From Candidatus Jettenia caeni (GTDB lineage Bacteria; Planctomycetota; Brocadiia; Brocadiales; Brocadiaceae), in the NCBI GenBank assembly GCA_000296795.1, contig BAFH01000003.1:1054401-1118400 (forward strand): a DNA stretch of 64,000 nucleotides, in the 5' to 3' direction. Numbering within the stretch: position 1 is the stretch's first letter; each line of letters starts with the position of its first letter. Of the stretch, positions 1-64,000 are shown piece after piece. The notes beneath the pieces were generated by a model. The model had not been told where the DNA came from. It made no database searches and worked only from the letters and a program-made list of their open reading frames with translations. Made by a program: the position numbers and the translations under genes.

Positions 1-514
1 TTAAGGATGCGATGGTTTTTTCATCTCCGAATAAAGGTATCTCTGTTGAACCATTCTTCCACATGAGACAATAGGACATATCGTCAATGCATACATAATC
101 TCCTTTTACATCTACAAATTGTTTCATTTCTTCGCGGAGGATGCATTTTTCTATCTCGATATCTTCCGGTTTAAAATTTCCTCCCAGGATAATGTCGCCT
201 AATATCTGTAATCCCTGTTCGATGTGTTTGTTATGTACCTGAATAGTTACGGCAGAATACTCCGGAGATGTGTAAGCATCATTTTCTCCACCGATACTAT
301 CAATAGCTTGAAGCAACTCGAAAGAATTTTTAAAACGTCTCGTTCCCCGGAAAAGCATATGTTCAAGGAAATGCGAGATACCCGTCTTCTTTTCTTCCTC
401 ATATCGGGACCCTACGCTGATATAGGCAGACATAACCACGGAGTGGATATAAGGCATCTCTATATAAATTACACGTAGTCCGTTTGGTAAAATCTCTTTA
501 CTATATATATACAT
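1..514 (-). CDS. M16-family zinc metallopeptidase, N-terminal part (cut by window edge)
   Basis: Reading leftward from an ATG, the frame stays open to the window edge (about 171 residues). The protein begins MYIYSKEILPNGLRVIYIE and carries HFLEH, the inverted HxxEH zinc-binding motif of the M16 (pitrilysin / mitochondrial processing peptidase / PqqL) family, preceded by the usual strand 'SVVMSAYISVGSRYEE'. About 75 residues further on lies 'LREEMKQ', where M16 enzymes supply the third, glutamate, zinc ligand. These enzymes degrade or trim peptides; bacterial members are cytoplasmic or periplasmic. No signal peptide is seen, so a cytoplasmic enzyme is more likely. The C-terminal half is outside the window. 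The family call is firm, the substrate unknown. Confidence 0.88.
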   Translation of the reverse strand, partial: MYIYSKEILPNGLRVIYIEMPYIHSVVMSAYISVGSRYEEEKKTGISHFLEHMLFRGTRRFKNSFELLQAIDSIGGENDAYTSPEYSAVTIQVHNKHIEQGLQILGDIILGGNFKPEDIEIEKCILREEMKQFVDVKGDYVCIDDMSYCLMWKNGSTEIPLFGDEKTIASL

Positions 515-701
515 TATGTAAATTATGCCTCAATGTGTAGCTTGCATCTATCTCCCGGAGGAGCACATATAAATCCAAAATTCACGTGTTGTATCCTGGA
601 TAAATATAAATAGTAAGATCTTAAATCGAACGTAAGTTCCTCCCAATCAAATTGCCCGGTATTTAAAATTTTACGTATTGGATTTTATTGTAATTTCACT
701 G

Positions 702-1328
702 CTAAGAGTTTAGTATCTTTACCTTTCTGCCCTCTATCCGTAATCGTCCTGCAGCAAACAGGCGTATTGCTTCGGGATATGCCATACATTCTTCTCCGAA
801 TACCCGGGCAGCAAGAGTATCAGGCGTATCTTCAAAAAATACAGGAACAGCCCTTTGGATGATAATAGGTCCGGTATCGTAAGTATTATCAGCAAAGTGT
901 ACGGTGCATCCGGAAATTTTTACTCCATAGTCAATGGCGGCCTTATGAACCTTATGACCATAATACTGTCGACCGCAAAAGGCGGGGATGAGGCCGGGAT
1001 GAATATTCATAACCTTTCCCTGGTATTTCTCAGGAATCTTATAGAGATGGATAAAACCTGCAAGGGTAATTAAATCAATAGCATACTTATCTAATTCCGT
1101 ACTGAGAGCATTACTAAAAGAATCAACATCTTTATAATTTACATAAGGAATGACTGCTGTAGGGATATTATATCTTTTCGCACGGTCTAAACCCGCAACA
1201 TCCGGCTTACTGCTTATTACAACCTCAATGTGGGCATTAAGTTTTTCTGTTTTTATCTGGTCTATAAAATTCTGAAGAGTGTTACCACTACCAGAAATTA
1301 GCACCCCTAAATTGATTTTTTTGTTCAT
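702..1328 (-). CDS. purN: Phosphoribosylglycinamide formyltransferase (GART)
   Basis: 208 residues, the usual PurN length. It transfers a formyl group from 10-formyl-THF to GAR in the third step of de novo purine synthesis, in the cytoplasm. Visible motifs are the N-terminal phosphate-binding segment 'GVLISGSGNTLQNFID', the catalytic Asn-x-His in 'NIHPGLIPAF', and 'TVHFADNTYDTGPII' with the catalytic Asp. In most PurN proteins the first loop reads GSGSNLQ; here it is GSGNTLQ, a mild change. ATG start. It lies between the M16 peptidase gene and the divergently oriented hemL, whose promoter sits in the 137 bp spacer. Confidence 0.95.
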   Translation of the reverse strand: MNKKINLGVLISGSGNTLQNFIDQIKTEKLNAHIEVVISSKPDVAGLDRAKRYNIPTAVIPYVNYKDVDSFSNALSTELDKYAIDLITLAGFIHLYKIPEKYQGKVMNIHPGLIPAFCGRQYYGHKVHKAAIDYGVKISGCTVHFADNTYDTGPIIIQRAVPVFFEDTPDTLAARVFGEECMAYPEAIRLFAAGRLRIEGRKVKILNS

Positions 1329-1359
1329 AGAAAAGGCAAATGAAAATTTATGAAATATA

Positions 1360-1388
1360 TTGACAAAAAAATTAATGTTTGCTAAGAT
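1360..1388 (+). promoter_or_regulatory. Sigma-70-type promoter for hemL
   Basis: A perfect -35 box TTGACA is followed after 17 bp by TAAGAT as -10. The -10 box ends 77 bp before the hemL start codon, and the site lies in the purN-hemL divergent spacer. Seen directly; function inferred from consensus match and spacing. Confidence 0.65.
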
Positions 1389-1465
1389 GGCGATCTTTGT
1401 GGTACTAGAAGTATCTTCTGGACTTAGAACTCTACTTACATAAATAATAAGAATAAAAATTCTCT

Positions 1466-2758
1466 ATGTCAAAAAGAATTACCGAAAAATCAGAAAAGAC
1501 ATTTGCTGAAGCGCAAAAATTTATACCCGGAGGAGTTAATAGCCCTGTTAGGGCATTTGGTGCAGTAGGAGGAACTCCTCTATTTATAAAATCCGGAACA
1601 GGTTGTTATCTGAATGATATTGATGGCAATGCTTACGTGGACTATATAGGCTCATGGGGGCCACTCATATTGGGGCATGCCGATCCCAGGATTGTAAAAA
1701 GGATTCATGCGGCAGTTTCCAATGGAACCAGTTACGGAGCCCCAACCGAGCAAGAGGTAAGGTTAGCGCAACTCATTAAAGAAGCTATGCCTTCTCTGGA
1801 AAAGATAAGAATGGTTAATTCTGGTACAGAAGCCACAATGAGTGCTATTCGCCTGGCGAGAGGATTTACCAAACGGGATGCGGTGATTAAATTCGATGGC
1901 TGTTACCATGGGCATGTGGATAGTTTGCTTATCCAGGCAGGTTCGGGCGCCACGACATTGGGAACGCCCACGAGTCCAGGTGTTCCTCAAGATTTTGTTA
2001 AACATACAATATCTCTTCCCTATAATGATATAGACGCAGTGAATGATGTTTGTCTCAAGCGCGGGAAGGAAATTGCCTGTATTATTGTTGAAGCGGTTGC
2101 TGGAAATATGGGTGTAGTGCTTCCTCAAAAAAATTATTTAGAGGGATTGAGAGAAATAACCAAGAAGTATGGTATTGTGCTTATATTTGATGAGGTAATG
2201 ACCGGTTTCAGGGTTGCGCATGGCGGTGTGCAGTCGCTTTACCATATTACTCCTGATTTAACAACCCTGGGCAAGATTATTGGTGGGGGTCTTCCGGTCG
2301 GCGCATATGGTGGCAAGAGGGAAATTATGGACACTATATCACCTATGGGTGCTGTATATCAAGCCGGTACGCTATCGGGCAATCCTGTAGCTATGACTGC
2401 TGGTATTGCTACATTAGAAATACTTAAAGATACTACTATTTATAAAGGATTAGAAGAGAAATCTCATCGATTGGCCGTAGGTATGGAAAAAGTATGTAAA
2501 GATGCTAAAATACCTGCTTACCATACACGTATAGGATCAATGTTATGTACGTTTTTTACAGACCAGCCAGTGACGGATTATACCACGGCCAAGAAATGTA
2601 ATACAGAGCGATATGCAAAGTTCTTTCACGGTATGTTAGAAAAAGGTTTCTATTTTGCTCCATCTCAGTTTGAGGCAATTTTCGTATCAACATGCCATGG
2701 TGAAAAAGAAATTGATGCAACGATCGATGCTTTTAAGGAGGTAGTAAAAAGTTTTTAA
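1466..2758 (+). CDS. hemL: Glutamate-1-semialdehyde 2,1-aminomutase
   Basis: 430 residues, normal for HemL. This PLP enzyme isomerises glutamate-1-semialdehyde to 5-aminolevulinate, the committed precursor of haem, which a cytochrome-c-rich anaerobe needs in quantity. Visible features: PGGVNSPVRAF at residues 21-31, 'NSGTEATMSAIRLAR' (phosphate-binding), 'FDEVMTGFR' with the PLP-ring Asp at 242, and the Schiff-base Lys at 270 in 'TTLGKIIGGGLPVG'. The K/GGGLPVGAYGG context distinguishes HemL from ornithine or acetylornithine aminotransferases. Start is ATG downstream of a consensus promoter. The ATP synthase cluster follows in the same direction after about 50 bp. Confidence 0.97.
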   Translation: MSKRITEKSEKTFAEAQKFIPGGVNSPVRAFGAVGGTPLFIKSGTGCYLNDIDGNAYVDYIGSWGPLILGHADPRIVKRIHAAVSNGTSYGAPTEQEVRLAQLIKEAMPSLEKIRMVNSGTEATMSAIRLARGFTKRDAVIKFDGCYHGHVDSLLIQAGSGATTLGTPTSPGVPQDFVKHTISLPYNDIDAVNDVCLKRGKEIACIIVEAVAGNMGVVLPQKNYLEGLREITKKYGIVLIFDEVMTGFRVAHGGVQSLYHITPDLTTLGKIIGGGLPVGAYGGKREIMDTISPMGAVYQAGTLSGNPVAMTAGIATLEILKDTTIYKGLEEKSHRLAVGMEKVCKDAKIPAYHTRIGSMLCTFFTDQPVTDYTTAKKCNTERYAKFFHGMLEKGFYFAPSQFEAIFVSTCHGEKEIDATIDAFKEVVKSF

Positions 2759-2811
2759 ACGAAGATCTGAAGGGCTATGTTCATTTCAAAATTCGTAGAT
2801 AGTGTTTCTTT

Positions 2812-3144
2812 TTGTTGAAAGTTGATTTTCCTAATCGAACAAGCCTCGATATGGATTTTTGTATAGAGGGAAATAGATTGCCTCTTGTCAAGAAAGATAA
2901 AAATGGTAAAGATAATGAAACGTATCGTGTTATAGGATTAGTTGGGAGCTTTGGTTTCACGACTGCTGGCGCTATAGCAGGGGGATATTTTCTTGGCGGC
3001 TATTTAGATAAAAGATTTGACACCTCTCCGTGGTTTATGATGTCATTCATTATATTAGGAGTTATTGGAAGTTTTATAGAATTTTTTAAGCTAGTAAAGA
3101 AATTATTAGAAGAAAATAATAAAAACCATGATAATAGAGGATAA
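2812..3144 (+). CDS. AtpZ/AtpI-like accessory protein of the ATP synthase cluster
   Basis: About 110 residues with two predicted transmembrane helices separated by a short turn: 'VGSFGFTTAGAIAGGYFLGGYLDK' and 'WFMMSFIILGVIGSFIEFFKLVKK'. The GYLDKRF...PWFM arrangement matches the AtpZ (AtpQ-like, formerly F0F1-ATPase subunit) family encoded at the head of many atp operons; such proteins are thought to help Fo assembly or Mg/Ca handling. Start is uncertain: the longest frame starts with TTG at 2812, an in-frame ATG is at 2851, and neither has a clear Shine-Dalgarno. It overlaps the next gene by 17 bp, so the two are probably translationally coupled. Confidence 0.75.
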   Translation: MLKVDFPNRTSLDMDFCIEGNRLPLVKKDKNGKDNETYRVIGLVGSFGFTTAGAIAGGYFLGGYLDKRFDTSPWFMMSFIILGVIGSFIEFFKLVKKLLEENNKNHDNRG

Positions 3145-3583
3145 AGAAAAATCTCTTTTGTTTTTTGATGAGGGGTTTCCCGATAGGGTGCTTAAAACTT
3201 CTTTTTTTCTGTCACTCTTACTCGTTGTTTGCTCATTATCTTATATGTCTTTTATAGTAACTGTAAGTGTTGCTGTCGGTTGTTTTATAAGCTTAATTCT
3301 CTATAAGGTATTGTGGTGGACGATACGGCATACGATACGACATGCAATACAGCATAAGAGCTCTGAGATTAAGAAATTTCTCTTAAAAATAAACATCTTA
3401 AAGTATTTTATTCTAGGTGCACTATTACTTTCGATTAGCTTATTTCTGGATGTTGATGTAATTGCTATGATGATTGGTCTCAGTGTAGTCATAGCAGTGA
3501 TTATTATGAAAATTGGCAGTAAAGTACTGGTAAATTATATGAATAAGTCGGTTAAGGTCCCTTATAAAGATATGAATTTATAA
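3128..3583 (+). CDS. atpI: ATP synthase protein I-like membrane protein
   Basis: 151 residues with about four hydrophobic segments: 'FFLSLLLVVCSLSYMSFIVTVSVAVGCFISLILY' (two helices), 'ILKYFILGALLLSISLFL' and 'IAMMIGLSVVIAVIIM'. Position between an AtpZ-like gene and atpB, plus this four-helix topology, fits the AtpI (UncI) family, a chaperone for c-ring assembly. Sequence identity to AtpI is low, as is normal for this fast-evolving family, so the name rests mainly on synteny and topology. ATG start overlapping the preceding gene. Confidence 0.65.
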   Translation: MIIEDKEKSLLFFDEGFPDRVLKTSFFLSLLLVVCSLSYMSFIVTVSVAVGCFISLILYKVLWWTIRHTIRHAIQHKSSEIKKFLLKINILKYFILGALLLSISLFLDVDVIAMMIGLSVVIAVIIMKIGSKVLVNYMNKSVKVPYKDMNL

Positions 3584-3746
3584 TTTTTGTAATGGCTCCA
3601 ATCGCCACGCTATAAAAAGGTTAAACTGAGATATAGTTAAGCGATAAATCTTGCAATTGAATATTTTATCCTTTGTAATGAGAAGTGTGCTATGGAAGAG
3701 TTATTATGTTTTTCAACTAATTTATATGTAAGAAAGGGGTTAGTCT

Positions 3747-4511
3747 GTGTCTGGTGCAGGTGATGGAGGCGAAAAAACAACTGAATTACCATCGTTTGTA
3801 GATTTAGTGCCTATCGATGCCCATAGTCATTTTTTAGGATTAACGAAGCACGAGTGGGTACCTATAATAATGTCGGCAACGATAATTATTTTTTTGACAT
3901 TATTTTCTATGCTTGCAACGAGAAAGTTGCGAAAAACCCCTGGTAAGCTTCAGGCTTTTTTAGAAATCCTTGTGGAAGGGCTTGAAAATTTTACCAGATC
4001 ACAGATGGGAAGAGCTGCAGGGCCTTTTATTCCGTTTATTGGGACGTTGTTTATCTATATTTTTGCCATGAATATGCTAGGGCAAATCCCCCTGTTTCAC
4101 TCACCAACGAGTAATTTTAATACTACTATTGCTTTAACATTAATCGTTTTTTTTGTTACGCACTACCAGGGAGTGAAAAACAATGGCGTTGTAGGGTATC
4201 TTAAGCATATGGCAGGAAAGCCAATTTGGCTTGCCCCACTCGTTTTTCCTTTACATTTAATGCAAGAATTGCTTTCACGTCCATTATCTTTATCTATGCG
4301 TTTGTTTGGTAATGTTATGGGAGAAGATACAATTATTGCAATATTTATAGGAATTTCTCCGTTTCTCCTGGGTTACATCCCTTTACCAATGCATCTACCG
4401 ATGGTTTTTCTTGCCTTACTGGGCAGTACAATACAAGCAATGATTTTTTCATTATTGGCAAGTTTTTATATAGCGGGTGCAATTGGCATCCATGAAGAAG
4501 AGCATCATTAA
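3747..4511 (+). CDS. atpB: F-type ATP synthase subunit a
   Basis: 254 residues from a GTG start preceded by the Shine-Dalgarno AAAGGGG. Subunit a forms the two half-channels of Fo. The essential stator arginine is R185 in 'SLSMRLFGNVMGED', followed by the conserved RLFGN motif, and 'STIQAMIFSLLASFYIAGA' forms the last helix with the conserved Gln. The protein has five to six transmembrane helices and ends in EEEHH. In anammox bacteria F-ATPases have been placed on anammoxosome and cytoplasmic membranes; which membrane applies here cannot be read from sequence. Confidence 0.97.
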   Translation: MSGAGDGGEKTTELPSFVDLVPIDAHSHFLGLTKHEWVPIIMSATIIIFLTLFSMLATRKLRKTPGKLQAFLEILVEGLENFTRSQMGRAAGPFIPFIGTLFIYIFAMNMLGQIPLFHSPTSNFNTTIALTLIVFFVTHYQGVKNNGVVGYLKHMAGKPIWLAPLVFPLHLMQELLSRPLSLSMRLFGNVMGEDTIIAIFIGISPFLLGYIPLPMHLPMVFLALLGSTIQAMIFSLLASFYIAGAIGIHEEEHH

Positions 4512-4536
4512 CATTTTTTAAGAAGGAGGAGGTACC

Positions 4537-4809
4537 GTGGTTTATTTTGCAGTATTAGCAGTATCAGTGGCTTTGATAGCAATCGCAGCTTTTGGTTGTG
4601 CTATTGGACAAGGTATGGCAGTTTATGGTGCGACAACCAGCATAGCAAGGCAGCCTGAAACGGCAGGTAAAATACAGCTTGTTATGTTTGTTGGTCTGGC
4701 CTTTATTGAATCATTAACAATCTATTCCTTGATGATGTCCTTTATGCTTCTTGGAAAATTACCAAAGACAGAGGCAGTTCTTGAATTAATTCAACACGCA
4801 GTGAAATAA
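4537..4809 (+). CDS. atpE: F-type ATP synthase subunit c
   Basis: 90 residues, two helices in hairpin. GTG start after a very strong Shine-Dalgarno (AAGGAGGAGG), consistent with the high copy number needed for the c ring. The loop 'RQPE' and helix-2 carboxylate E58 in 'AFIESLTIYSL' are diagnostic. Helix 1 carries Q25 in 'GQGMAVYG'. Q25, E58, S59 and Y63 match residues that form the Na+ site of Na+-type rings, but the Thr that follows Glu-Ser in those rings is Leu60 here, as in chloroplast-type H+ rings. Coupling ion therefore is not settled by sequence. Confidence 0.96.
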   Translation: MVYFAVLAVSVALIAIAAFGCAIGQGMAVYGATTSIARQPETAGKIQLVMFVGLAFIESLTIYSLMMSFMLLGKLPKTEAVLELIQHAVK

Positions 4810-4828
4810 GTGTTAGGAGGGAATCTCA

Positions 4829-5338
4829 TTGGATATTTTGAATACCCTGGGAATCAATTTTAAATCTATTATTATCCAGGGAACTGGTTTTTTAATACTG
4901 CTCTTTGTTCTTAAGAAATTTCTTTTTGGTAAGATATCAGCTGTAATAAAAGCCCGAACGGATGAAGTAAGAAACACCTACGAGAGGATTGAAAAAGACA
5001 GAGCAGAGGCAGAAACTGTTAAGTTGGAGTATCAAAGGAAGCTTTCTGAGGCAGAGGCTGATGCTGCCAGGCGGATTCAGGAAGCTATAAATGAGGGTAA
5101 TCGTATTAGCGAAGAAATTATTAAACGTGCTAAGGAAGAGGTTGAACTAGTCAGGATAAAGGCGCAAGAAGGGATTGAACAAGAGCGGAAGAAAGCTCTG
5201 ACAGAAATAAGAAATCAGGTAGTGACTCTTTCCATTTTAGCTTCTTCCAGAATAATTAAGCAGTCGATAAGTCCACAGACAGCTGAAGAGCTTGTTGACG
5301 GCTTTATTGAAGAAATAGGGGAATTGCGTGTTAGATAA
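4829..5338 (+). CDS. atpF: F-type ATP synthase subunit b
   Basis: 169 residues. TTG start preceded by GGAGGG at good spacing. One N-terminal transmembrane helix ('SIIIQGTGFLILLFVLKKFLF') is followed by a long charged, right-handed-coil-type helix rich in Glu, Arg and Ala, which forms the peripheral stalk joining subunit a to delta. The length is standard. Only one b-type gene is present, so the stalk is likely a b homodimer and not a b/b' pair. Its end overlaps the atpH start by 11 bp. Confidence 0.93.
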   Translation: MDILNTLGINFKSIIIQGTGFLILLFVLKKFLFGKISAVIKARTDEVRNTYERIEKDRAEAETVKLEYQRKLSEAEADAARRIQEAINEGNRISEEIIKRAKEEVELVRIKAQEGIEQERKKALTEIRNQVVTLSILASSRIIKQSISPQTAEELVDGFIEEIGELRVR

Positions 5339-5876
5339 AAGTGCTGCAATTGCATTTGTTAATGCCCTTTTAGAGGTAGCTTTAAAGAAGGGAAATTTTG
5401 AGCAAATTGAGAAAGAACTGGATTTGGTTTCTGATGTAATCACAAGACACGATAACCTTAAAAAGATATTGTTTCATCCATCGATCCCAAGAAACGAGAA
5501 GAAGGATTTAATCAAGAATGTGTTTGGTGGATCTGTCTCAGATCTCATGAAGAATTTTTTGTATTTATTAGTGGATCGGAGAAAGATAGGCCTTCTGGAA
5601 TTTATTCCTGAGGTATATAAAACGGTTGCGAGTGAAAAGAAAGGAATCGTAAAAGCCAGAGTGCAGACAGTCATACCTCTGGCAGGAGAACGGCTAGACA
5701 ACTTCAAAAAGCAGCTCAGTAAACTTACTGGTAAAACAGTTGAGGTTGAAGTTGTTCATAATCCAGATATTTTGGGAGGTATGATAATCCAAATTGGTAA
5801 TAAAATGATTGATGGAAGTGTTGTGAGCAAATTAAAAAATCTCAAAACCAAATTACTATCGCTGCGAACAGCGTAG
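5328..5876 (+). CDS. atpH: F-type ATP synthase subunit delta
   Basis: 182 residues from a GTG start that overlaps the atpF stop, so translation is probably coupled. The N-terminal helical domain contacts the alpha crown ('AAIAFVNALLEVALKKG'), and the C-terminal domain carries the family signature 'NPDILGGMIIQIGNKMIDGSV'. It joins the b stalk to F1. After this gene the cluster is interrupted by about 240 bp before atpA, which is unusual for a contiguous atp operon. Confidence 0.93.
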   Translation: MLDKSAAIAFVNALLEVALKKGNFEQIEKELDLVSDVITRHDNLKKILFHPSIPRNEKKDLIKNVFGGSVSDLMKNFLYLLVDRRKIGLLEFIPEVYKTVASEKKGIVKARVQTVIPLAGERLDNFKKQLSKLTGKTVEVEVVHNPDILGGMIIQIGNKMIDGSVVSKLKNLKTKLLSLRTA

Positions 5877-5969
5877 TATAGTTTCAGTATTTTCTAAACA
5901 TGGAATAAAGCATCAAGTCCGATTTACAGATGCTTTTAGTAGCCCCGGAGCTTGGTGAATAGTACAATT

Positions 5970-5994
5970 TGTGGCAGGAGTAGCTCCTGCCACA
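5970..5994. repeat. Perfect 11 bp hairpin in atpH-atpA gap
   Basis: TGTGGCAGGAG, a 3 nt loop TAG, then CTCCTGCCACA form a perfect GC-rich stem. No T-run follows on either side, so it is not a standard Rho-independent terminator. It resembles the GC-rich extragenic hairpins found elsewhere in this window. It could stabilise the upstream Fo message, partially attenuate transcription, or be a dispersed repeat. Confidence 0.6.
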
Positions 5995-6119
5995 TAACTT
6001 GAAATTGAGGAATTTGATCATGGAGATTCTTTTGTATTTATCGCTTTTCACATGATTTGTTATTATAATTATGTAAGCGAAGAAAAGGGTCTAAATTATT
6101 TACGATAGGAGTGGGGGAT

Positions 6120-7634
6120 ATGGCATTAGCATCCACGGATATTACTTCAATCCTAAAAAAGGAAATTGAAGGTTATGAGGAAAAACTAAAATTAGAAAAT
6201 GTCGGATATGTTATGCAGGTAGGGGATGGTGTTGCACGTATTTACGGCTTGGATGATTGTTTGTCCAGTGAGTTATTGGAATTTCCTGAAAATGTGTACG
6301 GCATTGCTATGAACCTGGAGGAGGATAATGTTGGCGCCATCCTGCTGGGTTCCGATGAAAAAATTAAAGAGGGTGATGTAGTAAAGACTACCGGCAAGAT
6401 CGTACAGGTGCCTGTTGGTAAGGCATTATTGGGCCGTGTAGTAAATGCTTTAGGTCAACCTATTGATGGTAAGGGGCCTATAGCCACTGAGCATTTTAGA
6501 CCTATCGAAAGCTCTTCTCCCAACGTGGTTGAAAGGCAACCGGTAAAAGAGCCGCTCCAAACTGGTATTAAAGCAATTGATGCAATGATACCGATTGGTA
6601 GAGGTCAGCGTGAACTTATTATTGGCGATAGACAGACAGGTAAAACTGCTATTCTCATTGATACGATAATCAATCAGCGAGAATCCGGTGTTTACTGTAT
6701 TTATGTGGCGATCGGTCAGAAGATGTCTACTGTTGCTGATGTTGTTAAGACATTGGAAGATCATAAGGTGATGGATATAAGTATCGTTGTTGTAGCCTCT
6801 GCATCTGATCCTGCCCCGCTTCAATATATTGCGCCGTATGCTGGCTGCGCTATGGGAGAGTATTTCAGAGATAATGGTATGCATGCCGTGGCTATGTATG
6901 ATGATCTTTATAAGCATGCTATTGCTTATCGGCAGATTTCTCTGTTATTACGGCGCCCACCTGGACGCGAAGCTTTTCCCGGTGATATATTTAACCTCCA
7001 TTCACGGTTACTGGAGAGGGCAGCAAAACTGAACAGCGATCTCGGTGGAGGTTCGTTAACTGCGCTTCCTGTTGTGGAAACGCAAGCAGGGGACTATTCA
7101 GCTTATATTCCAACCAATGTTATTTCTATTACAGACGGTCAGATCTACTTAGAAAGTGATTTGTTTAATGCAGGTATACGTCCTGCTATCTCAGTAGGGT
7201 TATCAGTGTCCAGGGTTGGTGGAAACGCCCAAATTCCTGCAATGAAGAAGGTTGCCGGAACGTTACGTTTGACCTTGGCACAGTATAGAGAATTGGCCTC
7301 CTTTGCACAGTTTGGTTCTGAATTGGATAAATTTACTCAGGCGCAATTAGCCAAAGGTAGCAGACTCGTAGAGATTTTAAAACAGCCGCAATATTCTCCT
7401 GTACCGGTAGAAGAACAAATCATGGCAATTTTTGCTGGTATTAACGGATATCTGGATGATATTGCCGTAGATAAGGTTCGTTCTTTTGAAAGAGAGTTTT
7501 TGAAGTTTATGAGAGAAAAATATGCTTCTATTGGTATTGAGATTAAAGAGAAGAAAAAACTCGACCAGGAACTGATACCGAAATTAGAGAATGCGATCAA
7601 GGAATTCAAACAAAACTTTGTAAAGAAGGGCTAA
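6120..7634 (+). CDS. atpA: F-type ATP synthase subunit alpha
   Basis: 504 residues from ATG at 6120; this start is preferred over a GTG three codons earlier because TAGGAGTGGGG sits at Shine-Dalgarno distance from it. The nucleotide-binding but non-catalytic Walker A GDRQTGKT is at residues 169-176. Further markers are '[26 protein letters not shown]' and the alpha-specific arginine finger region '[15 protein letters not shown]'. Part of F1, peripheral on the membrane. The gene opens the second half of the cluster (atpA-G-D-C). Confidence 0.98.
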
Positions 7635-7637
7635 GAA

Positions 7638-8510
7638 ATGCTGAGTACTCGAGAAATTAAACAACGTATCAGGAGTATTTCAAGTATCAAGCAGATTACG
7701 CGCGCCATGGAAATGGTTGCTGCGAGCCGGCTAAAAAAGGTTGAGTCCAGGGTTGTAGCATCAAGAGCTTATACCGAACGAATGCATATGGTCTTGAACC
7801 ATCTGGTTTCCACATTAGAAAAAGCCCATCCGTGGTTTGCAGAAAAAGGGCAGGAAGTTTCCGTTATAAAAGCTATTTTGATTACAGGGGATAAGGGGCT
7901 TTGCGGAGCTTATAATAACAACATCATACAAAAAGTAGTTCGGTTTATGAAGGCTCAATCTGATAAAAAAGTTAGATTGATCCTCATCGGAAAGAAAGGA
8001 TATCAGTATTTTTCTAAAGGAATCTATGCTCCTGCTATTGAAGAATACATTCCTGAAAGTGTGGAGAAGCTCGGATATAGCCGGGTGCAGGCGATAGCTG
8101 CTCAGCTAATTAATGGGTACGATAGGAATGCGTTTGGAGAGTTGCATATATTTTATACGAAATTTCATACCGTTATGCAATCTTTCCCCACGAGTATGCG
8201 ATTGTTGCCCATAGAAAAAGATATTTTTGAATCGAAAGAAAAGTCAGGTGGTGAATATATTTTTGAGCCATCGGCAGAACAGATAATTAATCATCTTTTC
8301 CCGAAATTTATTGAAACTCGATTGTATCAGTGTATTTTAGAATCCTTAACGTCTGAATATGCTGCAAGGCGAGTGGCCATGATAGCCGCTACTGAGAATG
8401 CCGGTGAAATGATTGAAGAATTAACCAGTACTTACAATAAAGCTCGGCAAGAGGCAATAACGAAGGAATTGTTAGAGGTTGTTTCGGGCGCCGAAGCGCT
8501 CGTAAGGTGA
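7638..8510 (+). CDS. atpG: F-type ATP synthase subunit gamma
   Basis: 290 residues, ATG start four bases after atpA ends. The N-terminal helix 'IKQRIRSISSIKQITRAMEMVAASRL' and the C-terminal helix 'ENAGEMIEELTSTYNKARQEAITKELLEVVSGAEAL' form the rotating coiled-coil shaft and are highly conserved. 'ITGDKGLCGAYNNNI' is the family's central signature. It converts c-ring rotation into conformational change in beta. A 150 bp spacer separates it from atpD. Confidence 0.97.
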   Translation: MLSTREIKQRIRSISSIKQITRAMEMVAASRLKKVESRVVASRAYTERMHMVLNHLVSTLEKAHPWFAEKGQEVSVIKAILITGDKGLCGAYNNNIIQKVVRFMKAQSDKKVRLILIGKKGYQYFSKGIYAPAIEEYIPESVEKLGYSRVQAIAAQLINGYDRNAFGELHIFYTKFHTVMQSFPTSMRLLPIEKDIFESKEKSGGEYIFEPSAEQIINHLFPKFIETRLYQCILESLTSEYAARRVAMIAATENAGEMIEELTSTYNKARQEAITKELLEVVSGAEALVR

Positions 8511-8626
8511 AATTTTACCTATTGAGTAAAAATAAAAAAGTAACATATATAAGGTATATAAAAATATTTAGAAATGTTGAAATGCTAACATAAGACTATG
8601 AGGAGCATTCAAATTCTAAAAAATAA

Positions 8627-10075
<1,449 letters not shown>

Positions 10076-10077
10076 AC

Positions 10078-10482
10078 ATGGCTAAAACATTTAAATTTGA
10101 GATTGTTACACCTGAAAAAGTTGTTTATAGCAATCCTGTTCAAGGCATTACTGCAGTTGGAACTGAGGGTGCTTTGGGTATACTTGCAGATCATGCTCCT
10201 CTGATTACGGAACTTCAGACGAGCATCTTGGTAGTTACTGATGCAAATAATAACTCGATACGTTTTGCTCTTGATGGCGGTTTTTTGGAAGTTATGGCTA
10301 ACAATGTTATTGTGCTGACTGATTCATGTGTTATGGAAGATGAAGTTGATATCGAAAAAATGCGCGCCGAAAAGGAATCTGCAGAAAAAGCTTTAGCTAT
10401 GGGGGGAACCACTGAAGTTAAAGAAAAAGCGCAGGCTGCTTTAAAAAGAGCTAACGTATGGCTTAGTTTGGCAAACAAATGA
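10078..10482 (+). CDS. atpC: F-type ATP synthase subunit epsilon
   Basis: 134 residues, ATG two bases after atpD ends. The N-terminal ten-strand beta sandwich is recognisable ('FEIVTPEKVVYSNPVQGITAVGTEG', 'GILADHAPLIT'), followed by the C-terminal two-helix inhibitory domain rich in Ala, Lys and Glu. Epsilon couples gamma to the c ring and can act as a brake on ATP hydrolysis; presence of a full helical C-terminus suggests the brake is retained. Last gene of the atp cluster. Confidence 0.95.
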   Translation: MAKTFKFEIVTPEKVVYSNPVQGITAVGTEGALGILADHAPLITELQTSILVVTDANNNSIRFALDGGFLEVMANNVIVLTDSCVMEDEVDIEKMRAEKESAEKALAMGGTTEVKEKAQAALKRANVWLSLANK

Positions 10483-10526
10483 AATCTTTTTATCTCCCAT
10501 TAATTTAATCAGAGTTGGGAGGATAT

Positions 10527-11558
10527 ATGTCTATACTTATTACGGGTGGTGCAGGGTTTATTGGAAGCCATTTTGTCCGCCGTATGGTTAATCAAGATAA
10601 GCAAGTAGTAGTGCTTGATAAGTTAACCTATGCGGGCAATCTTGAAAATCTAAAGGATATTACAGAAGATTCAAAAAAGTCTAAACAATGTAAATTTTAC
10701 AAAGGGGATATTTGTAATCAAGAGCTAGTAGAACATATTGTATCCGCGGAAGGAGTTGATGTAATCGTCAACTTTGCTGCTGAAACACATGTCGACCGAA
10801 GCATATTGAGTGCAAGTACCTTCATTGACACAGATATGAAGGGTGTTTTTATCCTTTTAGAGGCAGCAAGGCATCATAAGGTCAAAAAATTTATTCAGAT
10901 ATCTACAGACGAAGTGTATGGGACAGCCCATCATGGCGCCTTCAGGGAGACAGATGCCTTAAACCCCAGTAACCCTTATTCTGCGAGTAAGGCGGGTGGA
11001 GACAGGCTTGCTTATTCATATTGGATAACCTACAGGTTACCTATCATTATAACAAGAGCCTCCAATAACTATGGTCCATATCAGTATCCTGAAAAATTCA
11101 TACCTCTCTTTATCACGAATGCGTTAGAAGACAGGAAGCTTCCGTTATATGGTGATGGAAAACAAGTAAGGGATTGGATTCATGTTGAAGACCATTGTGC
11201 CAGCATTGATTTTCTCATGATGCATGGGAAAGACGGTGAAGTATACAATATCGGCGGAGGTAATGAGTGGTCCAATATCGATACAGCGAACCTTATCCTG
11301 AAAGAGCTTAAGAAAGATAAAACTTTGATAGAACATGTGAAGGATAGAGAAGGACATGATAGACGCTATGCTTTAGATTGTACTAAACTTGCATCTTTAG
11401 GCTGTAAACCAAAAATAAAATTTGAAAATGGCCTTAAAGATACGATACAATGGTACAAAAATAATCAGGGATGGTGGAATCGGATAAAGAACGGTGAATT
11501 TATGGAATATTATAACAGGCAGTATAATCATCGTTTCAGAAATTCGCCAATGTGTTAG
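10527..11558 (+). CDS. rmlB: dTDP-glucose 4,6-dehydratase (RmlB-type)
   Basis: About 343 residues from the ATG at 10527, chosen because GGGAGG precedes it at 6 nt. Extended short-chain dehydrogenase fold: NAD-binding GGAGFIGSH at the N-terminus, 'STDEVYG' with the catalytic Asp-Glu pair typical of RmlB, YSASKAG (Tyr-x3-Lys), and 'RASNNYGPYQYPEKFIPLF', 'GDGKQVRDWIHVEDHC' for nucleotide-sugar binding. It makes dTDP-4-keto-6-deoxyglucose for rhamnose-type sugars on surface glycans. No rmlA, C or D is adjacent, so the pathway must be completed elsewhere; a related nucleotide-sugar dehydratase is possible but TDEVYG favours RmlB. Confidence 0.92.
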   Translation: MSILITGGAGFIGSHFVRRMVNQDKQVVVLDKLTYAGNLENLKDITEDSKKSKQCKFYKGDICNQELVEHIVSAEGVDVIVNFAAETHVDRSILSASTFIDTDMKGVFILLEAARHHKVKKFIQISTDEVYGTAHHGAFRETDALNPSNPYSASKAGGDRLAYSYWITYRLPIIITRASNNYGPYQYPEKFIPLFITNALEDRKLPLYGDGKQVRDWIHVEDHCASIDFLMMHGKDGEVYNIGGGNEWSNIDTANLILKELKKDKTLIEHVKDREGHDRRYALDCTKLASLGCKPKIKFENGLKDTIQWYKNNQGWWNRIKNGEFMEYYNRQYNHRFRNSPMC

Positions 11559-11588
11559 ATGCCTATTGTGTGAAGAAAGAGGTATGTT

Positions 11589-12041
11589 ATGTTAGATTCG
11601 ATGAGTTTTTCCGATGCAAGGTTGATTATAAATATACAGAAAAAAGCTGAAGAGCTAATAGCGGCTGTACTTAATTTTAAGAAAAAATATAGATCGTTTT
11701 TGATGAATTGTGCTGTTATCTATATGTCATTAAAGATTGGGATCATTCTCATAGCCACTTTTTCAGTAATGGCTTTATTAATAAGCCATATGACCCAGCA
11801 TCTGGCTGTAGAGATGTCGAAACCTAAGGTGCTCCTTTTGGTATCGCCATTAACGCTGATAATCATGTTAAAACTATACTTTATATTTAAGATACTGATA
11901 ACCTATGATAGATCCAGACTAATAATTAAATCTGCTATCAATGGAGTATTATGTAAGAGTAAACAAGGTGTGCGGCGGATTGAAAGGACGCTTCAAGTCG
12001 GTTTATTGCCGCTCTCATTGGAAAAGGCTGAAAATCATTAA
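11589..12041 (+). CDS. Uncharacterised two-helix membrane protein
   Basis: 150 residues, ATG start after AAAGAGG. I do not recognise a family. Visible are two hydrophobic segments ('LKIGIILIATFSVMALLISHM' around residues 49-69, and 'VLLLVSPLTLIIMLKLYFIFKIL' around 81-104), a basic, Cys-containing C-terminal tail with 'KSKQGVRRIERTLQ', and a helical N-terminus. It follows rmlB in the same direction after 30 bp and may be co-transcribed. Likely an inner-membrane protein with both ends on one side. Confidence 0.6.
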   Translation: MLDSMSFSDARLIINIQKKAEELIAAVLNFKKKYRSFLMNCAVIYMSLKIGIILIATFSVMALLISHMTQHLAVEMSKPKVLLLVSPLTLIIMLKLYFIFKILITYDRSRLIIKSAINGVLCKSKQGVRRIERTLQVGLLPLSLEKAENH

Positions 12042-12186
12042 ATGAACTTGAGTACTTCTGATTGATACCGTCGTCCTTTCGATGGATTAAAACTTAATGT
12101 AAAAACTCTATTAGATAAAATCTTGAGCAAATGAAGATACAAAATAGATAGTTTTCAACGCTATAAAAGTTATTATAAGAATAAAA

Positions 12187-12245
12187 AAGGCCTTACTGTA
12201 AAAATATTCACTACAGAATATCTTTGCAGTAAGGTCTTTTTGTTG
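12187..12245 (+). terminator. Rho-independent terminator
   Basis: AAAAGGCCTTACTGTA pairs with TGCAGTAAGGTCTTTT across a roughly 25 nt loop, followed by TTTTTGTT. Probably ends the rmlB / membrane-protein transcript. Allows G-T pairs; loop is long. Confidence 0.6.
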
Positions 12246-12341
12246 TAAAAATCATAAAAAAGTTTTACGTATAATTTATATTGGTATGATATTTGATTGT
12301 TTATTGAATAAACATGGATTAATTTTTTAACAAAATAGAGC

Positions 12342-12362
12342 TTTGCAGTGAGGCTTTTTGTT
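12342..12362 (+). repeat. Partial copy of the upstream terminator arm
   Basis: TTTGCAGTGAGGCTTTTTGTT repeats, with two differences, the right arm and T-run of the terminator 119 bp upstream (TTTGCAGTAAGGTCTTTTTG). The left arm is absent here. Looks like a local duplication that lost half of the hairpin. Confidence 0.5.
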
Positions 12363-12455
12363 TTATCTATAGATGATAAGGCAGTATAACAGATAAGTTT
12401 TTAGCGGTATTAAAAATTGAGAAGTTATAAATACAACTAAGGGGAGGTAGAAAGG

Positions 12456-12677
12456 ATGAGAACATACATTATTATCGGGGTTATACTTATTATTTTGGGA
12501 ATTGTATCTTTTGTGTATGAGGGCATTACTTTTAAAACCAAAGAAAAGGTGTTAGAAGTTGGTCCTATCGAAGCAACGGCTGAAAAGACCAAAAGAATTC
12601 CCTTGCCTCCAATTGTTGGTGGATTAGCATTAGCAGGGGGAATTGCGTTGTTGGTCATAGGAGCAAAAAGATCATAA
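12456..12677 (+). CDS. Small two-helix membrane protein
   Basis: 73 residues, ATG start 8 nt after GGGGAGG. Two transmembrane helices, 'YIIIGVILIILGIVSFVYEG' and 'IVGGLALAGGIALLVIGAKR', flank a soluble stretch 'TKEKVLEVGPIEATAEKTKRIPLPP'. This pattern (helix, TKEKVLxxGP, IPLPP, Gly-rich helix) recurs in small membrane proteins of many environmental bacteria with no known function; I do not assign one. Strong ribosome site and good codon regularity support a real gene. Confidence 0.75.
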   Translation: MRTYIIIGVILIILGIVSFVYEGITFKTKEKVLEVGPIEATAEKTKRIPLPPIVGGLALAGGIALLVIGAKRS

Positions 12678-12874
12678 GAATAAGGGAAAGTTTTGGATAG
12701 AGTATTTTGTTTTATAATTCTGATTGTTAAACCATTGTCGGAAATAATACTCTTGTAAAATAGATATTCAAACTATCATTTCTTGCTGTTAAATATGTTT
12801 GTAAAGGAATTTGTTATAGGTGATGGTAAAGTGTCAATTAGTCAAGGTTAACATTTGAGAAGAGGGAGGAAGTT

Positions 12875-13180
12875 ATGAAAAGTTTGGCAAGGTATATGAT
12901 TGTTTTTGTATTTGTTGCTGCAATGATAGGTTGTGCTGGTAGTAAGAACCAAAGGAGCACCGGGGAATATATCGATGATGCAACTATTACTACAAAAATA
13001 AAGTCTGCTTTTGCCTCTGATCCGGTCGTTGATGCTTTAGACATTAAGGTGAAGACTTTTAGAGGAAATGTACAGCTTAGCGGATTTGCAGATACATCTG
13101 AGCAGGCGGTGAGGGCAGAAGAAATTGCAGAAGGTGTTGAAGGCGTCGAATCAGTCGAAAATGATATTATTGTAAAATAG
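12875..13180 (+). CDS. BON-domain lipoprotein (OsmY-like)
   Basis: 101 residues. N-terminal lipoprotein signal 'ARYMIVFVFVAAMIGCAGS' with a lipobox ending in Cys20. The rest is one BON domain: 'DDATITTKIKSAFASDPVVDALDIKVKTFRGNVQLSGF' and 'AEEIAEGVEGVESVENDIIVK'. BON domains bind phospholipid membranes; single-BON lipoproteins belong to the OsmY/DolP stress and envelope-integrity group. ATG start after GAGGGAGG. It sits beside another small membrane protein gene, suggesting an envelope-stress pair. Confidence 0.88.
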   Translation: MKSLARYMIVFVFVAAMIGCAGSKNQRSTGEYIDDATITTKIKSAFASDPVVDALDIKVKTFRGNVQLSGFADTSEQAVRAEEIAEGVEGVESVENDIIVK

Positions 13181-13309
13181 ATTCAGATGTGTGATCGTTT
13201 TTCCAGCATTGTTGTGTATTTGCAAACAAAAGTATTTCATGTCTTATTATTCCTATGTATTGCTACTATTGGTTATTATGCTACCTTACGTAAGCGGTTT
13301 TGGTTAAAA

Positions 13310-13341
13310 AATAGGGAGTGCATTTAAAATCACTCCCTATT
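13310..13341 (-). terminator. Rho-independent terminator of the repeat-protein gene
   Basis: An 11 bp perfect stem (AATAGGGAGTG / CACTCCCTATT) around a 10 nt loop; on the minus strand it is followed by TTTTTTAACC. It lies about 80 bp past the stop of the leftward repeat-protein gene, so it ends that transcript. Confidence 0.8.
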
Positions 13342-13423
13342 CCTATGCTGATCATGCTTCGGTTTTACTCTATTTCTCTGTTCTCTTCCATGAGTTTACC
13401 CATAGTATTTTTCTTTTACAATC

Positions 13424-15481
13424 TTATAGACTAGGTGTATTCGTGATATACTTGAGGTCACCGTTCGTATAATCATAATAGCTAATGTGTACCTTGCCTG
13501 ATTTAAGAGCAATGGAGGTGTGCCCGCCTACATCGCCAAGAAAGTCTAGTGGCCATGTTGCCCATGAGCCTGAACTATTGGTAGCAAATTTGAGGTTACC
13601 CTTTGAACTATCGTAATAACTGATACGTACCTTACTTTGTACGCCAGATATAATGGAAGTGTACCTGCCTACAGATCCATTACTGTCCACAGTATTTTTT
13701 ATCCATGAGCCTGAGACGTTTGTGGCATATTTGAGGTCATCATTCGTGTCGTCATAGTAACTGATATGTACTTTACCCTCTGTATCCAGTGCCAGAGATG
13801 TATATTGGCCTACAATTCCATTGCTGTCCACTGTAGTTACTATCCACTGGTTGGATTCACTCGTGGCATACTTAAGGTCATGGTTCGTATCATCATAATA
13901 GCTGATATGTACATCACCTGCTGCGCCAAGCGCCAGCGAGGTATATTTACCAACAATTCCATCACTATCAACAGCAGTTGCTATCCATGCATCCGGTATA
14001 TTGGTGGCATATTTAAGATTATCATTGGTATCGTCGTAATAACTGATATGTACCTTACCCGCTGTATCAAGTGCCAAAGAACAATATTTGCCTACATCTC
14101 CATAGCTATCCACAGTGGTTGTTACCCATGTGCCTAATGTATTCGTGGCATACTTAAGATTATTGTTCGTGTCATCATAGTAGCTGATGTGTACTTTGCC
14201 TGCTGTATCAAGTGCTAAGGAGCTGTATTCACCTACATCTCCATTACTATCTATCGTGGCTGTTTCCCACAGGCCTGAGGCATTGGTGGCATACTTAAGG
14301 TTATTATGGAGAGAGTCATAATAACTGATGTGTATCTTATTTGATTTATCAACAGCTATGGAGCTATACGTGCCTACAACTTCACTCTTGTCCAAATTAA
14401 CTTTTACCCATGAGTCAGATGCATTTGTAGTGTATTTGAGATACCTACTAGAGTAATTGTAATAACATATATGTGCTTTGTTCAAGGTATCAAGTGCAAT
14501 GGAGGTATATTGTCCTAAAATACCATTTGTATCTACAGGCGTTATTACCCATGCACCGGAAGCGTTAGTGGCGTACTTCAGGTCACCCATAAATATTGAA
14601 TAATAGCTGATATGTACCTTGCCTGATGTATCAATTGCTATTGAAGTATATTGACCTACATCTTTGTTACTATCCACAGTATATTGTACCCATGAGTTTG
14701 TTATATTAGTGACATATTTGAGGTCGCCATTCGTAAGGTCATAGTAGCTGATATGTACCTTGTCTGATGTGTCAATTGCTATTGAAGTATATCGGCCTAC
14801 GTCTTCTGAGCTATCTACTGTATTTGCTATCCATGTACCAGAGGCATTTGTAATATATTTAAGATTAGAATTGGTACTATCAAAATAGCTGATGTGCACC
14901 TTATCTGATGTGTCGAGTGCAATGGAGGTATACAAACCAATTGCATTTTCACCATCATCTATATTTTCTTTTATCCATTTACCAGAGACATTGCTAATAT
15001 ATTTAAGATTACCATTTGTAGCATCATAGTAACTGATGTGCACCTTGTTTGATTTGTCTACTGCTATGGATGTATAGGAGCCTATATCTCCAATAGTATC
15101 CAATCTCCTCATTATCCAACTGCCTGATCTATTTGTGGCATATTTAAGATCTTTATTATTCCAATCATAATAGCTGATATGCGCCTTATTCGATGTGTCA
15201 AGGGCTATAGAGGCATAGTAACCGATTCCAGGTGATGAGTCTACAATCTCGTATTGCCATTCGCTGCCGTCATAATATGTATAATAAAGATGGTCTCCTC
15301 CATAAACAATGTGGGGATTGTTGCTGGTATCAATTGCTATTGCCCTTGAGTAATTATTAGAGAAATATACTGGATCATCTACTTCCTGTTTAGACCAAGC
15401 GCCTGCTGAAATATTTACAAAAGCAAAATTAATCAAGACAAAGATTAAAAAGAGACCTGATAAGAGTTTGCTATGAATCAT
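13424..15481 (-). CDS. Secreted protein of tandem 47-residue HISYYD repeats
   Basis: About 685 residues. The ATG at 15481 is preferred: GGGAG lies just upstream and a clean signal peptide follows ('KLLSGLFLIFVLINFAFVN'), whereas an ATG six codons earlier would put charged residues in front. The mature protein is almost wholly tandem repeats of 47 residues with consensus KVHISYYDxTNxDLKYATN, SGxWxxxxVDSxGxVGxYTSLALD. I count 13 clear units and one degenerate N-terminal unit. Repeated short beta strands with Asp/Asn-rich turns suggest one or two beta-propellers, probably extracellular or in the periplasm/paryphoplasm. No catalytic residues seen. Units near the C-terminus are nearly identical, implying recent expansion. 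Confidence 0.85.
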   Translation of the reverse strand: MIHSKLLSGLFLIFVLINFAFVNISAGAWSKQEVDDPVYFSNNYSRAIAIDTSNNPHIVYGGDHLYYTYYDGSEWQYEIVDSSPGIGYYASIALDTSNKAHISYYDWNNKDLKYATNRSGSWIMRRLDTIGDIGSYTSIAVDKSNKVHISYYDATNGNLKYISNVSGKWIKENIDDGENAIGLYTSIALDTSDKVHISYFDSTNSNLKYITNASGTWIANTVDSSEDVGRYTSIAIDTSDKVHISYYDLTNGDLKYVTNITNSWVQYTVDSNKDVGQYTSIAIDTSGKVHISYYSIFMGDLKYATNASGAWVITPVDTNGILGQYTSIALDTLNKAHICYYNYSSRYLKYTTNASDSWVKVNLDKSEVVGTYSSIAVDKSNKIHISYYDSLHNNLKYATNASGLWETATIDSNGDVGEYSSLALDTAGKVHISYYDDTNNNLKYATNTLGTWVTTTVDSYGDVGKYCSLALDTAGKVHISYYDDTNDNLKYATNIPDAWIATAVDSDGIVGKYTSLALGAAGDVHISYYDDTNHDLKYATSESNQWIVTTVDSNGIVGQYTSLALDTEGKVHISYYDDTNDDLKYATNVSGSWIKNTVDSNGSVGRYTSIISGVQSKVRISYYDSSKGNLKFATNSSGSWATWPLDFLGDVGGHTSIALKSGKVHISYYDYTNGDLKYITNTPSL

Positions 15482-15499
15482 ATCTACTCCCTTTCCCAT

Positions 15500-15963
15500 G
15501 ATATATGATAATATTCTAAAAATTAACAGTTAAGCAGCCAATAAACGGGCATAAAATTTTTATTACACCTCCTTCCTAATAAATTTATATTCAAGTGAAA
15601 TAGATGTATTCTTTTAATCAAGGTCTTATAAAATGGATATATTTTTAACCTATTGAAGAATTGATATAGAAAAGTATATGCCAATAGTTGTATGAAAAAT
15701 GTAGAGATGAGATTTTTTGATAGCAAAATTCACATAAGTCTTTGGATAGTAAAAAGGTATGTGAAAATGTTATTTTGCGGTATATAATCTAATTGGATAA
15801 TAGATAGCTGAGGTATGAAAATAATGAAGAAAAGCTACAGTGCAAGCTATTATGCAAAGGAAAATGTTTTAAAGAATTATTTTATTAATGTTTAGATTCA
15901 ATAAGTTTAGTTACAGAAAAAAAACGGGATATGAAGTATCAATATACTGAAATATGAGACTGT
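15500..15963. other. AT-rich spacer with no visible gene
   Basis: About 460 bp between the divergent repeat-protein and polyferredoxin genes. Only short low-complexity frames occur. It should hold the promoter of the leftward gene, but no site stands out. Confidence 0.5.
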
Positions 15964-16017
15964 GACATGTTACACTTCTGTATCATGTTACATTTCTGTG
16001 ACATGATACACTTCTTT
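15964..16017. repeat. Three tandem 18 bp units upstream of the polyferredoxin gene
   Basis: Units GACATGTTACACTTCTGT, ATCATGTTACATTTCTGT and GACATGATACACTTCTTT follow each other with no gap. An open frame runs through them, but it encodes only a repeat of MLHFC-like residues and has no ribosome site. Position, 183 bp before a respiratory gene, makes a cluster of regulator-binding sites plausible. Confidence 0.65.
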
Positions 16018-16199
16018 GATCTCCTTGTGATATTTGCATATTATTTAGGAAGTCTATCACTACTACGTGCTGTTTCTGTTCAAAGAAAGATTTTAGATGG
16101 AAGATCCTTATGTATTGAATCGTTATGGAAAAATCATAAATTATTACTATAATTAATGAGAAAAATTATTTAAGATATATTTTATAACTTTCTTATACT

Positions 16200-18644
16200 A
16201 TGCAGGACAAATACACCAAAGCTGATAAGCCTTATTATATACGTAAGGTTGTACAATATCTCACCTTTTCTGCTTTTATTTATCTCCTTCTTTTCTTAGA
16301 TCCCCTTACGGAAAAAGATTTTTCGGTGAATATATTCCTCCGTATGAGCCCTCTTTCTGCTCTGGGGTCGATGATGGCAGCAAAAACATTTATCTTGAAG
16401 TATTGGCCTGCTATCATTGTGTTGTTTTTCAGTGTCCCGTTTGGCCGTTTCTTTTGTGCATGGATTTGTCCACTCGGGACGACAATAGATATTACGGACT
16501 ATCTTTTTAGTAGCTTTAGAAAGAAATCCCAGAAAAATATCTACGATGGCCGTAAGATAAAGTATTATCTTCTTGCCTTTCTTTTGATAAGCCTTCTGTT
16601 TAGTTATCAGTGTATTGGTTGGTTTGACCCACTTTCCATCGCAACTAACGTATATACAGTAAGTATTCATCCCTACAGTATTCAGATTATTGATTATTTT
16701 TTTAGTTACTTTGGTGACATTCCCTTTATCGGACATTTTTTTGCCCTAATTCATAAATTCTTCCAGAACATTCTTTTTGCTTATCATGCCCCTTTCTTTA
16801 GAGCGCACGGAATTCTTTTCTTTATATTTGTTTTGCTCATCACTTTTGGTATGGTGTTTAGGCGATTCTGGTGCAGAAATATATGTCCTATGGGTGCTAT
16901 CTTTGCACTCGTTTCAGATTGGTCATTATTCAAAAGGACTGTTTCATCCTCATGCACAAGCTGCGGTCTCTGCGTTGAAAACTGTGGTATGGGTGCTATA
17001 GGAAGCGATGGGAAGAGTACTAAGGAAGGTGAGTGTATACTGTGTATGACATGTCAAAAGGTGTGTCCGGAGAATAGCGTTACTTTTAGAAGGAAACAAT
17101 CCATAGAGCACAGGTCTACCGTAGACCTCTCGAAGAGGGTATTTCTTCTAACGGGTTTAACCAGTGCAGCGGTTGCTCCTCTGATAAAATTGAATTACAT
17201 AAAAAATACCAATAAGGGAAATATTTCTCTTATTCGTCCGCCAGGTGCTGTAGATGAAAAAGAATTTCTTGCCCTTTGCATACGCTGTGGTGAGTGTATG
17301 AAGGTTTGCAAGACCAACGGGTTACATCCTGCTGTCTTAGAGGCTGGTATTGAGAGTTTGTGGACACCGAGGCTTATTCCCAGAATTGGCTATTGCGACT
17401 ATGGTTGTGTACTGTGTACCCGTGTCTGTCCATCGGGCGCGATTAAGCGCTTGTCCCTGGAAGAAAAACGTGAGATTGTTTTAGGTAAGGCGCGAATAGA
17501 TCATAACCGATGTATTCCATGGGTAGGATATGTCCGGCTTCCTGAATTGGAGAAAGAGTGGCAGGATTTCAATTGTGGTGTATGCGAGGAGGTGTGTCCT
17601 GTGCCTACAAAGGCTATTCATTTTAATACCTACGTAGATGCGCAACATCGGGAAATTCGCAGGCCTTTTGTACGGGAGGATATTTGTATTGGTTGTGGCT
17701 TTTGTGAGAAAGTTTGTCCCGTATTAGGAATTCCAGCCATAGTTGTAGAAGGGATACAACCTCAGACAAAAATAATACATCACCTAAAAAGTTCTTCTGC
17801 AAATAATTTTCTTACGGAAACTATTGGAGAATGGAAAAGGGTTTCTGTTCCTGTTACTTATGAGGGAAAAGAGAAACTCTACGAATATATTGATGGAGGT
17901 GCAGAGCCTTATTTATCGTATTCTTTTCTAAGAGTTTCTCAAGCAGAATATATAGGTGAGGCAAATAAAAAGATCCTTATTGATATTTGGGAGTTTGGCA
18001 GTCCAGAAGATGCTTTTGGGGCCTTTAGTAAAGACCGTGCTGGCAGAGATATACAGATAGGTAATGGAAGTGCATTATTTGATAATTATCTCTATCTTTG
18101 GAACGACATATACTTTATAAGAATCGAACCAAGGGAAGGAAATGTTTTACCTGAAGAGGTTACTTATTTGGGTAGATCCGTTATCAATACAATGCCATAT
18201 AAAAAGGTATCGTTGCCAACGATACTTGATTATTTTCCTCAGCAATATCTTATCAGCGAAAGTCTGAAGTTTTTTCATAAAAAGATCATCCTTGATAATC
18301 TCTATATTTCCGATAATTTTATCGAGGAGAATATATTTCATTTAAGCGAAAAAACTGATGCCGCTCTTGCAGAATATAAATCGAGCATACATGAAGGAGC
18401 TTTGAAACTTATGATCATACAATATTCAGATGATGATACGGCAAGAATGGCCTTTGATGATGTGATAAAATTATGGCAAGTTTGGAGTGAAAGGGAATTT
18501 ACATCGGGAATACTGCATACTTTTGAAGATACATCAAAGTACTCTTCTTGTTTATTAAAAAGAAATATCCTTTGTATGACATTTCTTTCCCCGAACAAGA
18601 ATGATGCGGAACTATTGTTGAAACTTGTATCCGAAAAACTATAG
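16200..18644 (+). CDS. Membrane polyferredoxin: NapH-like + NapG-like + DUF6599-like fusion
   Basis: 814 residues in three parts. Residues 1 to about 310: NapH/NosR/CcoG-type membrane domain with about five helices and the paired cluster motifs 'GRFFCAWICPLGT' and 'RRFWCRNICPMGA', then two [4Fe-4S] motifs (CTSCGLCVENC, CILCMTCQKVC). Residues 310-520: a NapG-like ferredoxin part with CIRCGECMKVC, CDYGCVLCTRVC, CGVCEEVC and CIGCGFCEKVC. Residues 540-814: a domain with 'YEYIDGGAEPYLSYSF' and 'DIWEFGSPEDAFGAFS', which resembles DUF6599. It likely carries electrons between the quinone pool and a periplasmic or anammoxosomal acceptor. Start is ATG with no good Shine-Dalgarno. Exact partner unknown. 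Confidence 0.85.
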   Translation: MQDKYTKADKPYYIRKVVQYLTFSAFIYLLLFLDPLTEKDFSVNIFLRMSPLSALGSMMAAKTFILKYWPAIIVLFFSVPFGRFFCAWICPLGTTIDITDYLFSSFRKKSQKNIYDGRKIKYYLLAFLLISLLFSYQCIGWFDPLSIATNVYTVSIHPYSIQIIDYFFSYFGDIPFIGHFFALIHKFFQNILFAYHAPFFRAHGILFFIFVLLITFGMVFRRFWCRNICPMGAIFALVSDWSLFKRTVSSSCTSCGLCVENCGMGAIGSDGKSTKEGECILCMTCQKVCPENSVTFRRKQSIEHRSTVDLSKRVFLLTGLTSAAVAPLIKLNYIKNTNKGNISLIRPPGAVDEKEFLALCIRCGECMKVCKTNGLHPAVLEAGIESLWTPRLIPRIGYCDYGCVLCTRVCPSGAIKRLSLEEKREIVLGKARIDHNRCIPWVGYVRLPELEKEWQDFNCGVCEEVCPVPTKAIHFNTYVDAQHREIRRPFVREDICIGCGFCEKVCPVLGIPAIVVEGIQPQTKIIHHLKSSSANNFLTETIGEWKRVSVPVTYEGKEKLYEYIDGGAEPYLSYSFLRVSQAEYIGEANKKILIDIWEFGSPEDAFGAFSKDRAGRDIQIGNGSALFDNYLYLWNDIYFIRIEPREGNVLPEEVTYLGRSVINTMPYKKVSLPTILDYFPQQYLISESLKFFHKKIILDNLYISDNFIEENIFHLSEKTDAALAEYKSSIHEGALKLMIIQYSDDDTARMAFDDVIKLWQVWSEREFTSGILHTFEDTSKYSSCLLKRNILCMTFLSPNKNDAELLLKLVSEKL

Positions 18645-18652
18645 ATTTTTGT

Positions 18653-18682
18653 TGCAAAGAATAGTTAATCTTTGCTATAGTA
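18653..18682 (+). promoter_or_regulatory. Putative promoter of rpsO-pnp
   Basis: TTGCAA, 18 bp spacer, TATAGT. It lies about 80 bp before rpsO. Moderate consensus match only. Confidence 0.4.
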
Positions 18683-18764
18683 ATAAAAAAAATGTGTTAA
18701 TAGATTTATCAAGTGAATATTAATAGGTCTTTGAAGAATTTTATTTTTTAAGGAATTAGTATAA

Positions 18765-19031
18765 ATGATAAGTAAAGAAGTAAAACAGAGGCTCATTACA
18801 GACCTCAAGACTCATGAAAATGATACCGGTTCTCCTGAGGTGCAGGTAGCATTGTTAACAGAGCGAATTAATCATTTAAGTGATCACCTGAAGGAACACA
18901 AAAAAGACCATACCTCTCGGAGGGGTTTGTTAAAAATGGTTGGGCGTAGGTCAGCATTACTTAAATATTTATCAAACAGAGATAACGAAAGATACAAAAG
19001 ACTCATCGGTAGGCTCGGCATTCGTAAATAA
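18765..19031 (+). CDS. rpsO: Ribosomal protein S15
   Basis: 88 residues, exactly the family length. Binds 16S rRNA and organises the central platform of the 30S subunit. Recognisable blocks: '[33 protein letters not shown]', '[19 protein letters not shown]' and the C-terminal '[13 protein letters not shown]'. The partner gene pnp follows, a very conserved pairing; in E. coli both messages are autoregulated and RNase III cleaves between them. Confidence 0.98.
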
Positions 19032-19143
19032 ATCAATTTTTAGGAGACCCTATAGACTTATCTAAAATGTATAAAAAATTAAAATATTCATTTCTTTTGC
19101 TGGTCAAAGGCAAAATAAAGTAAAATAAAGCTGGAGGTGAAAA

Positions 19144-21255
19144 ATGCCGTATTGTAAAGTAGAACGATTGATCGGCAAAAGAATACTTAGTATAGAAACA
19201 GGTAAAATTGCAAAGCAAGCAGACGGTGCTGCATTAATTCGATATGGAGACACGATAGTCTTAACTACAGTTGTCGCGGCAGGAGAGAATGAAGACGCCG
19301 ACTTTTTTCCTCTTATTGTTGATTATAGAGAAAAGACATATGCAGCTGGAAAATTTCCAGGTGGTTTTTTTAAGAGAGAGGGAAAACCTACCAACAAGGA
19401 AGTATTAACCATGCGGTTAATAGATCGACCCATCAGGCCGCTCTTCCCAGAAACATACCTCAATGAAGTACAGATTATGTCCATGGTTCTTTCTGCAGAT
19501 AAAGAAAACGATCCAGACATTTTTGCTATGATAGGTGCGTCTGCAGCTTTATCTATTTCAAGCATTCCATTTCACGGACCTACAGGATCCGTAAGAGTGG
19601 GTCTAGTGGATGGAGAGTTTGTTATTAATCCCACCCATTCTGAGCTGCTAATGAGCAGTATTGACCTCGTAGTCTCAGGAACAGAGGAGGCTGTTACGAT
19701 GGTTGAATCATCCAGTAAGGAGGTTCCTGAGGAACAGATGGTGGATGCTATCATGTTTGGGCATACATTTATTAAAGAAATTGTGCAGCTTCAAAAAGAA
19801 TTATTAAGCAAGTGTAGAAAAGAAAAACAACCCATCCCGCCTTTAAAAATAAATATGGCTCTTTTAGAAGAAATTAAAGGGAAGTATTACACCAGAATAT
19901 TAGAAAAGAATCAAACACCAGGAAAACAGGAGCGAAAGCTTGCTTTAAACGAGATATTAAATCAAATTATACATGAGTATTGTACCGATAGAGAAGACGC
20001 TCCTACAAAAAGAGAAATTAAGGCAATTTTTGAGAGAATAGAAACAGTTGTAGTTCGTGATCAAATCATAAGAGAAAACAAGAGGCCTGATGGACGAGGA
20101 GTAAAAGATATTCGTCCTATTACTTGTGAAATAGGGATATTACCAAGAACCCATGGTTCTGCTTTATTTACCAGAGGCGAGACCCAGGCTCTTGTTGTAA
20201 CCACTCTCGGTACGCCTACGGATGAACAAAAAGTAGACACGCTCGAGGATGAATATTCGAAAAAATTTATGTTGGATTATAATTTCCCTCCTTTCTGTGT
20301 AGGTGAGGTAAAACCATTACGTGGGCCAGGCAGGCGTGAAATCGGGCATGGAGCATTAGCTGAACGTGCTTTAGAGGCGGTGCTGCCCCCGCCAAATAAG
20401 TTTCCCTATACCGTTCGGGTAGTTTCTGATATCACAGAGTCTAATGGTTCATCCTCAATGGCTACTGTATGTGGAGGGACCCTTTCTATGATGGATGCCG
20501 GTATTCCTATAATTGCACCGGTTGCTGGTATTGCTATGGGTTTGGTTAAAGAGGGGGATGATGTTCGTATCCTATCTGATATTTTAGGGACGGAAGACCA
20601 TTTGGGTGATATGGACTTTAAAGTTGCAGGGACGGAAAAAGGTGTTACTGCACTGCAAATGGATATAAAAATCTCTGGAATTACCCAAGAAGTTATGCAA
20701 AGCGCTTTAGCACAGGCAAAAGAAGGGCGACTTTTTATAATTAAGGAGCTTATAAAGGTTATTGAAAAACCAAGGGCAGATATCTCAGTATATGCACCGA
20801 AACTCGTTCATATCAAAATTAATCCTGAAAAAATTGGTATGGTGATTGGTCCTGGAGGTAAAAATATTAAAAAGATACAAGAGGAAACCAGTGCAAAAAT
20901 AGAGATCGAAGATGACGGTACCGTTATTATTTCCGCAGCCCTTACTGAATCAGCACAAAAAGCCAAGACATGGATTGAACGTATGACGGAAGAAGTCCAG
21001 GTTGGTAAAGTTTATACGGGAAAGGTTCTTTCGTTAAAAGAGTATGGAGCTTTTGTGGAAATTATCCCAGGGCATGATGGACTTGTGCATATTTCTGAGT
21101 TATCTGATAGTTATGTAGAGAAAGTCGAAGATGTTGTGCAGGTAGGCCAGGAGATTATGATAAAAGTAATTGGAATAGATGATCAGAAGAGAGTTAAATT
21201 GAGCAGAAAGGCTGCCCTCAAAGAAAAAGGTCAACCGGAACCCTCAAACGTGTAA
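19144..21255 (+). CDS. pnp: Polynucleotide phosphorylase
   Basis: 703 residues, normal length. Phosphorolytic 3'-5' exoribonuclease and core of the RNA degradosome. Domain order: first RNase PH core (about 1-140), alpha-helical linker (about 235-310), second catalytic RNase PH core (about 315-540) with 'LPRTHGSALFTRGETQALVV' and 'TESNGSSSMATVCGGTLSMMDAG', KH domain with 'VIGPGGKNIKKIQEE', and S1 domain with 'GKVLSLKEYGAFVEIIPGHDGLVHISEL'. ATG start after GGAGGTG. It is preceded by rpsO and presumably shares its promoter. Confidence 0.98.
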   Translation: MPYCKVERLIGKRILSIETGKIAKQADGAALIRYGDTIVLTTVVAAGENEDADFFPLIVDYREKTYAAGKFPGGFFKREGKPTNKEVLTMRLIDRPIRPLFPETYLNEVQIMSMVLSADKENDPDIFAMIGASAALSISSIPFHGPTGSVRVGLVDGEFVINPTHSELLMSSIDLVVSGTEEAVTMVESSSKEVPEEQMVDAIMFGHTFIKEIVQLQKELLSKCRKEKQPIPPLKINMALLEEIKGKYYTRILEKNQTPGKQERKLALNEILNQIIHEYCTDREDAPTKREIKAIFERIETVVVRDQIIRENKRPDGRGVKDIRPITCEIGILPRTHGSALFTRGETQALVVTTLGTPTDEQKVDTLEDEYSKKFMLDYNFPPFCVGEVKPLRGPGRREIGHGALAERALEAVLPPPNKFPYTVRVVSDITESNGSSSMATVCGGTLSMMDAGIPIIAPVAGIAMGLVKEGDDVRILSDILGTEDHLGDMDFKVAGTEKGVTALQMDIKISGITQEVMQSALAQAKEGRLFIIKELIKVIEKPRADISVYAPKLVHIKINPEKIGMVIGPGGKNIKKIQEETSAKIEIEDDGTVIISAALTESAQKAKTWIERMTEEVQVGKVYTGKVLSLKEYGAFVEIIPGHDGLVHISELSDSYVEKVEDVVQVGQEIMIKVIGIDDQKRVKLSRKAALKEKGQPEPSNV

Positions 21256-21445
21256 GATTTTCCTAGTTAAGGAATGTTTCAGTAGAATTAAGTCGACTAT
21301 GCAGGTGAATAAAGATTTAATTTTACCCATTATTAAATATCTTTTGATCTTATTAGGAGGATATAAGAGCGTAAAGGATAAAGAGAAGTGGATGCGATGT
21401 TTTAACTGTTTTAAGATGTATTTATTCAATTAGGAGAGCAATATA

Positions 21446-21652
21446 ATGGCAATAGGTAAAGTTAAATGGTTTGATGCGAAAAAGGGTTTTGGTTTTATTG
21501 AACAAGAGGGTGGTGGAGATGTTTTCGTTCACTATTCAAATATTACCGGTGACGGATTTAAAACATTGGAAGATGGCGAAAAAGTAGAGTTTGATATTGT
21601 CGAAGGGGCAAAAGGTTTACAAGCCCAAAAAGTAACTCGTATCGCTTCCTAA
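21446..21652 (+). CDS. cspA: Cold-shock domain protein
   Basis: 68 residues, a single CSD. RNP1 (KGFGFIEQ) and RNP2 (VFVHYSNI) RNA/ssDNA-binding motifs are intact, with '[11 protein letters not shown]' at the start. ATG start after AGGAGAG. An RNA chaperone. A 190 bp leader precedes it, long enough for a cold-responsive 5' UTR of the type known in cspA mRNAs, but no specific fold was identified. A terminator follows at 25 bp, so it is monocistronic. The symbol denotes family, not a strict orthologue. Confidence 0.95.
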
Positions 21653-21677
21653 AAATAATATATAAAAAGAACATACC

Positions 21678-21725
21678 TGAGCCAGGAAGAAAGCAAACAA
21701 ATTTTTTTCCTGGCTCATTCTTTTG
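21678..21725 (+). terminator. Rho-independent terminator of the cold-shock gene
   Basis: TGAGCCAGGAA pairs with TTCCTGGCTCA (11 bp), about 18 nt loop, followed by TTCTTTTG. GC-rich stem with T-rich tail, placed 25 bp after the stop codon. Confidence 0.8.
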
Positions 21726-21736
21726 ATTGAGAAAAT

Positions 21737-22528
21737 GTGATTCAATACTTAATTGGTGCAGCAGTATCTTTTATTATTCTTATTCCAGTCGCTCTTCTTT
21801 ATATACAAAGGGTTATTGATAAAACCAGAGAATTCGAGAAAAGGGCAACGGATTCAGAAAGATTGGCTTTTGTTGGCACGTTAGCGGGAGGACTTGCCCA
21901 TGAGATTAAAAACCCCTTAAGTACGCTCAATATTAACTTGCAACTTATGAAGGAAGATATACAAAGTATTATAGGAGAAAAGAGTGAAAGGGCATACCTA
22001 AAGATACAAATCTTACAAAAAGAGATACAACGCTTAGAGGAAATATTAAATGATTTTCTCAGATTTGCAAAAGGACAAAAACTAGAACTGGAGAGCCACG
22101 ATATTAATGAAGTTTTGGATGAGGTTATTGATTTTGTTACACCGGGGCTAAAACAGAAAAAAATATTACTGCTAAAAAGCTACGATGCATATCTTCCCAA
22201 ATGTCGTATAGATAATAATCTTATAAAACAGGCGATTTTAAATGTTATCATTAATGCAGAACAGGCGATGGAAAATGGTGGAAACCTTATGATTGGTACA
22301 TCCAAAGGTAAAAAATATATACAAATAGATATAACAGATACAGGCTCAGGTATTTCCAAAGGTATTCTTGATAAAATATTCCAAGTTTATTTTTCTACGA
22401 AAAAAACAGGTACCGGATTTGGACTTTCAACAACAAAGCGTATTATCGAAGAGCATGGAGGAACTATCTCAGTTCAAAGTGAAGAGGGTAAAGGAACCAA
22501 TTTCTCTATACGATTACCAATACCTTAG
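21737..22528 (+). CDS. Sensor histidine kinase, NtrB/ZraS-like, single helix
   Basis: 263 residues from a GTG start. One N-terminal transmembrane helix ('LIGAAVSFIILIPVALLYI') with almost no extracytoplasmic loop, then a HisKA dimerisation domain with phospho-accepting H55 in 'LAHEIKNPLSTLNIN', and a HATPase_c domain with N box 'ILNVIINAEQAMENGG', G1 'DTGSGIS' and G2 'GTGFGLSTTKRII'. Lack of a sensory domain suggests it senses membrane state, a partner protein, or a cytoplasmic signal near the helix. The response regulator starts about 10 bp downstream, so the pair is co-transcribed. Confidence 0.93.
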   Translation: MIQYLIGAAVSFIILIPVALLYIQRVIDKTREFEKRATDSERLAFVGTLAGGLAHEIKNPLSTLNINLQLMKEDIQSIIGEKSERAYLKIQILQKEIQRLEEILNDFLRFAKGQKLELESHDINEVLDEVIDFVTPGLKQKKILLLKSYDAYLPKCRIDNNLIKQAILNVIINAEQAMENGGNLMIGTSKGKKYIQIDITDTGSGISKGILDKIFQVYFSTKKTGTGFGLSTTKRIIEEHGGTISVQSEEGKGTNFSIRLPIP

Positions 22529-22540
22529 AGTTATTAAGTG

Positions 22541-23899
22541 ATGATAAATCATATCAATATCCTTGTTATTGATGATAAAGAAGAGCATGCAAATGCTACG
22601 GCCGAAGCGCTCCAGAAAGTGGGATATAAATGCCGTATTGCTACAAGTGGCGGAGAAGGATTAAAAATTATAGAAGCCGGGTATGTGGATATTGTAATTA
22701 CGGATTTAATTATGCACGATATTGATGGCCTGCAAATACTCAAGGCAACAAAAGAGAAATTACCGGAAGCTGAAGTTATTCTGATTACCGGTTATGGAAC
22801 AGTTGAAACCGCTGTAGATGCTATGCAGAAAGGGGCGGCTACATATCTTTTGAAGCCCATCAATATTAATCATTTGCGTGCAGAAGTTGCCAAGCTCATT
22901 GAAAAACAAGGGCTTGTAAGGAGTAATACAGAACTTCACAAACAACTTGATGAAAAGTTTGGATTATCAGGTATTATTGGCAATAGTTCAAAAATGCAAA
23001 AGGTGTTAAATACCGTTAAGCAAATTTCCGGAACAACAGCTACCGTATTAATAACTGGTGAAAGCGGTACCGGTAAAGAGCTTATTGCAAAAACCATTCA
23101 TAACAATAGTCCAAGGAAAAATAATTTACTTGTTATCTTAAATTCTGCGGCTATTCCGGAAAATCTCCTTGAGAGCGAACTCTTTGGACATGAGAAAGGT
23201 GCTTTTACGGGAGCCTTGTATCAGCGGAAGGGAAAATTCGAGCATGCGCATCGCGGCACATTATTTTTAGATGAGGTTGGTGATATGCCTCTCTCCACAC
23301 AGGTCAAACTGTTGCGGGTAATTGAAGATGGTATAATTACCCGCATTGGCAGCAACGAATCTCTTGAGGTGGATGTTCGTTTGATTGCGGCTACAAATCA
23401 GGATCTTGAAAAACTTATTAAAGAGGGAAAATTCAGAGAAGATCTTTACTTTAGATTGAATGTTGTCTCTATCAAATTACCGCCTCTCAGAGAGAGGGTT
23501 GAGGATATTCCACTCCTTATCGATGCGTTTCTCCGTGAATTTTCTCAGATACACGATAAAAAGATCTTGTGCATTTCTCCTGATGCAAGAAAAATTCTCT
23601 ATAAATATTCGTGGCCTGGAAATATACGGGAACTAAAAAATTGTATTGAAAGCATGGTTGTTGTAAGCACGAGAGACGTGTTAGATATAGAAACCATCCC
23701 GGATCATATATTACAGCGTAGCGATAAAGAGGCTACTTCGCTTAATTTTGTAGCAGGCATGACCGTAGAAGAAGCCGAAAGAGAGCTTATTAAAAATACC
23801 TTAGCCTCAGTAGGTGGAAATAGAGAAGAAGCATCGAAATTGCTGGGAATTGGTGAACGTACTCTTTATAGAAAGTTAGGTCGGTACGGTCTTAAATGA
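22541..23899 (+). CDS. NtrC-family sigma-54 response regulator
   Basis: About 452 residues; ATG at 22541 directly follows an alternative GTG. Three domains: receiver (1-120) with the phospho-acceptor Asp near residue 55 in 'DIVITDLIMHDIDG' and the Lys in 'YLLKPI'; AAA+ sigma-54 interaction domain with Walker A GESGTGKE and GAFTGA loop contacting sigma-54; and a C-terminal Fis-type helix-turn-helix ('GNREEASKLLGIGERTLYRKLGRYG'). It activates sigma-54 promoters when phosphorylated by the kinase encoded just upstream. Target genes are not evident here. Confidence 0.95.
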   Translation: MINHINILVIDDKEEHANATAEALQKVGYKCRIATSGGEGLKIIEAGYVDIVITDLIMHDIDGLQILKATKEKLPEAEVILITGYGTVETAVDAMQKGAATYLLKPININHLRAEVAKLIEKQGLVRSNTELHKQLDEKFGLSGIIGNSSKMQKVLNTVKQISGTTATVLITGESGTGKELIAKTIHNNSPRKNNLLVILNSAAIPENLLESELFGHEKGAFTGALYQRKGKFEHAHRGTLFLDEVGDMPLSTQVKLLRVIEDGIITRIGSNESLEVDVRLIAATNQDLEKLIKEGKFREDLYFRLNVVSIKLPPLRERVEDIPLLIDAFLREFSQIHDKKILCISPDARKILYKYSWPGNIRELKNCIESMVVVSTRDVLDIETIPDHILQRSDKEATSLNFVAGMTVEEAERELIKNTLASVGGNREEASKLLGIGERTLYRKLGRYGLK

Positions 23900-23905
23900 A
23901 AGATT

Positions 23906-24355
23906 ATGCATTATGCTTGGAGCAGTATAGCGCCAGTATTTTGTGCGGATGAATCAAATCAGAGAATTCCAATACGTATGCTAGAAATTAAATTATGCGC
24001 TAATTGTAAAAGAAGCTTATCCAAAAATGACATCGATTCAGGACATATCGAGTATCAGGAAAGTGGGAAATTGCTTTGTAAAGAGTGTTTTGCTATGAAA
24101 ACAAGAAGAGAGAAGGGATATGAGGAAAAAGATTTTATCATGGAGTCTCTATTAAATGAATTAAAAAATATTAATAGAGTCTTAACGTATGAGCCTGTTT
24201 CGTGGCTAAATATTCTGGCAGCCGTTATTCAGTGTTTTGTCTTCGGTTCTCTCATTTTTGCTTACCTTAATCGCAATGGGGATGTCCATGCGTATCTGTT
24301 GCTTGCCCTTGTCTTTCAAGTAATGGCATTAACTTTTTTTGTAATAAAAAAATAG
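23906..24355 (+). CDS. Zinc-ribbon membrane protein next to the NtrC pair
   Basis: 149 residues. Unrecognised family. It has a zinc-ribbon-like part 'CANCKRSLSKND' with a second CxxC, 'LCKECF' (four Cys in all, about residues 32-70), and two C-terminal transmembrane helices, 'WLNILAAVIQCFVFGSLIFAYL' and 'VHAYLLLALVFQVMALTFFVI'. It begins six bases after the response regulator ends, so it is probably part of the same operon and may anchor or modulate the single-helix kinase. Start codon may be an internal ATG (MLEIKLCANC) nearer the Cys motif. Confidence 0.7.
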   Translation: MHYAWSSIAPVFCADESNQRIPIRMLEIKLCANCKRSLSKNDIDSGHIEYQESGKLLCKECFAMKTRREKGYEEKDFIMESLLNELKNINRVLTYEPVSWLNILAAVIQCFVFGSLIFAYLNRNGDVHAYLLLALVFQVMALTFFVIKK

Positions 24356-24365
24356 AGGAAATTAC

Positions 24366-24393
24366 TTGACTATAGATATCTTATGATTATAAT
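24366..24393 (+). promoter_or_regulatory. Sigma-70-type promoter of the peroxiredoxin gene
   Basis: TTGACT, 16 bp, TATAAT; 60 bp upstream of the peroxiredoxin ATG. One of the best consensus matches in the window. Confidence 0.7.
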
Positions 24394-24452
24394 GTGTAAC
24401 TATAATTAATTAACAATAATTACATATTAAATTATTGAAAGGAGGCATAATA

Positions 24453-24974
24453 ATGAGTGTAAGAATTGGGCAAAATGCGCCTGAATTTACCTTGCAAGGT
24501 GTTATCGGAGATAAGTTTTGTGATGTAGGTTTGGATGAATATAAAGGGAAGTGGGTTGTTCTTTTCTTTTATCCACTAGATTTTACCTTTATATGTCCTA
24601 CAGAAATTACTGAATTCTCAAAACGTGATAGTGAGTTTAAAGCACTTAATGCACAAGTTCTAGGGGTAAGCGTTGACAGTGTATATTCTCACAAGGCATG
24701 GTTGAAAGACCTAGGAAACCTTAGTTATCCATTACTGAGTGATATTACAAAAGATATTTCCCGGAAGTATGGTGTCCTTCTTGAAGATAAAGGTATTGCC
24801 TTGCGGGGTACTTTTATTATTGATCCGGAGGGGAAACTAAGGTATCAATTAATTCACGATTTAGGTATTGGAAGAAGTGTTGAAGAAATACTCAGGGTCT
24901 TAAGAGCATTACAAACAGGAGAGCTTTGCCCGGTTGAATGGAAGCCTGGTAAAAAGACATTGGGTAAAGCATAG
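24453..24974 (+). CDS. Typical 2-Cys peroxiredoxin (AhpC/Prx1)
   Basis: 173 residues from the ATG at 24453, which follows AAAGGAGG; a longer frame would read through this ribosome site. Peroxidatic Cys48 in '[17 protein letters not shown]', resolving Cys159 in '[11 protein letters not shown]', and catalytic Thr/Arg context intact. Reduces H2O2 and organic peroxides using thioredoxin or AhpF. No reductase gene is adjacent. Strong own promoter and terminator make it a single-gene unit, likely highly expressed, which suits an oxygen-sensitive anaerobe. Confidence 0.96.
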
Positions 24975-25020
24975 ATATAATCTTAAATAACGAAGGTATT
25001 CTTAGCTTAGCAGCAAACAC

Positions 25021-25064
25021 AATAAACTTCTCCTTGCAATGGGCGAGGAGAAGTTTATTTTTAT
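25021..25064 (+). terminator. Strong Rho-independent terminator after the peroxiredoxin gene
   Basis: A 14 bp perfect stem, AATAAACTTCTCCT / AGGAGAAGTTTATT, with an 11 nt loop and a TTTTTA tail. Convergent with the leftward TPR gene, for which it might also serve. Confidence 0.85.
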
Positions 25065-25114
25065 ATTGGTAGAATATGAATAGCGAGCAATTGCGCTATA
25101 CGGAATTCTGTCAT

Positions 25115-26281
25115 TTACTTACTCGCTTTCTTTAATCTCTCATATTGGGCAAAAGATTTTTTTGCCTCTTCTTTCAATCCTTTTTTCTCATAAAGAGTTC
25201 CAATGATGTTATGAATATCAATAGTAGTCGGATCGACCTCCAGTACTTTAGAATATTCATAAATAGCATTATCTAAGGCGCCTTTCTGTTCGTAGATACG
25301 TGCAAGCGCAAGGTGTAGGGTTGCATATTTTGGATTAACTTCAACGGCATGTTTTAAAATCATAATCGCATTATCCGACATGCCCTTCTCATTATATGCA
25401 ATCCCGAGACAGATATATGCCTTGAGATTATTCCTGTTTAAGGATATAGCATTTTCCCATTCTTCAATTGCTTCTTCATATTGTTTGTTATAATAAGAAA
25501 CGAGACCCATCTCAAAATACGTATCGGGTTTAAGTTCAAGATTCATTTCTTCAATATTTTTTAACTTATCTCTAAGGGTAATTAATCTCTTTAATACATC
25601 GGCTGTTAAAGAGTTATTTTTAGTTTCTGGAAGGATGAGTGATGGAATAAAAGCCTTCTTTCTTTCTAGCAAGAGCATATCTTCCAATATCTCTTTTTCT
25701 TCTTTGATAAATACTAGAGATTTTTCAAGAGTGGTTTTAAGATTAAAGTTTTTATCTTCAAGAATAGAAGCTCTTTGTTCCAGGGTTGTGATTTTCTTTT
25801 CAAATTCTTCTGTTGATATGCCTCCTTTTACTGAAGGTTCTTCTTTCATCTGCTGTTCCAGCTCTTTTATCAGGTTTTTATGTTCTTCTCGGGAAATATA
25901 GTTGTTCTTGTAAGAGTTTAGTTTATTCTCGTAATCATTGACTTTATCGTTGTAAATTGATTTGAGGATGTACTCATTGGTTAGTTTCTCTTCGTAAGCG
26001 GCTACTGAGTTCTCATAAATCTTCTTTTGTTTATCACGTATGAATTTCAAAGTATTAATTAATTCATCTTTTTCGGTAATGAGCTTATTATAGTAAGGCT
26101 TTTCCTTTAAAAGCCAATAACTTAGGAGAACAACTACTGAGATGGTAAACACAATTCCTAGTATGAAGGAAATTTGCTTATCAGTTTTGATAAACGATCT
26201 TTTGGGTGTATAGGAAATCGTTTGCGCTAAATTTTTAAGGTATTCAAAGTATTTGAGTAAATCTTTATATGTAAATTTCAT
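25115..26281 (-). CDS. Membrane-anchored coiled-coil TPR protein
   Basis: 388 residues. Order: short cytoplasmic N-terminus, one transmembrane helix ('FILGIVFTISVVVLLSYWLL', about 33-58), a long Glu/Lys-rich coiled coil (about 65-210), and three to four tetratricopeptide repeats ('YFEMGLVSYYNKQYEEAIEEWENAI', 'AYICLGIAYNEKGMSDNAIMILKHAV', 'LHLALARIYEQKGALDNAIYEYSKVL', 'IHNIIGTLYEKKGLKEEAKKSF'). A scaffold for protein complexes at a membrane; no enzymatic motif. ATG start. Separated by 34 bp from the next leftward gene upstream and may be co-transcribed with it. Confidence 0.85.
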   Translation of the reverse strand: MKFTYKDLLKYFEYLKNLAQTISYTPKRSFIKTDKQISFILGIVFTISVVVLLSYWLLKEKPYYNKLITEKDELINTLKFIRDKQKKIYENSVAAYEEKLTNEYILKSIYNDKVNDYENKLNSYKNNYISREEHKNLIKELEQQMKEEPSVKGGISTEEFEKKITTLEQRASILEDKNFNLKTTLEKSLVFIKEEKEILEDMLLLERKKAFIPSLILPETKNNSLTADVLKRLITLRDKLKNIEEMNLELKPDTYFEMGLVSYYNKQYEEAIEEWENAISLNRNNLKAYICLGIAYNEKGMSDNAIMILKHAVEVNPKYATLHLALARIYEQKGALDNAIYEYSKVLEVDPTTIDIHNIIGTLYEKKGLKEEAKKSFAQYERLKKASK

Positions 26282-26315
26282 ACGTATTTAAAATTAGATT
26301 TATTTGACTATATTA

Positions 26316-27335
26316 TTACTGGTTATGTGTCTTTTTTATGATAAGTTTATCAGCTTCTTCTTGACTCATCGGAGTAATTTCCAGGGTCTTTGCAGGGAGG
26401 TCTTTCTTTGCCTGTTTTACAGAAACCTTTACTCCTGATAAGAATTGTGATTTTCCATACCGGGCAGTAAGGCGTGCTGCTATCTGAATTTTTTCATCGG
26501 TGATCTCTCCGCGTACGAGGGCAAGAGGACCGGGCATATCAATTAAATTTAACAGGAGATCCGATTCCTGTGAAAGCGAATCGATTCTCGTATTGTCTTC
26601 ATCATTTCTGCCAACAATGATTTTTGTTTTTGAATCAAGCCTAAAGTGTCTCCCGACCTTTAACAAGTTAACATCATTAACCGTGGTATCGCAGGTATCG
26701 ATAGAATCTCTTATACGATGGGCAAATTCCGGGTCGGTCAGCAGGCATCCACCTGCCGAACAGGGATAATCTTTTATTTGAAATACATCTGCAAGCTGTA
26801 TTTGATCTTTTCTCGAACGGCCCCGAATTTGGAGCAACTGTCCCCTATCCACAATGCCTAATTTTTCAGGTATGGTAGGTTCCATGTGCTTGGCACACAA
26901 AGGCCTTAAGACAAGGCCCGTAAGGTTTGCCTCTTTATCGATAAGCCTCATGGCGTCTTTTCGTTGTGACATCGGTCTTTGCCCTAGTACTTCACCCGTA
27001 ATAATGAAATCAGCGCCGATCTCTCGCATATATTCTCCCGCAATGCGAAAGATATTAATCCGGCAATCTATGCAGGGGTTCATATTCTTCCCATATCCGT
27101 ATTTGGGTTTTTTTACTAATTCCAGAAATCGTTCGGTAGTATTGATAACCTTAATTGGTATTCCAAACTTTTCTGAAACCTTCACTGCCTCAAGCTTGCA
27201 GCTACCATGAGATGTACAACGACAAAATACAGTCACAAAATTCAGGGCGATTACCTCTATCCCTTGTTTCTGAATGACACGGATTGCAAGGGTACTATCT
27301 AAGCCTCCTGATAATAATGCTAAAGCCTTCGCCAA
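26316..27335 (-). CDS. PP-loop ATPase, ThiI/MnmA-like tRNA thiolation enzyme with NFACT-R-like C-terminus
   Basis: About 339 residues from a TTG at 27335, preferred because AAGGAG lies about 7 nt upstream and MAKALALLSGGLDS is the normal N-terminus; a GTG eight codons earlier would overlap that ribosome site. The PP-loop SGGLDSTLA activates a substrate by adenylation. Cys residues at 'FCRCTSHGSC', 'NPCIDCR' and 'CSAGGC' may carry sulfur or metal. The C-terminal 'TKIIVGRNDEDN' and 'MPGPLALVRGEI' recall the NFACT-R/DUF814-type RNA-binding segment. Such proteins are often named ThiI or thiouridylase, but exact tRNA position is unproven. Confidence 0.75.
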   Translation of the reverse strand: MAKALALLSGGLDSTLAIRVIQKQGIEVIALNFVTVFCRCTSHGSCKLEAVKVSEKFGIPIKVINTTERFLELVKKPKYGYGKNMNPCIDCRINIFRIAGEYMREIGADFIITGEVLGQRPMSQRKDAMRLIDKEANLTGLVLRPLCAKHMEPTIPEKLGIVDRGQLLQIRGRSRKDQIQLADVFQIKDYPCSAGGCLLTDPEFAHRIRDSIDTCDTTVNDVNLLKVGRHFRLDSKTKIIVGRNDEDNTRIDSLSQESDLLLNLIDMPGPLALVRGEITDEKIQIAARLTARYGKSQFLSGVKVSVKQAKKDLPAKTLEITPMSQEEADKLIIKKTHNQ

Positions 27336-27618
27336 ATCATTGCTCCTTACTATAAACACTGTCTCGGTTAATAATCCTTAAAACTATACATAAAAACTGA
27401 AGTTTAGCATATACCATATTGGAATGCAAGTAGCACATTATTTTTATGATTTATCTTGTTATGTATGATCCATCTTATGGTTCGGCGTTTAACCTAATTC
27501 TGGTACTTTTCAGATAGTCTCTAAAAGAAGTTTGACTGGGTAACTTTACCATGATAAACTATAAGTACTTTTATGAATAGCTTATAGCCCAATGTTTAGG
27601 ATGAAATCGGGAAGGGTT

Positions 27619-28422
27619 ATGATAAGAGAACCAGCAGTGGCAGGAAGTTTTTATAGCGGAGATGCGATTCAGTTAAAGAGAGATATTGAAGATTTTTCAA
27701 TTAAGGGTTGTGAGAAGCAACCTGTTTTAGGTATTATTTCTCCACATGCTGGATATATATACTCAGGACGCGTTGCAGGAAATCTTTATTCAAGAATTGA
27801 AATACCAAATACGGTAGTTATATTAGCGCCAAACCATACAGGTTATGGTGTACCATATTCCGTTTGGCCTGATGGATCATGGAATACACCACTTGGAAAT
27901 GTCAAGGTAGATGAGGAAGTGGTGGAAGAATTAGTGCAAGCCTCCGATCTTATTAAGAAAGACAAGGAGGCCCATTTTAGTGAGCATGCTGCCGAGGTGC
28001 AGATACCTTTTATTCAATACTTTAATCCTTCTGTTAAAATCGTTGTGATTGTTATATCTTCCGGGGACATAATAAATCTTAAAGATATTGGTAAGAACTT
28101 ATCACGGGTATTACAGAAATTACGTCCTGATGCCCTTGTTGTAGCTTCTTCCGATATGACGCATTACGAATCACAAACATCCGCCAATAGAAAAGACAAG
28201 ATTGCTATTCATGAGATATTGTCTCTTAACGAAAGTAACTTATACTATGAAGTATACAGTAAGCATATTACTATGTGCGGTATCTATCCTACAATTGCCA
28301 TGCTCGTATGTTCTAAGGATAGAGGGGCTAAAAATGCAGAATTAGTGCGTTATGAAACCAGTGGTGATATTACCGGTGATTATAATCAAGTTGTAGGTTA
28401 TGCAGGAATTATGATAAGTTAA
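27619..28422 (+). CDS. Memo-family protein (AmmeMemoRadiSam system protein B)
   Basis: About 267 residues from ATG 27619, whose MIREPAVAGSFYSG matches the family's N-terminus; two ATG codons up to nine codons upstream are possible. Memo proteins share a fold with class III extradiol dioxygenases: 'GIISPHAGYIYSGRVAG', 'ILAPNHTG', 'EHAAEVQIPFIQYF', 'SSDMTHYE' and 'CGIYPTIAMLV' contain the conserved His/Cys cavity residues. In bacteria it is usually coupled with an AMMECR1 protein and a radical SAM enzyme; neither is adjacent here. Role unknown. The formate dehydrogenase gene begins 20 bp later in the same direction. Confidence 0.92.
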   Translation: MIREPAVAGSFYSGDAIQLKRDIEDFSIKGCEKQPVLGIISPHAGYIYSGRVAGNLYSRIEIPNTVVILAPNHTGYGVPYSVWPDGSWNTPLGNVKVDEEVVEELVQASDLIKKDKEAHFSEHAAEVQIPFIQYFNPSVKIVVIVISSGDIINLKDIGKNLSRVLQKLRPDALVVASSDMTHYESQTSANRKDKIAIHEILSLNESNLYYEVYSKHITMCGIYPTIAMLVCSKDRGAKNAELVRYETSGDITGDYNQVVGYAGIMIS

Positions 28423-28441
28423 ATTAAGGAGAAAGATATTT

Positions 28442-31144
28442 ATGGTAATGGTTCCAAAGATTAAATTAAATATTGATGGTAATACGATAGAAGTGGACAA
28501 AGGCAAAACAATTTTACAAGCAGCCAGTTCTGTCGGTATTCATATTCCAACCCTTTGCCACGATCCTCGTCTGGAGCCCTTTGCGGCATGCCGTGTTTGT
28601 ATGGTGGAGATAGAAAGAAGTAAGTCGAATGCTCTTATTACTTCCTGCAATACTGAAGTTACCAATGGTATGGTTATTCGAACTGATTCTGAGAAGGTAT
28701 TAAAAACACGACAAATGGTTTTGGAGTTAATTCTTTCGGATCATCCTAAGGATTGTATGACGTGTGGGAAATGTGGCGCCTGCAAATTACAAGATCTCGC
28801 TTATGAGTATGGTGTGAGAGAAAGCAAATTTTTTGAGGAACCAGACGGCGGTGTTGTAGAGGATAGTAATCCTGTCATTCAGCAGGATACGAGCAAATGT
28901 ATCCTGTGTGGTCGCTGTGTCCGCATTTGCGCCGAAGTTCAGCAGGATTATGCTATTGATTTCAAGAATCGGGGGTTTAAAACGGAAACGGGACTACCAT
29001 TTGGAATGTCTCGGCGTGATACAACCTGTGTGTTGTGCGGTCAGTGTGTGTCTACCTGCCCAGTTGGTTCATTAGTGGAGAAGCAAGCTGTAGGAATGGG
29101 ACGGGAGTGGGAGTTTAAGCAGGTCAAAACCACCTGCGCCTATTGCGGTGTAGGTTGTACGATGTACTTAAATGTGAAAGAGAATAAGGTTGTTAAAGTA
29201 ACTTCAAAGGTGGGGTCTATTCCTAATGACGGCAACCTATGTGTAAAAGGGCGATTCGGGTTTGACTTTGTCCATCATCCTGACCGATTGAAGCAGCCGC
29301 TTATAAAGAGGAATGGGAAATTTGAAGAAGCAACATGGGATGAAGCGCTGAACCTCGTTGCTTCTAAATTAGGTGAAATAAAGGCCAAATATGGACCAGA
29401 TTATGTAGGAGTAATGAGTTCTTCGCGGTGCACTAATGAAGAGAATTATCTAGCAATGAAATTTGCGCGTGCTACGATTGGTACAAACAACGTAGATCAG
29501 TGTGCCCGGACTTGACACGCACCTTCCGTCGCCGGTCTGGCGATGTCATTCGGTAGTGGCTCAATGACCAATTCCATTAGCGAAATCAAGGATTGTAAAC
29601 TCATTTTTCTAATTGGTGGCAACCCAACAGAGGCACATCCGATTGTGGGATTGGAGATGAAGAAGGCCCTAAGGAATGGATGTACCTTTATTGTAGCTGA
29701 TCCACGCAGGATCTGGTTTGCTCAGCATGCCAAGTTGTATCTCCCGGTAAGACCGGGTACAGATAACTGGTTATTGAATGCAATGGCTCATGTCATCATT
29801 GCCGAAGGTCTTGAAAATAAAGAATTCATAAGCACTCGGACAGAAGGTTTTGAAGAGTTAAAAGCATTTGTGAAGGATATTACACCTGAACAGGCCTCGG
29901 GATTTACTGGTATTCCGGCAGAAGATATCCGTCAAGCTGCCAGATTATACGCTAAGTCAGAAAAATCAGCCATATATTATACCCTGGGAATTACTGAACA
30001 TACCTGTGGTACCGATAATGTGAGAACTATTGCAAATCTTGCTTTATTGACAGGACATGTCGGAAAATCCAGTACAGGTGTTAATCCCATCCGTGGTCAG
30101 AATAACGTGCAGGGTGCTACAGATATGTGCATACCGAATAAAATGACCGGATATCAGGACGTTACAGATAATGCGGTTATGGAGAAATTTGAGAAGGCAT
30201 GGGGTGTTACATTATCAAGAACTCCGGGGGCTACTGCGCCGACCATGTTTGAACGCATGGGTAAGAATCAATTTAAGGCCCTGTATGTAATCGGAGAAGA
30301 CCCGGTTATCAGTGAACCTAATCAGGATTCCACTATCAAAGCGCTAAAAAATCTTGAGTTTCTTGTTGTACAGGATATTTTTATGTCAGAAACTGCTAAA
30401 TATGCAGATGTTATCCTGCCAGCTACTAGTTTTGCCGAAAAGGATGGTACTTTTACTAATACGGAACGCCGTGTCCAGCGTGTCCGGAAGGCCATCAATC
30501 CTGTAGGGAATACGAAACCCGACTGGCAAATTACCTCCGAATTGTCTACGCGTATGGGATACAGCATGAATTATCCTTCACCAAAGGAAATTTTTGCTGA
30601 AATTGCAAGCCTTACACCCATACTCGCAGGCATTAGTTATGAAAGAATCGAGCAAAATGGCATTCAATGGCCATGTCCGGATGCAAAACATCCCGGTACT
30701 AAATTTTTACATGAAGGTAAATTTCCAAGGGGTCTTGGTAAATTTTTTGTATTGCCCTATCGTGCACCCGCCGAGAGTCCTGATAAAGAGTTTCCATTAT
30801 TACTCTCAACAGGGCGTACTTTGTATCATTACAATGCAGGTACTATGACACGAAGGTCGGAAGGGATTATTCATAAAACAAATGAATGTTTTGTTGAAGT
30901 AAATCAGGCAGATGCAAAGGAATTGGGAATTTTTGACGGTGAAACGGTTAGAATTGCTACACGTCGTGGTGAGATTACTGCTCGTGCCGAGGTTTCTGAG
31001 AAGGTAAAGAAGGGTGTAATCTGGATGCCTATGCACTTTGTTGAGTCTGCTGTAAATAAGTTGACAAAAGATGCATATGATAATATTACCCAGACGGCGG
31101 AATACAAGGTTTGCGGGGCAAAAATTGAGAAACTAGGTGCATAA
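28442..31144 (+). CDS. fdhA: Formate dehydrogenase catalytic subunit, selenocysteine-containing
   Basis: One 900-residue frame if the in-frame TGA at 29513-29515 is read as selenocysteine (residue 358). Context 'CART-U-HAPSVAGL' is the active-site pattern of Sec formate dehydrogenases (E. coli FdhF: CARVUHGPSVAGL), where Sec ligates Mo/W. Domains: [2Fe-2S] (about 1-80, 'CHDPRLEPFAACRVC'), His/Cys-type 4Fe-4S ('DCMTCGKCGAC'), two ferredoxin clusters (CILCGRCVRIC, CVLCGQCVSTC), Fe4S4-molybdopterin ('TCAYCGVGCTMYL'), the molybdopterin domains, and the C-terminal binding domain ('LLSTGRTLYHYNAGTMTRRS'). NuoG-like N-terminus points to a soluble NAD- or ferredoxin-linked enzyme; in acetyl-CoA pathway organisms it reduces CO2. 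ATG start after AAGGAG. A TGA-split into two genes would be an annotation error. Confidence 0.93.
29513..29545 (+). promoter_or_regulatory. Bacterial SECIS element of fdhA
   Basis: Directly after the TGA, CGTCGCC and GGCGATG (29527-29533 / 29539-29545, one G-U pair) enclose the apical loop GGTCT. The loop starts 18 nt after the TGA, as in E. coli fdhF, and GGUCU is the known SelB-binding loop. It is part of coding sequence. Confidence 0.9.
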
Positions 31145-31402
31145 GTAAAAAATCAATTAAGATATTGGATCTACTTCGATCCCTTAATAAATAGCCATTG
31201 ACATTTAAACTCTTTTTAAATTCAAAGAATTAATATATTCATACAACATGTAGGGGCGAACCTTGTGTTCGCCTCTTATGTTTATATACAGGAAATTCAA
31301 ACAAACTATATAGTGGGGGCAAGGCGCGCCTTGCCCACTACATGTCGCTAAAGTCGCCGAAGACCTATTTTAAAGCGATTTTGCCAAGTACTATAATTAT
31401 CA
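31145..31402. repeat. Spacer with two GC-rich hairpins
   Basis: The spacer between convergent fdhA and the esterase holds a 10 bp hairpin (AGGGGCGAAC / GTTCGCCTCT, 31252-31276) and a perfect 20 bp palindrome GGGCAAGGCGCGCCTTGCCC (31317-31336). Neither is followed by a clear T-run. They are much more GC-rich than the surroundings and look like dispersed extragenic palindromes; they could also end both convergent transcripts. Confidence 0.65.
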
Positions 31403-32185
31403 CTAAGTTTTACTCAAGAAATTTTTTATAGCATTGAAGATAATGCTCTTTTCACCACCAGATAACATATAATGATGGCTCTGATTAAGCCATACTAACT
31501 GTTTATCGGCAGAGCCGAGATTCTTTAATACATATCTTGCACTTGCTGGCGCGGCAACACCGTCTTTTTGAGAATGAATGACCAGGGCAGATGATTTTAT
31601 ATCTTTTAGCCTCGGTTTAATAGTCTCGATAATCGTTAAGATGTCATCAACTGCTTGAAGAGAATAATACGTATCCACCGGATGATAGAGATAGCCGGAA
31701 TATGTTTCCGATTCCATATAGCACTTTCTTCTCCATGTTCTAACCTTTTGGGTAAAATTCTTACATAGTTTAATTAAACTACTCATAGGTAGGTACTCTC
31801 GCACAAGAAATATCGGTATGCCCATAAGTACCATCTTCTTTATCGGATACTTTGCTGCTAATTGTAAAGTTAGCAATGCACCTAAAGAAAATCCGATAAC
31901 TACAACTTCTTTGTATGTATCTGTTAATTTATGATACTCGGACTCAACTTTCTCGCTCCAGTTGTAATGTGATTCCGAAGAGAGACCTCCCATATTCATA
32001 CAATGGCCGGGTAAAAGGATACCTCTGGCAGTATGGCCATCTTTGTACAGGTATTCTCCAAGCTCTCTCATCAAAATAGGACCGCTGCAAAGTCCATGTA
32101 TGAGTAAACAAGCCGGCTTGCCATTTCTAAGGGTAAATTCAGCGCCGTATACAGATAAATCGTCGAGTATTAAATTTTGTACCAT
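31403..32185 (-). CDS. Alpha/beta hydrolase, carboxylesterase/monoacylglycerol-lipase type
   Basis: 260 residues, ATG start. Alpha/beta-hydrolase fold with oxyanion HGLCSG, nucleophile elbow GFSLGA (Ser near 98), Asp in 'HSQKDGVAA' and His in 'NQSHHYML', forming the catalytic triad. 'GHTARGILLPGHC' is typical of Est30/Est1-like carboxylesterases and serine aminopeptidase S33 domain proteins. No signal peptide; cytoplasmic. Substrate not predictable, probably short- or medium-chain acyl esters. Convergent with fdhA. Confidence 0.88.
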   Translation of the reverse strand: MVQNLILDDLSVYGAEFTLRNGKPACLLIHGLCSGPILMRELGEYLYKDGHTARGILLPGHCMNMGGLSSESHYNWSEKVESEYHKLTDTYKEVVVIGFSLGALLTLQLAAKYPIKKMVLMGIPIFLVREYLPMSSLIKLCKNFTQKVRTWRRKCYMESETYSGYLYHPVDTYYSLQAVDDILTIIETIKPRLKDIKSSALVIHSQKDGVAAPASARYVLKNLGSADKQLVWLNQSHHYMLSGGEKSIIFNAIKNFLSKT

Positions 32186-32759
32186 AATTTCCAGACCTTT
32201 TTACCTCTTTTGCTGTCTTCTGCTGATGTTTTATTCTATCAGCATTCACAGGGCTTTCAATGGAATTTAATTGTTGTTTGTATTTATCTTTCTTGGTATA
32301 TTTCTATGATTAGGTACGACATGAAATTTTTAAGAGAGTAATAATTCTATAATTGAGAGACAGGGGGGCAGGGGGAGGATTTTGAGTTTCCTTAAACATA
32401 CAGCATATCCTATCCACACCTCTCACAGAAGAAAAAATCATGATAAAAATAGTAGATACAAGAGTAGAGATAGTGAAATGTTGTATAGAATATAGTATGT
32501 ACTAAAAACATACATACATGCTATATATTGTATAACTATGATAGGATTGCCAAGATTGCACACACACCAGGTGAAATAAAATACCTTGAATGGTGAAACT
32601 TTTATAGTAACATACAGAGAAAAGATGCTTGTAATGAGTCATAGTCATTGCGAGATGGTAATAAAGTGGGTGTTTTTATACACCTGCAATAGAGGCTAGC
32701 TACAGACGCTATGACCGTTTGTAGTTAGCCTTTTGTGTTTCACAGGGGGAAAAGAGATT
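32186..32759. other. 574 bp spacer, no gene seen
   Basis: Divergent spacer between the esterase and a coiled-coil protein gene. It includes a G-rich run (CAGGGGGGCAGGGGGAGG near 32362-32380), AT-rich tracts, and a strong hairpin at the right end (separate entry). No promoter is convincing. Confidence 0.5.
32693..32736 (+). terminator. Long hairpin with T-rich tail ahead of coiled-coil gene
   Basis: AGGCTAGCTACAGACG pairs with CGTTTGTAGTTAGCCT over 16 bp (two G-U pairs), 7 nt loop, then TTTGTGTTT. It lies only about 25 bp before the next start codon, so it may act as a leader attenuator of that gene rather than as a plain terminator. Confidence 0.6.
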
Positions 32760-33032
32760 ATGAAGGGGATTATAAAGCACACCTTAAAGAAGGTAACGCT
32801 TGAGTTAGTCTACCAGGTAGTAGACGAAAGAACTACAGAACTTATCCAGAAGATTGATGAAGTTAAAAGGAAGCAAGAAGATGATTTCCGATATCTTGTC
32901 CAGAAAATAGATAACGAGATTGGAAGTGTAAGAAACGAAATAGGGCAGTTAAGAACTGAGATAGGAGCACTCAATCAGAGAATTGACACCATTATTCAAA
33001 TGCTGATGACGCTAAGAACGGATCAGAAGTAA
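32760..33032 (+). CDS. Small coiled-coil protein
   Basis: 90 residues from ATG 32760 (preceded by AGGGGGAAAAGAG). Family not recognised. After a basic N-terminus ('KGIIKHTLKKVTLELVYQVVDERT') the rest is a continuous heptad-type coiled coil ('EIGSVRNEIGQLRTEIGALNQRIDTIIQMLMTL') with a repeating NEIG/TEIG pattern, so it probably oligomerises. It ends just before an insertion sequence. Similar small coiled-coil proteins often occur near mobile elements or toxin-antitoxin loci, but nothing here demonstrates such a role. Confidence 0.6.
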   Translation: MKGIIKHTLKKVTLELVYQVVDERTTELIQKIDEVKRKQEDDFRYLVQKIDNEIGSVRNEIGQLRTEIGALNQRIDTIIQMLMTLRTDQK

Positions 33033-33080
33033 CGTATTTCACGATTAAAGGCTAGCTTGACGAAGCGAAAAGCCATTTCC

Positions 33081-34616
33081 CTAGCGTGACTTTACTAAAG
33101 TAAAGCCGAAGCAAAGTCATAAGATATTGACATATAAGGAGAAGATGAGCAATTTGAGTGTATACACTGATATATAGAGCAATAAGGGGGAAAGGATGTG
33201 ATAGGAGAGGAGAGTAGGATTAAGCAAATATATCCAATAATTATCAGATGGACGTCATTGACCCAAAAGAAATACCTTTCATCGAAGAAGAGATAATCAA
33301 AGTGCTCCTTGATAAACAGCAAATAAATCTTGATACCTTGCTGTGTGATACGAGTAATTTTTTTACCTACATTGATTCTGGCAACAGGCAGTGCGATGTT
33401 GCCCGGAGGGGATATAATAAACAAAAGAGAATGGACTTGAAGCAGTTTGGATTATTTCTTTTAGTTTCCCGTCAGGATCAAATTCCCCTTTTTCATAAGA
33501 TATATCAGGGAAATCTTTCAGATAGAACGATTTTTCAAGAGCAATTCAGAGATATGGTAAATCGATTTAAAGCCATTTCCGGCTCATTAGAGGACATAAC
33601 CCTGGTATTTGACCAGGGAAATAACTCCAAGAAGATATTACAAGAGGTAAACAGCACAGTGAGCTTTGTCGGCTCTGTATCACCCTATCACCAGAGGTCT
33701 CTTATAGAAGAGGCCAATAGATCGATGAGCAAAATACAGGTAAAGGATCGTAGTGTTGATTGTTGTCGGATAAGAACCAACCTTTGGCAGATGGATCTTA
33801 CGGTAGTGGTATATATTTCCGAGAAACTTCGGCAGGGACAACTCAGAGGAGTTGAGCAAAGCATAAAGAAACTCTTTGAAAAACTCAAGGGTATTCAGGA
33901 AAAAATCAAGGCACCGACTCAAAGAGGTAAAAAGAGAGACCGTGAGGAGTTAGAAGCGAGAATAACAGCACTCATTGCTTCTTCCGTACCGGAGGGTCTT
34001 ATTGACTGGCGTATTGAAGATGGGAAAAGAGATGCATTTGAACTGGACTTTTGGATAGAGCAAGAGCGGTTTGAGTATTTGAAAGAACATTGGTTTGGGC
34101 GTCGTATAGTAATCACCAACCGTCATAAATGGGATACAGAGGAGATTATCCTGGCTTATTGGGGACAACATAAGGTGGAATATGTTTTTAAAAATCTTAA
34201 AAATCCCTTTCACTTGGCAGTGCGGCCGCAGTATCACTGGACAGACCAGAAGATTGAAGTTCATGGATTTATTTGGGTGCTTGCATTTCTTCTGGGCATG
34301 ATTGCTTATAAAAGAGCCAAAGAAAAAGCACGTTTCCAGGGATCAATCTCTACACTCCTGGAGAAACTCTCATCGATAAGGCTTGCAACATTCATTGAAG
34401 GCCCTTCAGAGAAATCGAAAGGGAAATATAAGACAACTCAACATCTTGAAGAAATGGATGAAGACCTTTTAGCTCTTGTAAACGCTCTAGGAATATCTCA
34501 TGCACTAGAAAAGTCTTCAATCCCTTTCAGTGTATACAACTAAAAAATTCGCTTTCCTCATATATCTCAACACCTTAGGACTTTATTTTGACTTTACTTT
34601 AGTAAAGTCACGCTAG
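33081..34616 (+). mobile_element. Insertion sequence with perfect 25 bp terminal inverted repeats
   Basis: CTAGCGTGACTTTACTAAAG (33081-33100, continuing TAAAG) is matched exactly, inverted, at 34592-34616. The outermost CTAG is itself palindromic, so it could be a 4 bp target duplication, giving an element of 33085-34612. It encodes one transposase that looks N-terminally short for its family, while the ends are perfect. No other direct repeat flanks it. Confidence 0.88.
33248..34543 (+). CDS. IS1634-like DDE transposase (IS4 superfamily), N-terminus missing
   Basis: 431 residues. DDE residues fit 'LLCDTSNFFTYID' (first Asp, about residue 34), 'LVFDQGNNSKK' (second Asp) and 'YWGQHKVEYVFKNLKNP' (Glu), followed by 'LAVRPQYHWTDQKIEVHGFI', typical of IS1634/IS4-like enzymes. 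Family members are usually about 550 residues with some 100-150 more ahead of the first Asp; here a TAA precedes the ATG by a few codons and only about 140 bp separate it from the left terminal repeat. So the DNA-binding N-terminus has been lost or shortened and the element may be non-autonomous. No clear ribosome site. Confidence 0.85.
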   Translation: MDVIDPKEIPFIEEEIIKVLLDKQQINLDTLLCDTSNFFTYIDSGNRQCDVARRGYNKQKRMDLKQFGLFLLVSRQDQIPLFHKIYQGNLSDRTIFQEQFRDMVNRFKAISGSLEDITLVFDQGNNSKKILQEVNSTVSFVGSVSPYHQRSLIEEANRSMSKIQVKDRSVDCCRIRTNLWQMDLTVVVYISEKLRQGQLRGVEQSIKKLFEKLKGIQEKIKAPTQRGKKRDREELEARITALIASSVPEGLIDWRIEDGKRDAFELDFWIEQERFEYLKEHWFGRRIVITNRHKWDTEEIILAYWGQHKVEYVFKNLKNPFHLAVRPQYHWTDQKIEVHGFIWVLAFLLGMIAYKRAKEKARFQGSISTLLEKLSSIRLATFIEGPSEKSKGKYKTTQHLEEMDEDLLALVNALGISHALEKSSIPFSVYN

Positions 34617-34700
34617 AGCGGTGTTATGCACTTTGAAATATCACCTCAGCAAATCTTCTTAGCATGAGTATGACGAAAGCAAGGAAATGAAGACCTAAAG

Positions 34701-35324
34701 TGGACGGGTTTGTCAAGACTATTTATTGTTAATTTTTAGATGCATTGATAAATAAATTACCCTTCTGTGCCTCCACAAAAATTCATCCCTGCTCATTATT
34801 GTTCCCCTTTATGAGAATAATAAAATCCTCTCTTTACTCATTCTCACGAAAAATTCCATAATGAACCTCATTATGTTTGATCTATGCAGACCCAAAAGCT
34901 CACACTGCTTCCGTATATACTTAGTCTCTTATGTTCTCCTTCTAGTAACCTCCTCTTCTCTTCAACGCTCAAGCGGTACAGATTTTTTTTAAGCCATTCG
35001 TTCTCCACCTTCAACTGGCCTATCTGACGGTAAAGCTCATCTATCACCTTCTCCTTCTCTTCTCGTAATTTCCTCCCCTTTCCCCTGAAATATCTCTACC
35101 ATCCCCTCCCATGCTCGTTTTCGCCAATTTACTATCTGTGTCCTGCGTACTTCGTATTCTGACGATAACTCTGCTATTGTCTTTTCTCCTTTTATTGCCT
35201 CCAAGGCTACTTTTGCCATAAACTCTGAATGAAAACTCTTTCTTATCCTCCTTTTTCGGACCTCCTTTTATCTCCTATCCTACCAAAAATGATTCTTAAC
35301 TACTGGTCCGAAAAATCCAGTCCA
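34701..35324 (-). mobile_element. Degenerate IS3-family element, internally deleted
   Basis: The two edges read TGGACGGGTTTGTCAAGACT inward from the left and TGGACTGGATTTTTCGGACC inward from the right, imperfect inverted ends of an IS3-type element. Between them only orfA and the first codons of orfB remain (about 620 bp instead of about 1.3 kb). The catalytic DDE part is gone. Confidence 0.7.
34846..35260 (-). pseudogene. Frameshifted IS3-family orfA and orfB start
   Basis: Pieces in different frames: 'KSFHSEFMAKVALEAIKG', 'EKTIAELSSEYEVRRTQIVNW' (helix-turn-helix of OrfA), then after one frameshift 'ELYRQIGQLKVENEWLKKNL' (leucine-zipper end of OrfA), then after another 'RKQCELLGLHRSNI', the usual start of OrfB. 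The original start codon appears lost (ATA where ATG is expected). At least two frameshifts, so no product. Remnant of a Tn3/IS150-like transposase pair of the IS3 family. Confidence 0.75.
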
Positions 35325-35371
35325 TTATACACACCACCGTTTTGTTTTAGATAATATATCTTGAGAATATG

Positions 35372-36340
35372 TTAAAGATGACCTTTTGGATTGTATCCCA
35401 CAATATATACATTATCTTTCCTGTTTCCCCATATACCTAGCAAAAGGTAATCGGTATTGCTTTTTTGTCGGCTCCATTTTGTGCCGTTATAATAAAGTAT
35501 CGTACCGTAATCTCCTATTGCAAAGATGTTATTATTATCAACGCCCCATATTCTTCTCAGCCAGTTATTTGTATCACTTCTCTGTCCCTTCCAATCCATA
35601 CCATCATAATGGAAAATGAGGCCATCCGCTCCTACCACGAATACATTTTTAGGGCTGGTTCCCCAAACACTCATAAGCCTTTTATTCGTAATTTGAACAG
35701 CAGTATTCCATGTCTTTCCATCGTATCGAAGTATCGTACCGTAATCTCCGACTGAATAAATAGTATCCTTACTAGCGCCCCAAACTCCATAAAGCCAGTT
35801 AAGGGTTCCACTATATTGTTCTCTCCATTTTTCTCCATCATAATGTAATATTTTCCCCAAAACACCAACAATGAATATATATTTCTCACTAAGGCCCCAT
35901 ATACTAGTTAGCCAATCTCCAATACCAATTTCAATTTTTTCCCAGCCAGATCTATCATGATGAAGAATAGTACCCTGGTCTCCTATAATATAGATGTTTT
36001 CTCGGCTGCTACCCCATATTTTATTTAATCTGTGGTAAGTAATATGAATGTCTTTTTGGATAGTCCATGATTTACCATTATAGTGAAGTATAGCGCCATT
36101 TTTACCAATTGCGAAGATATCGTTATCGGAAAACCCATAAATATCGCTAAGCCACATATTGAATCCATCATAGACATGATTCCATGACTTGCCATCATAG
36201 TGAAGTATAACGCTATCGCACTTATCATATTCCGTTGCCTGTTCTTCTAATCCCCATTGATTTGCGAAAACAATATCGTTCGTAGAAGATTGATATATAA
36301 CAAAAAGGATAGAAATAAAAATATTTGTAATTATTTTCAT
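35372..36340 (-). CDS. Secreted seven-repeat beta-propeller-like protein
   Basis: 322 residues. N-terminal signal peptide ('IITNIFISILFVIYQSSTND'). The mature part has seven units of about 39 residues with consensus GTILHYDGKxW, 10-15 residues, WLxxIWGxSxxNIFxVGDxG. Seven Trp-rich, Gly-ended units suggest a seven-bladed propeller, similar in style to YCF48/HCF136-type or WD-like extracellular propellers. No active-site motif. It lies close to the IS remnants and upstream of plsC on the same strand, with a 20 bp gap, so it may follow plsC in an operon. Likely exported. Confidence 0.82.
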   Translation of the reverse strand: MKIITNIFISILFVIYQSSTNDIVFANQWGLEEQATEYDKCDSVILHYDGKSWNHVYDGFNMWLSDIYGFSDNDIFAIGKNGAILHYNGKSWTIQKDIHITYHRLNKIWGSSRENIYIIGDQGTILHHDRSGWEKIEIGIGDWLTSIWGLSEKYIFIVGVLGKILHYDGEKWREQYSGTLNWLYGVWGASKDTIYSVGDYGTILRYDGKTWNTAVQITNKRLMSVWGTSPKNVFVVGADGLIFHYDGMDWKGQRSDTNNWLRRIWGVDNNNIFAIGDYGTILYYNGTKWSRQKSNTDYLLLGIWGNRKDNVYIVGYNPKGHL

Positions 36341-36360
36341 ACTCTTTTCCTATAGAATGT

Positions 36361-37086
36361 TTAGTGTGTAAGACATGGTGATAATCTTTTAATTTGCTCC
36401 ATGATCTTCCTTGTAATCTCTTCGATCTCTTCCTTTGTAGTACCTTTTATCTTCTCAAATGTCATAGGCTTGCCAAAAATTACTTTAATTCTGAAAATTC
36501 TTGGTATCTTTGCGCCCTTCGGCAGTGCCTCATATGTACCGGAAATAAATGCGGGGATGACAGGTGCATTGCTTTTTTTTACCAGAAAACCAATACCGGG
36601 ATTTCCCTCTTGAAATTGACCTTCTTTACTTACGCCTCCCTCAGGGTAGATACCAAGAACATTATTTTTCCTAAGTACCTCAATTCCCTCTCTAAGTGCA
36701 GCAATATTCGTGCCTTTCTTTCTTACACAGATACAGTGAAATAATTTAAAAAGCCATTTCCAGCGTCCTTCATAAAACTGTTCAGTCATCATAAAAAAAA
36801 TACGCCTTGGGAACATTGCCTGTAGGACCACGGGGTCCATATAACTAAAATGATTTGCTGCCACGATAAGGGGTCCTTTCAGTGGTATCCATGCTCTATT
36901 TTCAACTTGGATATGATAAAGTATTCTCAATAAGATAACACCTACTACCTTAAGTACTAAGAAAAAACAATTGTTCAATAAATTCATAAGATAAACAGTA
37001 AACAAACGTAGGGTAGAGTAGATACCTCTTAGTCTTCCCTTAATAAGGGGAAATATGGAAAGATTTTTGTTTAATTTTCGATCCAT
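36361..37086 (-). CDS. plsC: 1-acyl-sn-glycerol-3-phosphate acyltransferase
   Basis: 241 residues, ATG start. PlsC/AGPAT family: catalytic HX4D at residues 79-84 (HFSYMD in 'VAANHFSYMDPVV'), phosphate-binding 'YPEGGVSKEG', and the third block 'APVIPAFISGTYEALPKG'. One hydrophobic N-terminal helix ('CFFLVLKVVGVILLRIL') anchors it to the membrane. It makes phosphatidic acid in phospholipid (possibly ladderane lipid) synthesis. Divergent from ppdK. Confidence 0.93.
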   Translation of the reverse strand: MDRKLNKNLSIFPLIKGRLRGIYSTLRLFTVYLMNLLNNCFFLVLKVVGVILLRILYHIQVENRAWIPLKGPLIVAANHFSYMDPVVLQAMFPRRIFFMMTEQFYEGRWKWLFKLFHCICVRKKGTNIAALREGIEVLRKNNVLGIYPEGGVSKEGQFQEGNPGIGFLVKKSNAPVIPAFISGTYEALPKGAKIPRIFRIKVIFGKPMTFEKIKGTTKEEIEEITRKIMEQIKRLSPCLTH

Positions 37087-37399
37087 AAAGTTATCCTGAT
37101 AATGAAAGATTTAGCGAAATGAATTTATAGTGAAATTTCCTTGATAGATAAATTTGTTTTTGATAGCATAAGAAATCATTTCACCAATATTTAAAGTTAT
37201 TTAATGAAAAAACCAATCAGTATATAATTATTGTTTTAGTTCCTTTAATTTAACGAGATATTTTGTTCTTTAATGAGATACAGAAGTTCTTCTTATTTTA
37301 GCATTCAAATCGTATATTTTTACACAATAAAAAATAAAATTCATAAATTATGGTATTCGTTGTGTTTTACATTATCGATATTTGAAAGGAGCAGTCCGG
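37087..37399. other. Divergent plsC-ppdK spacer
   Basis: About 310 bp, very AT-rich, no gene. Must hold promoters for both genes; no consensus pair is convincing. AAAGGAGC at the right edge is the ppdK ribosome site. Confidence 0.5.
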
Positions 37400-40168
37400 A
37401 TGTCACCTAAGTATATCTATTTTTTTGGCAATGGTTCTGCGGAAGGAAGCGCAGATATGAAACACCTCCTTGGTGGTAAGGGAGCCAACCTTGCAGAAAT
37501 GACAAACCTAGGTATCCCTGTCCCTCCTGGCTTTACTATAACAACAGAGGTTTGCGATGCATATTACAAGAAAAACCAGCAGTATCCTGAGGGTCTTGCC
37601 GAAGAGATAGAACGGAATCTTTCTCAACTCGAGAAATTAATGGGTGCAAAATTAGGTGATGCAGAGAATCCCTTACTGGTTTCTGTGCGTAGTGGCGCGG
37701 CAGCATCTATGCCGGGGATGATGGATACAGTTCTCAACCTTGGATTAAATCCAGACGCTATTAAGGGCCTCATGAAAAAAACAGGTAACGAACGTTTTGC
37801 GTGGGACGCATACCGACGCTTTATTACCATGTTTGGTGACGTAGTTATGGGGGTAGAACGTCATCATTTCGAAGAGATTCTTGACAAATACAAAAAAAAG
37901 ACACGGGTAAAAAGCGATACAGAACTTACCGCTGAACAATTGAAAAATATTGTTGAGGAGTTTAAGGTAATCTATAAGAAAAAGACCCGTGAATCCTTTC
38001 CTCATGATCCAAAGGTTCAGCTCCAAAAGGCAATAAATGCTGTGTTTGCCTCATGGAATAATCCCCGTGCTATAAAATACAGGCAACTTTATGATATTAA
38101 AGGCCTTCTTGGAACAGCAGTAAACGTTCAAGCCATGGTTTTCGGAAATATGGGGAATGATTCTGCTACGGGCGTATGTTTTACGAGGAATCCTTCAACG
38201 GGTGAGAATAAATTCTACGGTGAATTCCTCATTAATGCGCAGGGTGAGGATGTTGTTGCAGGTATTCGTACACCTGAGCCAATTGCTGATCTGGAGAAAG
38301 AGATGCCTGATGCTTATAGTCAGCTCGTTAAATATAAGAACATACTCGAAAATCATTTTAAGGATGTTCAGGATATCGAGTTTACCATTCAGGAAAGCCG
38401 GTTGTTTATGTTACAAACAAGAACTGGTAAGCGTACTGCCAGGGCAGCGGTAAAGCTGGCTGTTGATATGGCTCGGGAAGGACTTATTGATAAAAAGACA
38501 GCTATTTCCCGTATCGATCCCGGCCAGCTCGATCAGTTATTACATCCAACCTTTGACCCTAAAGCAAAAAGAGAGATTGTTGCTGTAGGGCTTCCTGCTT
38601 CACCAGGCGCGGCTACAGGTAGGGTTGTTTTTTGTGCCGAAGATGCAGAGAGATTAGCCGAGAAGAATGAGAAAGTAATCCTTGTACGAAAAGAAACCTC
38701 GCCCGAAGACATCGGTGGAATGCATGCTTCTCAGGGTATTCTGACAACACGTGGAGGTATGACATCTCATGCTGCCGTGGTGGCAAGAGGAATGGGCAAA
38801 TGCTGTGTGGCGGGCTGTGGCTCGCTTAATGTTGATTATAAAAATCAAAATTTTAAAGTAAATGGCAGGGTAATAAAAAAAGGAGAATACATCTCCCTGG
38901 ATGGCAGTAGCGGAGAAGTAATGTTAGGGCAAGTCTCTACCATAGAGCCCAAATTGAGCGGAGATTTTGCTACCCTTATGGAATGGGCAGATGAGTACCG
39001 GAAACTTAAGATACGAACGAACGCAGATACCCCGGAGGATGCAAGAAAAGCGCGTGAGTTGGGCGCAGAGGGTATTGGACTTTGCAGAACTGAACATATG
39101 TTCTTTGGAGAAAACAGAATTGATTCAGTTCGGCAAATGATACTCTCCGCACCAGACGTAAAAAATTTAAAAGCTAAAATTAGCTTCCTGGAAAAGGAGT
39201 TGGCAAAGGCAGCGAATGATAAAGCAGATGTTCTTAAGAAAGAATTAATGTTGGTTAAAAAGGAACTTAAAGAGCCTCTGGTCTCATATTCGTCTGCGCT
39301 TAAAAACCTACTTCCTATGCAACGCCGGGATTTTGAGCAGATATTCAAGGCAATGGATGGGCTTCCTGTTACCATACGGCTCCTTGATCCACCTCTTCAC
39401 GAATTTTTGCCGCAGGAGGAATATAACCAGAAGGAAATAGCAAAAAAGATGAAACTTAGTCTTAAAGAGATACAGGAAAAAGTGTCGGCGCTTCACGAAT
39501 TGAATCCTATGTTAGGCCACCGGGGTTGCCGTTTAGGTGTTACCTATCCTGAAATATATGACATGCAAGTACAGGCTATTATTGAAGCTGCATGTAATAT
39601 GAAGAAAAAGGGTATTACCGTATATCCAGAAATTATGTTGCCTATCATTAGTACAGAACAGGAATTCAGTGTATTAAAGGATAATGTCCATAAAATTGCC
39701 AAAGATGTTATGCAGAAAAAAAACATGCAAATTGAATATATGGTAGGCACTATGATTGAATTGCCGCGAGCAGCCCTGATAGCTGATAAAATTGCAAAAC
39801 ATGCAGAATTCTTTTCCTTTGGAACTAATGACCTTACGCAAATGACATTCGGATTTAGCCGTGATGATGTAGGATCTTTTGTACCGGAATACCTTGAGAA
39901 AGGTATTCTTGAAAAAGATCCATTTCAGGTATTGGATCAGGAAGGAACAGGGCAATTAGTTGAGATTGGGATTCATAAAGGAAGGAGTATCCGGTCCAAT
40001 CTAAAAGTCGGTATCTGTGGTGAACATGGTGGAAATCCTCAAACTATCTCCTTCTGCCATAAGATTGGAATGAACTACGTAAGTTGTTCGCCATTTAGGG
40101 TACCTATTGCCAGGCTTGCTGCAGCGCAGGCCTCATTACAGCAACCTGTATCACGGGCAACTGTTTAA
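37400..40168 (+). CDS. ppdK: Pyruvate, phosphate dikinase
   Basis: About 922 residues from ATG 37400 (AAAGGAGC upstream; an earlier in-frame start would include this site). Interconverts pyruvate + ATP + Pi and PEP + AMP + PPi; in organisms fixing CO2 to acetyl-CoA/pyruvate it feeds gluconeogenesis. Order: ATP-grasp nucleotide domain ('LLGGKGANLAEMTNLGIPVPPGFTI', 'GSAAASMPGMMDTVLNLGL'-type motif), phosphohistidine domain with the catalytic His in 'TTRGGMTSHAAVVARGMGK', and PEP/pyruvate TIM barrel ('GIGLCRTEHMFF', 'LGHRGCRLGVTYPEIY', 'VGICGEHGG' with catalytic Cys). A helical insertion (about 580-615) with 'KAKISFLEKELAKAANDKAD' is notable. Monocistronic with terminator. Confidence 0.97.
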   Translation: MSPKYIYFFGNGSAEGSADMKHLLGGKGANLAEMTNLGIPVPPGFTITTEVCDAYYKKNQQYPEGLAEEIERNLSQLEKLMGAKLGDAENPLLVSVRSGAAASMPGMMDTVLNLGLNPDAIKGLMKKTGNERFAWDAYRRFITMFGDVVMGVERHHFEEILDKYKKKTRVKSDTELTAEQLKNIVEEFKVIYKKKTRESFPHDPKVQLQKAINAVFASWNNPRAIKYRQLYDIKGLLGTAVNVQAMVFGNMGNDSATGVCFTRNPSTGENKFYGEFLINAQGEDVVAGIRTPEPIADLEKEMPDAYSQLVKYKNILENHFKDVQDIEFTIQESRLFMLQTRTGKRTARAAVKLAVDMAREGLIDKKTAISRIDPGQLDQLLHPTFDPKAKREIVAVGLPASPGAATGRVVFCAEDAERLAEKNEKVILVRKETSPEDIGGMHASQGILTTRGGMTSHAAVVARGMGKCCVAGCGSLNVDYKNQNFKVNGRVIKKGEYISLDGSSGEVMLGQVSTIEPKLSGDFATLMEWADEYRKLKIRTNADTPEDARKARELGAEGIGLCRTEHMFFGENRIDSVRQMILSAPDVKNLKAKISFLEKELAKAANDKADVLKKELMLVKKELKEPLVSYSSALKNLLPMQRRDFEQIFKAMDGLPVTIRLLDPPLHEFLPQEEYNQKEIAKKMKLSLKEIQEKVSALHELNPMLGHRGCRLGVTYPEIYDMQVQAIIEAACNMKKKGITVYPEIMLPIISTEQEFSVLKDNVHKIAKDVMQKKNMQIEYMVGTMIELPRAALIADKIAKHAEFFSFGTNDLTQMTFGFSRDDVGSFVPEYLEKGILEKDPFQVLDQEGTGQLVEIGIHKGRSIRSNLKVGICGEHGGNPQTISFCHKIGMNYVSCSPFRVPIARLAAAQASLQQPVSRATV

Positions 40169-40571
40169 GTTTTATGTTTTAGAGCTGCAATATTAGAGGT
40201 GGCATGGATAAACTTGTTTGCCCGTATTTTGCTTGTAAAATGACTTTCGTTTCCATAATTTTTAAGTAATACCTTTCTATTCAAAAGGCATTCGAACTAG
40301 TTATTGGATGCCTTTTGTGTTTACAACTAGATAAAGTGACGTTCACTGGATTAAAACTTTGTATACACTAAAGTTGCAATTTCAAAATGCGGTATATTCA
40401 ACCCAATAAGTTTCAGTCATTTATCCTTTACCTCACAAAAACATGCTCCAATCAACACGCTGTTGTTTGATTTAAAATACCATTGAAATAATTTTTTAAA
40501 TGGCTTATACTTCGCTTCAAATCAGAAGTAATACAGAAGTTAGTAATACCAATTTAGAGAAATAATTAAAT
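40169..40571. other. Spacer after ppdK; terminator only
   Basis: About 400 bp. Apart from the ppdK terminator, nothing identifiable. Confidence 0.5.
40283..40323 (+). terminator. Rho-independent terminator of ppdK
   Basis: AAAAGGCAT / ATGCCTTTT, 9 bp stem with 16 nt loop and TTTTGTGTTT tail, about 115 bp after the stop codon. Confidence 0.75.
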
Positions 40572-41108
40572 ATGGAAAAAGGAAATTCTTTTACTATTCA
40601 TGATTTGCCAAAGCCTGAAAGACCAAGGGAACGACTGATAAAAGGCATTGGTCTTGCCAAAGCCGCTCAGATTAAAGCATGTTTTGAACTTGGCAAAAGA
40701 CAGTACTTAGAGTCTGAAGTGGAAGATATTGATTTCAAAAATTCACAGAGCGTAGTTAAGGCGCTACAAGCGAAAATTAAAGACAAGGCAAAGGAACACT
40801 TTAAACTTATCCTCCTCCTGAACACGCGCAATAAAATTATTGGCATTTCTACTGTTTCTATTGGTACTCTTGATTCCAGTTTAGTGCATCCTTGAGAGGT
40901 GTTCAAAGAGGCAATTGTTCATAGTGCTTACTCGGTAATTCTTGCCCACAATCATCCCTCTGGTGATCCTGAACCACCTTCTGAAGATGATATGACAATA
41001 ACGAGAAGGTTAAAAGAATCCGGTAAAATATTGGGCGTAGAGGTTACAGACCATATAATTATTTCAAAAGATGGGTTTTTCAGTTTTAAAGAAAAAGGCA
41101 TATTATAG
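40572..41108 (+). pseudogene. radC: Broken radC (JAB metalloprotease-like DNA repair protein)
   Basis: Two frames in line, separated by a single TGA. Around it: 'DSSLVHP[15 protein letters not shown]', where RadC proteins read HPREVFKEA, so CGA (Arg) became TGA. The metalloprotease motif '[16 protein letters not shown]' survives downstream. Upstream, 'RPRERLIKGIGLAKAAQIKA' joins two family blocks that are normally about 50 residues apart, so an internal deletion exists as well. Two independent lesions make this a pseudogene; unlike the two selenoprotein candidates, the TGA replaces Arg, and no Sec role is expected. Confidence 0.85.
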
Positions 41109-41125
41109 AAAACTTATCAACAACT

Positions 41126-42145
41126 ATGCCTACAAAGAATTTAACGGACCTAACAAAAGATGAGCTTATTGCGGAAATTGAGCGGTTAAGGAAGGAATTG
41201 AAAAAGAAGAAAAAGTATGGCCTTGTATGGGAAAAAAACCAGAAGAAGTGGTTGAGATATGTAAAAATAAACTCCCAATTCTCAAGGAAGTAAAAAAGCA
41301 AAGAAATAATTTCTGATCCAAATAAACCTGTAAATTTGCTCATCGAGGGAGATAATTATCACGCCCTTTCAGTTATATTGACAAGAACGATCCGTATCGC
41401 CATAGCAGATGGTTATCAATGATGTTTTCACGCTTATGCATAGCAAGAAATTTACTAAAGCAAGATGGTGTGCAGATTGTCACAATCGATGATTACGAAC
41501 TATTTGGTTTACTCGGCTTATTAGAGAATCTCAATGCAAGGTTTCTTGGTAGGGTTTGTATTTGTATCAAGCCGGAAGGCAGGAGGCAAAGTAAGTATAT
41601 GATGGAAGCACATGAATACGCTTTATTTGTCACTTGGGGTAATCCTGTCATACTTTGTACAAATAATGAAAATAATATTTGTACTGAGGTTTGTTATCCT
41701 AGAATAAAGAAAGTTATAAATGGCTACCAAAATGGAAGTTCTGATATTAAAGGTTTCGGTGGAAATCTCAAGTACTTCAGGACTGACTTTGCTGACGCTG
41801 AGCCAACAGACAAGAATAAAAAGAAGCTTACCGAACAGGCAATGGAAATGCTCTGCATGAAGGTGATTAGAGTATTAAAGGATACACATGGGATTTCAAC
41901 AGAAAATGGGAAACTGGCTATCTGGCTTTCGGGCGAACATATCAATAAGGAAGATGTGGTTTAAAAATGGTGATAGAGACACAAAATTTTTTACCGTGCC
42001 ATATAGTAATGGAGAGAAAAAACCATTTTATATTGATTTTATCGTTAAGTTGAAAGATGGAAGGATTGGACTATTTGATACTAAATCTGGGCTAACTCAA
42101 AAGACTGCAGGACCAAAAATTGATGGATTATTCAGTCATAAATAG
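41126..42145 (+). pseudogene. Degenerate type III restriction-modification genes
   Basis: Fragments in several frames: a mod N-terminus ('NLTDLTKDELIAEIERLRKE', 'KYGLVWE', 'NLLIEGDNYHALSV'), then after a deletion that removes the DPPY catalytic region 'DKNDPYRHSRWLSMMFSRLC' and 'LLKQDGVQIVTIDDYE' , then 'GFGGNLKYFRTDFADAEPTD', and finally a res C-terminal piece 'WFKNGDRDTKFFTVPYSNGE' to 'DTKSGLTQKTAGPKIDGL'. Both subunits of a type III system are represented but collapsed into 1 kb with frameshifts; neither is functional. A further 180 bp (to about 42327) contain a frameshifted coding remnant ending 'DTDVKTIVEEIKKRRKAK'. Confidence 0.8.
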
Positions 42146-42374
42146 AAAGATAAAAAAGAATATTTCTGTAAGTAGTGAAGCGGTTGATATTGAAATTATT
42201 AATATTCCTGATGCAGAGAAAAGACAAAAAGTAGGCATGTTGTCTTCAATATCACAATCCTAATCTAAAAGACACGGATGTTAAGACTATAGTAGAGGAA
42301 ATAAAAAAGAGACGAAAAGCAAAATAGAAATGTAAATTGACTGCAATGCCATAGTCCTTATCCTTTTGTGATTT

Positions 42375-43163
42375 ATGCTTGAGATATATAAGAAATTACC
42401 AAAAACCAATTGTGGTAAATGCGGTGTGCCTACCTGTATGGCCTTTGCGCTGAAAGTAAAAAATGCACAACTTAAGATACAGGATTGTCCTTATATCAGG
42501 AAGGAAGATAAGGAATTATCTGTCCGGAAAACTACCCTTACTATGGAAGATAACTATGAGCGTGTAAGTAGCGAATTAGAGAATGAGGCAAGGCATTTGA
42601 ATTTCAGGGAGGTTGCTGCTGCTATCGGCGGCTGTTTTGAGGTTGAGCATGGGTACGAGATTATAAGGCTGAATATGATGAATAAACCTTACGAGATGCG
42701 GAAGGAGGGTTTGTTTGAAGATGGTAAATATTGTCATGACTCGTGGGCAAAGATTATTGTTTACGACTATATCCGGAGAAAGGGAAATAAACCCTTGACC
42801 GGGGATTGGGTTACGTTAGGACATTTTCCTGATACAGCCTCTCATGTAAAGGTATTTCAACGCAGCGCAGAAGAAAAGGTTGCGGCAACTTTTAATAAGA
42901 ATACAGGAGGTTTAAAGGCCCGATGCAAGGAATTGGGCGGGGTAGAGGACATAGGCAGGATGAAGGCGGATTATATTTGTCGTTTTGATCTCTTACCACG
43001 CATACCCTTGTATTTATGCTTCTGGGGGGCTGACGAGGAATTTTCAGCCAGCTGTAAACTCTTTTTAGATACAAGTGCAGAGGCCTATATTGATATAGAA
43101 TATCTCGCCTATCTTGTAGAAAGATTTGTAGAATTATTTGTTACATTGTTACCAATTCAATAA
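42375..43163 (+). CDS. Fe-S cluster domain + DUF3786 protein
   Basis: 262 residues, ATG start. N-terminal [4Fe-4S] module of the CFeSP/AcsC or RnfB kind, 'LPKTNCGKCGVPTCMAFALKV' with a following 'DCPY' (four Cys, about residues 12-42), then a DUF3786 domain ('INRLNMMNKPYEMRK'-like substrate region, 'DSWAKIIVYDYIRRKG', 'DYICRFDLLPRIPLYLCFWGADEEFSAS'). Such proteins occur in anaerobes with the acetyl-CoA pathway or corrinoid enzymes; function unknown. It is intact although it directly follows a run of pseudogenes, and it begins an apparent unit with two small downstream genes. Confidence 0.85.
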   Translation: MLEIYKKLPKTNCGKCGVPTCMAFALKVKNAQLKIQDCPYIRKEDKELSVRKTTLTMEDNYERVSSELENEARHLNFREVAAAIGGCFEVEHGYEIIRLNMMNKPYEMRKEGLFEDGKYCHDSWAKIIVYDYIRRKGNKPLTGDWVTLGHFPDTASHVKVFQRSAEEKVAATFNKNTGGLKARCKELGGVEDIGRMKADYICRFDLLPRIPLYLCFWGADEEFSASCKLFLDTSAEAYIDIEYLAYLVERFVELFVTLLPIQ

Positions 43164-43175
43164 GGAAGATATACC

Positions 43176-43349
43176 ATGGCCAATTGCTGGAAATGTGGTT
43201 GTTTCCTCGGAGAAAAAGACGAGTGGAAAAAGATGACTACCGTGAAGGGAGATATTTGTATTCTGTGTTATAATAAGGCTAAAGAGACTGATGGTCCACG
43301 TATAAAGGCTGATATGGATGCCTTTTTAAAGGACAGAGAAAACCAATAA
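43176..43349 (+). CDS. 57-residue zinc-ribbon protein
   Basis: Starts ATG 12 bp after the DUF3786 gene with AAGGAAG as ribosome site. Sequence begins MANCWKCGCFLGEKDEWKK and has two CxxC pairs (C4/C7 and C28/C31) spaced like a treble-clef or zinc-ribbon knuckle, then a charged C-terminal helix. Unknown family. Tight spacing suggests co-transcription and perhaps partnership with the Fe-S/DUF3786 protein. Confidence 0.7.
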   Translation: MANCWKCGCFLGEKDEWKKMTTVKGDICILCYNKAKETDGPRIKADMDAFLKDRENQ

Positions 43350-43447
43350 TGAATTTTCATTGACTTTGTAACATTATTTTGGCATGAATCTAATTATGAG
43401 TTTCTTTTAATCCTTCCCATATTTTTTCCAAAAGAAGGAGGTCAACC

Positions 43448-44095
43448 ATGTTAGAATATACCTTATCTTATCTTATTGTTTTTACATTCGTTCCTTTTGC
43501 AACAACACTCATTGCGGATGCTAAGGATAAGCTTTCAACGATACCATGGGAAAATACCTTTGAAGAAGCGGTAAAAAAAGCAAAAGAAGCGGAGAAGCCG
43601 ATTTTATTAGACTTCTTTTCTCCTACATGAGCAGGCTGTAAAACCCTGGGTACCGTGACGTATCCAAATGCTGCAGTAACCGATTACATCAACAGAAACT
43701 TCATCCCTTTACATGTCAGTACACAAAGCAATTCAGACCTTCTGAATAAATACCGCATATTTTGGACGCCAACCATTCTTGTTTTAGATTCTGATGGTAC
43801 CGAATATTATCGTTTTCATGGTTTTCTCCCATCTGATGAATTTATTCCGCAATTGGAATTTGGCTTAGGTAAGATGGTACTGGAAAAGCATGATTATAAA
43901 ACGTCCAGCACTAAATTAAAATCTGTGGTAGATAAATATCCGAAGAGCGGTATTGCGCCTGAGGCACAATATTGGCTGGGTGTTTCAGAGTACAAGGCAA
44001 CTCATAATGTTGATGCATTGTTAAATGCGTGGCGGAAGATCATGAAGGATTATCCAAATAGTATTTGGGCTGATAAAGTATCCTTTGCTTTTTAA
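43448..44095 (+). CDS. Thioredoxin-fold protein, probable selenoprotein (UxxC), with TPR-like tail
   Basis: 215 residues if the TGA at 43628-43630 is Sec (residue 61). N-terminal signal peptide or anchor ('TLSYLIVFTFVPFATTLIA'). The thioredoxin-like domain runs 'KPILLDFFSPT-U-AGCKTLG', so the TGA falls exactly on the first Cys of CxxC (C64 is the second); 'FWTPTILVLDSDGTEYYRFHGF' carries the cis-Pro. The C-terminal 90 residues have a TPR-like pattern ('APEAQYWLGVSEYKATHN'), as in thioredoxin-TPR proteins of deltaproteobacteria that share 'SPTCxGC'-type motifs. A GGT lies 18 nt after the TGA, as in fdhA, but the stem is weaker. Alternative: Cys/Trp codon mutated to stop (pseudogene). AAGAAGGAGG precedes the ATG. 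Confidence 0.72.
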
Positions 44096-44144
44096 AGAAT
44101 TGATGGTAGGTGTGAGCCAATAAAAGAGTTCTTAGAATCTATCT

Positions 44145-44196
44145 CTCTATACAATAGATAGAGATACTGCTATTCATTCTTATCTATTGTATAGAG
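44145..44196. repeat. 16 bp perfect inverted repeat
   Basis: CTCTATACAATAGATA and TATCTATTGTATAGAG, 20 nt apart, in the convergent spacer between the thioredoxin-like and LOG genes. AT-rich, no T-run. May be a terminator for both sides or a protein-binding site. Confidence 0.6.
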
Positions 44197-44265
44197 CTAG
44201 ATCCTGATAGGCTAAAAATATTTCGTTTTTTTAACTCTAAGACCTTTTACGGAAAAAATTTTAAA

Positions 44266-44871
44266 CTAGGTCTCATTCCAGTTAATAAATTGGGGAAGGC
44301 GTTTGCCTCTTTTACAGTGAATGAGTTCGTGTAAGAGTTTTTCAGGATCATGGGATACGGTAAATAACTGACGGTGTTTTGTTTGTATAAAGCGTTCCTG
44401 TAATACATAGTTTACAAATTTCAGCAGTAAATCAAAATATTTTTCCACATTTAATAAGCCAATAGGCTTTATGTGGATTCCCAATTGTGCCCATGTGATA
44501 ATTTCAAAGAGTTCATCAAATGTTCCAAAACCGCCGGGCATTGCAATAAAGGCATCAGATAATTCTACCATCATGGCTTTTCGCTCATGCATGCTTGACA
44601 CAAATCGGAGTTCTGTCAGACCCTGATGTGCGAATTCTCGGGAAGAAAGAGCTTTAGGGATAACGCCAATAACTTCTCCGTTCTCTTTCAAAACAGCGTC
44701 TGCAATAACGCCCATTAAGCCGATACTGCCTCCGCCATACACAAGTCCAATTCCCTGCGATACCATAGTCTTGCCTAATTTTTGAGCCATTTCTGTATAA
44801 ACAGGACGCGCGCCCAGCCGGGAACCACAAAATACACAGATGCGTTTTATGGAATTACTATTTACTTCCAT
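44266..44871 (-). CDS. LOG-family protein (putative nucleotide phosphoribohydrolase)
   Basis: 201 residues, ATG start. TIGR00730 / lysine-decarboxylase-like Rossmann fold; the signature PGGFGTFDELFE is present together with 'CVFCGSRLGARPVY' and 'GLVYGGGSIGLMGVIADAVL'. Family enzymes hydrolyse nucleoside 5'-monophosphates to base and ribose-5-phosphate (cytokinin-activating LOG in plants, YgdH-like in bacteria). Often misannotated as lysine decarboxylase. Downstream of a small acidic-protein gene on the same strand with 9 bp gap. Confidence 0.93.
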   Translation of the reverse strand: MEVNSNSIKRICVFCGSRLGARPVYTEMAQKLGKTMVSQGIGLVYGGGSIGLMGVIADAVLKENGEVIGVIPKALSSREFAHQGLTELRFVSSMHERKAMMVELSDAFIAMPGGFGTFDELFEIITWAQLGIHIKPIGLLNVEKYFDLLLKFVNYVLQERFIQTKHRQLFTVSHDPEKLLHELIHCKRGKRLPQFINWNET

Positions 44872-44879
44872 TTTATTAC

Positions 44880-45056
44880 CTACATCTTTACGCCTGTTTT
44901 ATACAGGGTATTTAAAATATTCATAGCAAGTTCCATTGCCTGGGGTTTCGAAAGCAGTAACTCATAATTATCAGCATCTGCCTCATCTTCCACGATGATT
45001 TCAATACCTTCTGTCCTGGCAACAACAATAATTTTTTTCTTTTCTTCCATACTCAT
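44880..45056 (-). CDS. Small acidic protein, unknown
   Basis: About 58 residues starting MSMEEKKKIIVVARTEG, after AAAGGAGGAG. The spacing of that site may favour the second ATG (MEEKKK). Content: beta strand, 'IEIIVEDEADADNYELLL', helix 'PQAMELAMNILNTLYK'. Unknown family. It precedes the LOG gene in the same transcript. Confidence 0.6.
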   Translation of the reverse strand: MSMEEKKKIIVVARTEGIEIIVEDEADADNYELLLSKPQAMELAMNILNTLYKTGVKM

Positions 45057-45160
45057 TCTCCTCCTTTGATAAATAAGTAATATCAAAAATCAACCGCAGA
45101 GCTAAAGAAAACTGAAAAAATTATTTCTCTGTCATCTGCCTGTATGTGGTTCATTTCTCT

Positions 45161-45877
45161 CTAAATTTTGTTTTTAACTATTTTCATTTTTAAGTGAGCA
45201 ATAGAGCCAGATGGATTTAAATCTTTAGGGCATACTTCCTGACAGTTAAAGACTGTATGGCAACGCCACACCCCATGTTCATTATTTACCATTGTCAACC
45301 GTTCTTCTCTTGCGCCGTCCCGCGTATCTGATACGAACCGGTCCATGTTAAGAAGAGCCATCGGACCCAGGTACTTTTCGTGTGATGCTGTAACAGGACA
45401 TGAAGAATGACAACAGGCGCACAGGATACAATCAATCAGGATGTCTATTCTCGATCTTTCTTCCGGGTTCTGGATCTGTTCTCTTGTTGCTGGTAATGGT
45501 TTGTTAGGCATCAGGTACGGTTTTATATATTCGTAGTTTTTCCAGAAAGGCCCCATGTCAACAAAAAGGTCTTTGTGAATAGCCATATGGGCAAGTGGCC
45601 GTATTGTAATGATATCTGATGTAAGTTTCGATATTAAGGTGTTACAGGCCAGGCGATATTTTCCATTGATATGCATGGCGCAGGAACCACAAATTGCAGC
45701 CCTGCAGGAGGAGCGAAAAGCTAATGAGTTGTCCAATCGCTGTTGAATGTAAAACAGCCCCTCAAGTACTGTTTGATCTTTCCGTGTGACGGGAATTTTA
45801 AATTCCTGCAAATAGGGTTTTTTATCATTATCGGGATCAAAACGGAAGATATGGAAGAGAATGTTATCTTTTTGCAT
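45161..45877 (-). CDS. sdhB: Succinate dehydrogenase / fumarate reductase iron-sulfur subunit
   Basis: 238 residues, ATG start. [2Fe-2S] motif 'SCRAAICGSCAMHINGKYRLAC', then [4Fe-4S] 'CILCACCHSSCPV' and [3Fe-4S]-type 'CHTVFNCQEVCPKDLNP'. It carries electrons between flavin subunit and quinone/cytochrome b. The A and C subunits are not in this window downstream or upstream, so the complex is encoded in pieces, or the neighbours were separated. It starts 11 bp after ftsY ends, an atypical operon partner. Confidence 0.95.
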   Translation of the reverse strand: MQKDNILFHIFRFDPDNDKKPYLQEFKIPVTRKDQTVLEGLFYIQQRLDNSLAFRSSCRAAICGSCAMHINGKYRLACNTLISKLTSDIITIRPLAHMAIHKDLFVDMGPFWKNYEYIKPYLMPNKPLPATREQIQNPEERSRIDILIDCILCACCHSSCPVTASHEKYLGPMALLNMDRFVSDTRDGAREERLTMVNNEHGVWRCHTVFNCQEVCPKDLNPSGSIAHLKMKIVKNKI

Positions 45878-45888
45878 GGTCGGGTCTT

Positions 45889-47337
45889 CTACTGTTCAAA
45901 TAAGGCATTTACGAATGCGTCAGGATTAAATTTTTCTATATCATCCGCTTTTTCTCCCAATCCGATAAATTTTACGGGAATGTTTATTTCATTACGCATG
46001 CCTAATACAACGCCGCCCTTTGCAGTACCATCTATTTTAGCAAGAAATATTCCTGTAATATCAACAGCTTGCTTAAACATTTTTGCCTGGGAAATTGCAT
46101 TTTGCCCTGTTGTAGCATCGAGTACCATTAACACCTCATGAGGCGCCCCGGGAGATCTTTTCGAAATAACTCGTTTTATTTTACTTAATTCATTCATAAG
46201 GTTCTCATGGGTATGAAGGCGTCCGGCAGTATCCACAATTAATATGTCAATACCCCTTGAAATACTGGCTTCTAATGCATCATAAGTTACTGCTGCAGGA
46301 TCAGAACCGGTTTGATGTTTTACGATATCTGCTCCGATACGTTTACTCCAAATATCCAATTGATCTGCTGCTGCAGCCCTAAAAGTATCGCCTGCAGCGA
46401 CCATTACCCTTTTACCCTCTTTGATGAAAAGACTTGCAAGTTTTGCTATGGATGTAGTTTTTCCTACACCATTAACTCCCACTACCATAATGACGGTTGG
46501 GGGTGTGGGAGCATAATTAATATCGATTTGCCAGGACTGTAGATCTTCTTTTAATCTACTTTTTATGAAATCATGTATTTGTGTTGTTTCATTTATTGTT
46601 TTAGATTTCCATGCTTCATGTATTTCCTGCATGAGTCTTTGAACAGGTTTTACCCCTATATCTGCACCAATCAGGATATCTTCCAGTTCTTCAAGCACAG
46701 ATTCATCGATAGTTCTTCTAAAAGAAAAAACACCTTTTAATCGGGACCAGAAACGGTTCCGGGTTTTTTCTAATCCTTTTTTTAGCTTTTCAGATTTGAT
46801 CCTGTCTTCTATAACCGCCGTTTCTTGCAGGGATGGAATGGGTGTTTCGACCTCCTCTTCCATAACAGCAGTTTCAGATGAAGCCAAAGCTTGTTTTTCA
46901 GCATCATCTTCAGTTACAGCAGTTTCTGGCAGGACAGAAACCTGTTCTTCAGTTTCAATAACTGTCGTTTCTGTTGGAGTAGAAATGATTTCTTCAGTAT
47001 CAACTTCTATAACTGCTGTTTCTGATAGTGCTGATACAGGTTTTTTTATAGCACCTTGCGTATCAGGAGTATCGGGTGAAATAGGGGATTCTTCGGTATC
47101 AATTTCAATAAGAGCAGTTTCTTCTTCGATAACAGAAACTTCAGGTTCGATGGGAACTAATCTTACAACACCATTTTCTATAATGACCGTTTTTCGAGAT
47201 TCTACTGTGAAGTTTTTTAGCCGATACCAAAAGCTGACTCGCTTTTTTTTCAAACCCGTTTTTATCTTTTGAGTCTCTATCATTTCTATTTTATTGTCAA
47301 CCATGGCTTTTTTGCCTTTTTTTGAGGCCAGTCCCAT
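45889..47337 (-). CDS. ftsY: Signal recognition particle receptor FtsY, long acidic repeat N-terminus
   Basis: 482 residues. The C-terminal 300 form the NG domain: N domain helices ('LKGVFSFRRTIDESVLEELEDILIGADIG'), G1 'GVNGVGKTTSIAKLA', 'DTFRAAAADQL', DTAGR and TKID, the SRP GTPase marks. The first roughly 180 residues are acidic (A domain) with about six copies of an ETAVIE-like unit spaced 17-30 residues, and two short 'RVSFWYRLKNF' / 'RNRFWSRLKGV' amphipathic segments that could bind the membrane. It docks ribosome-SRP complexes to the Sec translocon. Start ATG 47337, alternative MVDNKIE 11 codons in. Confidence 0.95.
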   Translation of the reverse strand: MGLASKKGKKAMVDNKIEMIETQKIKTGLKKKRVSFWYRLKNFTVESRKTVIIENGVVRLVPIEPEVSVIEEETALIEIDTEESPISPDTPDTQGAIKKPVSALSETAVIEVDTEEIISTPTETTVIETEEQVSVLPETAVTEDDAEKQALASSETAVMEEEVETPIPSLQETAVIEDRIKSEKLKKGLEKTRNRFWSRLKGVFSFRRTIDESVLEELEDILIGADIGVKPVQRLMQEIHEAWKSKTINETTQIHDFIKSRLKEDLQSWQIDINYAPTPPTVIMVVGVNGVGKTTSIAKLASLFIKEGKRVMVAAGDTFRAAAADQLDIWSKRIGADIVKHQTGSDPAAVTYDALEASISRGIDILIVDTAGRLHTHENLMNELSKIKRVISKRSPGAPHEVLMVLDATTGQNAISQAKMFKQAVDITGIFLAKIDGTAKGGVVLGMRNEINIPVKFIGLGEKADDIEKFNPDAFVNALFEQ

Positions 47338-47468
47338 AGGTTATTATCTCCTCTATAGATTTTTACAATAAGAGCTGCCTTTTCAAGAACTTTGCATAAT
47401 CGGTGTCCTTTGAATTGGAATCTATTTGTAAAACTAATATTAACAAATAATGTATAAGGTAAACCTCT

Positions 47469-48752
47469 TCATTGAGAAGAGCATTTTTGTCTAAGCTTAT
47501 GAACAAACTCCTCTGGTACCGTAACTTTAGCAATGGGGGTGTCTATTTTTCTCTCTCCATGAAAATCAGAGCCACCGGTTACGGCCAAATCGTATTTTTC
47601 TGCTATCTTGAGATATTTCTTAATAGTTTGTGGGGAATGAGCTGGATAATATACTTCAATTCCTTGTAAACCGTCTTTTACCAAATCTTCAATAATGTGA
47701 TCTCTTTGGGTGAGTCCCGGATGGGCCAGAACTGATGCTCCATGAGCCTCTTTAATCAATTCAATAGCCTCTCGTGGTGTAAACGTTTTTTTAGGAACGT
47801 ATGCAGGCCCATTGTCCCCTATATATTTTAAAAATGCCTCTAAAATAGTGCTGCAATAACCATGTTTCCATATTACCTCTGCTACATGCATACGCCCTGG
47901 CGAGCCTTTCCCTGCTAAGGTAAGGACTTCCTCCGCATCAATGTCAACATTCAGGTTATGGAGTTTTTCAACTATAGTATAAATACGTTTTAACCTGTCT
48001 TCATGAGCTCGTTTTAACATCTTTTGCAGAGAGGTATTATGGATGTCGATAAAATATCCAAGGATATGAACCTCTGAAGGACTGAGGTATGAAGAGAGTT
48101 CTATACCAGGAATAATATTCAGGTTTTTATTATTTCCGTAACGGAGCGCAATACCAACACCCTCAATAGTATCGTGGTCTGTAATAGCGATAGTTGAAAC
48201 ACCAGACAGAAGCGCCTCATCAACTACCTCTTCAGGTGTCATTGTACCATCGGAGTAATTTGTATGTATGTGTAAATCGGAATTTCCATAATTAACTTCT
48301 ACTATATTCTGGAAAACAGGATCAGAAACGTTATCTTTCAACTCTCCGTTTCCGAATTGTGTGTAGATCTTATCGAGAATTCCATTTACAAAAGTTCCTG
48401 AATTTTTCGTGCTGAACTTTTTGGCAAGCTCAATGGCCTCATTAATTGAAACCTTTGGTGGAATATCGTCCCTGTACAAAAGTTCGTAGACTCCTAAGCG
48501 GAGAATATTTTTATCAATAATGGCCATGCGGTGTAATTCCCAATGTTCTGTAACACTGGATATCTTTTCATCTATTTCTTTGAGATGTGACCGGCAACCG
48601 TCAACAAGCAATATGGCAAATCTATATATGTCAGGCTTATCTGTATTTTTTTTACAGAAGGTATCGACCTCATCAAATATTCCGTCACCACGCAGGTCAA
48701 GTTGATAAAGAGCTTGAAGGGCAAGTTCACGAGCAATCGTTCTATTACGCAT
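47469..48752 (-). CDS. nusB: NusB-PHP phosphoesterase fusion
   Basis: About 427 residues from ATG 48752. Residues 1-145: NusB antitermination factor ('RTIARELALQALYQLDLRG', 'WELHRMAIIDKNILRLGVYELL', 'SINEAIELAKKFSTKNSGTFVNGILDKI'). Residues 165-427: PHP metal-dependent phosphoesterase of the TrpH/YciV (RNase AM, 3',5'-nucleotide phosphatase) type with 'DLHIHTNYSDGTMTPEEVV', 'ITDHDT', 'PGIELSS', 'VLAHPG' and 'GGSDFHG'. No stop or frameshift between the halves. A single chain with rRNA-transcription and RNA/nucleotide-hydrolysis domains is unusual. ribH lies upstream on the same strand, the common nusB neighbour. Confidence 0.92.
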   Translation of the reverse strand: MRNRTIARELALQALYQLDLRGDGIFDEVDTFCKKNTDKPDIYRFAILLVDGCRSHLKEIDEKISSVTEHWELHRMAIIDKNILRLGVYELLYRDDIPPKVSINEAIELAKKFSTKNSGTFVNGILDKIYTQFGNGELKDNVSDPVFQNIVEVNYGNSDLHIHTNYSDGTMTPEEVVDEALLSGVSTIAITDHDTIEGVGIALRYGNNKNLNIIPGIELSSYLSPSEVHILGYFIDIHNTSLQKMLKRAHEDRLKRIYTIVEKLHNLNVDIDAEEVLTLAGKGSPGRMHVAEVIWKHGYCSTILEAFLKYIGDNGPAYVPKKTFTPREAIELIKEAHGASVLAHPGLTQRDHIIEDLVKDGLQGIEVYYPAHSPQTIKKYLKIAEKYDLAVTGGSDFHGERKIDTPIAKVTVPEEFVHKLRQKCSSQ

Positions 48753-48861
48753 AGAATAGTCAATTTTCAGTAAGAGCAATTAAAAAAATAAATCAATAAA
48801 AAATGCATTTCTTTATGGTTATAAGTAGGGTGCGGGAGAGGAGAGCAAAACAGGTAACTGA

Positions 48862-49389
48862 TTAAACCTTTTTAGCTGATTTTATACAGGATTGTATTTG
48901 ATCAAAAAGGTTTACCATTTCTATGGCTGATAAAGCAGCCTCTGCGCCTTTATTGCCAGTTTTTGCTCCAGCCCGGTCAATGGCTTGTTCCAAGGTCTCT
49001 GTTGTAATAACGCCATAAATAGTTGGAATACCGGTAGACAAACCAACCTGTGCAATACCTTTAGCTGATTCGCTTGCAATATAATCAAAATGAGGTGTTT
49101 CGCCGCGGATAACAGCGCCGAGGCAAATTACCGCATCATATTTTCCATTCTGTGCTACTTTAAGAGCGGCGCCTGGTATCTCATAAGAGCCAGGGACCCA
49201 GAAAATATCAATATCCTCTTCTTTTACACCGTGCCTGATAAGTCCATCTAGTGCACCATCCAATAAACGCTTTGTTATAAAATTGTTAAATCGGCTAACA
49301 ACAATTCCAAATTTCTTCCCTGTGCCAATTAAATTTCCACAGAATTCAATACCCATAAGTTTCAGAGAGTTCCCCTCATAGATAGCCAA
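48862..49389 (-). CDS. ribH: 6,7-dimethyl-8-ribityllumazine synthase
   Basis: 175 residues from a TTG ([11 protein letters not shown]); an in-frame ATG 11 codons later is possible. Penultimate step of riboflavin synthesis. Recognisable: '[21 protein letters not shown]', '[16 protein letters not shown]', '[24 protein letters not shown]' with the catalytic His, and '[20 protein letters not shown]'. Forms 60-subunit or pentameric particles. Pairs with nusB downstream and complements ribF at 61-62 kb. Confidence 0.96.
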
Positions 49390-49597
49390 GAAAATAGATT
49401 GTTATATGCAAAATAGTAGCATATACCATGAAATCTTTCAAGGCTTTTCTCCTGAATTGTTTTCTTGTAATTTTAGAGGTATGTTTGTATGATAAACTGC
49501 TTGTTTTTTGTTATGGTCTCAAAGGAAAAATAAATCATAAGGCGAGAAAGAGAAATTTTTATGTGTATCGATTTATTATAATTCACAGAGGTTTGAT

Positions 49598-50944
49598 GTG
49601 GAAAAGGTAACGAGAGAAGAAGAGATTGATGAAATCGAAAAAATAAGGATGACTTTAGGCGCACACCTTGAAGAGCTGCGACGCAGGGTGGTTTATTCCA
49701 TTATCGCCATTGTTCTTTGCTTCGTATTCTGTTGGTTTTTTAAAGTGCAGATTTTGGATATAGCCAAAAAGCCCCATAGGTTTGCTATGGGAAAGGCAGG
49801 CCTTTCATCTGAGTTACAGGTGCTCAGCTATCAGGAGGGTTTTTATGCCTATATGAAATTGTGTTTTATAACATCGGTTTTTATCGCTTATCCGTTTGTC
49901 ATCTACCAAATATGGCAATTTGTAAGGGCAGGGCTTTATAAAAAAGAGAAAAAATATATACTCCTCTTCCTTCCTATTTCATACCTTGCTTTCGTGGTAG
50001 GAGGAGTTTTTGGGTATTTTTTACTTATACCCTTTGGTCTGCAATTTTTAATCGGTATTCTTGGTCCGGGAATACAACCAATTATTACCATGCAGCAGTA
50101 TGTTTCATTTGTGTTCATGCTGACTGTGGCATTAGGATTAGTATTTCAATTGCCTCTCGTTATGCTACTCCTGTCGAAGATTGGAATTGTTAGCCCTGAC
50201 AAATTCATTGCATGGAGAAAGTATGCCATCTTAGTAATATTTATTATTGCTGCTATAGTTACTCCACCCGATCCTTTTACACAGACTATGACTGCAGTTC
50301 CCATGATCATTCTCTACGAACTAGGAATCCTTATCGCAAGACCTACAAAAAAAGGATTTATTCTCCTGGGTACCGCTGTTGGTTGTGGAGCTATTGCTGT
50401 GGTTGGGGTATATTTTTATTTTACCCATAGGGGTGGAGAGATTAATGTGTCGAATCCGTATGGGGATATTCAGATTTTATATCCGGGCGATAGAGGGTGG
50501 AAGAAGGTATCAGGCCATATGTCCTTTCAGAAAGGTATTACCCTGAAAACTGGCAAGGGAGGGAGAACCGTCTTATCTACAAAAAAGGGGGTGAATGTAG
50601 GGATGGACACAAATACTGAAGCGCATTTTTTTGATTCCTGGAAGATGCAACTAAAAACCGGTCAAATCCTCATTTCGATGAAGGAATCGGAAATACCCTT
50701 AGAAGTTGATACCCCGAATGGGCGGATACGGATGAATAAGGGTACTTTAAATATCCAGGCGAAGGATATTGTTACTATTGTGACAGCCGTAAATGGCGAG
50801 GCTACTCTATTGATAGAAGGGGAAGAGAAAAAATTATTGGAAGGACGGCAACATAAGATGTCCATAGGCGGCGAACCTGTGGATATTGGGGCTATTATCA
50901 ATTGGTCAGAGGGTATAGTAACGAAATCTGATGAGCAAAAGTGA
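49598..50944 (+). CDS. tatC: TatC with a fused C-terminal FecR-like domain
   Basis: 448 residues, GTG start after CAGAGG. Residues 1-275: TatC, the twin-arginine translocase receptor, with 'LGAHLEELRRRVVYSI' and six transmembrane helices; 'VALGLVFQLPLVMLLLSKIGIV' and 'AAIVTPPDPFTQTMTAVPMIILYELG' are highly conserved. Residues 280-448: after a further helix ('GCGAIAVVGVYFYF') an extracytoplasmic FecR-like beta region ('GRTVLSTKKGVNVGMDTNTE', 'LEVDTPNGRIRMNKGTLNIQ'). TatC is normally about 250 residues with no such tail. ATP-independent export of folded proteins, including Fe-S and Mo proteins. Confidence 0.9.
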   Translation: MEKVTREEEIDEIEKIRMTLGAHLEELRRRVVYSIIAIVLCFVFCWFFKVQILDIAKKPHRFAMGKAGLSSELQVLSYQEGFYAYMKLCFITSVFIAYPFVIYQIWQFVRAGLYKKEKKYILLFLPISYLAFVVGGVFGYFLLIPFGLQFLIGILGPGIQPIITMQQYVSFVFMLTVALGLVFQLPLVMLLLSKIGIVSPDKFIAWRKYAILVIFIIAAIVTPPDPFTQTMTAVPMIILYELGILIARPTKKGFILLGTAVGCGAIAVVGVYFYFTHRGGEINVSNPYGDIQILYPGDRGWKKVSGHMSFQKGITLKTGKGGRTVLSTKKGVNVGMDTNTEAHFFDSWKMQLKTGQILISMKESEIPLEVDTPNGRIRMNKGTLNIQAKDIVTIVTAVNGEATLLIEGEEKKLLEGRQHKMSIGGEPVDIGAIINWSEGIVTKSDEQK

Positions 50945-51083
50945 TAAGATTATCAAGAGAAAACAGGAGAAAATACTTACCCTGAGCTTCTGTTTGAAAA
51001 CGTTGATTCCCAAAAAGTTTCTCCTTCGGATTTAGAATTATACTGTTTTCTTTCCTCAACTTGAAAAACATAATAAGTAAATA

Positions 51084-51926
51084 ATGGTTCAAGTAACAGA
51101 AGATACTTTTGAGTGTATTCTATCTACCTTCAATGAGCTACAAGAAATCAATCTTCAGGATGTAACCTTTATAGATCCTTACGGTATGGTTGGCCTTCTG
51201 GAATTAGGAGAATTATGTAAATCAAGGAATATTCGGAAAGTCATATATTTACCCCATTCAGAAGAAGTCCTTACATATCTTGAAAGGATGGATTTCTTTC
51301 GATTTGCTTATAACTATTTTGACCTCAGGCCTTCAAGACCGGAGATCTTGGAGAAATATCTGAGAAATTCGTATTCAGATGTCCTTCTTGAGATCACACC
51401 GATAGAAAAGTCAGATGATATCCATTTCATTGTTCGTAAGGTCAAAGAGCGTGCTCATGCAATCCTCAACAGGCATCTGCATTATAATGAGAGGGCAATT
51501 CATGGTTTTATCGTTGCACTTTCAGAGGTATGCCAGAATATCATTGAGCATAGCAAGGCCAGGGGGTTTGTAGGTATCCAGAAATATTTTTTCCAGAACA
51601 TAGGTAAAAATGTTGTAAAGATTGCCGTTATGGATATTGGTATGGGATTTAAAAAATCCTTATCTGAACGGTTTACCTTAAAGAATGACCTTGATGCTAT
51701 TGAAAATGCCCTCCTTCGCGGTGCATCCAGATTTGCAGAAAAAGGAAGAGGACACGGATTGGCTGCCGTAAGACGCTTTGTCAATCAATGGGATGGTAAA
51801 CTCTCCGTCCGTTCGGGAACTGCGAAACTCTCTATAATACCTGAGTGGGCATGGGGAAGAGAGAAAGAATTCCATCTTACTTATTTTCCTGGCGCCCAGA
51901 TAAACATCCTCCTGCCAGAAATTTAA
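51084..51926 (+). CDS. STAS-like + HATPase (anti-sigma-type) protein
   Basis: 280 residues, ATG start. N-terminal 90 residues look STAS-like ('INLQDVTFIDPYGMVGLLELGELCKSR'), C-terminal part is a HATPase_c of the RsbW/SpoIIAB type with N box 'ALSEVCQNIIEHSKARG', G1 'DIGMGF' and G2 'GRGHGLAAVRRFV'. A switch that phosphorylates or binds a partner; no sigma-factor gene adjacent. It sits at the left edge of the restriction island, and another STAS-like protein closes the island at 60.4 kb. Confidence 0.8.
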   Translation: MVQVTEDTFECILSTFNELQEINLQDVTFIDPYGMVGLLELGELCKSRNIRKVIYLPHSEEVLTYLERMDFFRFAYNYFDLRPSRPEILEKYLRNSYSDVLLEITPIEKSDDIHFIVRKVKERAHAILNRHLHYNERAIHGFIVALSEVCQNIIEHSKARGFVGIQKYFFQNIGKNVVKIAVMDIGMGFKKSLSERFTLKNDLDAIENALLRGASRFAEKGRGHGLAAVRRFVNQWDGKLSVRSGTAKLSIIPEWAWGREKEFHLTYFPGAQINILLPEI

Positions 51927-51951
51927 TTCTCATTTCTCCAAGATATTTTGT

Positions 51952-51979
51952 TTGACTTAGGTTCTATTTTGTTTATAAT
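51952..51979 (+). promoter_or_regulatory. Sigma-70-type promoter of the restriction-modification operon
   Basis: TTGACT, 16 bp, TATAAT, ending 75 bp before the methyltransferase ATG. Confidence 0.65.
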
Positions 51980-52054
51980 GAATTCAATTGAATCTATTGA
52001 ATAAGTGTTGTATTCCTCTGAAGTCAGAAAAAACCGCTTCCTATATCTAAAATA

Positions 52055-53947
52055 ATGACTCAACACTTTTTACCTCTCATAGATACTCCTCTGGAACAAA
52101 AATTCCTCAAAGCTATTATCTCTTATTATTTTCATGAAAATGATAAACTTGGTCTTGGACTTAGTAAGTCTCAAATAAGTACTGTATGTAAAGTACTTTT
52201 ATGTGGGAGCGAGTCTAATTCTGACAATCCTCCGACGTGGCAAATCAATGAAGAAACAATATTGGATGAATATCATAAAAAAGAATTTGCAATAATGGAT
52301 TATCTCCACATTGTTTCTCTTGAATTAAGAAAACAATTAGGGCAGTATGCAACACCAATTGAGATAGTGAGATATATAGTAAAATCGGTTGAATATATTC
52401 CATCGAAAAGTATTTTACAAAAGAGGCTTATAGACCCTGCCTGTGGTTCAGGTGCCTTTTTGGGAGAGGCATGCCGGGTTTACTTGAACGCCCTCAAAAA
52501 AGCTGCCATACCTATATCTGAATGGTATCCAATGATTATTTCGGCTATCTGTGGAATAGATATTGACCCAAAGGCTTGTTTCTTTGCCCGATTAAATTTG
52601 GCGATGCTCCTTGCGCCTCCCATCCTTGAATTTATCTCCAAGAATACTATCGCAAAATTAAAACCCCTGCCTATCCATTGTGCTGACACCTTGCATTTGT
52701 TAGCTTCAAGGAGAAAAAGTATTCCATTATTCTACGACAGAATCAGCATACCGTTAGAGGATCAATTTGATTTTGTTGTAGGCAATCCGCCTTATTATAA
52801 AATAAAAAATCTGGAACAAAATATAAAGAATACTTTTACGGAGTCTATTTACGGGCATCCCAATGCTTATGCCCTCTTTATTCATGCAGGTATTGAGATG
52901 TTAAGGACACATGGGAGATTGGGTTTCATAGTTCCCCGTTCAATGCTTTCGGGACTTTATTTTAAAAATCTCAGGGAGTTTATTGAAAAAAAAACAGCGA
53001 TAAAGGAAATCGTTAATATCTCGGATCGAAAAAATATTTTTGATGGCGTCCTTCATGGTACGATGATTCTTTCACTGAAACGAGGGAAACAGAACGATGA
53101 GAAAATTAATATTTCTCTCGTGAAAACTCTGGAGGATATACGAGATCAGCATAGGGCAGTAATTGTTGATAGAAATGAAGTAGTCCAACAGCTTAATGGT
53201 ACAACAGTATGGTTCGTAGCTGATTCTTTGGATGTATATAACATTCTTAGCAAGATAATTAAGGGAAGTCCTCTCTTATCTGGAAATCAAATTAATTATC
53301 GGGCAAAGACAGGACAGATTGTTTGGAACAGGGTTAAACCATTATTATCAACACAGAAAGAGCCAGATACCCTGCCGTTAGTATGGGCAACGGATGTCGG
53401 GAAGTTTAGTTTTTCTTTTAATAGAATGGGTATTGCAAGACCTTGTTTCCTGAAATCCAATTCAAAGACAAAACAGCTTATTGTTAAAGGCCTTTGTATC
53501 CTTGTTCAGCGTGTTACGGCAGATGAGCAACCGTCACGCATTATAGCTTGCATACCAGAAGAGTTGTGTAAAAAAGAGCACGATGGATATTTCGTTGAAA
53601 ACCATTTGAATATTATTCAGCCTACAAATGAAAGTAATACAATCGATCTCTATTTTATCCTTGGCATCCTCAATTCAGATGTTGTTGACTTCTTTTTCCG
53701 TACCATGAACGGCAACACGCAAGTTTCGGCTACAGAGTTGAATCTTCTTCCCATACCAACAGGCAAATCCGATGATAAAATTGCAGAGATTGCTAAAGAA
53801 ATTCAGGTAGTTGAGGAAGCAAAGAGAAAAAAGCTGTTTACAGAATTGAATGTTTTAGTGGCTAAAGCTTATGGTCTAAATATGAATGAGCTTCGCTTTA
53901 TAAAGAATCACCTCAACGAGAGGAAATATGACAATTCAGGAGATTAA
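52055..53947 (+). CDS. N6-adenine DNA methyltransferase (Eco57I/TaqI-like)
   Basis: 630 residues, ATG start. SAM-binding motif I DPACGSGAFLG at 128-138, catalytic motif IV NPPY at 244-247 in 'FDFVVGNPPYYKIKN', preceded by 'LRKQLGQYATPIEIVRYIV' (motif X). Motif order X-I-IV is that of gamma-class amino-methyltransferases. The C-terminal third ('LPLVWATDVGKFSFSFNRMG', 'NTQVSATELNLLPIP') is a TaqI-C/target-recognition-like region. It protects host DNA from the endonuclease encoded next, with which it overlaps by 20 bp. Confidence 0.92.
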   Translation: MTQHFLPLIDTPLEQKFLKAIISYYFHENDKLGLGLSKSQISTVCKVLLCGSESNSDNPPTWQINEETILDEYHKKEFAIMDYLHIVSLELRKQLGQYATPIEIVRYIVKSVEYIPSKSILQKRLIDPACGSGAFLGEACRVYLNALKKAAIPISEWYPMIISAICGIDIDPKACFFARLNLAMLLAPPILEFISKNTIAKLKPLPIHCADTLHLLASRRKSIPLFYDRISIPLEDQFDFVVGNPPYYKIKNLEQNIKNTFTESIYGHPNAYALFIHAGIEMLRTHGRLGFIVPRSMLSGLYFKNLREFIEKKTAIKEIVNISDRKNIFDGVLHGTMILSLKRGKQNDEKINISLVKTLEDIRDQHRAVIVDRNEVVQQLNGTTVWFVADSLDVYNILSKIIKGSPLLSGNQINYRAKTGQIVWNRVKPLLSTQKEPDTLPLVWATDVGKFSFSFNRMGIARPCFLKSNSKTKQLIVKGLCILVQRVTADEQPSRIIACIPEELCKKEHDGYFVENHLNIIQPTNESNTIDLYFILGILNSDVVDFFFRTMNGNTQVSATELNLLPIPTGKSDDKIAEIAKEIQVVEEAKRKKLFTELNVLVAKAYGLNMNELRFIKNHLNERKYDNSGD

Positions 53948-54857
53948 GACTGTTCTTGAGAAAATAAATTTTCCCCATCGGTTCGTTTCTGAACAAACAG
54001 CGGTATGCATAATGGCATTGTCCGATAAAACTGAAAGAAAGGGATTGTTAGCTGATCATAAAAGTTTGTGCGAAGGAGCCAGAATCCATGATATTTTGAA
54101 TTTCGCTAGAAATGAATTGGGTAAACAGGTTGCAGAAAATACACGAGAAGCATACAGAAAGACCTCCCTTGCACCTCTCTTGAATTATGGTCTTGTGGTT
54201 AGGCATCAACTCAGCACTAATGACCCAAATACATACTATAGACTCCATCCAAATTTTGAACGTCTTTTTTCTGAGAAACATCCTGAAAAGCAGCAAAATC
54301 TTATTGCTGAGCTACAAATTAAATCAACAAAATTAAGAGAACGACACACACGTAAGGTATCTCAGTATAATACTGTTTGTGTACAAATAAATAGTGAAGA
54401 TACCTTTTCTCTTAGTCCCGGTGCACACAACATCCTTGAAAAGGCTATCATTGAAGTATTTAGCCACGCTTTTTTAAGTAAGCTACAAGTGGTGTATCTT
54501 GGGGATACAGCACCAAGAAAAGGCTATCAAAATCGAGTATTAATGAGACGTTTGAATCTTCCCATTGATACTGCTGAATCATTACCAGATGTTATTCTTC
54601 TTTCTGAACATGAAAAACATCTTGTGATTGTTGAAGCAGTAACAAGCAGTGGTCCGATAAATCATATACGTCTTGAGCAATTACAGGAATTTACGCTAGA
54701 ATCAAGTAAATTGGGATACAAAATCAGTTATATTACCGCCTTTCCTTCCCGTGCTGTTTTTAGAAGGTTTGTTGAAGATATTGCTTGGGGAAGTAGTGTA
54801 TGGATTGAGAATGAACCAAATAATATTGTGCATTTTGAAGAGTTTGATGATAAATGA
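53928..54857 (+). CDS. BsuBI/PstI-like type II restriction endonuclease
   Basis: 309 residues, ATG overlapping the methyltransferase. N-terminal helix-turn-helix-like DNA-binding part (1-110), then the BsuBI/PstI C-terminal nuclease: 'VVYLGDTAPRKG', 'LPDVILLSEHEK' (D221), 'LVIVEAVTSSGPINHIRLEQL' (E236, in the PD-x-EAV arrangement of the PD-D/ExK-like fold) and 'ITAFPSRAVFRRFVEDIAWGSSVWI'. Relatives cut CTGCAG; specificity cannot be inferred here. Adjacent to its methyltransferase, as usual. Confidence 0.9.
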   Translation: MTIQEIKTVLEKINFPHRFVSEQTAVCIMALSDKTERKGLLADHKSLCEGARIHDILNFARNELGKQVAENTREAYRKTSLAPLLNYGLVVRHQLSTNDPNTYYRLHPNFERLFSEKHPEKQQNLIAELQIKSTKLRERHTRKVSQYNTVCVQINSEDTFSLSPGAHNILEKAIIEVFSHAFLSKLQVVYLGDTAPRKGYQNRVLMRRLNLPIDTAESLPDVILLSEHEKHLVIVEAVTSSGPINHIRLEQLQEFTLESSKLGYKISYITAFPSRAVFRRFVEDIAWGSSVWIENEPNNIVHFEEFDDK

Positions 54858-55357
54858 AATACAATCCTGAAACAGTAAAGATAGTTCCGAATGTCATTCA
54901 GAAGGAATTTGAATCTGAAGAAAATAGAAACAAGCATATAATTTCAAAAGTTCAAATAATGTTAACAGTCGCTAGTATTTTACTAACAGCAATAATTTTT
55001 CTTCTGAGAGCAGTGTTTGAACAAGATTGGCACAGATGTTTAACCACGCCATTACTAGTTTTTGCTATGTTTGTAATTATAGGATCAATACTTCTTTTTC
55101 TGAATATTATCCGTGTAAAGACCTTTCAAAGAATCGATTATGGGAAACTTATTTTTAACACGGAGCTAGAAAAAGAACCAGAAGAAGTTGGAGGTAGGCT
55201 GATTGCTACTTACGAAGATGCTTTAAAAATGAATGTTCGAGTTGTTGACGAATTGGTTGATACATTTAAAAAAGGCACTTTTTTAATTGAAGTTTCAGTT
55301 TGTTTATTTGCTGCTGTTTTATTTGTTATTTTAATTATATTTTTGAAAAATTTTTAG
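54854..55357 (+). CDS. Three-helix membrane protein coupled to the restriction operon
   Basis: 167 residues. ATGA overlap with the endonuclease stop, so translation is coupled. Transmembrane helices 'QIMLTVASILLTAIIFLLRAV', 'LVFAMFVIIGSILLFLNIIRV' and 'FLIEVSVCLFAAVLFVILIIFL'; a 60-residue soluble loop with 'RLIATYEDALKMNVRVVDEL' lies between the second and third. Architecture recalls small membrane effectors (Pycsar/CBASS 'S-4TM' or SLATT-like) but is not diagnostic. I cannot name the family. Confidence 0.65.
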   Translation: MKYNPETVKIVPNVIQKEFESEENRNKHIISKVQIMLTVASILLTAIIFLLRAVFEQDWHRCLTTPLLVFAMFVIIGSILLFLNIIRVKTFQRIDYGKLIFNTELEKEPEEVGGRLIATYEDALKMNVRVVDELVDTFKKGTFLIEVSVCLFAAVLFVILIIFLKNF

Positions 55358-55367
55358 GAGACCATGC

Positions 55368-55592
55368 ATGGGCAATAATGAAAATATTAGAGAAAAACCA
55401 TCGGGAGAAAATAATTCACAGCAAAATTCAACCCAAAGTAGCCAAGACAAGCCTCAAAGCTATGGTACTGTTTCAGTTCAAAAAGAATTAAACAGATCAA
55501 AACCAATAAGTTATGGAACAGTATCGAGGAGTTACACAGAAGATACAAAAAACAATGTTACTATTGAAAAACCTCTGAAAGAGGACAATTAA
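55368..55592 (+). CDS. Small disordered protein with repeated SYGTVS motif
   Basis: 74 residues, ATG after AGGAG, 10 bp from the membrane-protein gene. Highly polar (Asn, Gln, Ser, Lys), no hydrophobic core, two copies of SYGTVS ('QSYGTVSVQ' and 'ISYGTVSRS') 23 residues apart. Unknown family. Possibly a cytoplasmic partner or regulator of the membrane protein. Confidence 0.55.
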   Translation: MGNNENIREKPSGENNSQQNSTQSSQDKPQSYGTVSVQKELNRSKPISYGTVSRSYTEDTKNNVTIEKPLKEDN

Positions 55593-55600
55593 TAAAGTTT

Positions 55601-56965
55601 ATGCAACTAGGATTGCCAGGTATAAACGATAATATTGATGTCAGAAGAAAGAACGTCCTTTCTTCTCCAAAATTTGGTGGCTCATGCGATATTGACTCAA
55701 AACCTTACCTAAAAGAATTAGGTGTTGAGATCGTTGAAAGAAAACAGCCGATACAATTCACATCGAATTTTGGCGAACATGTTCACAGGTGGGCTCCTTA
55801 TATCCAGGGGTTTTCTGCTGCATTTGTACAATCAATACTCGACCAATATAAAGATGATTATAAATCACCCATTATTCTTGACCCCTTTGCTGGCTGTGGA
55901 ACCGTCCTCACCCAAAGCAAACTAAATGGCTACAAGTCTACAGGAACTGAGTTAAATCCGCTCCTCCAATTTATTGCAGATGTAAAGGTTAATTCATGGG
56001 ACATTGAACCTAAATTACTCCTGAAAATATTTTCATCTGTCCCTAAAGACTTGAAAACGCCTGCCCCTGAGTTTCTTAAATCTAAGAATCAATTCAATCC
56101 AGGAGTGCTAAGTAACTTAGAATTTCTCAAGGGCGGAATTGATGCTATTCCTACAAAAATCAAAGAACAAATGAAGGTCAAAAACCTTATCCTGCTTGCA
56201 TTTTCTTCAATTTTGATCGATTGCAGTAATCTTAAAAGAACTCCATGCCTTGGATACTGGAAAGGCAAAAAAGTAGCCGACAACGCTCCATGGATACTCA
56301 TGGAGCATAAGATTAAAGATATTTGCAAAGACCTTGAAATTCTTCAAACGAGATATAAAAAGAATATCTTTATAGAAAGTAATGTCTTACTTGTCAATGC
56401 GATGAAATACAGGCATGAGCACTTTTTTGATCTTGTCATTACCTCACCACCGTATATGAATGGACTTGACTATGTTATGAATTATAAGATTGAAATGGCA
56501 TGGCTTGGTTTTACACAAGGGACAAAGGATGCCAAAAAAGTAAAGGATAGTCTTGTTGTTTGTGACAACGTTTCCAAAGGATTAATCAAGACATTTGCTC
56601 AGTCAAACGCTAAATATTCAAATGGTTGGATAGAAGAAATAAAAGCAAATATCGAGAAAAATATAAAAAGGAGAGGTAATTATCGCCGAAGCGATATGCC
56701 TCATATCGTACATAAATACTTTGATGATATGTACAAGGTCATAAGTGTAGTTACAAAATCTCTTAAATCAAATAGTCGTTTTATTCTTGTTGTTGGTGAT
56801 AGCTTAATTGCCGATGTTTATGTGCCTACAGATTTGTTGTTAGCTAAAATCGGGACGGAGCTTGGACTTACCATTGAGAAAATAGAAAAGGCACGAGATC
56901 GCCGGTCCGGCCAGGTAAGAAATTATAGACTGAGAGAAACAATAATTACTCTAAAAAGAAACTAA
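55601..56965 (+). CDS. DNA methyltransferase (SPPY-type, N4-cytosine/N6-adenine)
   Basis: 454 residues, ATG start. Motif I DPFAGCGT at 94-101 precedes motif IV SPPY at 282-285 ('DLVITSPPYMNGLDYVMNYKIEM'), an order with a long spacer that holds 'YKSTGTELNPLLQF'. SPPY favours N4-cytosine or N6-adenine methylation of DNA. 'NYRLRETIITLKRN' is the usual C-terminal block. Starts 8 bp after the small protein and just before a GIY-YIG-like gene, suggesting a second restriction-modification pair in the same operon. Confidence 0.88.
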   Translation: MQLGLPGINDNIDVRRKNVLSSPKFGGSCDIDSKPYLKELGVEIVERKQPIQFTSNFGEHVHRWAPYIQGFSAAFVQSILDQYKDDYKSPIILDPFAGCGTVLTQSKLNGYKSTGTELNPLLQFIADVKVNSWDIEPKLLLKIFSSVPKDLKTPAPEFLKSKNQFNPGVLSNLEFLKGGIDAIPTKIKEQMKVKNLILLAFSSILIDCSNLKRTPCLGYWKGKKVADNAPWILMEHKIKDICKDLEILQTRYKKNIFIESNVLLVNAMKYRHEHFFDLVITSPPYMNGLDYVMNYKIEMAWLGFTQGTKDAKKVKDSLVVCDNVSKGLIKTFAQSNAKYSNGWIEEIKANIEKNIKRRGNYRRSDMPHIVHKYFDDMYKVISVVTKSLKSNSRFILVVGDSLIADVYVPTDLLLAKIGTELGLTIEKIEKARDRRSGQVRNYRLRETIITLKRN

Positions 56966-56980
56966 AAGGAATACAAGATA

Positions 56981-57880
56981 ATGGAAGATAAATTTGGATA
57001 TCATCAGGATATAAAAAATGGTGATGGAATAATTAGGGCGAGAACTACAGGCCATTTACGTTCTTGGGATATTCCGAAAACAATGCAAGCATTGGGAACA
57101 CTAAAGAAAGAATGGGGAAATCTTGAATATCCAGGTATCTACATCCTATTTGATGCTACATCCAGGAAGGTAGATATTGGAGAAGCAAAAGATGTTTGTA
57201 GCAGGCTTAAAACTCACTTAAATTCTCCTGAAAATAAAATTAAATATTGGGATAGGGCTGTCATTATCAATGATGGTAGATCGGCATTGCAGTCTGATTT
57301 TAATGATTCCGTCATAAGAAAATCATTGGAATTATATTTAATTTCATTATTCAAAGCAAACCGATATGCAGTTGTTGCACAAGGAGAACCACAGAAACAT
57401 AATCCACAGCAAAGATCCTTATTTCAGGCACTGAAGGATGAGTTTGATTTTCTCCTTATGAAAAAGAATTTGATTGTTAAACTCCTTGAAAAGCCAGGAC
57501 AGGAGGAAGTTCATAGAGATGAATTGAAGACAATATTGGAAAAGAAAGGCTATAAACTTGATAAGTGGAGGGCAGACGAAGCCATTTTAAACGGTGAAAA
57601 AACATACATTAGACCTGGGAGTCCTAAACCTAAAGATAATCCAAAATATTGGCAAATTACTTTCCGTGATAGATTTAAGGATTCTTTACAAGCAGGAAAT
57701 GGTTACCTTTTAGTTCCAAGAGGTGGTGTATTACTTATTCCTCTTAAGGAAGTTCAAAAGGTTATAACCGACCTTTCAAAATATAAGCAAAATACCATAG
57801 ATGTTTATGTAAATTTCAAAGAAGATACTATCAACCTATCCTACACAACTAACATGATAGATATACACAATTTCGATTAG
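56981..57880 (+). CDS. GIY-YIG-like nuclease, putative restriction enzyme
   Basis: 299 residues, ATG start, 15 bp after the methyltransferase. GIY (52-54) in 'YPGIYILFDATSRKVDIGEAK', then DIG (65-67) where the family has YIG, R75 in 'VCSRLKTHL', and E117 in 'KSLELYLISLF', the general GIY-YIG active-site set. The C-terminal half is unmatched ('LKTILEKKGYKLDKWRADEAIL' looks like a DNA-binding fold). Likely the endonuclease for the preceding methyltransferase. Loss of the first Tyr of YIG (Asp here) may lower or alter activity. Confidence 0.65.
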   Translation: MEDKFGYHQDIKNGDGIIRARTTGHLRSWDIPKTMQALGTLKKEWGNLEYPGIYILFDATSRKVDIGEAKDVCSRLKTHLNSPENKIKYWDRAVIINDGRSALQSDFNDSVIRKSLELYLISLFKANRYAVVAQGEPQKHNPQQRSLFQALKDEFDFLLMKKNLIVKLLEKPGQEEVHRDELKTILEKKGYKLDKWRADEAILNGEKTYIRPGSPKPKDNPKYWQITFRDRFKDSLQAGNGYLLVPRGGVLLIPLKEVQKVITDLSKYKQNTIDVYVNFKEDTINLSYTTNMIDIHNFD

Positions 57881-57955
57881 CAAAGTTAGTAAAATAAGCA
57901 AAACATGCAATTAAATAATCTTATAAAACCATTTATAAGAACTGGAGTAAATACT

Positions 57956-58249
57956 ATGAGTGAAGAAAGTGTAATAACCCTCAATGATAAAAAATTATAT
58001 CTTGCAACCTTCGAATTCATCTGCGGTGAATATGGACAAGTATTTGAAAAGGCCTTTTATGCAAAGGATGAAGAAACCTTAGAAAAGAAAATTCACAAAT
58101 ATCTTTTTAATTGCTATGGCAAAGGAAATATGTCTGAAATAAACAGAAATGTTTATTACTATTGGAATGGCGAGGTTGCAGTCAAAAATCACGGATGGGA
58201 AGAAATTACAGGTATCGAGCAACTTGTAGATAAACTCCTTCAATTATAA
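57956..58249 (+). CDS. Unknown small protein at end of restriction operon
   Basis: About 97 residues from ATG 57956, preferred over 57905 because TGGAG lies 8 nt upstream. Alpha/beta content with many aromatic residues ('KLYLATFEFICGEYGQVFEKAFYAKDE', 'RNVYYYWNGEVAVKNHGWEEI'). No family recognised. Last gene before the hairpin-rich spacer. Confidence 0.6.
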   Translation: MSEESVITLNDKKLYLATFEFICGEYGQVFEKAFYAKDEETLEKKIHKYLFNCYGKGNMSEINRNVYYYWNGEVAVKNHGWEEITGIEQLVDKLLQL

Positions 58250-59050
58250 CGAGAAGATATAGTAATCTCAAAACAAAATGTCACAGAGTAGAGTAAAATT
58301 TCCCAGAAAGTACAGATCAGTTTTTCCTCATCCCAAAAGAGACGGAGTGATAGAGTATCAAGTTATTGTTTAGTCAAGGGTGGCGCTGACAAATTTTGTT
58401 TGTCAGTGTGTTATATTCCCTACCCACGTGGGTATTGAAACAAGCACGGACAAACGGAGTTTGTCCGTGCCACCCAGAAAACCGCTTACATAAAATGGAA
58501 ATTCCTATATAATCGTAACTATTCAGCATGATTTTGTGGCCTACCATCTATGGCATAGAACGGTCAAAATCACATAAATTAGATATAAGTTGTACCGCTA
58601 TTATAGACAGAAAGTGAAATTCAAGGGTTTTTTGCCATATATAGTGTTTTTTGCTCAAACTACCTGAATAGTTACATATAATCAAGATATTTTTGTCTCA
58701 TAATCCCGAAGGGATGGTATGATTATAGCAAAAAAGCAGAAGAAAGGATTTGAACCCCGAAGGGGTGGCATAGAAAACCCGTGTATACCTGCCATTGCCT
58801 GGGAATTTGCCGTTGTCTTCTGATAATTATTTCACCCCTTCAAGGTTATTGATTTTGCGGTTATTCATTATCTATAATCATGACAGCCCTTCGGGCTTGA
58901 AATAGAGATCATCTTCATTTTATCTGTTATCACTTCTGAATTATAGGGCATTTTTGTACTATTTGTACTATTATGATCTCGAAAATAAAGCGACATTTTG
59001 TTTTAACATTACTATAACTATAGTAAATCTCGTCCGGTGTTTTTATTCAT
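58250..59050. repeat. 800 bp gene-free spacer of GC-rich palindromes
   Basis: Hairpins in order: CTGACAAA/TTTGTCAG (58386-58406); palindrome TACCCACGTGGGTA followed by TTGAAAC (58421-58441); GCACGGACAAA/TTTGTCCGTGC (58444-58470); ATCCCGAAGGGAT (58703-58715); CCCCGAAGGGG followed by TGGCAT (58755-58765); AGCCCTTCGGGCT (58885-58897). The two CCGAAGGG copies share a following TGG(T/C)AT. No reading frame, tRNA or direct-repeat array was found. Confidence 0.75.
59009..59026. promoter_or_regulatory. Palindromic operator-like site before the D12 methyltransferase
   Basis: TTACTATA-AC-TATAGTAA, a perfect 8 bp dyad with 2 bp centre, 24 bp before the start codon, resembling controller-protein boxes of restriction systems in form. 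No controller gene is in view. Confidence 0.5.
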
Positions 59051-60115
59051 ATGACAAAGACTTTTAATGAAAAACTGGCTTTTATTGAGGACTCAAAATT
59101 CCCTTCAACGCGATTCCAGGGCAGTAAGCTTAAGATTGCCGATTGGATATGGGAAGGGATAAAGGATTTGGAATTTCAAACGGCTTTGGACGCCTTTGGC
59201 GGAACGGGCAGCGTGGCTTATATGCTTAAGCAGAAGGGGAAAATCGTTACCTATAATGATATATTGAAATTCAATTATTATGTCGGGATGGCGTTGATAG
59301 AAAATGATAGTGTTACTCTTTCCAGAAAAGATATAGATTTTCTTTTTACGAGACACGCGGGAATAATCTATCCCGGTTTTATAGCGGAAACCTTCAAGGA
59401 TATCTATTACACAGATGAAGAAAATAGCTGGATAGATATGGTCGTGATAAATATCAGATTACTCAATGATACCTATAAACAAGCCCTGGCATATTTTGCT
59501 TTATTTCAGGCCTGTATTGCCAAAAGACCGTTTAATCTCTTTCATAGAAAGAATCTTTACTTGAGATTTGCTGATATTAAGCGGAATTTTGGAAATAAGG
59601 CAACCTGGGATACACCTTTTGAGGCTCATTTTAGAAGATTTGTTAAGGAGGCAAACAACGCTGTCTTTTCTCATGGACAAAAGAATCGAGCATTAAACCT
59701 TGATGTCTTTGATGTGAAAGAGGATTTCGACCTTGTATACATTGATACGCCTTATATTTCAAAGAAGGGTGTTGGTATCGATTATCTTGGGTTTTATCAT
59801 TTTCTTGAAGGCCTTGTAAATTACGAGACTTGGCCTGATATGATCGATTACAGGTCAAAGCATAAGAGGTTAAAAATAAAACCATCAGTTTGGGCTGATA
59901 AAAATAAGATCCATGCTGCATTTGACCAATTGTTTCAAAAATTTCGGGATAGTATTATCGTTGTTTCCTATCGTTCCGATGGGATTCCTTCTGTAGAAAA
60001 ACTTGCAGAGATACTCAGTAAGTATAAGAGAACGGTACATGAGATACAGAGGAAGAATTATAAGTACGTTTTAAGTAAAAATGAGATAGAGGAAATTCTT
60101 TTCATAGGGGAGTAA
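59051..60115 (+). CDS. D12-class (Dam-like) DNA adenine methyltransferase
   Basis: 354 residues, ATG start with no strong ribosome site. SRFQGSK N-terminal motif and motif I 'TALDAFGGTGSVAYMLK', catalytic DTPY at 232-235 ('LVYIDTPYISKKGVG'), the alpha-class (D12) order. DTPY replaces the commoner DPPY but is seen in this group. No nuclease partner adjacent; followed by two small genes in tight succession, so it may be an orphan methylase or part of a multi-gene system. Confidence 0.88.
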   Translation: MTKTFNEKLAFIEDSKFPSTRFQGSKLKIADWIWEGIKDLEFQTALDAFGGTGSVAYMLKQKGKIVTYNDILKFNYYVGMALIENDSVTLSRKDIDFLFTRHAGIIYPGFIAETFKDIYYTDEENSWIDMVVINIRLLNDTYKQALAYFALFQACIAKRPFNLFHRKNLYLRFADIKRNFGNKATWDTPFEAHFRRFVKEANNAVFSHGQKNRALNLDVFDVKEDFDLVYIDTPYISKKGVGIDYLGFYHFLEGLVNYETWPDMIDYRSKHKRLKIKPSVWADKNKIHAAFDQLFQKFRDSIIVVSYRSDGIPSVEKLAEILSKYKRTVHEIQRKNYKYVLSKNEIEEILFIGE

Positions 60116-60120
60116 AGAGC

Positions 60121-60417
60121 ATGGCAGCTATTATTTGCATTGATTACTATCAAAAAGAGCAATATCAGTTACTACTACAAACGGCAACTGATAGGGATAA
60201 GCTTGATGCTACGTACGATGGGTGGCTCAAGTCTTTTAGAAAAGCCTTTTCAAGTATAAAGAAAAGCGGGTTTGAGCCCGTAAAAGTAAATGTTGATGTA
60301 AAAGAGTTACTTGCCTATTGTATCGTGCAGGGTCTTGAAAATAATGCTATAACGCGCTCACAGTTCTGCGCAGATTTAGCCAAAGAAGGTAAATGGGAAA
60401 CGATTGAAAACAATTGA
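60121..60417 (+). CDS. Unknown protein linked to D12 methyltransferase
   Basis: 98 residues, ATG 5 bp after the methyltransferase stop. 'YDGWLKSFRKAFSSIKKSGFEPVKVNVDVKELLAYCIVQG' and 'NAITRSQFCADLAKEG' form a pattern I have seen in small hypothetical proteins of many bacteria, with no known function. Overlaps the next gene by 14 bp, indicating coupling. Confidence 0.65.
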   Translation: MAAIICIDYYQKEQYQLLLQTATDRDKLDATYDGWLKSFRKAFSSIKKSGFEPVKVNVDVKELLAYCIVQGLENNAITRSQFCADLAKEGKWETIENN

Positions 60418-60985
60418 TCCTAAAATGCATTTATATAATTTGTATACATTTTTGAAAGAAGAATTAAAAAATGGTTCAAACGATCTTGTGACAAGACCAT
60501 CGGGCCAGGTAATAAGGGAACGTGTTGAGAGGGACATTGTAAAAGAGGAGGATGGAGCTATTATTGCCCTTGATTTTTCAAGGATAGGGGTAATTGATTA
60601 CTCATGCGCCGATGAGATCGTGGCAAAGCTCATATCAAGGCTTTTAAGTGGTGAATATGGAGATAAATATATTGTACTTGTTGGTTTAAATGAGAATCAA
60701 AAAGAGAATATAGAGGTTGCCCTTGATAGAAAAGACCTTGCCGTAATTGCGAAGATGGAGGATAAAGGGAAGATTCTTATGGGAAAATTACATAACTATC
60801 TTCAAGATACGTTAGATGTTATCTTGAAAAAAGGCAGAATAACAGCAAAGGATCTCTCAGAGATTAAGAAGCTTGAGGCTAATACCAGTGGTACAAGGTT
60901 GTTAAATCTTTATAAGAAAAGGCTGGTAAAAAGAGTTGATGAGGTAGTGGCGAATGGAAGGGTATGGGTATATGAAGAGATTTAA
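60404..60985 (+). CDS. STAS-like (DUF4325-type) protein
   Basis: 193 residues. 'GAIIALDFSRIGVIDYSCADEIVAKLISRLL' and 'YIVLVGLNENQKENIEVALDRKDL' match STAS-like DUF4325 domains, which usually pair with HATPase switch proteins. A C-terminal helical part ('LKKGRITAKDLSEIKKLEAN') follows and may be a winged-helix-like region. Together with the STAS-HATPase protein encoded 9 kb upstream it hints at a partner-switching circuit around the DNA-modification island. Confidence 0.75.
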   Translation: MKTIDPKMHLYNLYTFLKEELKNGSNDLVTRPSGQVIRERVERDIVKEEDGAIIALDFSRIGVIDYSCADEIVAKLISRLLSGEYGDKYIVLVGLNENQKENIEVALDRKDLAVIAKMEDKGKILMGKLHNYLQDTLDVILKKGRITAKDLSEIKKLEANTSGTRLLNLYKKRLVKRVDEVVANGRVWVYEEI

Positions 60986-61081
60986 CCTAATGTTTAGGAA
61001 TCTCAATTCTGTAGGGTAACCTTTTGGGGTTGTTATCCCTGGCCATGCATGCAGGCGTGGAGGCAAGGCTAAAGCCTCGTC
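60986..61081. repeat. GC-rich hairpins between island and ribF
   Basis: AGGGTAAC.../GTTATCCCT near 61013-61039 and GAGGCAAGGCTAAAGCCTC (61060-61078). They separate convergent genes and resemble the other extragenic palindromes. Confidence 0.5.
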
Positions 61082-62038
61082 CTACATCTCCGTTTTTTTA
61101 GGGAATGCCTTCCGGAGAAGCGTCTCCTTGTCTTTTTCAATCTGTGCCTTGAGTTCTTCCACGGTTTCAAATGGCATTTCATCCCTTATTTTAAAGAGGA
61201 ATTGTACCTCAAGATCCTGCCCGTAGAGTGAACCCTGGAAACCAAGGATGTGGACTTCAATCTCCAGTGTTTCACCCTCATCAGGAAAGGATCCTTTTGC
61301 AAATGTTGGTCGTAAGCCTATATTGGTCAATGCCGGATAATCTTGTCCAGTGTAGTGGACTTTTGTTCCGTAAACGCCCCTCGGTGGTCTTACTTCATGA
61401 TGTAGATTCAAATTGGCCGTAGGATAGCCCAATATCCTTCCTCTACCAGATTTCTTTACTACGGTGCCCAGAATAGAAACAGGTCTGCCGAGCATACCTT
61501 CCGCCTTCTCTAACGCTCCTTCTAAAATTGCCTGGCGGATAGCCGTACTACTAATTATTTGATCTTTGTATATTACCGGTGGGCACTCATACACTTCAAA
61601 GTTATAGGTATCTGCCAAGGTACGGACCAATGTTATATCTCCCTCACGGTCTTTCCCAAAACGGCAATTGAATCCCAGAACAATGCATTTTACACCAAGC
61701 CAGCCGACTAATATCTCATGGATAAAATCCTCAGCAGTCATTTGTGCAAGTTTTGGGGAGAAATTAAGTATTATAATATAATCGACCCCCAGACGCTCAA
61801 ATAATACCAATCGATGTTCTAAAGAGGTGATAAAGGAAGGATGCCTGTTCTCCAGAAGACTTTTCGGATGACGATCAAAGGTGATTATTACCGATTCACC
61901 CTTTTTCCCCGAAGCGTAATGCCTTACGCTCTCAATAATTTTTTGATGTCCCCGGTGTACACCATCGAACATCCCAAGGGTTACCACAGGATTGTGAATT
62001 TTTCTGGTTAATTCCTTTATCCCATAGATCTTTTCCAA
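61082..62038 (-). CDS. ribF: Bifunctional riboflavin kinase / FAD synthetase
   Basis: 318 residues, ATG start. N-terminal nucleotidyltransferase: 'VVTLGMFDGVHRGHQKII' (HxGH-like) and 'GFNCRFGKDREGD'; C-terminal kinase: 'GRILGYPTANLNLHHEVRPPRGVYG' and 'NIGLRPTF'. Makes FMN and FAD, completing the flavin route with RibH. Overlaps nothing; the SurA-like gene lies 28 bp upstream on the same strand. Confidence 0.97.
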   Translation of the reverse strand: MEKIYGIKELTRKIHNPVVTLGMFDGVHRGHQKIIESVRHYASGKKGESVIITFDRHPKSLLENRHPSFITSLEHRLVLFERLGVDYIIILNFSPKLAQMTAEDFIHEILVGWLGVKCIVLGFNCRFGKDREGDITLVRTLADTYNFEVYECPPVIYKDQIISSTAIRQAILEGALEKAEGMLGRPVSILGTVVKKSGRGRILGYPTANLNLHHEVRPPRGVYGTKVHYTGQDYPALTNIGLRPTFAKGSFPDEGETLEIEVHILGFQGSLYGQDLEVQFLFKIRDEMPFETVEELKAQIEKDKETLLRKAFPKKTEM

Positions 62039-62066
62039 GGTTTGTTTTACTCAACAGGCTTTCATT

Positions 62067-63851
62067 TTATTGAAATTTTGTGTATATCTCCATGTGTCGG
62101 TTAATATCGGTCTGCCATTCGGAGATGAAAGCTTCTTGTTTCTCAAACAGGTATCGCTTGGCTATGTTCTCTTTATCTTTTTCAAAAGCGCTTTTATCAG
62201 CAGGTTTTTTATCAATTACCTCTAAGATATAGCAAGCCTTTTCCCCCAAAGGTTCTACTGCAACCCCTCGTTGACCGGGTTTCAATTCAAATGCTTTTTT
62301 TGCCACATTTGGTCTGTCCTCTTTGAGTGCTTCAATATACTTTGAGTCTTTGTTAAAAAGCTTTATAGGACGAGTAATATAATCGATTTCAGAAACGGGA
62401 ATATCGATTTGCCCGCATTCTGCCTTTATTGATTTTACCATGTCATCAAAAGAAACCGTCTTGGCAGCTGTTCCCGCATGTTTCTCGGCAACTTCCTTAG
62501 CTCTGAGCAAGGCCTTTTCCAGCTTGAGGCCAGTTACTACCTGATTTCGTATTTCTTCCAAAGGCGCCGGCGCCGGTAGTTTTTTATCAATAACCTGGAA
62601 GATAACCTTGCCTTCTACAAAATCAAAAGGGACAGAAGGTTCGTATTTCTCTCTGTCGAAAGCTGCCTGAATAATCTGATCTGATCCGGGGAATATTTCT
62701 AATAAATCATTCTCGGTAAGAAATTCATTCCCGGTTTTTTTCCCTTTCGGAATTTGATAGGTTACTTTATAGGTATTTGCTAGATCCTTAAAGCTTGAGC
62801 GCTCTTCTTTATCAATAGATTCGTATATTTCTTCGTCTAGCTTCGTCATAATTTCGGTAGTCTTTTCTATCGCCTTTTGCCTTACAAGGATCTTTTGGAT
62901 ATCCCCCTTTACTTCATCAAAAGATTTGTAGGTCGTTACGGTTTCCTCTTTGTGTTCCTTACCTTCGTCACTGTTTTTCTTCTTTTCTTTCTTCTGATTG
63001 TTTTTATTTTCTTCACTTACGGTCTTATCCGCCTTTGTATCTTCAGGTTTTGTATCTGCTTCTGTAATCTTAAATTGAACTTCCTTGTTGTCCTCATAAT
63101 ATTTTTCCATTTCATCCTCTGGAACGGACACCTGTTTTTCCATGTCGTCAAATTTTGCTATCAGACACTCCATCTTAACTCTTTCCGGAAGTTTGTAGCC
63201 TGGTTGATGGGATTCCTCGTTGTATTCATTATTTTTGTATTTCTCATAATGGGAGCGGATTTCATCCTCCGTTACATTGACAGAATTTAGAAAGCCGCTG
63301 GCCCTCAAAGTAAGTGCTTTGAACTTTACCTGCTCATTTTCCATGGAGTATCTTTGCCAGGTTTCTTCCGTTGTCATTTTTGTTGATGCGCGCATTGCAG
63401 ATTCCAGCTTTTCAACGAGTAATGCTTCCCTTAAGGTACGCTCTATATCATCCTGATTAAGCTTGAAATTGCTACAGAGGAATTGTATAAGGCTATATTT
63501 ATTCATATTCATTCCCGTTCCGAACATCTGAAAGGCAAGTCTCTGAATACCCTCTTCGATCTCTTGTGTTGTCACCATAATTCCCATTCGCTGGGCTTCT
63601 TCCACAAATATGAGTTGTTTCCATACTAACGAAACAATAGATTCGTTTGCCTGTGAGAAGAACAATCTTTGCCATCTGCGCAACATATCTGCAAACTCAT
63701 TTTGGGTAATTTTCCTGCCAAGCACCTTTCCAACGGGTTTTTTAGGTATCATTTCCATTGCAGAGTAACTGACACCCCATACAACCATTGAAAAGATCAT
63801 GATGATATAAACTGTTTTCTGATGTCTTCTGAACCAAGAACTCGAAACCAT
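62067..63851 (-). CDS. SurA/PpiD-like membrane-anchored periplasmic chaperone
   Basis: 594 residues. One N-terminal transmembrane helix ('TVYIIMIFSMVVWGVSYSAM') then a SurA_N-type helical domain ('GKVLGRKITQNEFADMLRRWQ', 'IQRLAFQMFGTGMNMNKYSLI'), as in PpiD. A Lys/Glu-rich linker of about 35 residues ('ENKNNQKKEKKKNSDEGKEH') splits the middle region. A complete parvulin rotamase is not evident, so folding activity without catalysis is possible. Assists folding of exported proteins. ATG start. Confidence 0.82.
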   Translation of the reverse strand: MVSSSWFRRHQKTVYIIMIFSMVVWGVSYSAMEMIPKKPVGKVLGRKITQNEFADMLRRWQRLFFSQANESIVSLVWKQLIFVEEAQRMGIMVTTQEIEEGIQRLAFQMFGTGMNMNKYSLIQFLCSNFKLNQDDIERTLREALLVEKLESAMRASTKMTTEETWQRYSMENEQVKFKALTLRASGFLNSVNVTEDEIRSHYEKYKNNEYNEESHQPGYKLPERVKMECLIAKFDDMEKQVSVPEDEMEKYYEDNKEVQFKITEADTKPEDTKADKTVSEENKNNQKKEKKKNSDEGKEHKEETVTTYKSFDEVKGDIQKILVRQKAIEKTTEIMTKLDEEIYESIDKEERSSFKDLANTYKVTYQIPKGKKTGNEFLTENDLLEIFPGSDQIIQAAFDREKYEPSVPFDFVEGKVIFQVIDKKLPAPAPLEEIRNQVVTGLKLEKALLRAKEVAEKHAGTAAKTVSFDDMVKSIKAECGQIDIPVSEIDYITRPIKLFNKDSKYIEALKEDRPNVAKKAFELKPGQRGVAVEPLGEKACYILEVIDKKPADKSAFEKDKENIAKRYLFEKQEAFISEWQTDINRHMEIYTKFQ

Positions 63852-64000
63852 ATCTCCTTATTTTCCTCTTAATTGAATAGTATCAATAGTGAAATTGAAA
63901 AGTTATAATAAAAATATTATTTTATCCATAATTTTTATAATTATCAAATGGTTTTTTGCAGTGATCAAAAAAAATATCTTGACACTTCTTACAACCTCTG
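63852..64000. other. Window end, upstream of the SurA-like gene
   Basis: AT-rich; AGGAG sits 5' of the chaperone start on the minus strand. A TTGACA near 63975 on the plus strand could belong to a rightward promoter beyond the edge. Confidence 0.4.

What the first reader, a model, noticed from the sequence alone, without database searches (positions are those of the whole stretch)
59009..60985. D12 methyltransferase, small protein and STAS-like protein as one cassette
Three genes with 5 bp gap and 14 bp overlap. Dam-like methyltransferases are usually solitary or next to nucleases; linkage to a DUF4325-type STAS protein is uncommon and suggests a regulated epigenetic or defence unit. A perfect dyad lies 24 bp ahead of it.
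Basis: partly seen in the sequence, partly recalled or inferred. Interest (0 to 1): 0.55.

Follow-up and report, generated by a model that had tools for sequence, protein, structure and literature searches.

The report
Kinase and repressor bracketing restriction genes
The three genes are the tail of a larger operon of DNA-restriction genes that is bracketed by a kinase gene and a repressor gene and starts at a shared DNA switch, an arrangement that recurs in bacteria of different phyla with the restriction genes swapped in between.

Summary
The three ORFs are real, but they are not the unit. In the loci examined, the MTase–98 aa–STAS order occurs only in Candidatus Jettenia (3 genomes), and the 59009 dyad sits in intergenic DNA not matched in the two sister loci.

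The STAS-like gene ('ST', STAS + winged helix) is one half of a pair. The other half ('HK', 51084-51926, STAS + GHKL kinase) lies 8.5 kb upstream. HK was found in 61 of 77 ST-bearing genomes. Where both share a contig (42), HK is first and ST last on the same strand in all 42, with 0.16-10.9 kb between, rich in restriction-modification (R-M) genes.

Between HK and ST, 45 of 45 loci carry a promoter-operator: TTGACA plus the 19-bp dyad TTCAATTGAWTCAATTGAA (window 51983-52001), the only such site (2 or fewer mismatches) in this 4.1-Mb genome.

HK and ST are homologous to CapK/CapS (EMBO J 2026), a kinase-repressor pair that induces immune operons on DNA damage. In all 443 published cases capK and capS are adjacent; here cargo usually lies between. 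Best reading: a CapKS-like switch split around swappable R-M cargo, ST repressing the operon and itself, HK phosphorylating ST to induce it. Binding and phosphorylation are inferred. New variant of a known kind.

The parts
51084..51926 (+). HK: CapK-like protein, N-terminal STAS + C-terminal GHKL (HATPase) kinase, 280 aa, first gene of the unit
   Evidence: Pfam HATPase_c 31.5 bits (cut-off 26.4), STAS weak (16 against 22.6); AF2 model pLDDT 87.6; ATP-site motifs in 44-45 of 45 homologs; HH match to a plasmid CapK-like protein E 7e-15
51952..51957 (+). -35 hexamer TTGACT of the cargo promoter
   Evidence: TTGAC upstream of the operator in 43 of 45 loci; window position
51974..51979 (+). -10 hexamer TATAAT
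   Evidence: 16 bp from the -35
51983..52001 (.). operator TTCAATTGAATCTATTGAA (1 mismatch to TTCAATTGAWTCAATTGAA)
   Evidence: 45 of 45 loci; single site in the genome at 2 or fewer mismatches to TTCAATTGAWTCWATTGAA
52055..53947 (+). cargo: Eco57I/TaqI-type N6 DNA methyltransferase
   Evidence: PF07669, PF02384, PF12950
53928..54857 (+). cargo: BsuBI/PstI-type restriction endonuclease
   Evidence: PF06616 154.8 bits
54854..55357 (+). cargo: small membrane protein (cluster in 7 loci)
   Evidence: PycTM 2.8e-4; cluster c6
55368..55592 (+). cargo: 74-aa protein that follows the membrane gene (4 loci)
   Evidence: cluster c16
55601..56965 (+). cargo: N6_N4 DNA methyltransferase
   Evidence: PF01555; cluster c4, 8 loci
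56981..57880 (+). cargo: GIY-YIG nuclease, found with the preceding MTase family in 8 loci
   Evidence: PF01541 22.5 bits, just under its cut-off 22.6; cluster c5
57905..58249 (+). cargo: 114-aa protein of unknown function
   Evidence: cluster c17, 4 loci
58250..59050 (.).
59051..60115 (+). cargo: D12 MTase, motifs FGGTGS and DTPY, like the C-terminal half of fused MTases beside AlwI-family REases
   Evidence: PF02086; PDLC03261 1.4e-65 over profile 306-622 of 643
60121..60417 (+). cargo: 98-aa protein, Jettenia only in the loci examined
60404..60985 (+). ST: CapS-like STAS + winged-helix protein, last gene; start possibly ATG 60425
   Evidence: PF14213; AF2 pLDDT 93.6; best PDB sequence matches 9Z72 and 9Z71 = CapS; S67 in 78 of 80 homologs

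Best explanation
The finding is the 3' end of a regulated restriction-modification operon. HK (CapK-like kinase), a promoter overlapped by a 19-bp dyad operator, a variable block of R-M genes, and ST (CapS-like winged-helix repressor) form one unit. ST binds the operator over the promoter's -10/start region and holds down the whole operon, itself included because it is the last gene. When a signal (by analogy with CapK, single-stranded DNA from damage or phage attack) activates HK, HK phosphorylates ST on Ser67, ST leaves the DNA, and the R-M genes are induced; fresh ST then closes the loop. SHOWN by computation: the pairing, order and strand; the operator in every locus fetched that holds both genes on one contig; its uniqueness in this genome; the R-M cargo; the homology of ST to CapS; the conserved serine and kinase motifs; signs of lateral spread of the pair. 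INFERRED: ST as the operator's reader, repression rather than activation, phosphorylation, the signal, and induction of R-M. The D12 MTase and the 98-aa protein are, in the loci examined, Jettenia-specific cargo.
For: Pairing: HK (E 1e-20 or better) in 61 of 77 ST-bearing genomes; same contig in 42, all 42 HK first, same strand (coordinates). Phylum sample: ST in 22, HK in 20, both in 16 of 392 genomes, 3 of the 16 by weak HK matches of 35-40%. Operator: 45 of 45 loci, mismatches 0/1/2/3/4 in 16/23/2/3/1 loci, TTGAC upstream in 43; none outside HK-ST at 3 or fewer mismatches; single site in this genome. Held-out contigs: 11 of 20 HK stretches whose ST is elsewhere have it, as do 8 of 35 other ST loci, always upstream of ST. 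Cargo: of 142 proteins 30 match N6_N4_Mtase, 9 N6_Mtase, 6 D12, and several REase families 2-4 each; the outside control shows RmuC, FtsX, MutS and similar. Motif [DNS]PP[YFW] in 38 of 102 cargo against 2 of 135 outside proteins of 200 aa or more. Cargo strand 161 same, 10 opposite. In 21 of 43 loci the gene before ST ends within 40 bp of it or overlaps it on the same strand. ST: CapS crystal structures are its best PDB hits; 31% identity to a Cytobacillus plasmid protein that follows a CapK-like gene ahead of a ThiF-family gene. HK-ST co-divergence r = 0.80, 0 of 2000 permutations as high (41 loci).
Against: No binding, phosphorylation or expression data. The consensus was read from the same loci in which it was counted; only searches are partly independent. 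16 of 77 ST genomes lack HK at the cut-off, and in 19 the two are on different contigs. 9 of 20 HK-only stretches show no operator: four of these have it on the ST contig (L030, L034, L051, L077), but Scalindua rubra (G427) and G439 have 10.2 and 12.3 kb after HK with neither operator nor ST, and two others have 5.3-5.5 kb without. Five loci have no cargo ORF after the operator (L132, L152, L153, L156, L157), and 15 of 43 loci examined have no cargo protein with the MTase motif. HK lacks CapK's N-terminal HTH. L156 has an RND efflux pump between HK and the operator. ssDNA sensing was not tested.
Confidence: 0.75

Rival explanations
1. Hitch-hiking: HK and ST control something else, and the space between them is only a tolerated landing site for defence genes.
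For: Five loci keep HK-operator-ST with no cargo ORF after the operator. In L156 an efflux pump sits inside the bracket but before the operator.
Against: Cargo runs 161 to 10 on the unit's strand, mostly follows the operator, abuts ST in 21 of 43 loci, and the operator is unique in this genome, leaving no other obvious target.
Confidence: 0.13
2. The operator is read by another regulator, or ST activates rather than represses.
For: No binding data. Many small cargo proteins are unassigned.
Against: Only the HK and ST clusters occur throughout the loci (45 and 44 of 45; the next largest cluster is in 10), and of the two ST has the DNA-binding fold. The dyad lies over or just after the -10, a repressor position. 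The homolog CapS is a repressor (PMC13373217).
Confidence: 0.08
3. ST acts on a protein, as VapS does on VapC: it holds a cargo enzyme inactive until HK phosphorylates it.
For: VapKSC is a published relative (PMC13373217, section 13). ST abuts the last cargo gene in 21 of 43 loci.
Against: [quoted passage not shown] The neighbouring cargo changes from locus to locus, so there is no constant protein target.
Confidence: 0.05
4. The first reader's self-contained MTase-98 aa-STAS cassette with its own dyad at 59009.
For: The three genes are tightly packed and the dyad is exact.
Against: The order is limited to 3 Jettenia genomes in the loci examined. The dyad is missing in both sister loci and lies in a variable stretch.
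Confidence: 0.04

Closest known systems
CapK + CapS (Chambers et al., EMBO J 2026, PMC13373217; abstract, sections 7 and 11-14, and passages read)
   Same: STAS-GHKL kinase plus STAS-winged-helix protein; [quoted passage not shown] palindromic site overlapping the promoter of an immune operon; sequence homology of ST to CapS (PDB 9Z71-9Z73).
   Different: Published capK is immediately followed by capS in 443 of 443 cases, and in most the pair is followed by the immune operon (348 of 443; 88 of 443 lie downstream of an R-M system). Here the pair is split by the operon, one operator serves cargo and ST together, the dyad sequence differs (CAATTG boxes, not TTAA half-sites), HK has no N-terminal HTH, and the cargo is rich in R-M.
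VapKSC (same paper, section 13)
   Same: CapK-like STAS-GHKL kinase and a STAS protein with a phosphorylatable residue.
   Different: VapS has a short C-terminal region instead of a winged helix and inhibits a PIN nuclease; three-gene operon.
RptR (Zhang et al., NAR 2025, PMC12255303; abstract and outline seen)
   Same: Dedicated repressor of an R-M defence island; small palindromic binding site.
   Different: Small repressor associated with type I R-M; the abstract names no kinase and no bracketing.
HEF_HK + Response_reg_2 (PMC8011034; abstract, section 8 and passages read)
   Same: GHKL kinase-like and partner gene linked to R-M genes, type II above all.
   Different: Two-component-like, with response-regulator-like and histidine-kinase-like domains and paraMORC affinity; 'STAS' does not occur in the main text.
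BrxR WYL regulators (PMC9122601; search listing only)
   Same: Regulator family co-located with diverse defence systems and islands.
   Different: WYL-domain transcriptional regulator.
MutL/MORC homologs in R-M systems (PMC2292703; search listing only)
   Same: GHKL ATPases associated with R-M systems.
   Different: GHKL + S5 ATPase module, not an anti-sigma-type kinase.

Membership tests
CapK/CapS | Substrate protein = STAS domain + C-terminal winged helix | tested here: met
   AF2 model of ST, pLDDT 93.6; winged-helix rows Z 9-11 over about 127-193 and STAS rows Z about 10 over 3-123
CapK/CapS | Sequence homology to CapS | tested here: met
   9Z72 E 6.1e-7, 9Z71 E 7.9e-4 as top PDB hits, identified as CapS in the paper's data section
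CapK/CapS | Conserved phosphorylatable Ser in the STAS domain of the substrate | tested here: met
   S67 in 78 of 80 homologs and in both plasmid CapS-like proteins; phosphorylation itself not tested
CapK/CapS | Kinase = STAS + GHKL with intact ATP motifs | tested here: met
   the Pfam STAS match alone is below its cut-off
CapK/CapS | N-terminal HTH on the kinase | tested here: not met
   HK is 280 aa with STAS-like strands and helices from the N-terminus; no HTH in Pfam. The paper reports that deleting the HTH had no effect on induction or phosphorylation
CapK/CapS | capK immediately followed by capS | tested here: not met
   680 bp or more between the ORFs in 42 of the 43 loci measured; only L157 is nearly adjacent at 141 bp
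CapK/CapS | Repressor binds a palindrome over the operon promoter | not testable with these tools
   the palindrome over the promoter is present in 45 of 45 loci; binding needs an assay
CapK/CapS | Kinase activated by ssDNA | not testable with these tools
   the residue equivalent to CapK W68 was not located
D12-class N6-adenine MTase (PF02086) | Pfam model above the gathering score | tested here: met
   51.1 bits against 22
DUF4325 (PF14213) | Pfam model above the gathering score | tested here: met
   25.2 bits against 23
BsuBI/PstI type II R-M (cargo) | REase domain plus neighbouring N6 MTase | tested here: met
   PF06616 154.8 bits at 53928-54857; Eco57I/N6_Mtase at 52055-53947

The most novel reading that the evidence does not exclude
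HK, operator and ST form a portable, laterally spreading 'socket' into which successive R-M systems are exchanged while the switch stays. R-M in these anammox and Nitrospirota bacteria would then be inducible, DNA-damage-triggered immunity rather than constitutive. Placing the repressor last would make it a read-out of complete operon transcription and would let a newly arrived operon express its methyltransferases before repression sets in.
Probability: 0.4. Interest if true: 0.75.

Novelty: new variant of a known kind. Interest (0 to 1): 0.62.

Why it matters
How restriction-modification is regulated is still little known, and CapKS was described in 2026 only as an adjacent pair. A split form wrapped around interchangeable R-M genes, with one strictly conserved operator across phyla, gives a ready test of whether R-M can be inducible and how such operons are swapped and kept safe. 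It also gives a DNA signature (TTGACA...TTCAATTGAWTCAATTGAA) for finding new defence cargo in uncultured bacteria.

Tried and rejected
Three-gene order as a general cassette: rejected. The dyad at 59009 as an operator: rejected (the DNA alignment was too poor to use). ST relatives in plasmids, phages and viral contigs: none found by those searches. Operator in viral contigs: 8 contigs match the exact 19-mer, but none has TTGAC upstream or an HK/ST match at 0.01, so chance or unrelated. Rfam over 50900-61400: nothing at the gathering score. The 98-aa protein: no plasmid match and no family. PDB search with the HK profile: no match at 0.01. Distant planctomycete matches (ST about 42%, HK 35-40%, different contigs) were not built on. 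CapS Asn145: the alignment puts it one column from ST N160, so no equivalence is claimed; CapS Ser54 lies outside the aligned stretch, so its match to ST Ser67 rests and on motif position. Literature: searches listed no paper that describes this split arrangement; CapK/CapS (PMC13373217) is the close one. The two Jettenia papers were not opened. Those searches cover open-licence PMC papers only.

Dropped rows: L150 was left out of the strand, gap and cargo counts because its ST ORF lost to an antisense ORF in my greedy gene caller; the window was left out of A1/A2. A1 holds the 142 plus-strand cargo proteins of 130 aa or more; A2 is a random 142 of 186 outside proteins (191 less those of L165). 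Close relatives (L123, L165) are counted in the 45 loci and in A1. The outside set is not free of PADLOC matches (RmuC-type 9, mad3 3, DpdF and a few MTase models 1 each among the 25 of 87 families shown). In one search, 41 of 45 loci were used, and L137, L154 and L161 were left out of the between-group comparison. The shuffle kept only base composition.
Full report
WHAT IS THERE. The 14-bp overlap depends on a TTG start; 69 of 80 aligned homologs have Met at the residue that is ATG 60425 here, which would give a 7-bp gap. The dyad at 59009-59026 is exact but is one of 23 perfect 8-bp-arm dyads in the window, and no copy at 2 or fewer mismatches occurs in 44 other loci, both sister loci included. 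It lies in an 801-bp stretch without a match in the sisters; L123 has 24 bp between the same two genes. The window's genome is a close relative of Candidatus Jettenia ecosi (AtpD 99% identical to the genome holding L024; the genus name is inferred from that record's title).

THE REAL UNIT. Searching the STAS-like protein (ST) gave 22 of 392 genomes of the phylum and 77 loci in the genome collection at 53-94% identity, from records named as Planctomycetota, Nitrospirota and others. Among the 100 loci then held, the MTase and the 98-aa protein accompany ST only in Jettenia. What does accompany ST is a protein encoded upstream, window 51084-51926 (HK): at E 1e-20 it was found in 61 of the 77 genomes. 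Coordinates put both on one contig in 42 genomes; in all 42 HK comes first and ST last on the same strand, 163 bp to 10.9 kb apart. In the other 19 they lie on different contigs. The phylum sample gives HK in 20, ST in 22 and both in 16 of 392 genomes, three of the 16 by weak HK matches.

CARGO. I fetched 44 such loci (the 42 plus two from the phylum sample) and mapped genes. ORFs of 100 aa or more between HK and ST run 161 with the unit and 10 against it; outside, 133 to 74 (43 loci). Of 142 cargo proteins of 130 aa or more, Pfam finds N6_N4_Mtase in 30, N6_Mtase in 9, Eco57I in 7, D12 in 6, GIY-YIG in 6, and the restriction endonuclease families TdeIII 4, MjaI 3, MvaI_BcnI 3, Mrr_cat 3, BsuBI_PstI 2-3; families overlap in one protein. 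Of 142 outside proteins the commonest are RmuC 9, FtsX 5 and MacB 5, with MutS 3. One PADLOC MTase_II model (PDLC03353) matches 29 cargo proteins and 1 outside protein; the commonest PADLOC match outside is an RmuC-type model, 9. The motif [DNS]PP[YFW] is in 38 of 102 cargo and 2 of 135 outside proteins of 200 aa or more, and in at least one cargo protein of 28 of 43 loci (L150 had no cargo list). Loci with the same right-hand neighbour carry largely different cargo: four have the c28 gene after ST (a MutS gene in the member scanned, L145), namely L136, L143, L145 and L146; four have c24 (RmuC in the member scanned, L141), namely L130, L138, L141 and L151; a few small cargo families are shared within each group. 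So the cargo changes while the bracket stays.

THE SWITCH. In the DNA after HK I saw the same element in unrelated loci: TTGACA, then the dyad TTCAATTGAWTCAATTGAA (two CAATTG boxes 9 bp apart). The best site between HK and ST has 0, 1, 2, 3 or 4 mismatches in 16, 23, 2, 3 and 1 of 45 loci (44 loci plus the window). TTGAC precedes it in 43 of 45, most often with 17 bp between the -35 hexamer and the dyad (28 loci), so that the -10 region overlaps the dyad. None of the 45 loci has a copy outside HK-ST at 3 or fewer mismatches. Where extra genes lie right after HK (small two-gene blocks in several loci, an RND pump in L156) the operator lies after them. In the window it is 51983-52001 with -35 at 51952 and -10 at 51974, and it is the only site at 2 or fewer mismatches in the 4.09-Mb genome. 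Because the consensus was read from these loci, partly independent checks matter. On 20 HK stretches whose ST is on another contig, 11 have a site at 2 or fewer mismatches after HK and 9 have none; four of the 9 have it on the ST contig. Of 35 ST loci outside the 44, 8 have a site at 3 or fewer mismatches, all upstream of ST. In 392 genomes a looser promoter-plus-half-operator pattern gave 23 places in 19 genomes, 11 of them beside HK and 12 elsewhere; the reversed control gave 1. L157 shows the minimum: HK, operator, ST and no cargo.

PROTEINS. ST is modelled with high confidence (pLDDT 93.6) as a STAS domain plus a winged helix. HK is modelled (87.6) as a STAS domain plus a GHKL kinase; RsbW/UsfX-type anti-sigma kinases are among its fold matches but not the first. 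The kinase motifs are intact in 44-45 of 45 homologs; ST Ser67 is kept in 78 of 80, the two exceptions being distant relatives. At the matching place of HK's own STAS motif (DPYG against DYSC in ST, compared by eye) stands Tyr in 38 of 45 and never Ser among the residues counted.

WHAT IT WORKS LIKE. CapK and CapS (PMC13373217) are a STAS-GHKL kinase and a STAS-winged-helix repressor; ssDNA activates CapK, which phosphorylates CapS, splits its dimer and frees the immune operon. The CapS crystal structures 9Z72 and 9Z71 are the best PDB sequence matches of the ST profile (E 6e-7 and 8e-4). On a Cytobacillus plasmid, relatives of HK and ST lie side by side ahead of a ThiF-family gene, the published kind of arrangement; ST is 31% identical to that CapS-like protein and the HK profile matches its neighbour (E 7e-15). 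The family link is therefore tested, not only recalled. The differences are real: 443 of 443 published capK genes are directly followed by capS, whereas here the operon lies between; there is one operator for cargo and repressor; the dyad differs; HK has no HTH. Two defining features fail, so I file this as a CapKS-like variant rather than as CapKS.

SPREAD. HK and ST average 0.80 and 0.81 identity among 12 anammox loci and 0.70 and 0.72 to 26 others, reaching 0.82 (grouping by record titles and kinship). AtpD drops from 89-99% within the anammox genomes to 67-71% in the others (one partial match 78%; 24 of 26 genomes matched). The pair's between-group similarity thus overlaps its within-group similarity, as lateral transfer predicts. 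HK and ST distances correlate (r = 0.80; 0 of 2000 permutations as high), which fits travel as a pair, though shared descent adds to it.

MECHANISM AND LIMITS. Most likely ST represses the operon at the -10-overlapping dyad and HK releases it. That ST reads the dyad is inferred: HK and ST are the only clusters found throughout the loci, ST has the DNA-binding fold, and the operator is constant while the cargo is not. Signal, phosphorylation and induction are by analogy. The D12 MTase itself resembles the C-terminal half of fused MTases that sit beside AlwI-family endonucleases on three plasmids opened; none of the ten ORFs scanned here matched such an endonuclease. Five loci have no cargo ORF after the operator and some long HK stretches show no operator, so the rule has exceptions.

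Noticed in passing
window 28442-31144: Formate dehydrogenase reading frame crossed by one in-frame TGA (29513-29515) in the context CART-U-HAPS, as expected for a selenocysteine codon (the family name is recalled, not searched).
   Followed up: partly
L141, L145, L153, L156 and related loci, downstream of ST: Chromosomal genes soon after ST include DNA-repair-type genes: RmuC (9 of 142 outside proteins), MutS (3), CinA (2). Suggestive next to a possible damage-sensing switch, but not tested for enrichment.
   Followed up: partly
L097 (same contig as L167), 5488-6091: HK residues 2-43 lie directly before ST residues 12-170 at a contig end: an apparent deletion of everything in between.
   Followed up: no
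L127:13269-13562, L127:4167-4400, L160:4249-4650: Small conserved proteins recur in the bracket: c2 (about 94 aa, often the last gene before ST, 10 loci), c3 (about 77 aa, CDGFCPxC motif, often soon after the operator, 9 loci), c9 (about 144 aa, cysteine-rich, right after HK, 6 loci); no Pfam family passes its cut-off for the one member of each that was scanned.
   Followed up: partly
L156:4511-10290: An AcrB-family ORF with two neighbouring ORFs sits between HK and the operator, outside the presumed control of the operator.
   Followed up: no
window 58250-59050: 801-bp stretch without a match in the sister loci; parts are 71-78% similar to another place in the same genome (locus L179), as for a dispersed repeat.
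   Followed up: partly
G122:C1:3194214-3194743: A broken HK relic with two stops in a relative that has no ST match.
   Followed up: no
L124, L128, L134 (clusters c19/c20) and L125, L131 (c49/c50), between HK and the operator: Small two-gene blocks of toxin-antitoxin size lie between HK and the promoter; not annotated further.
   Followed up: no
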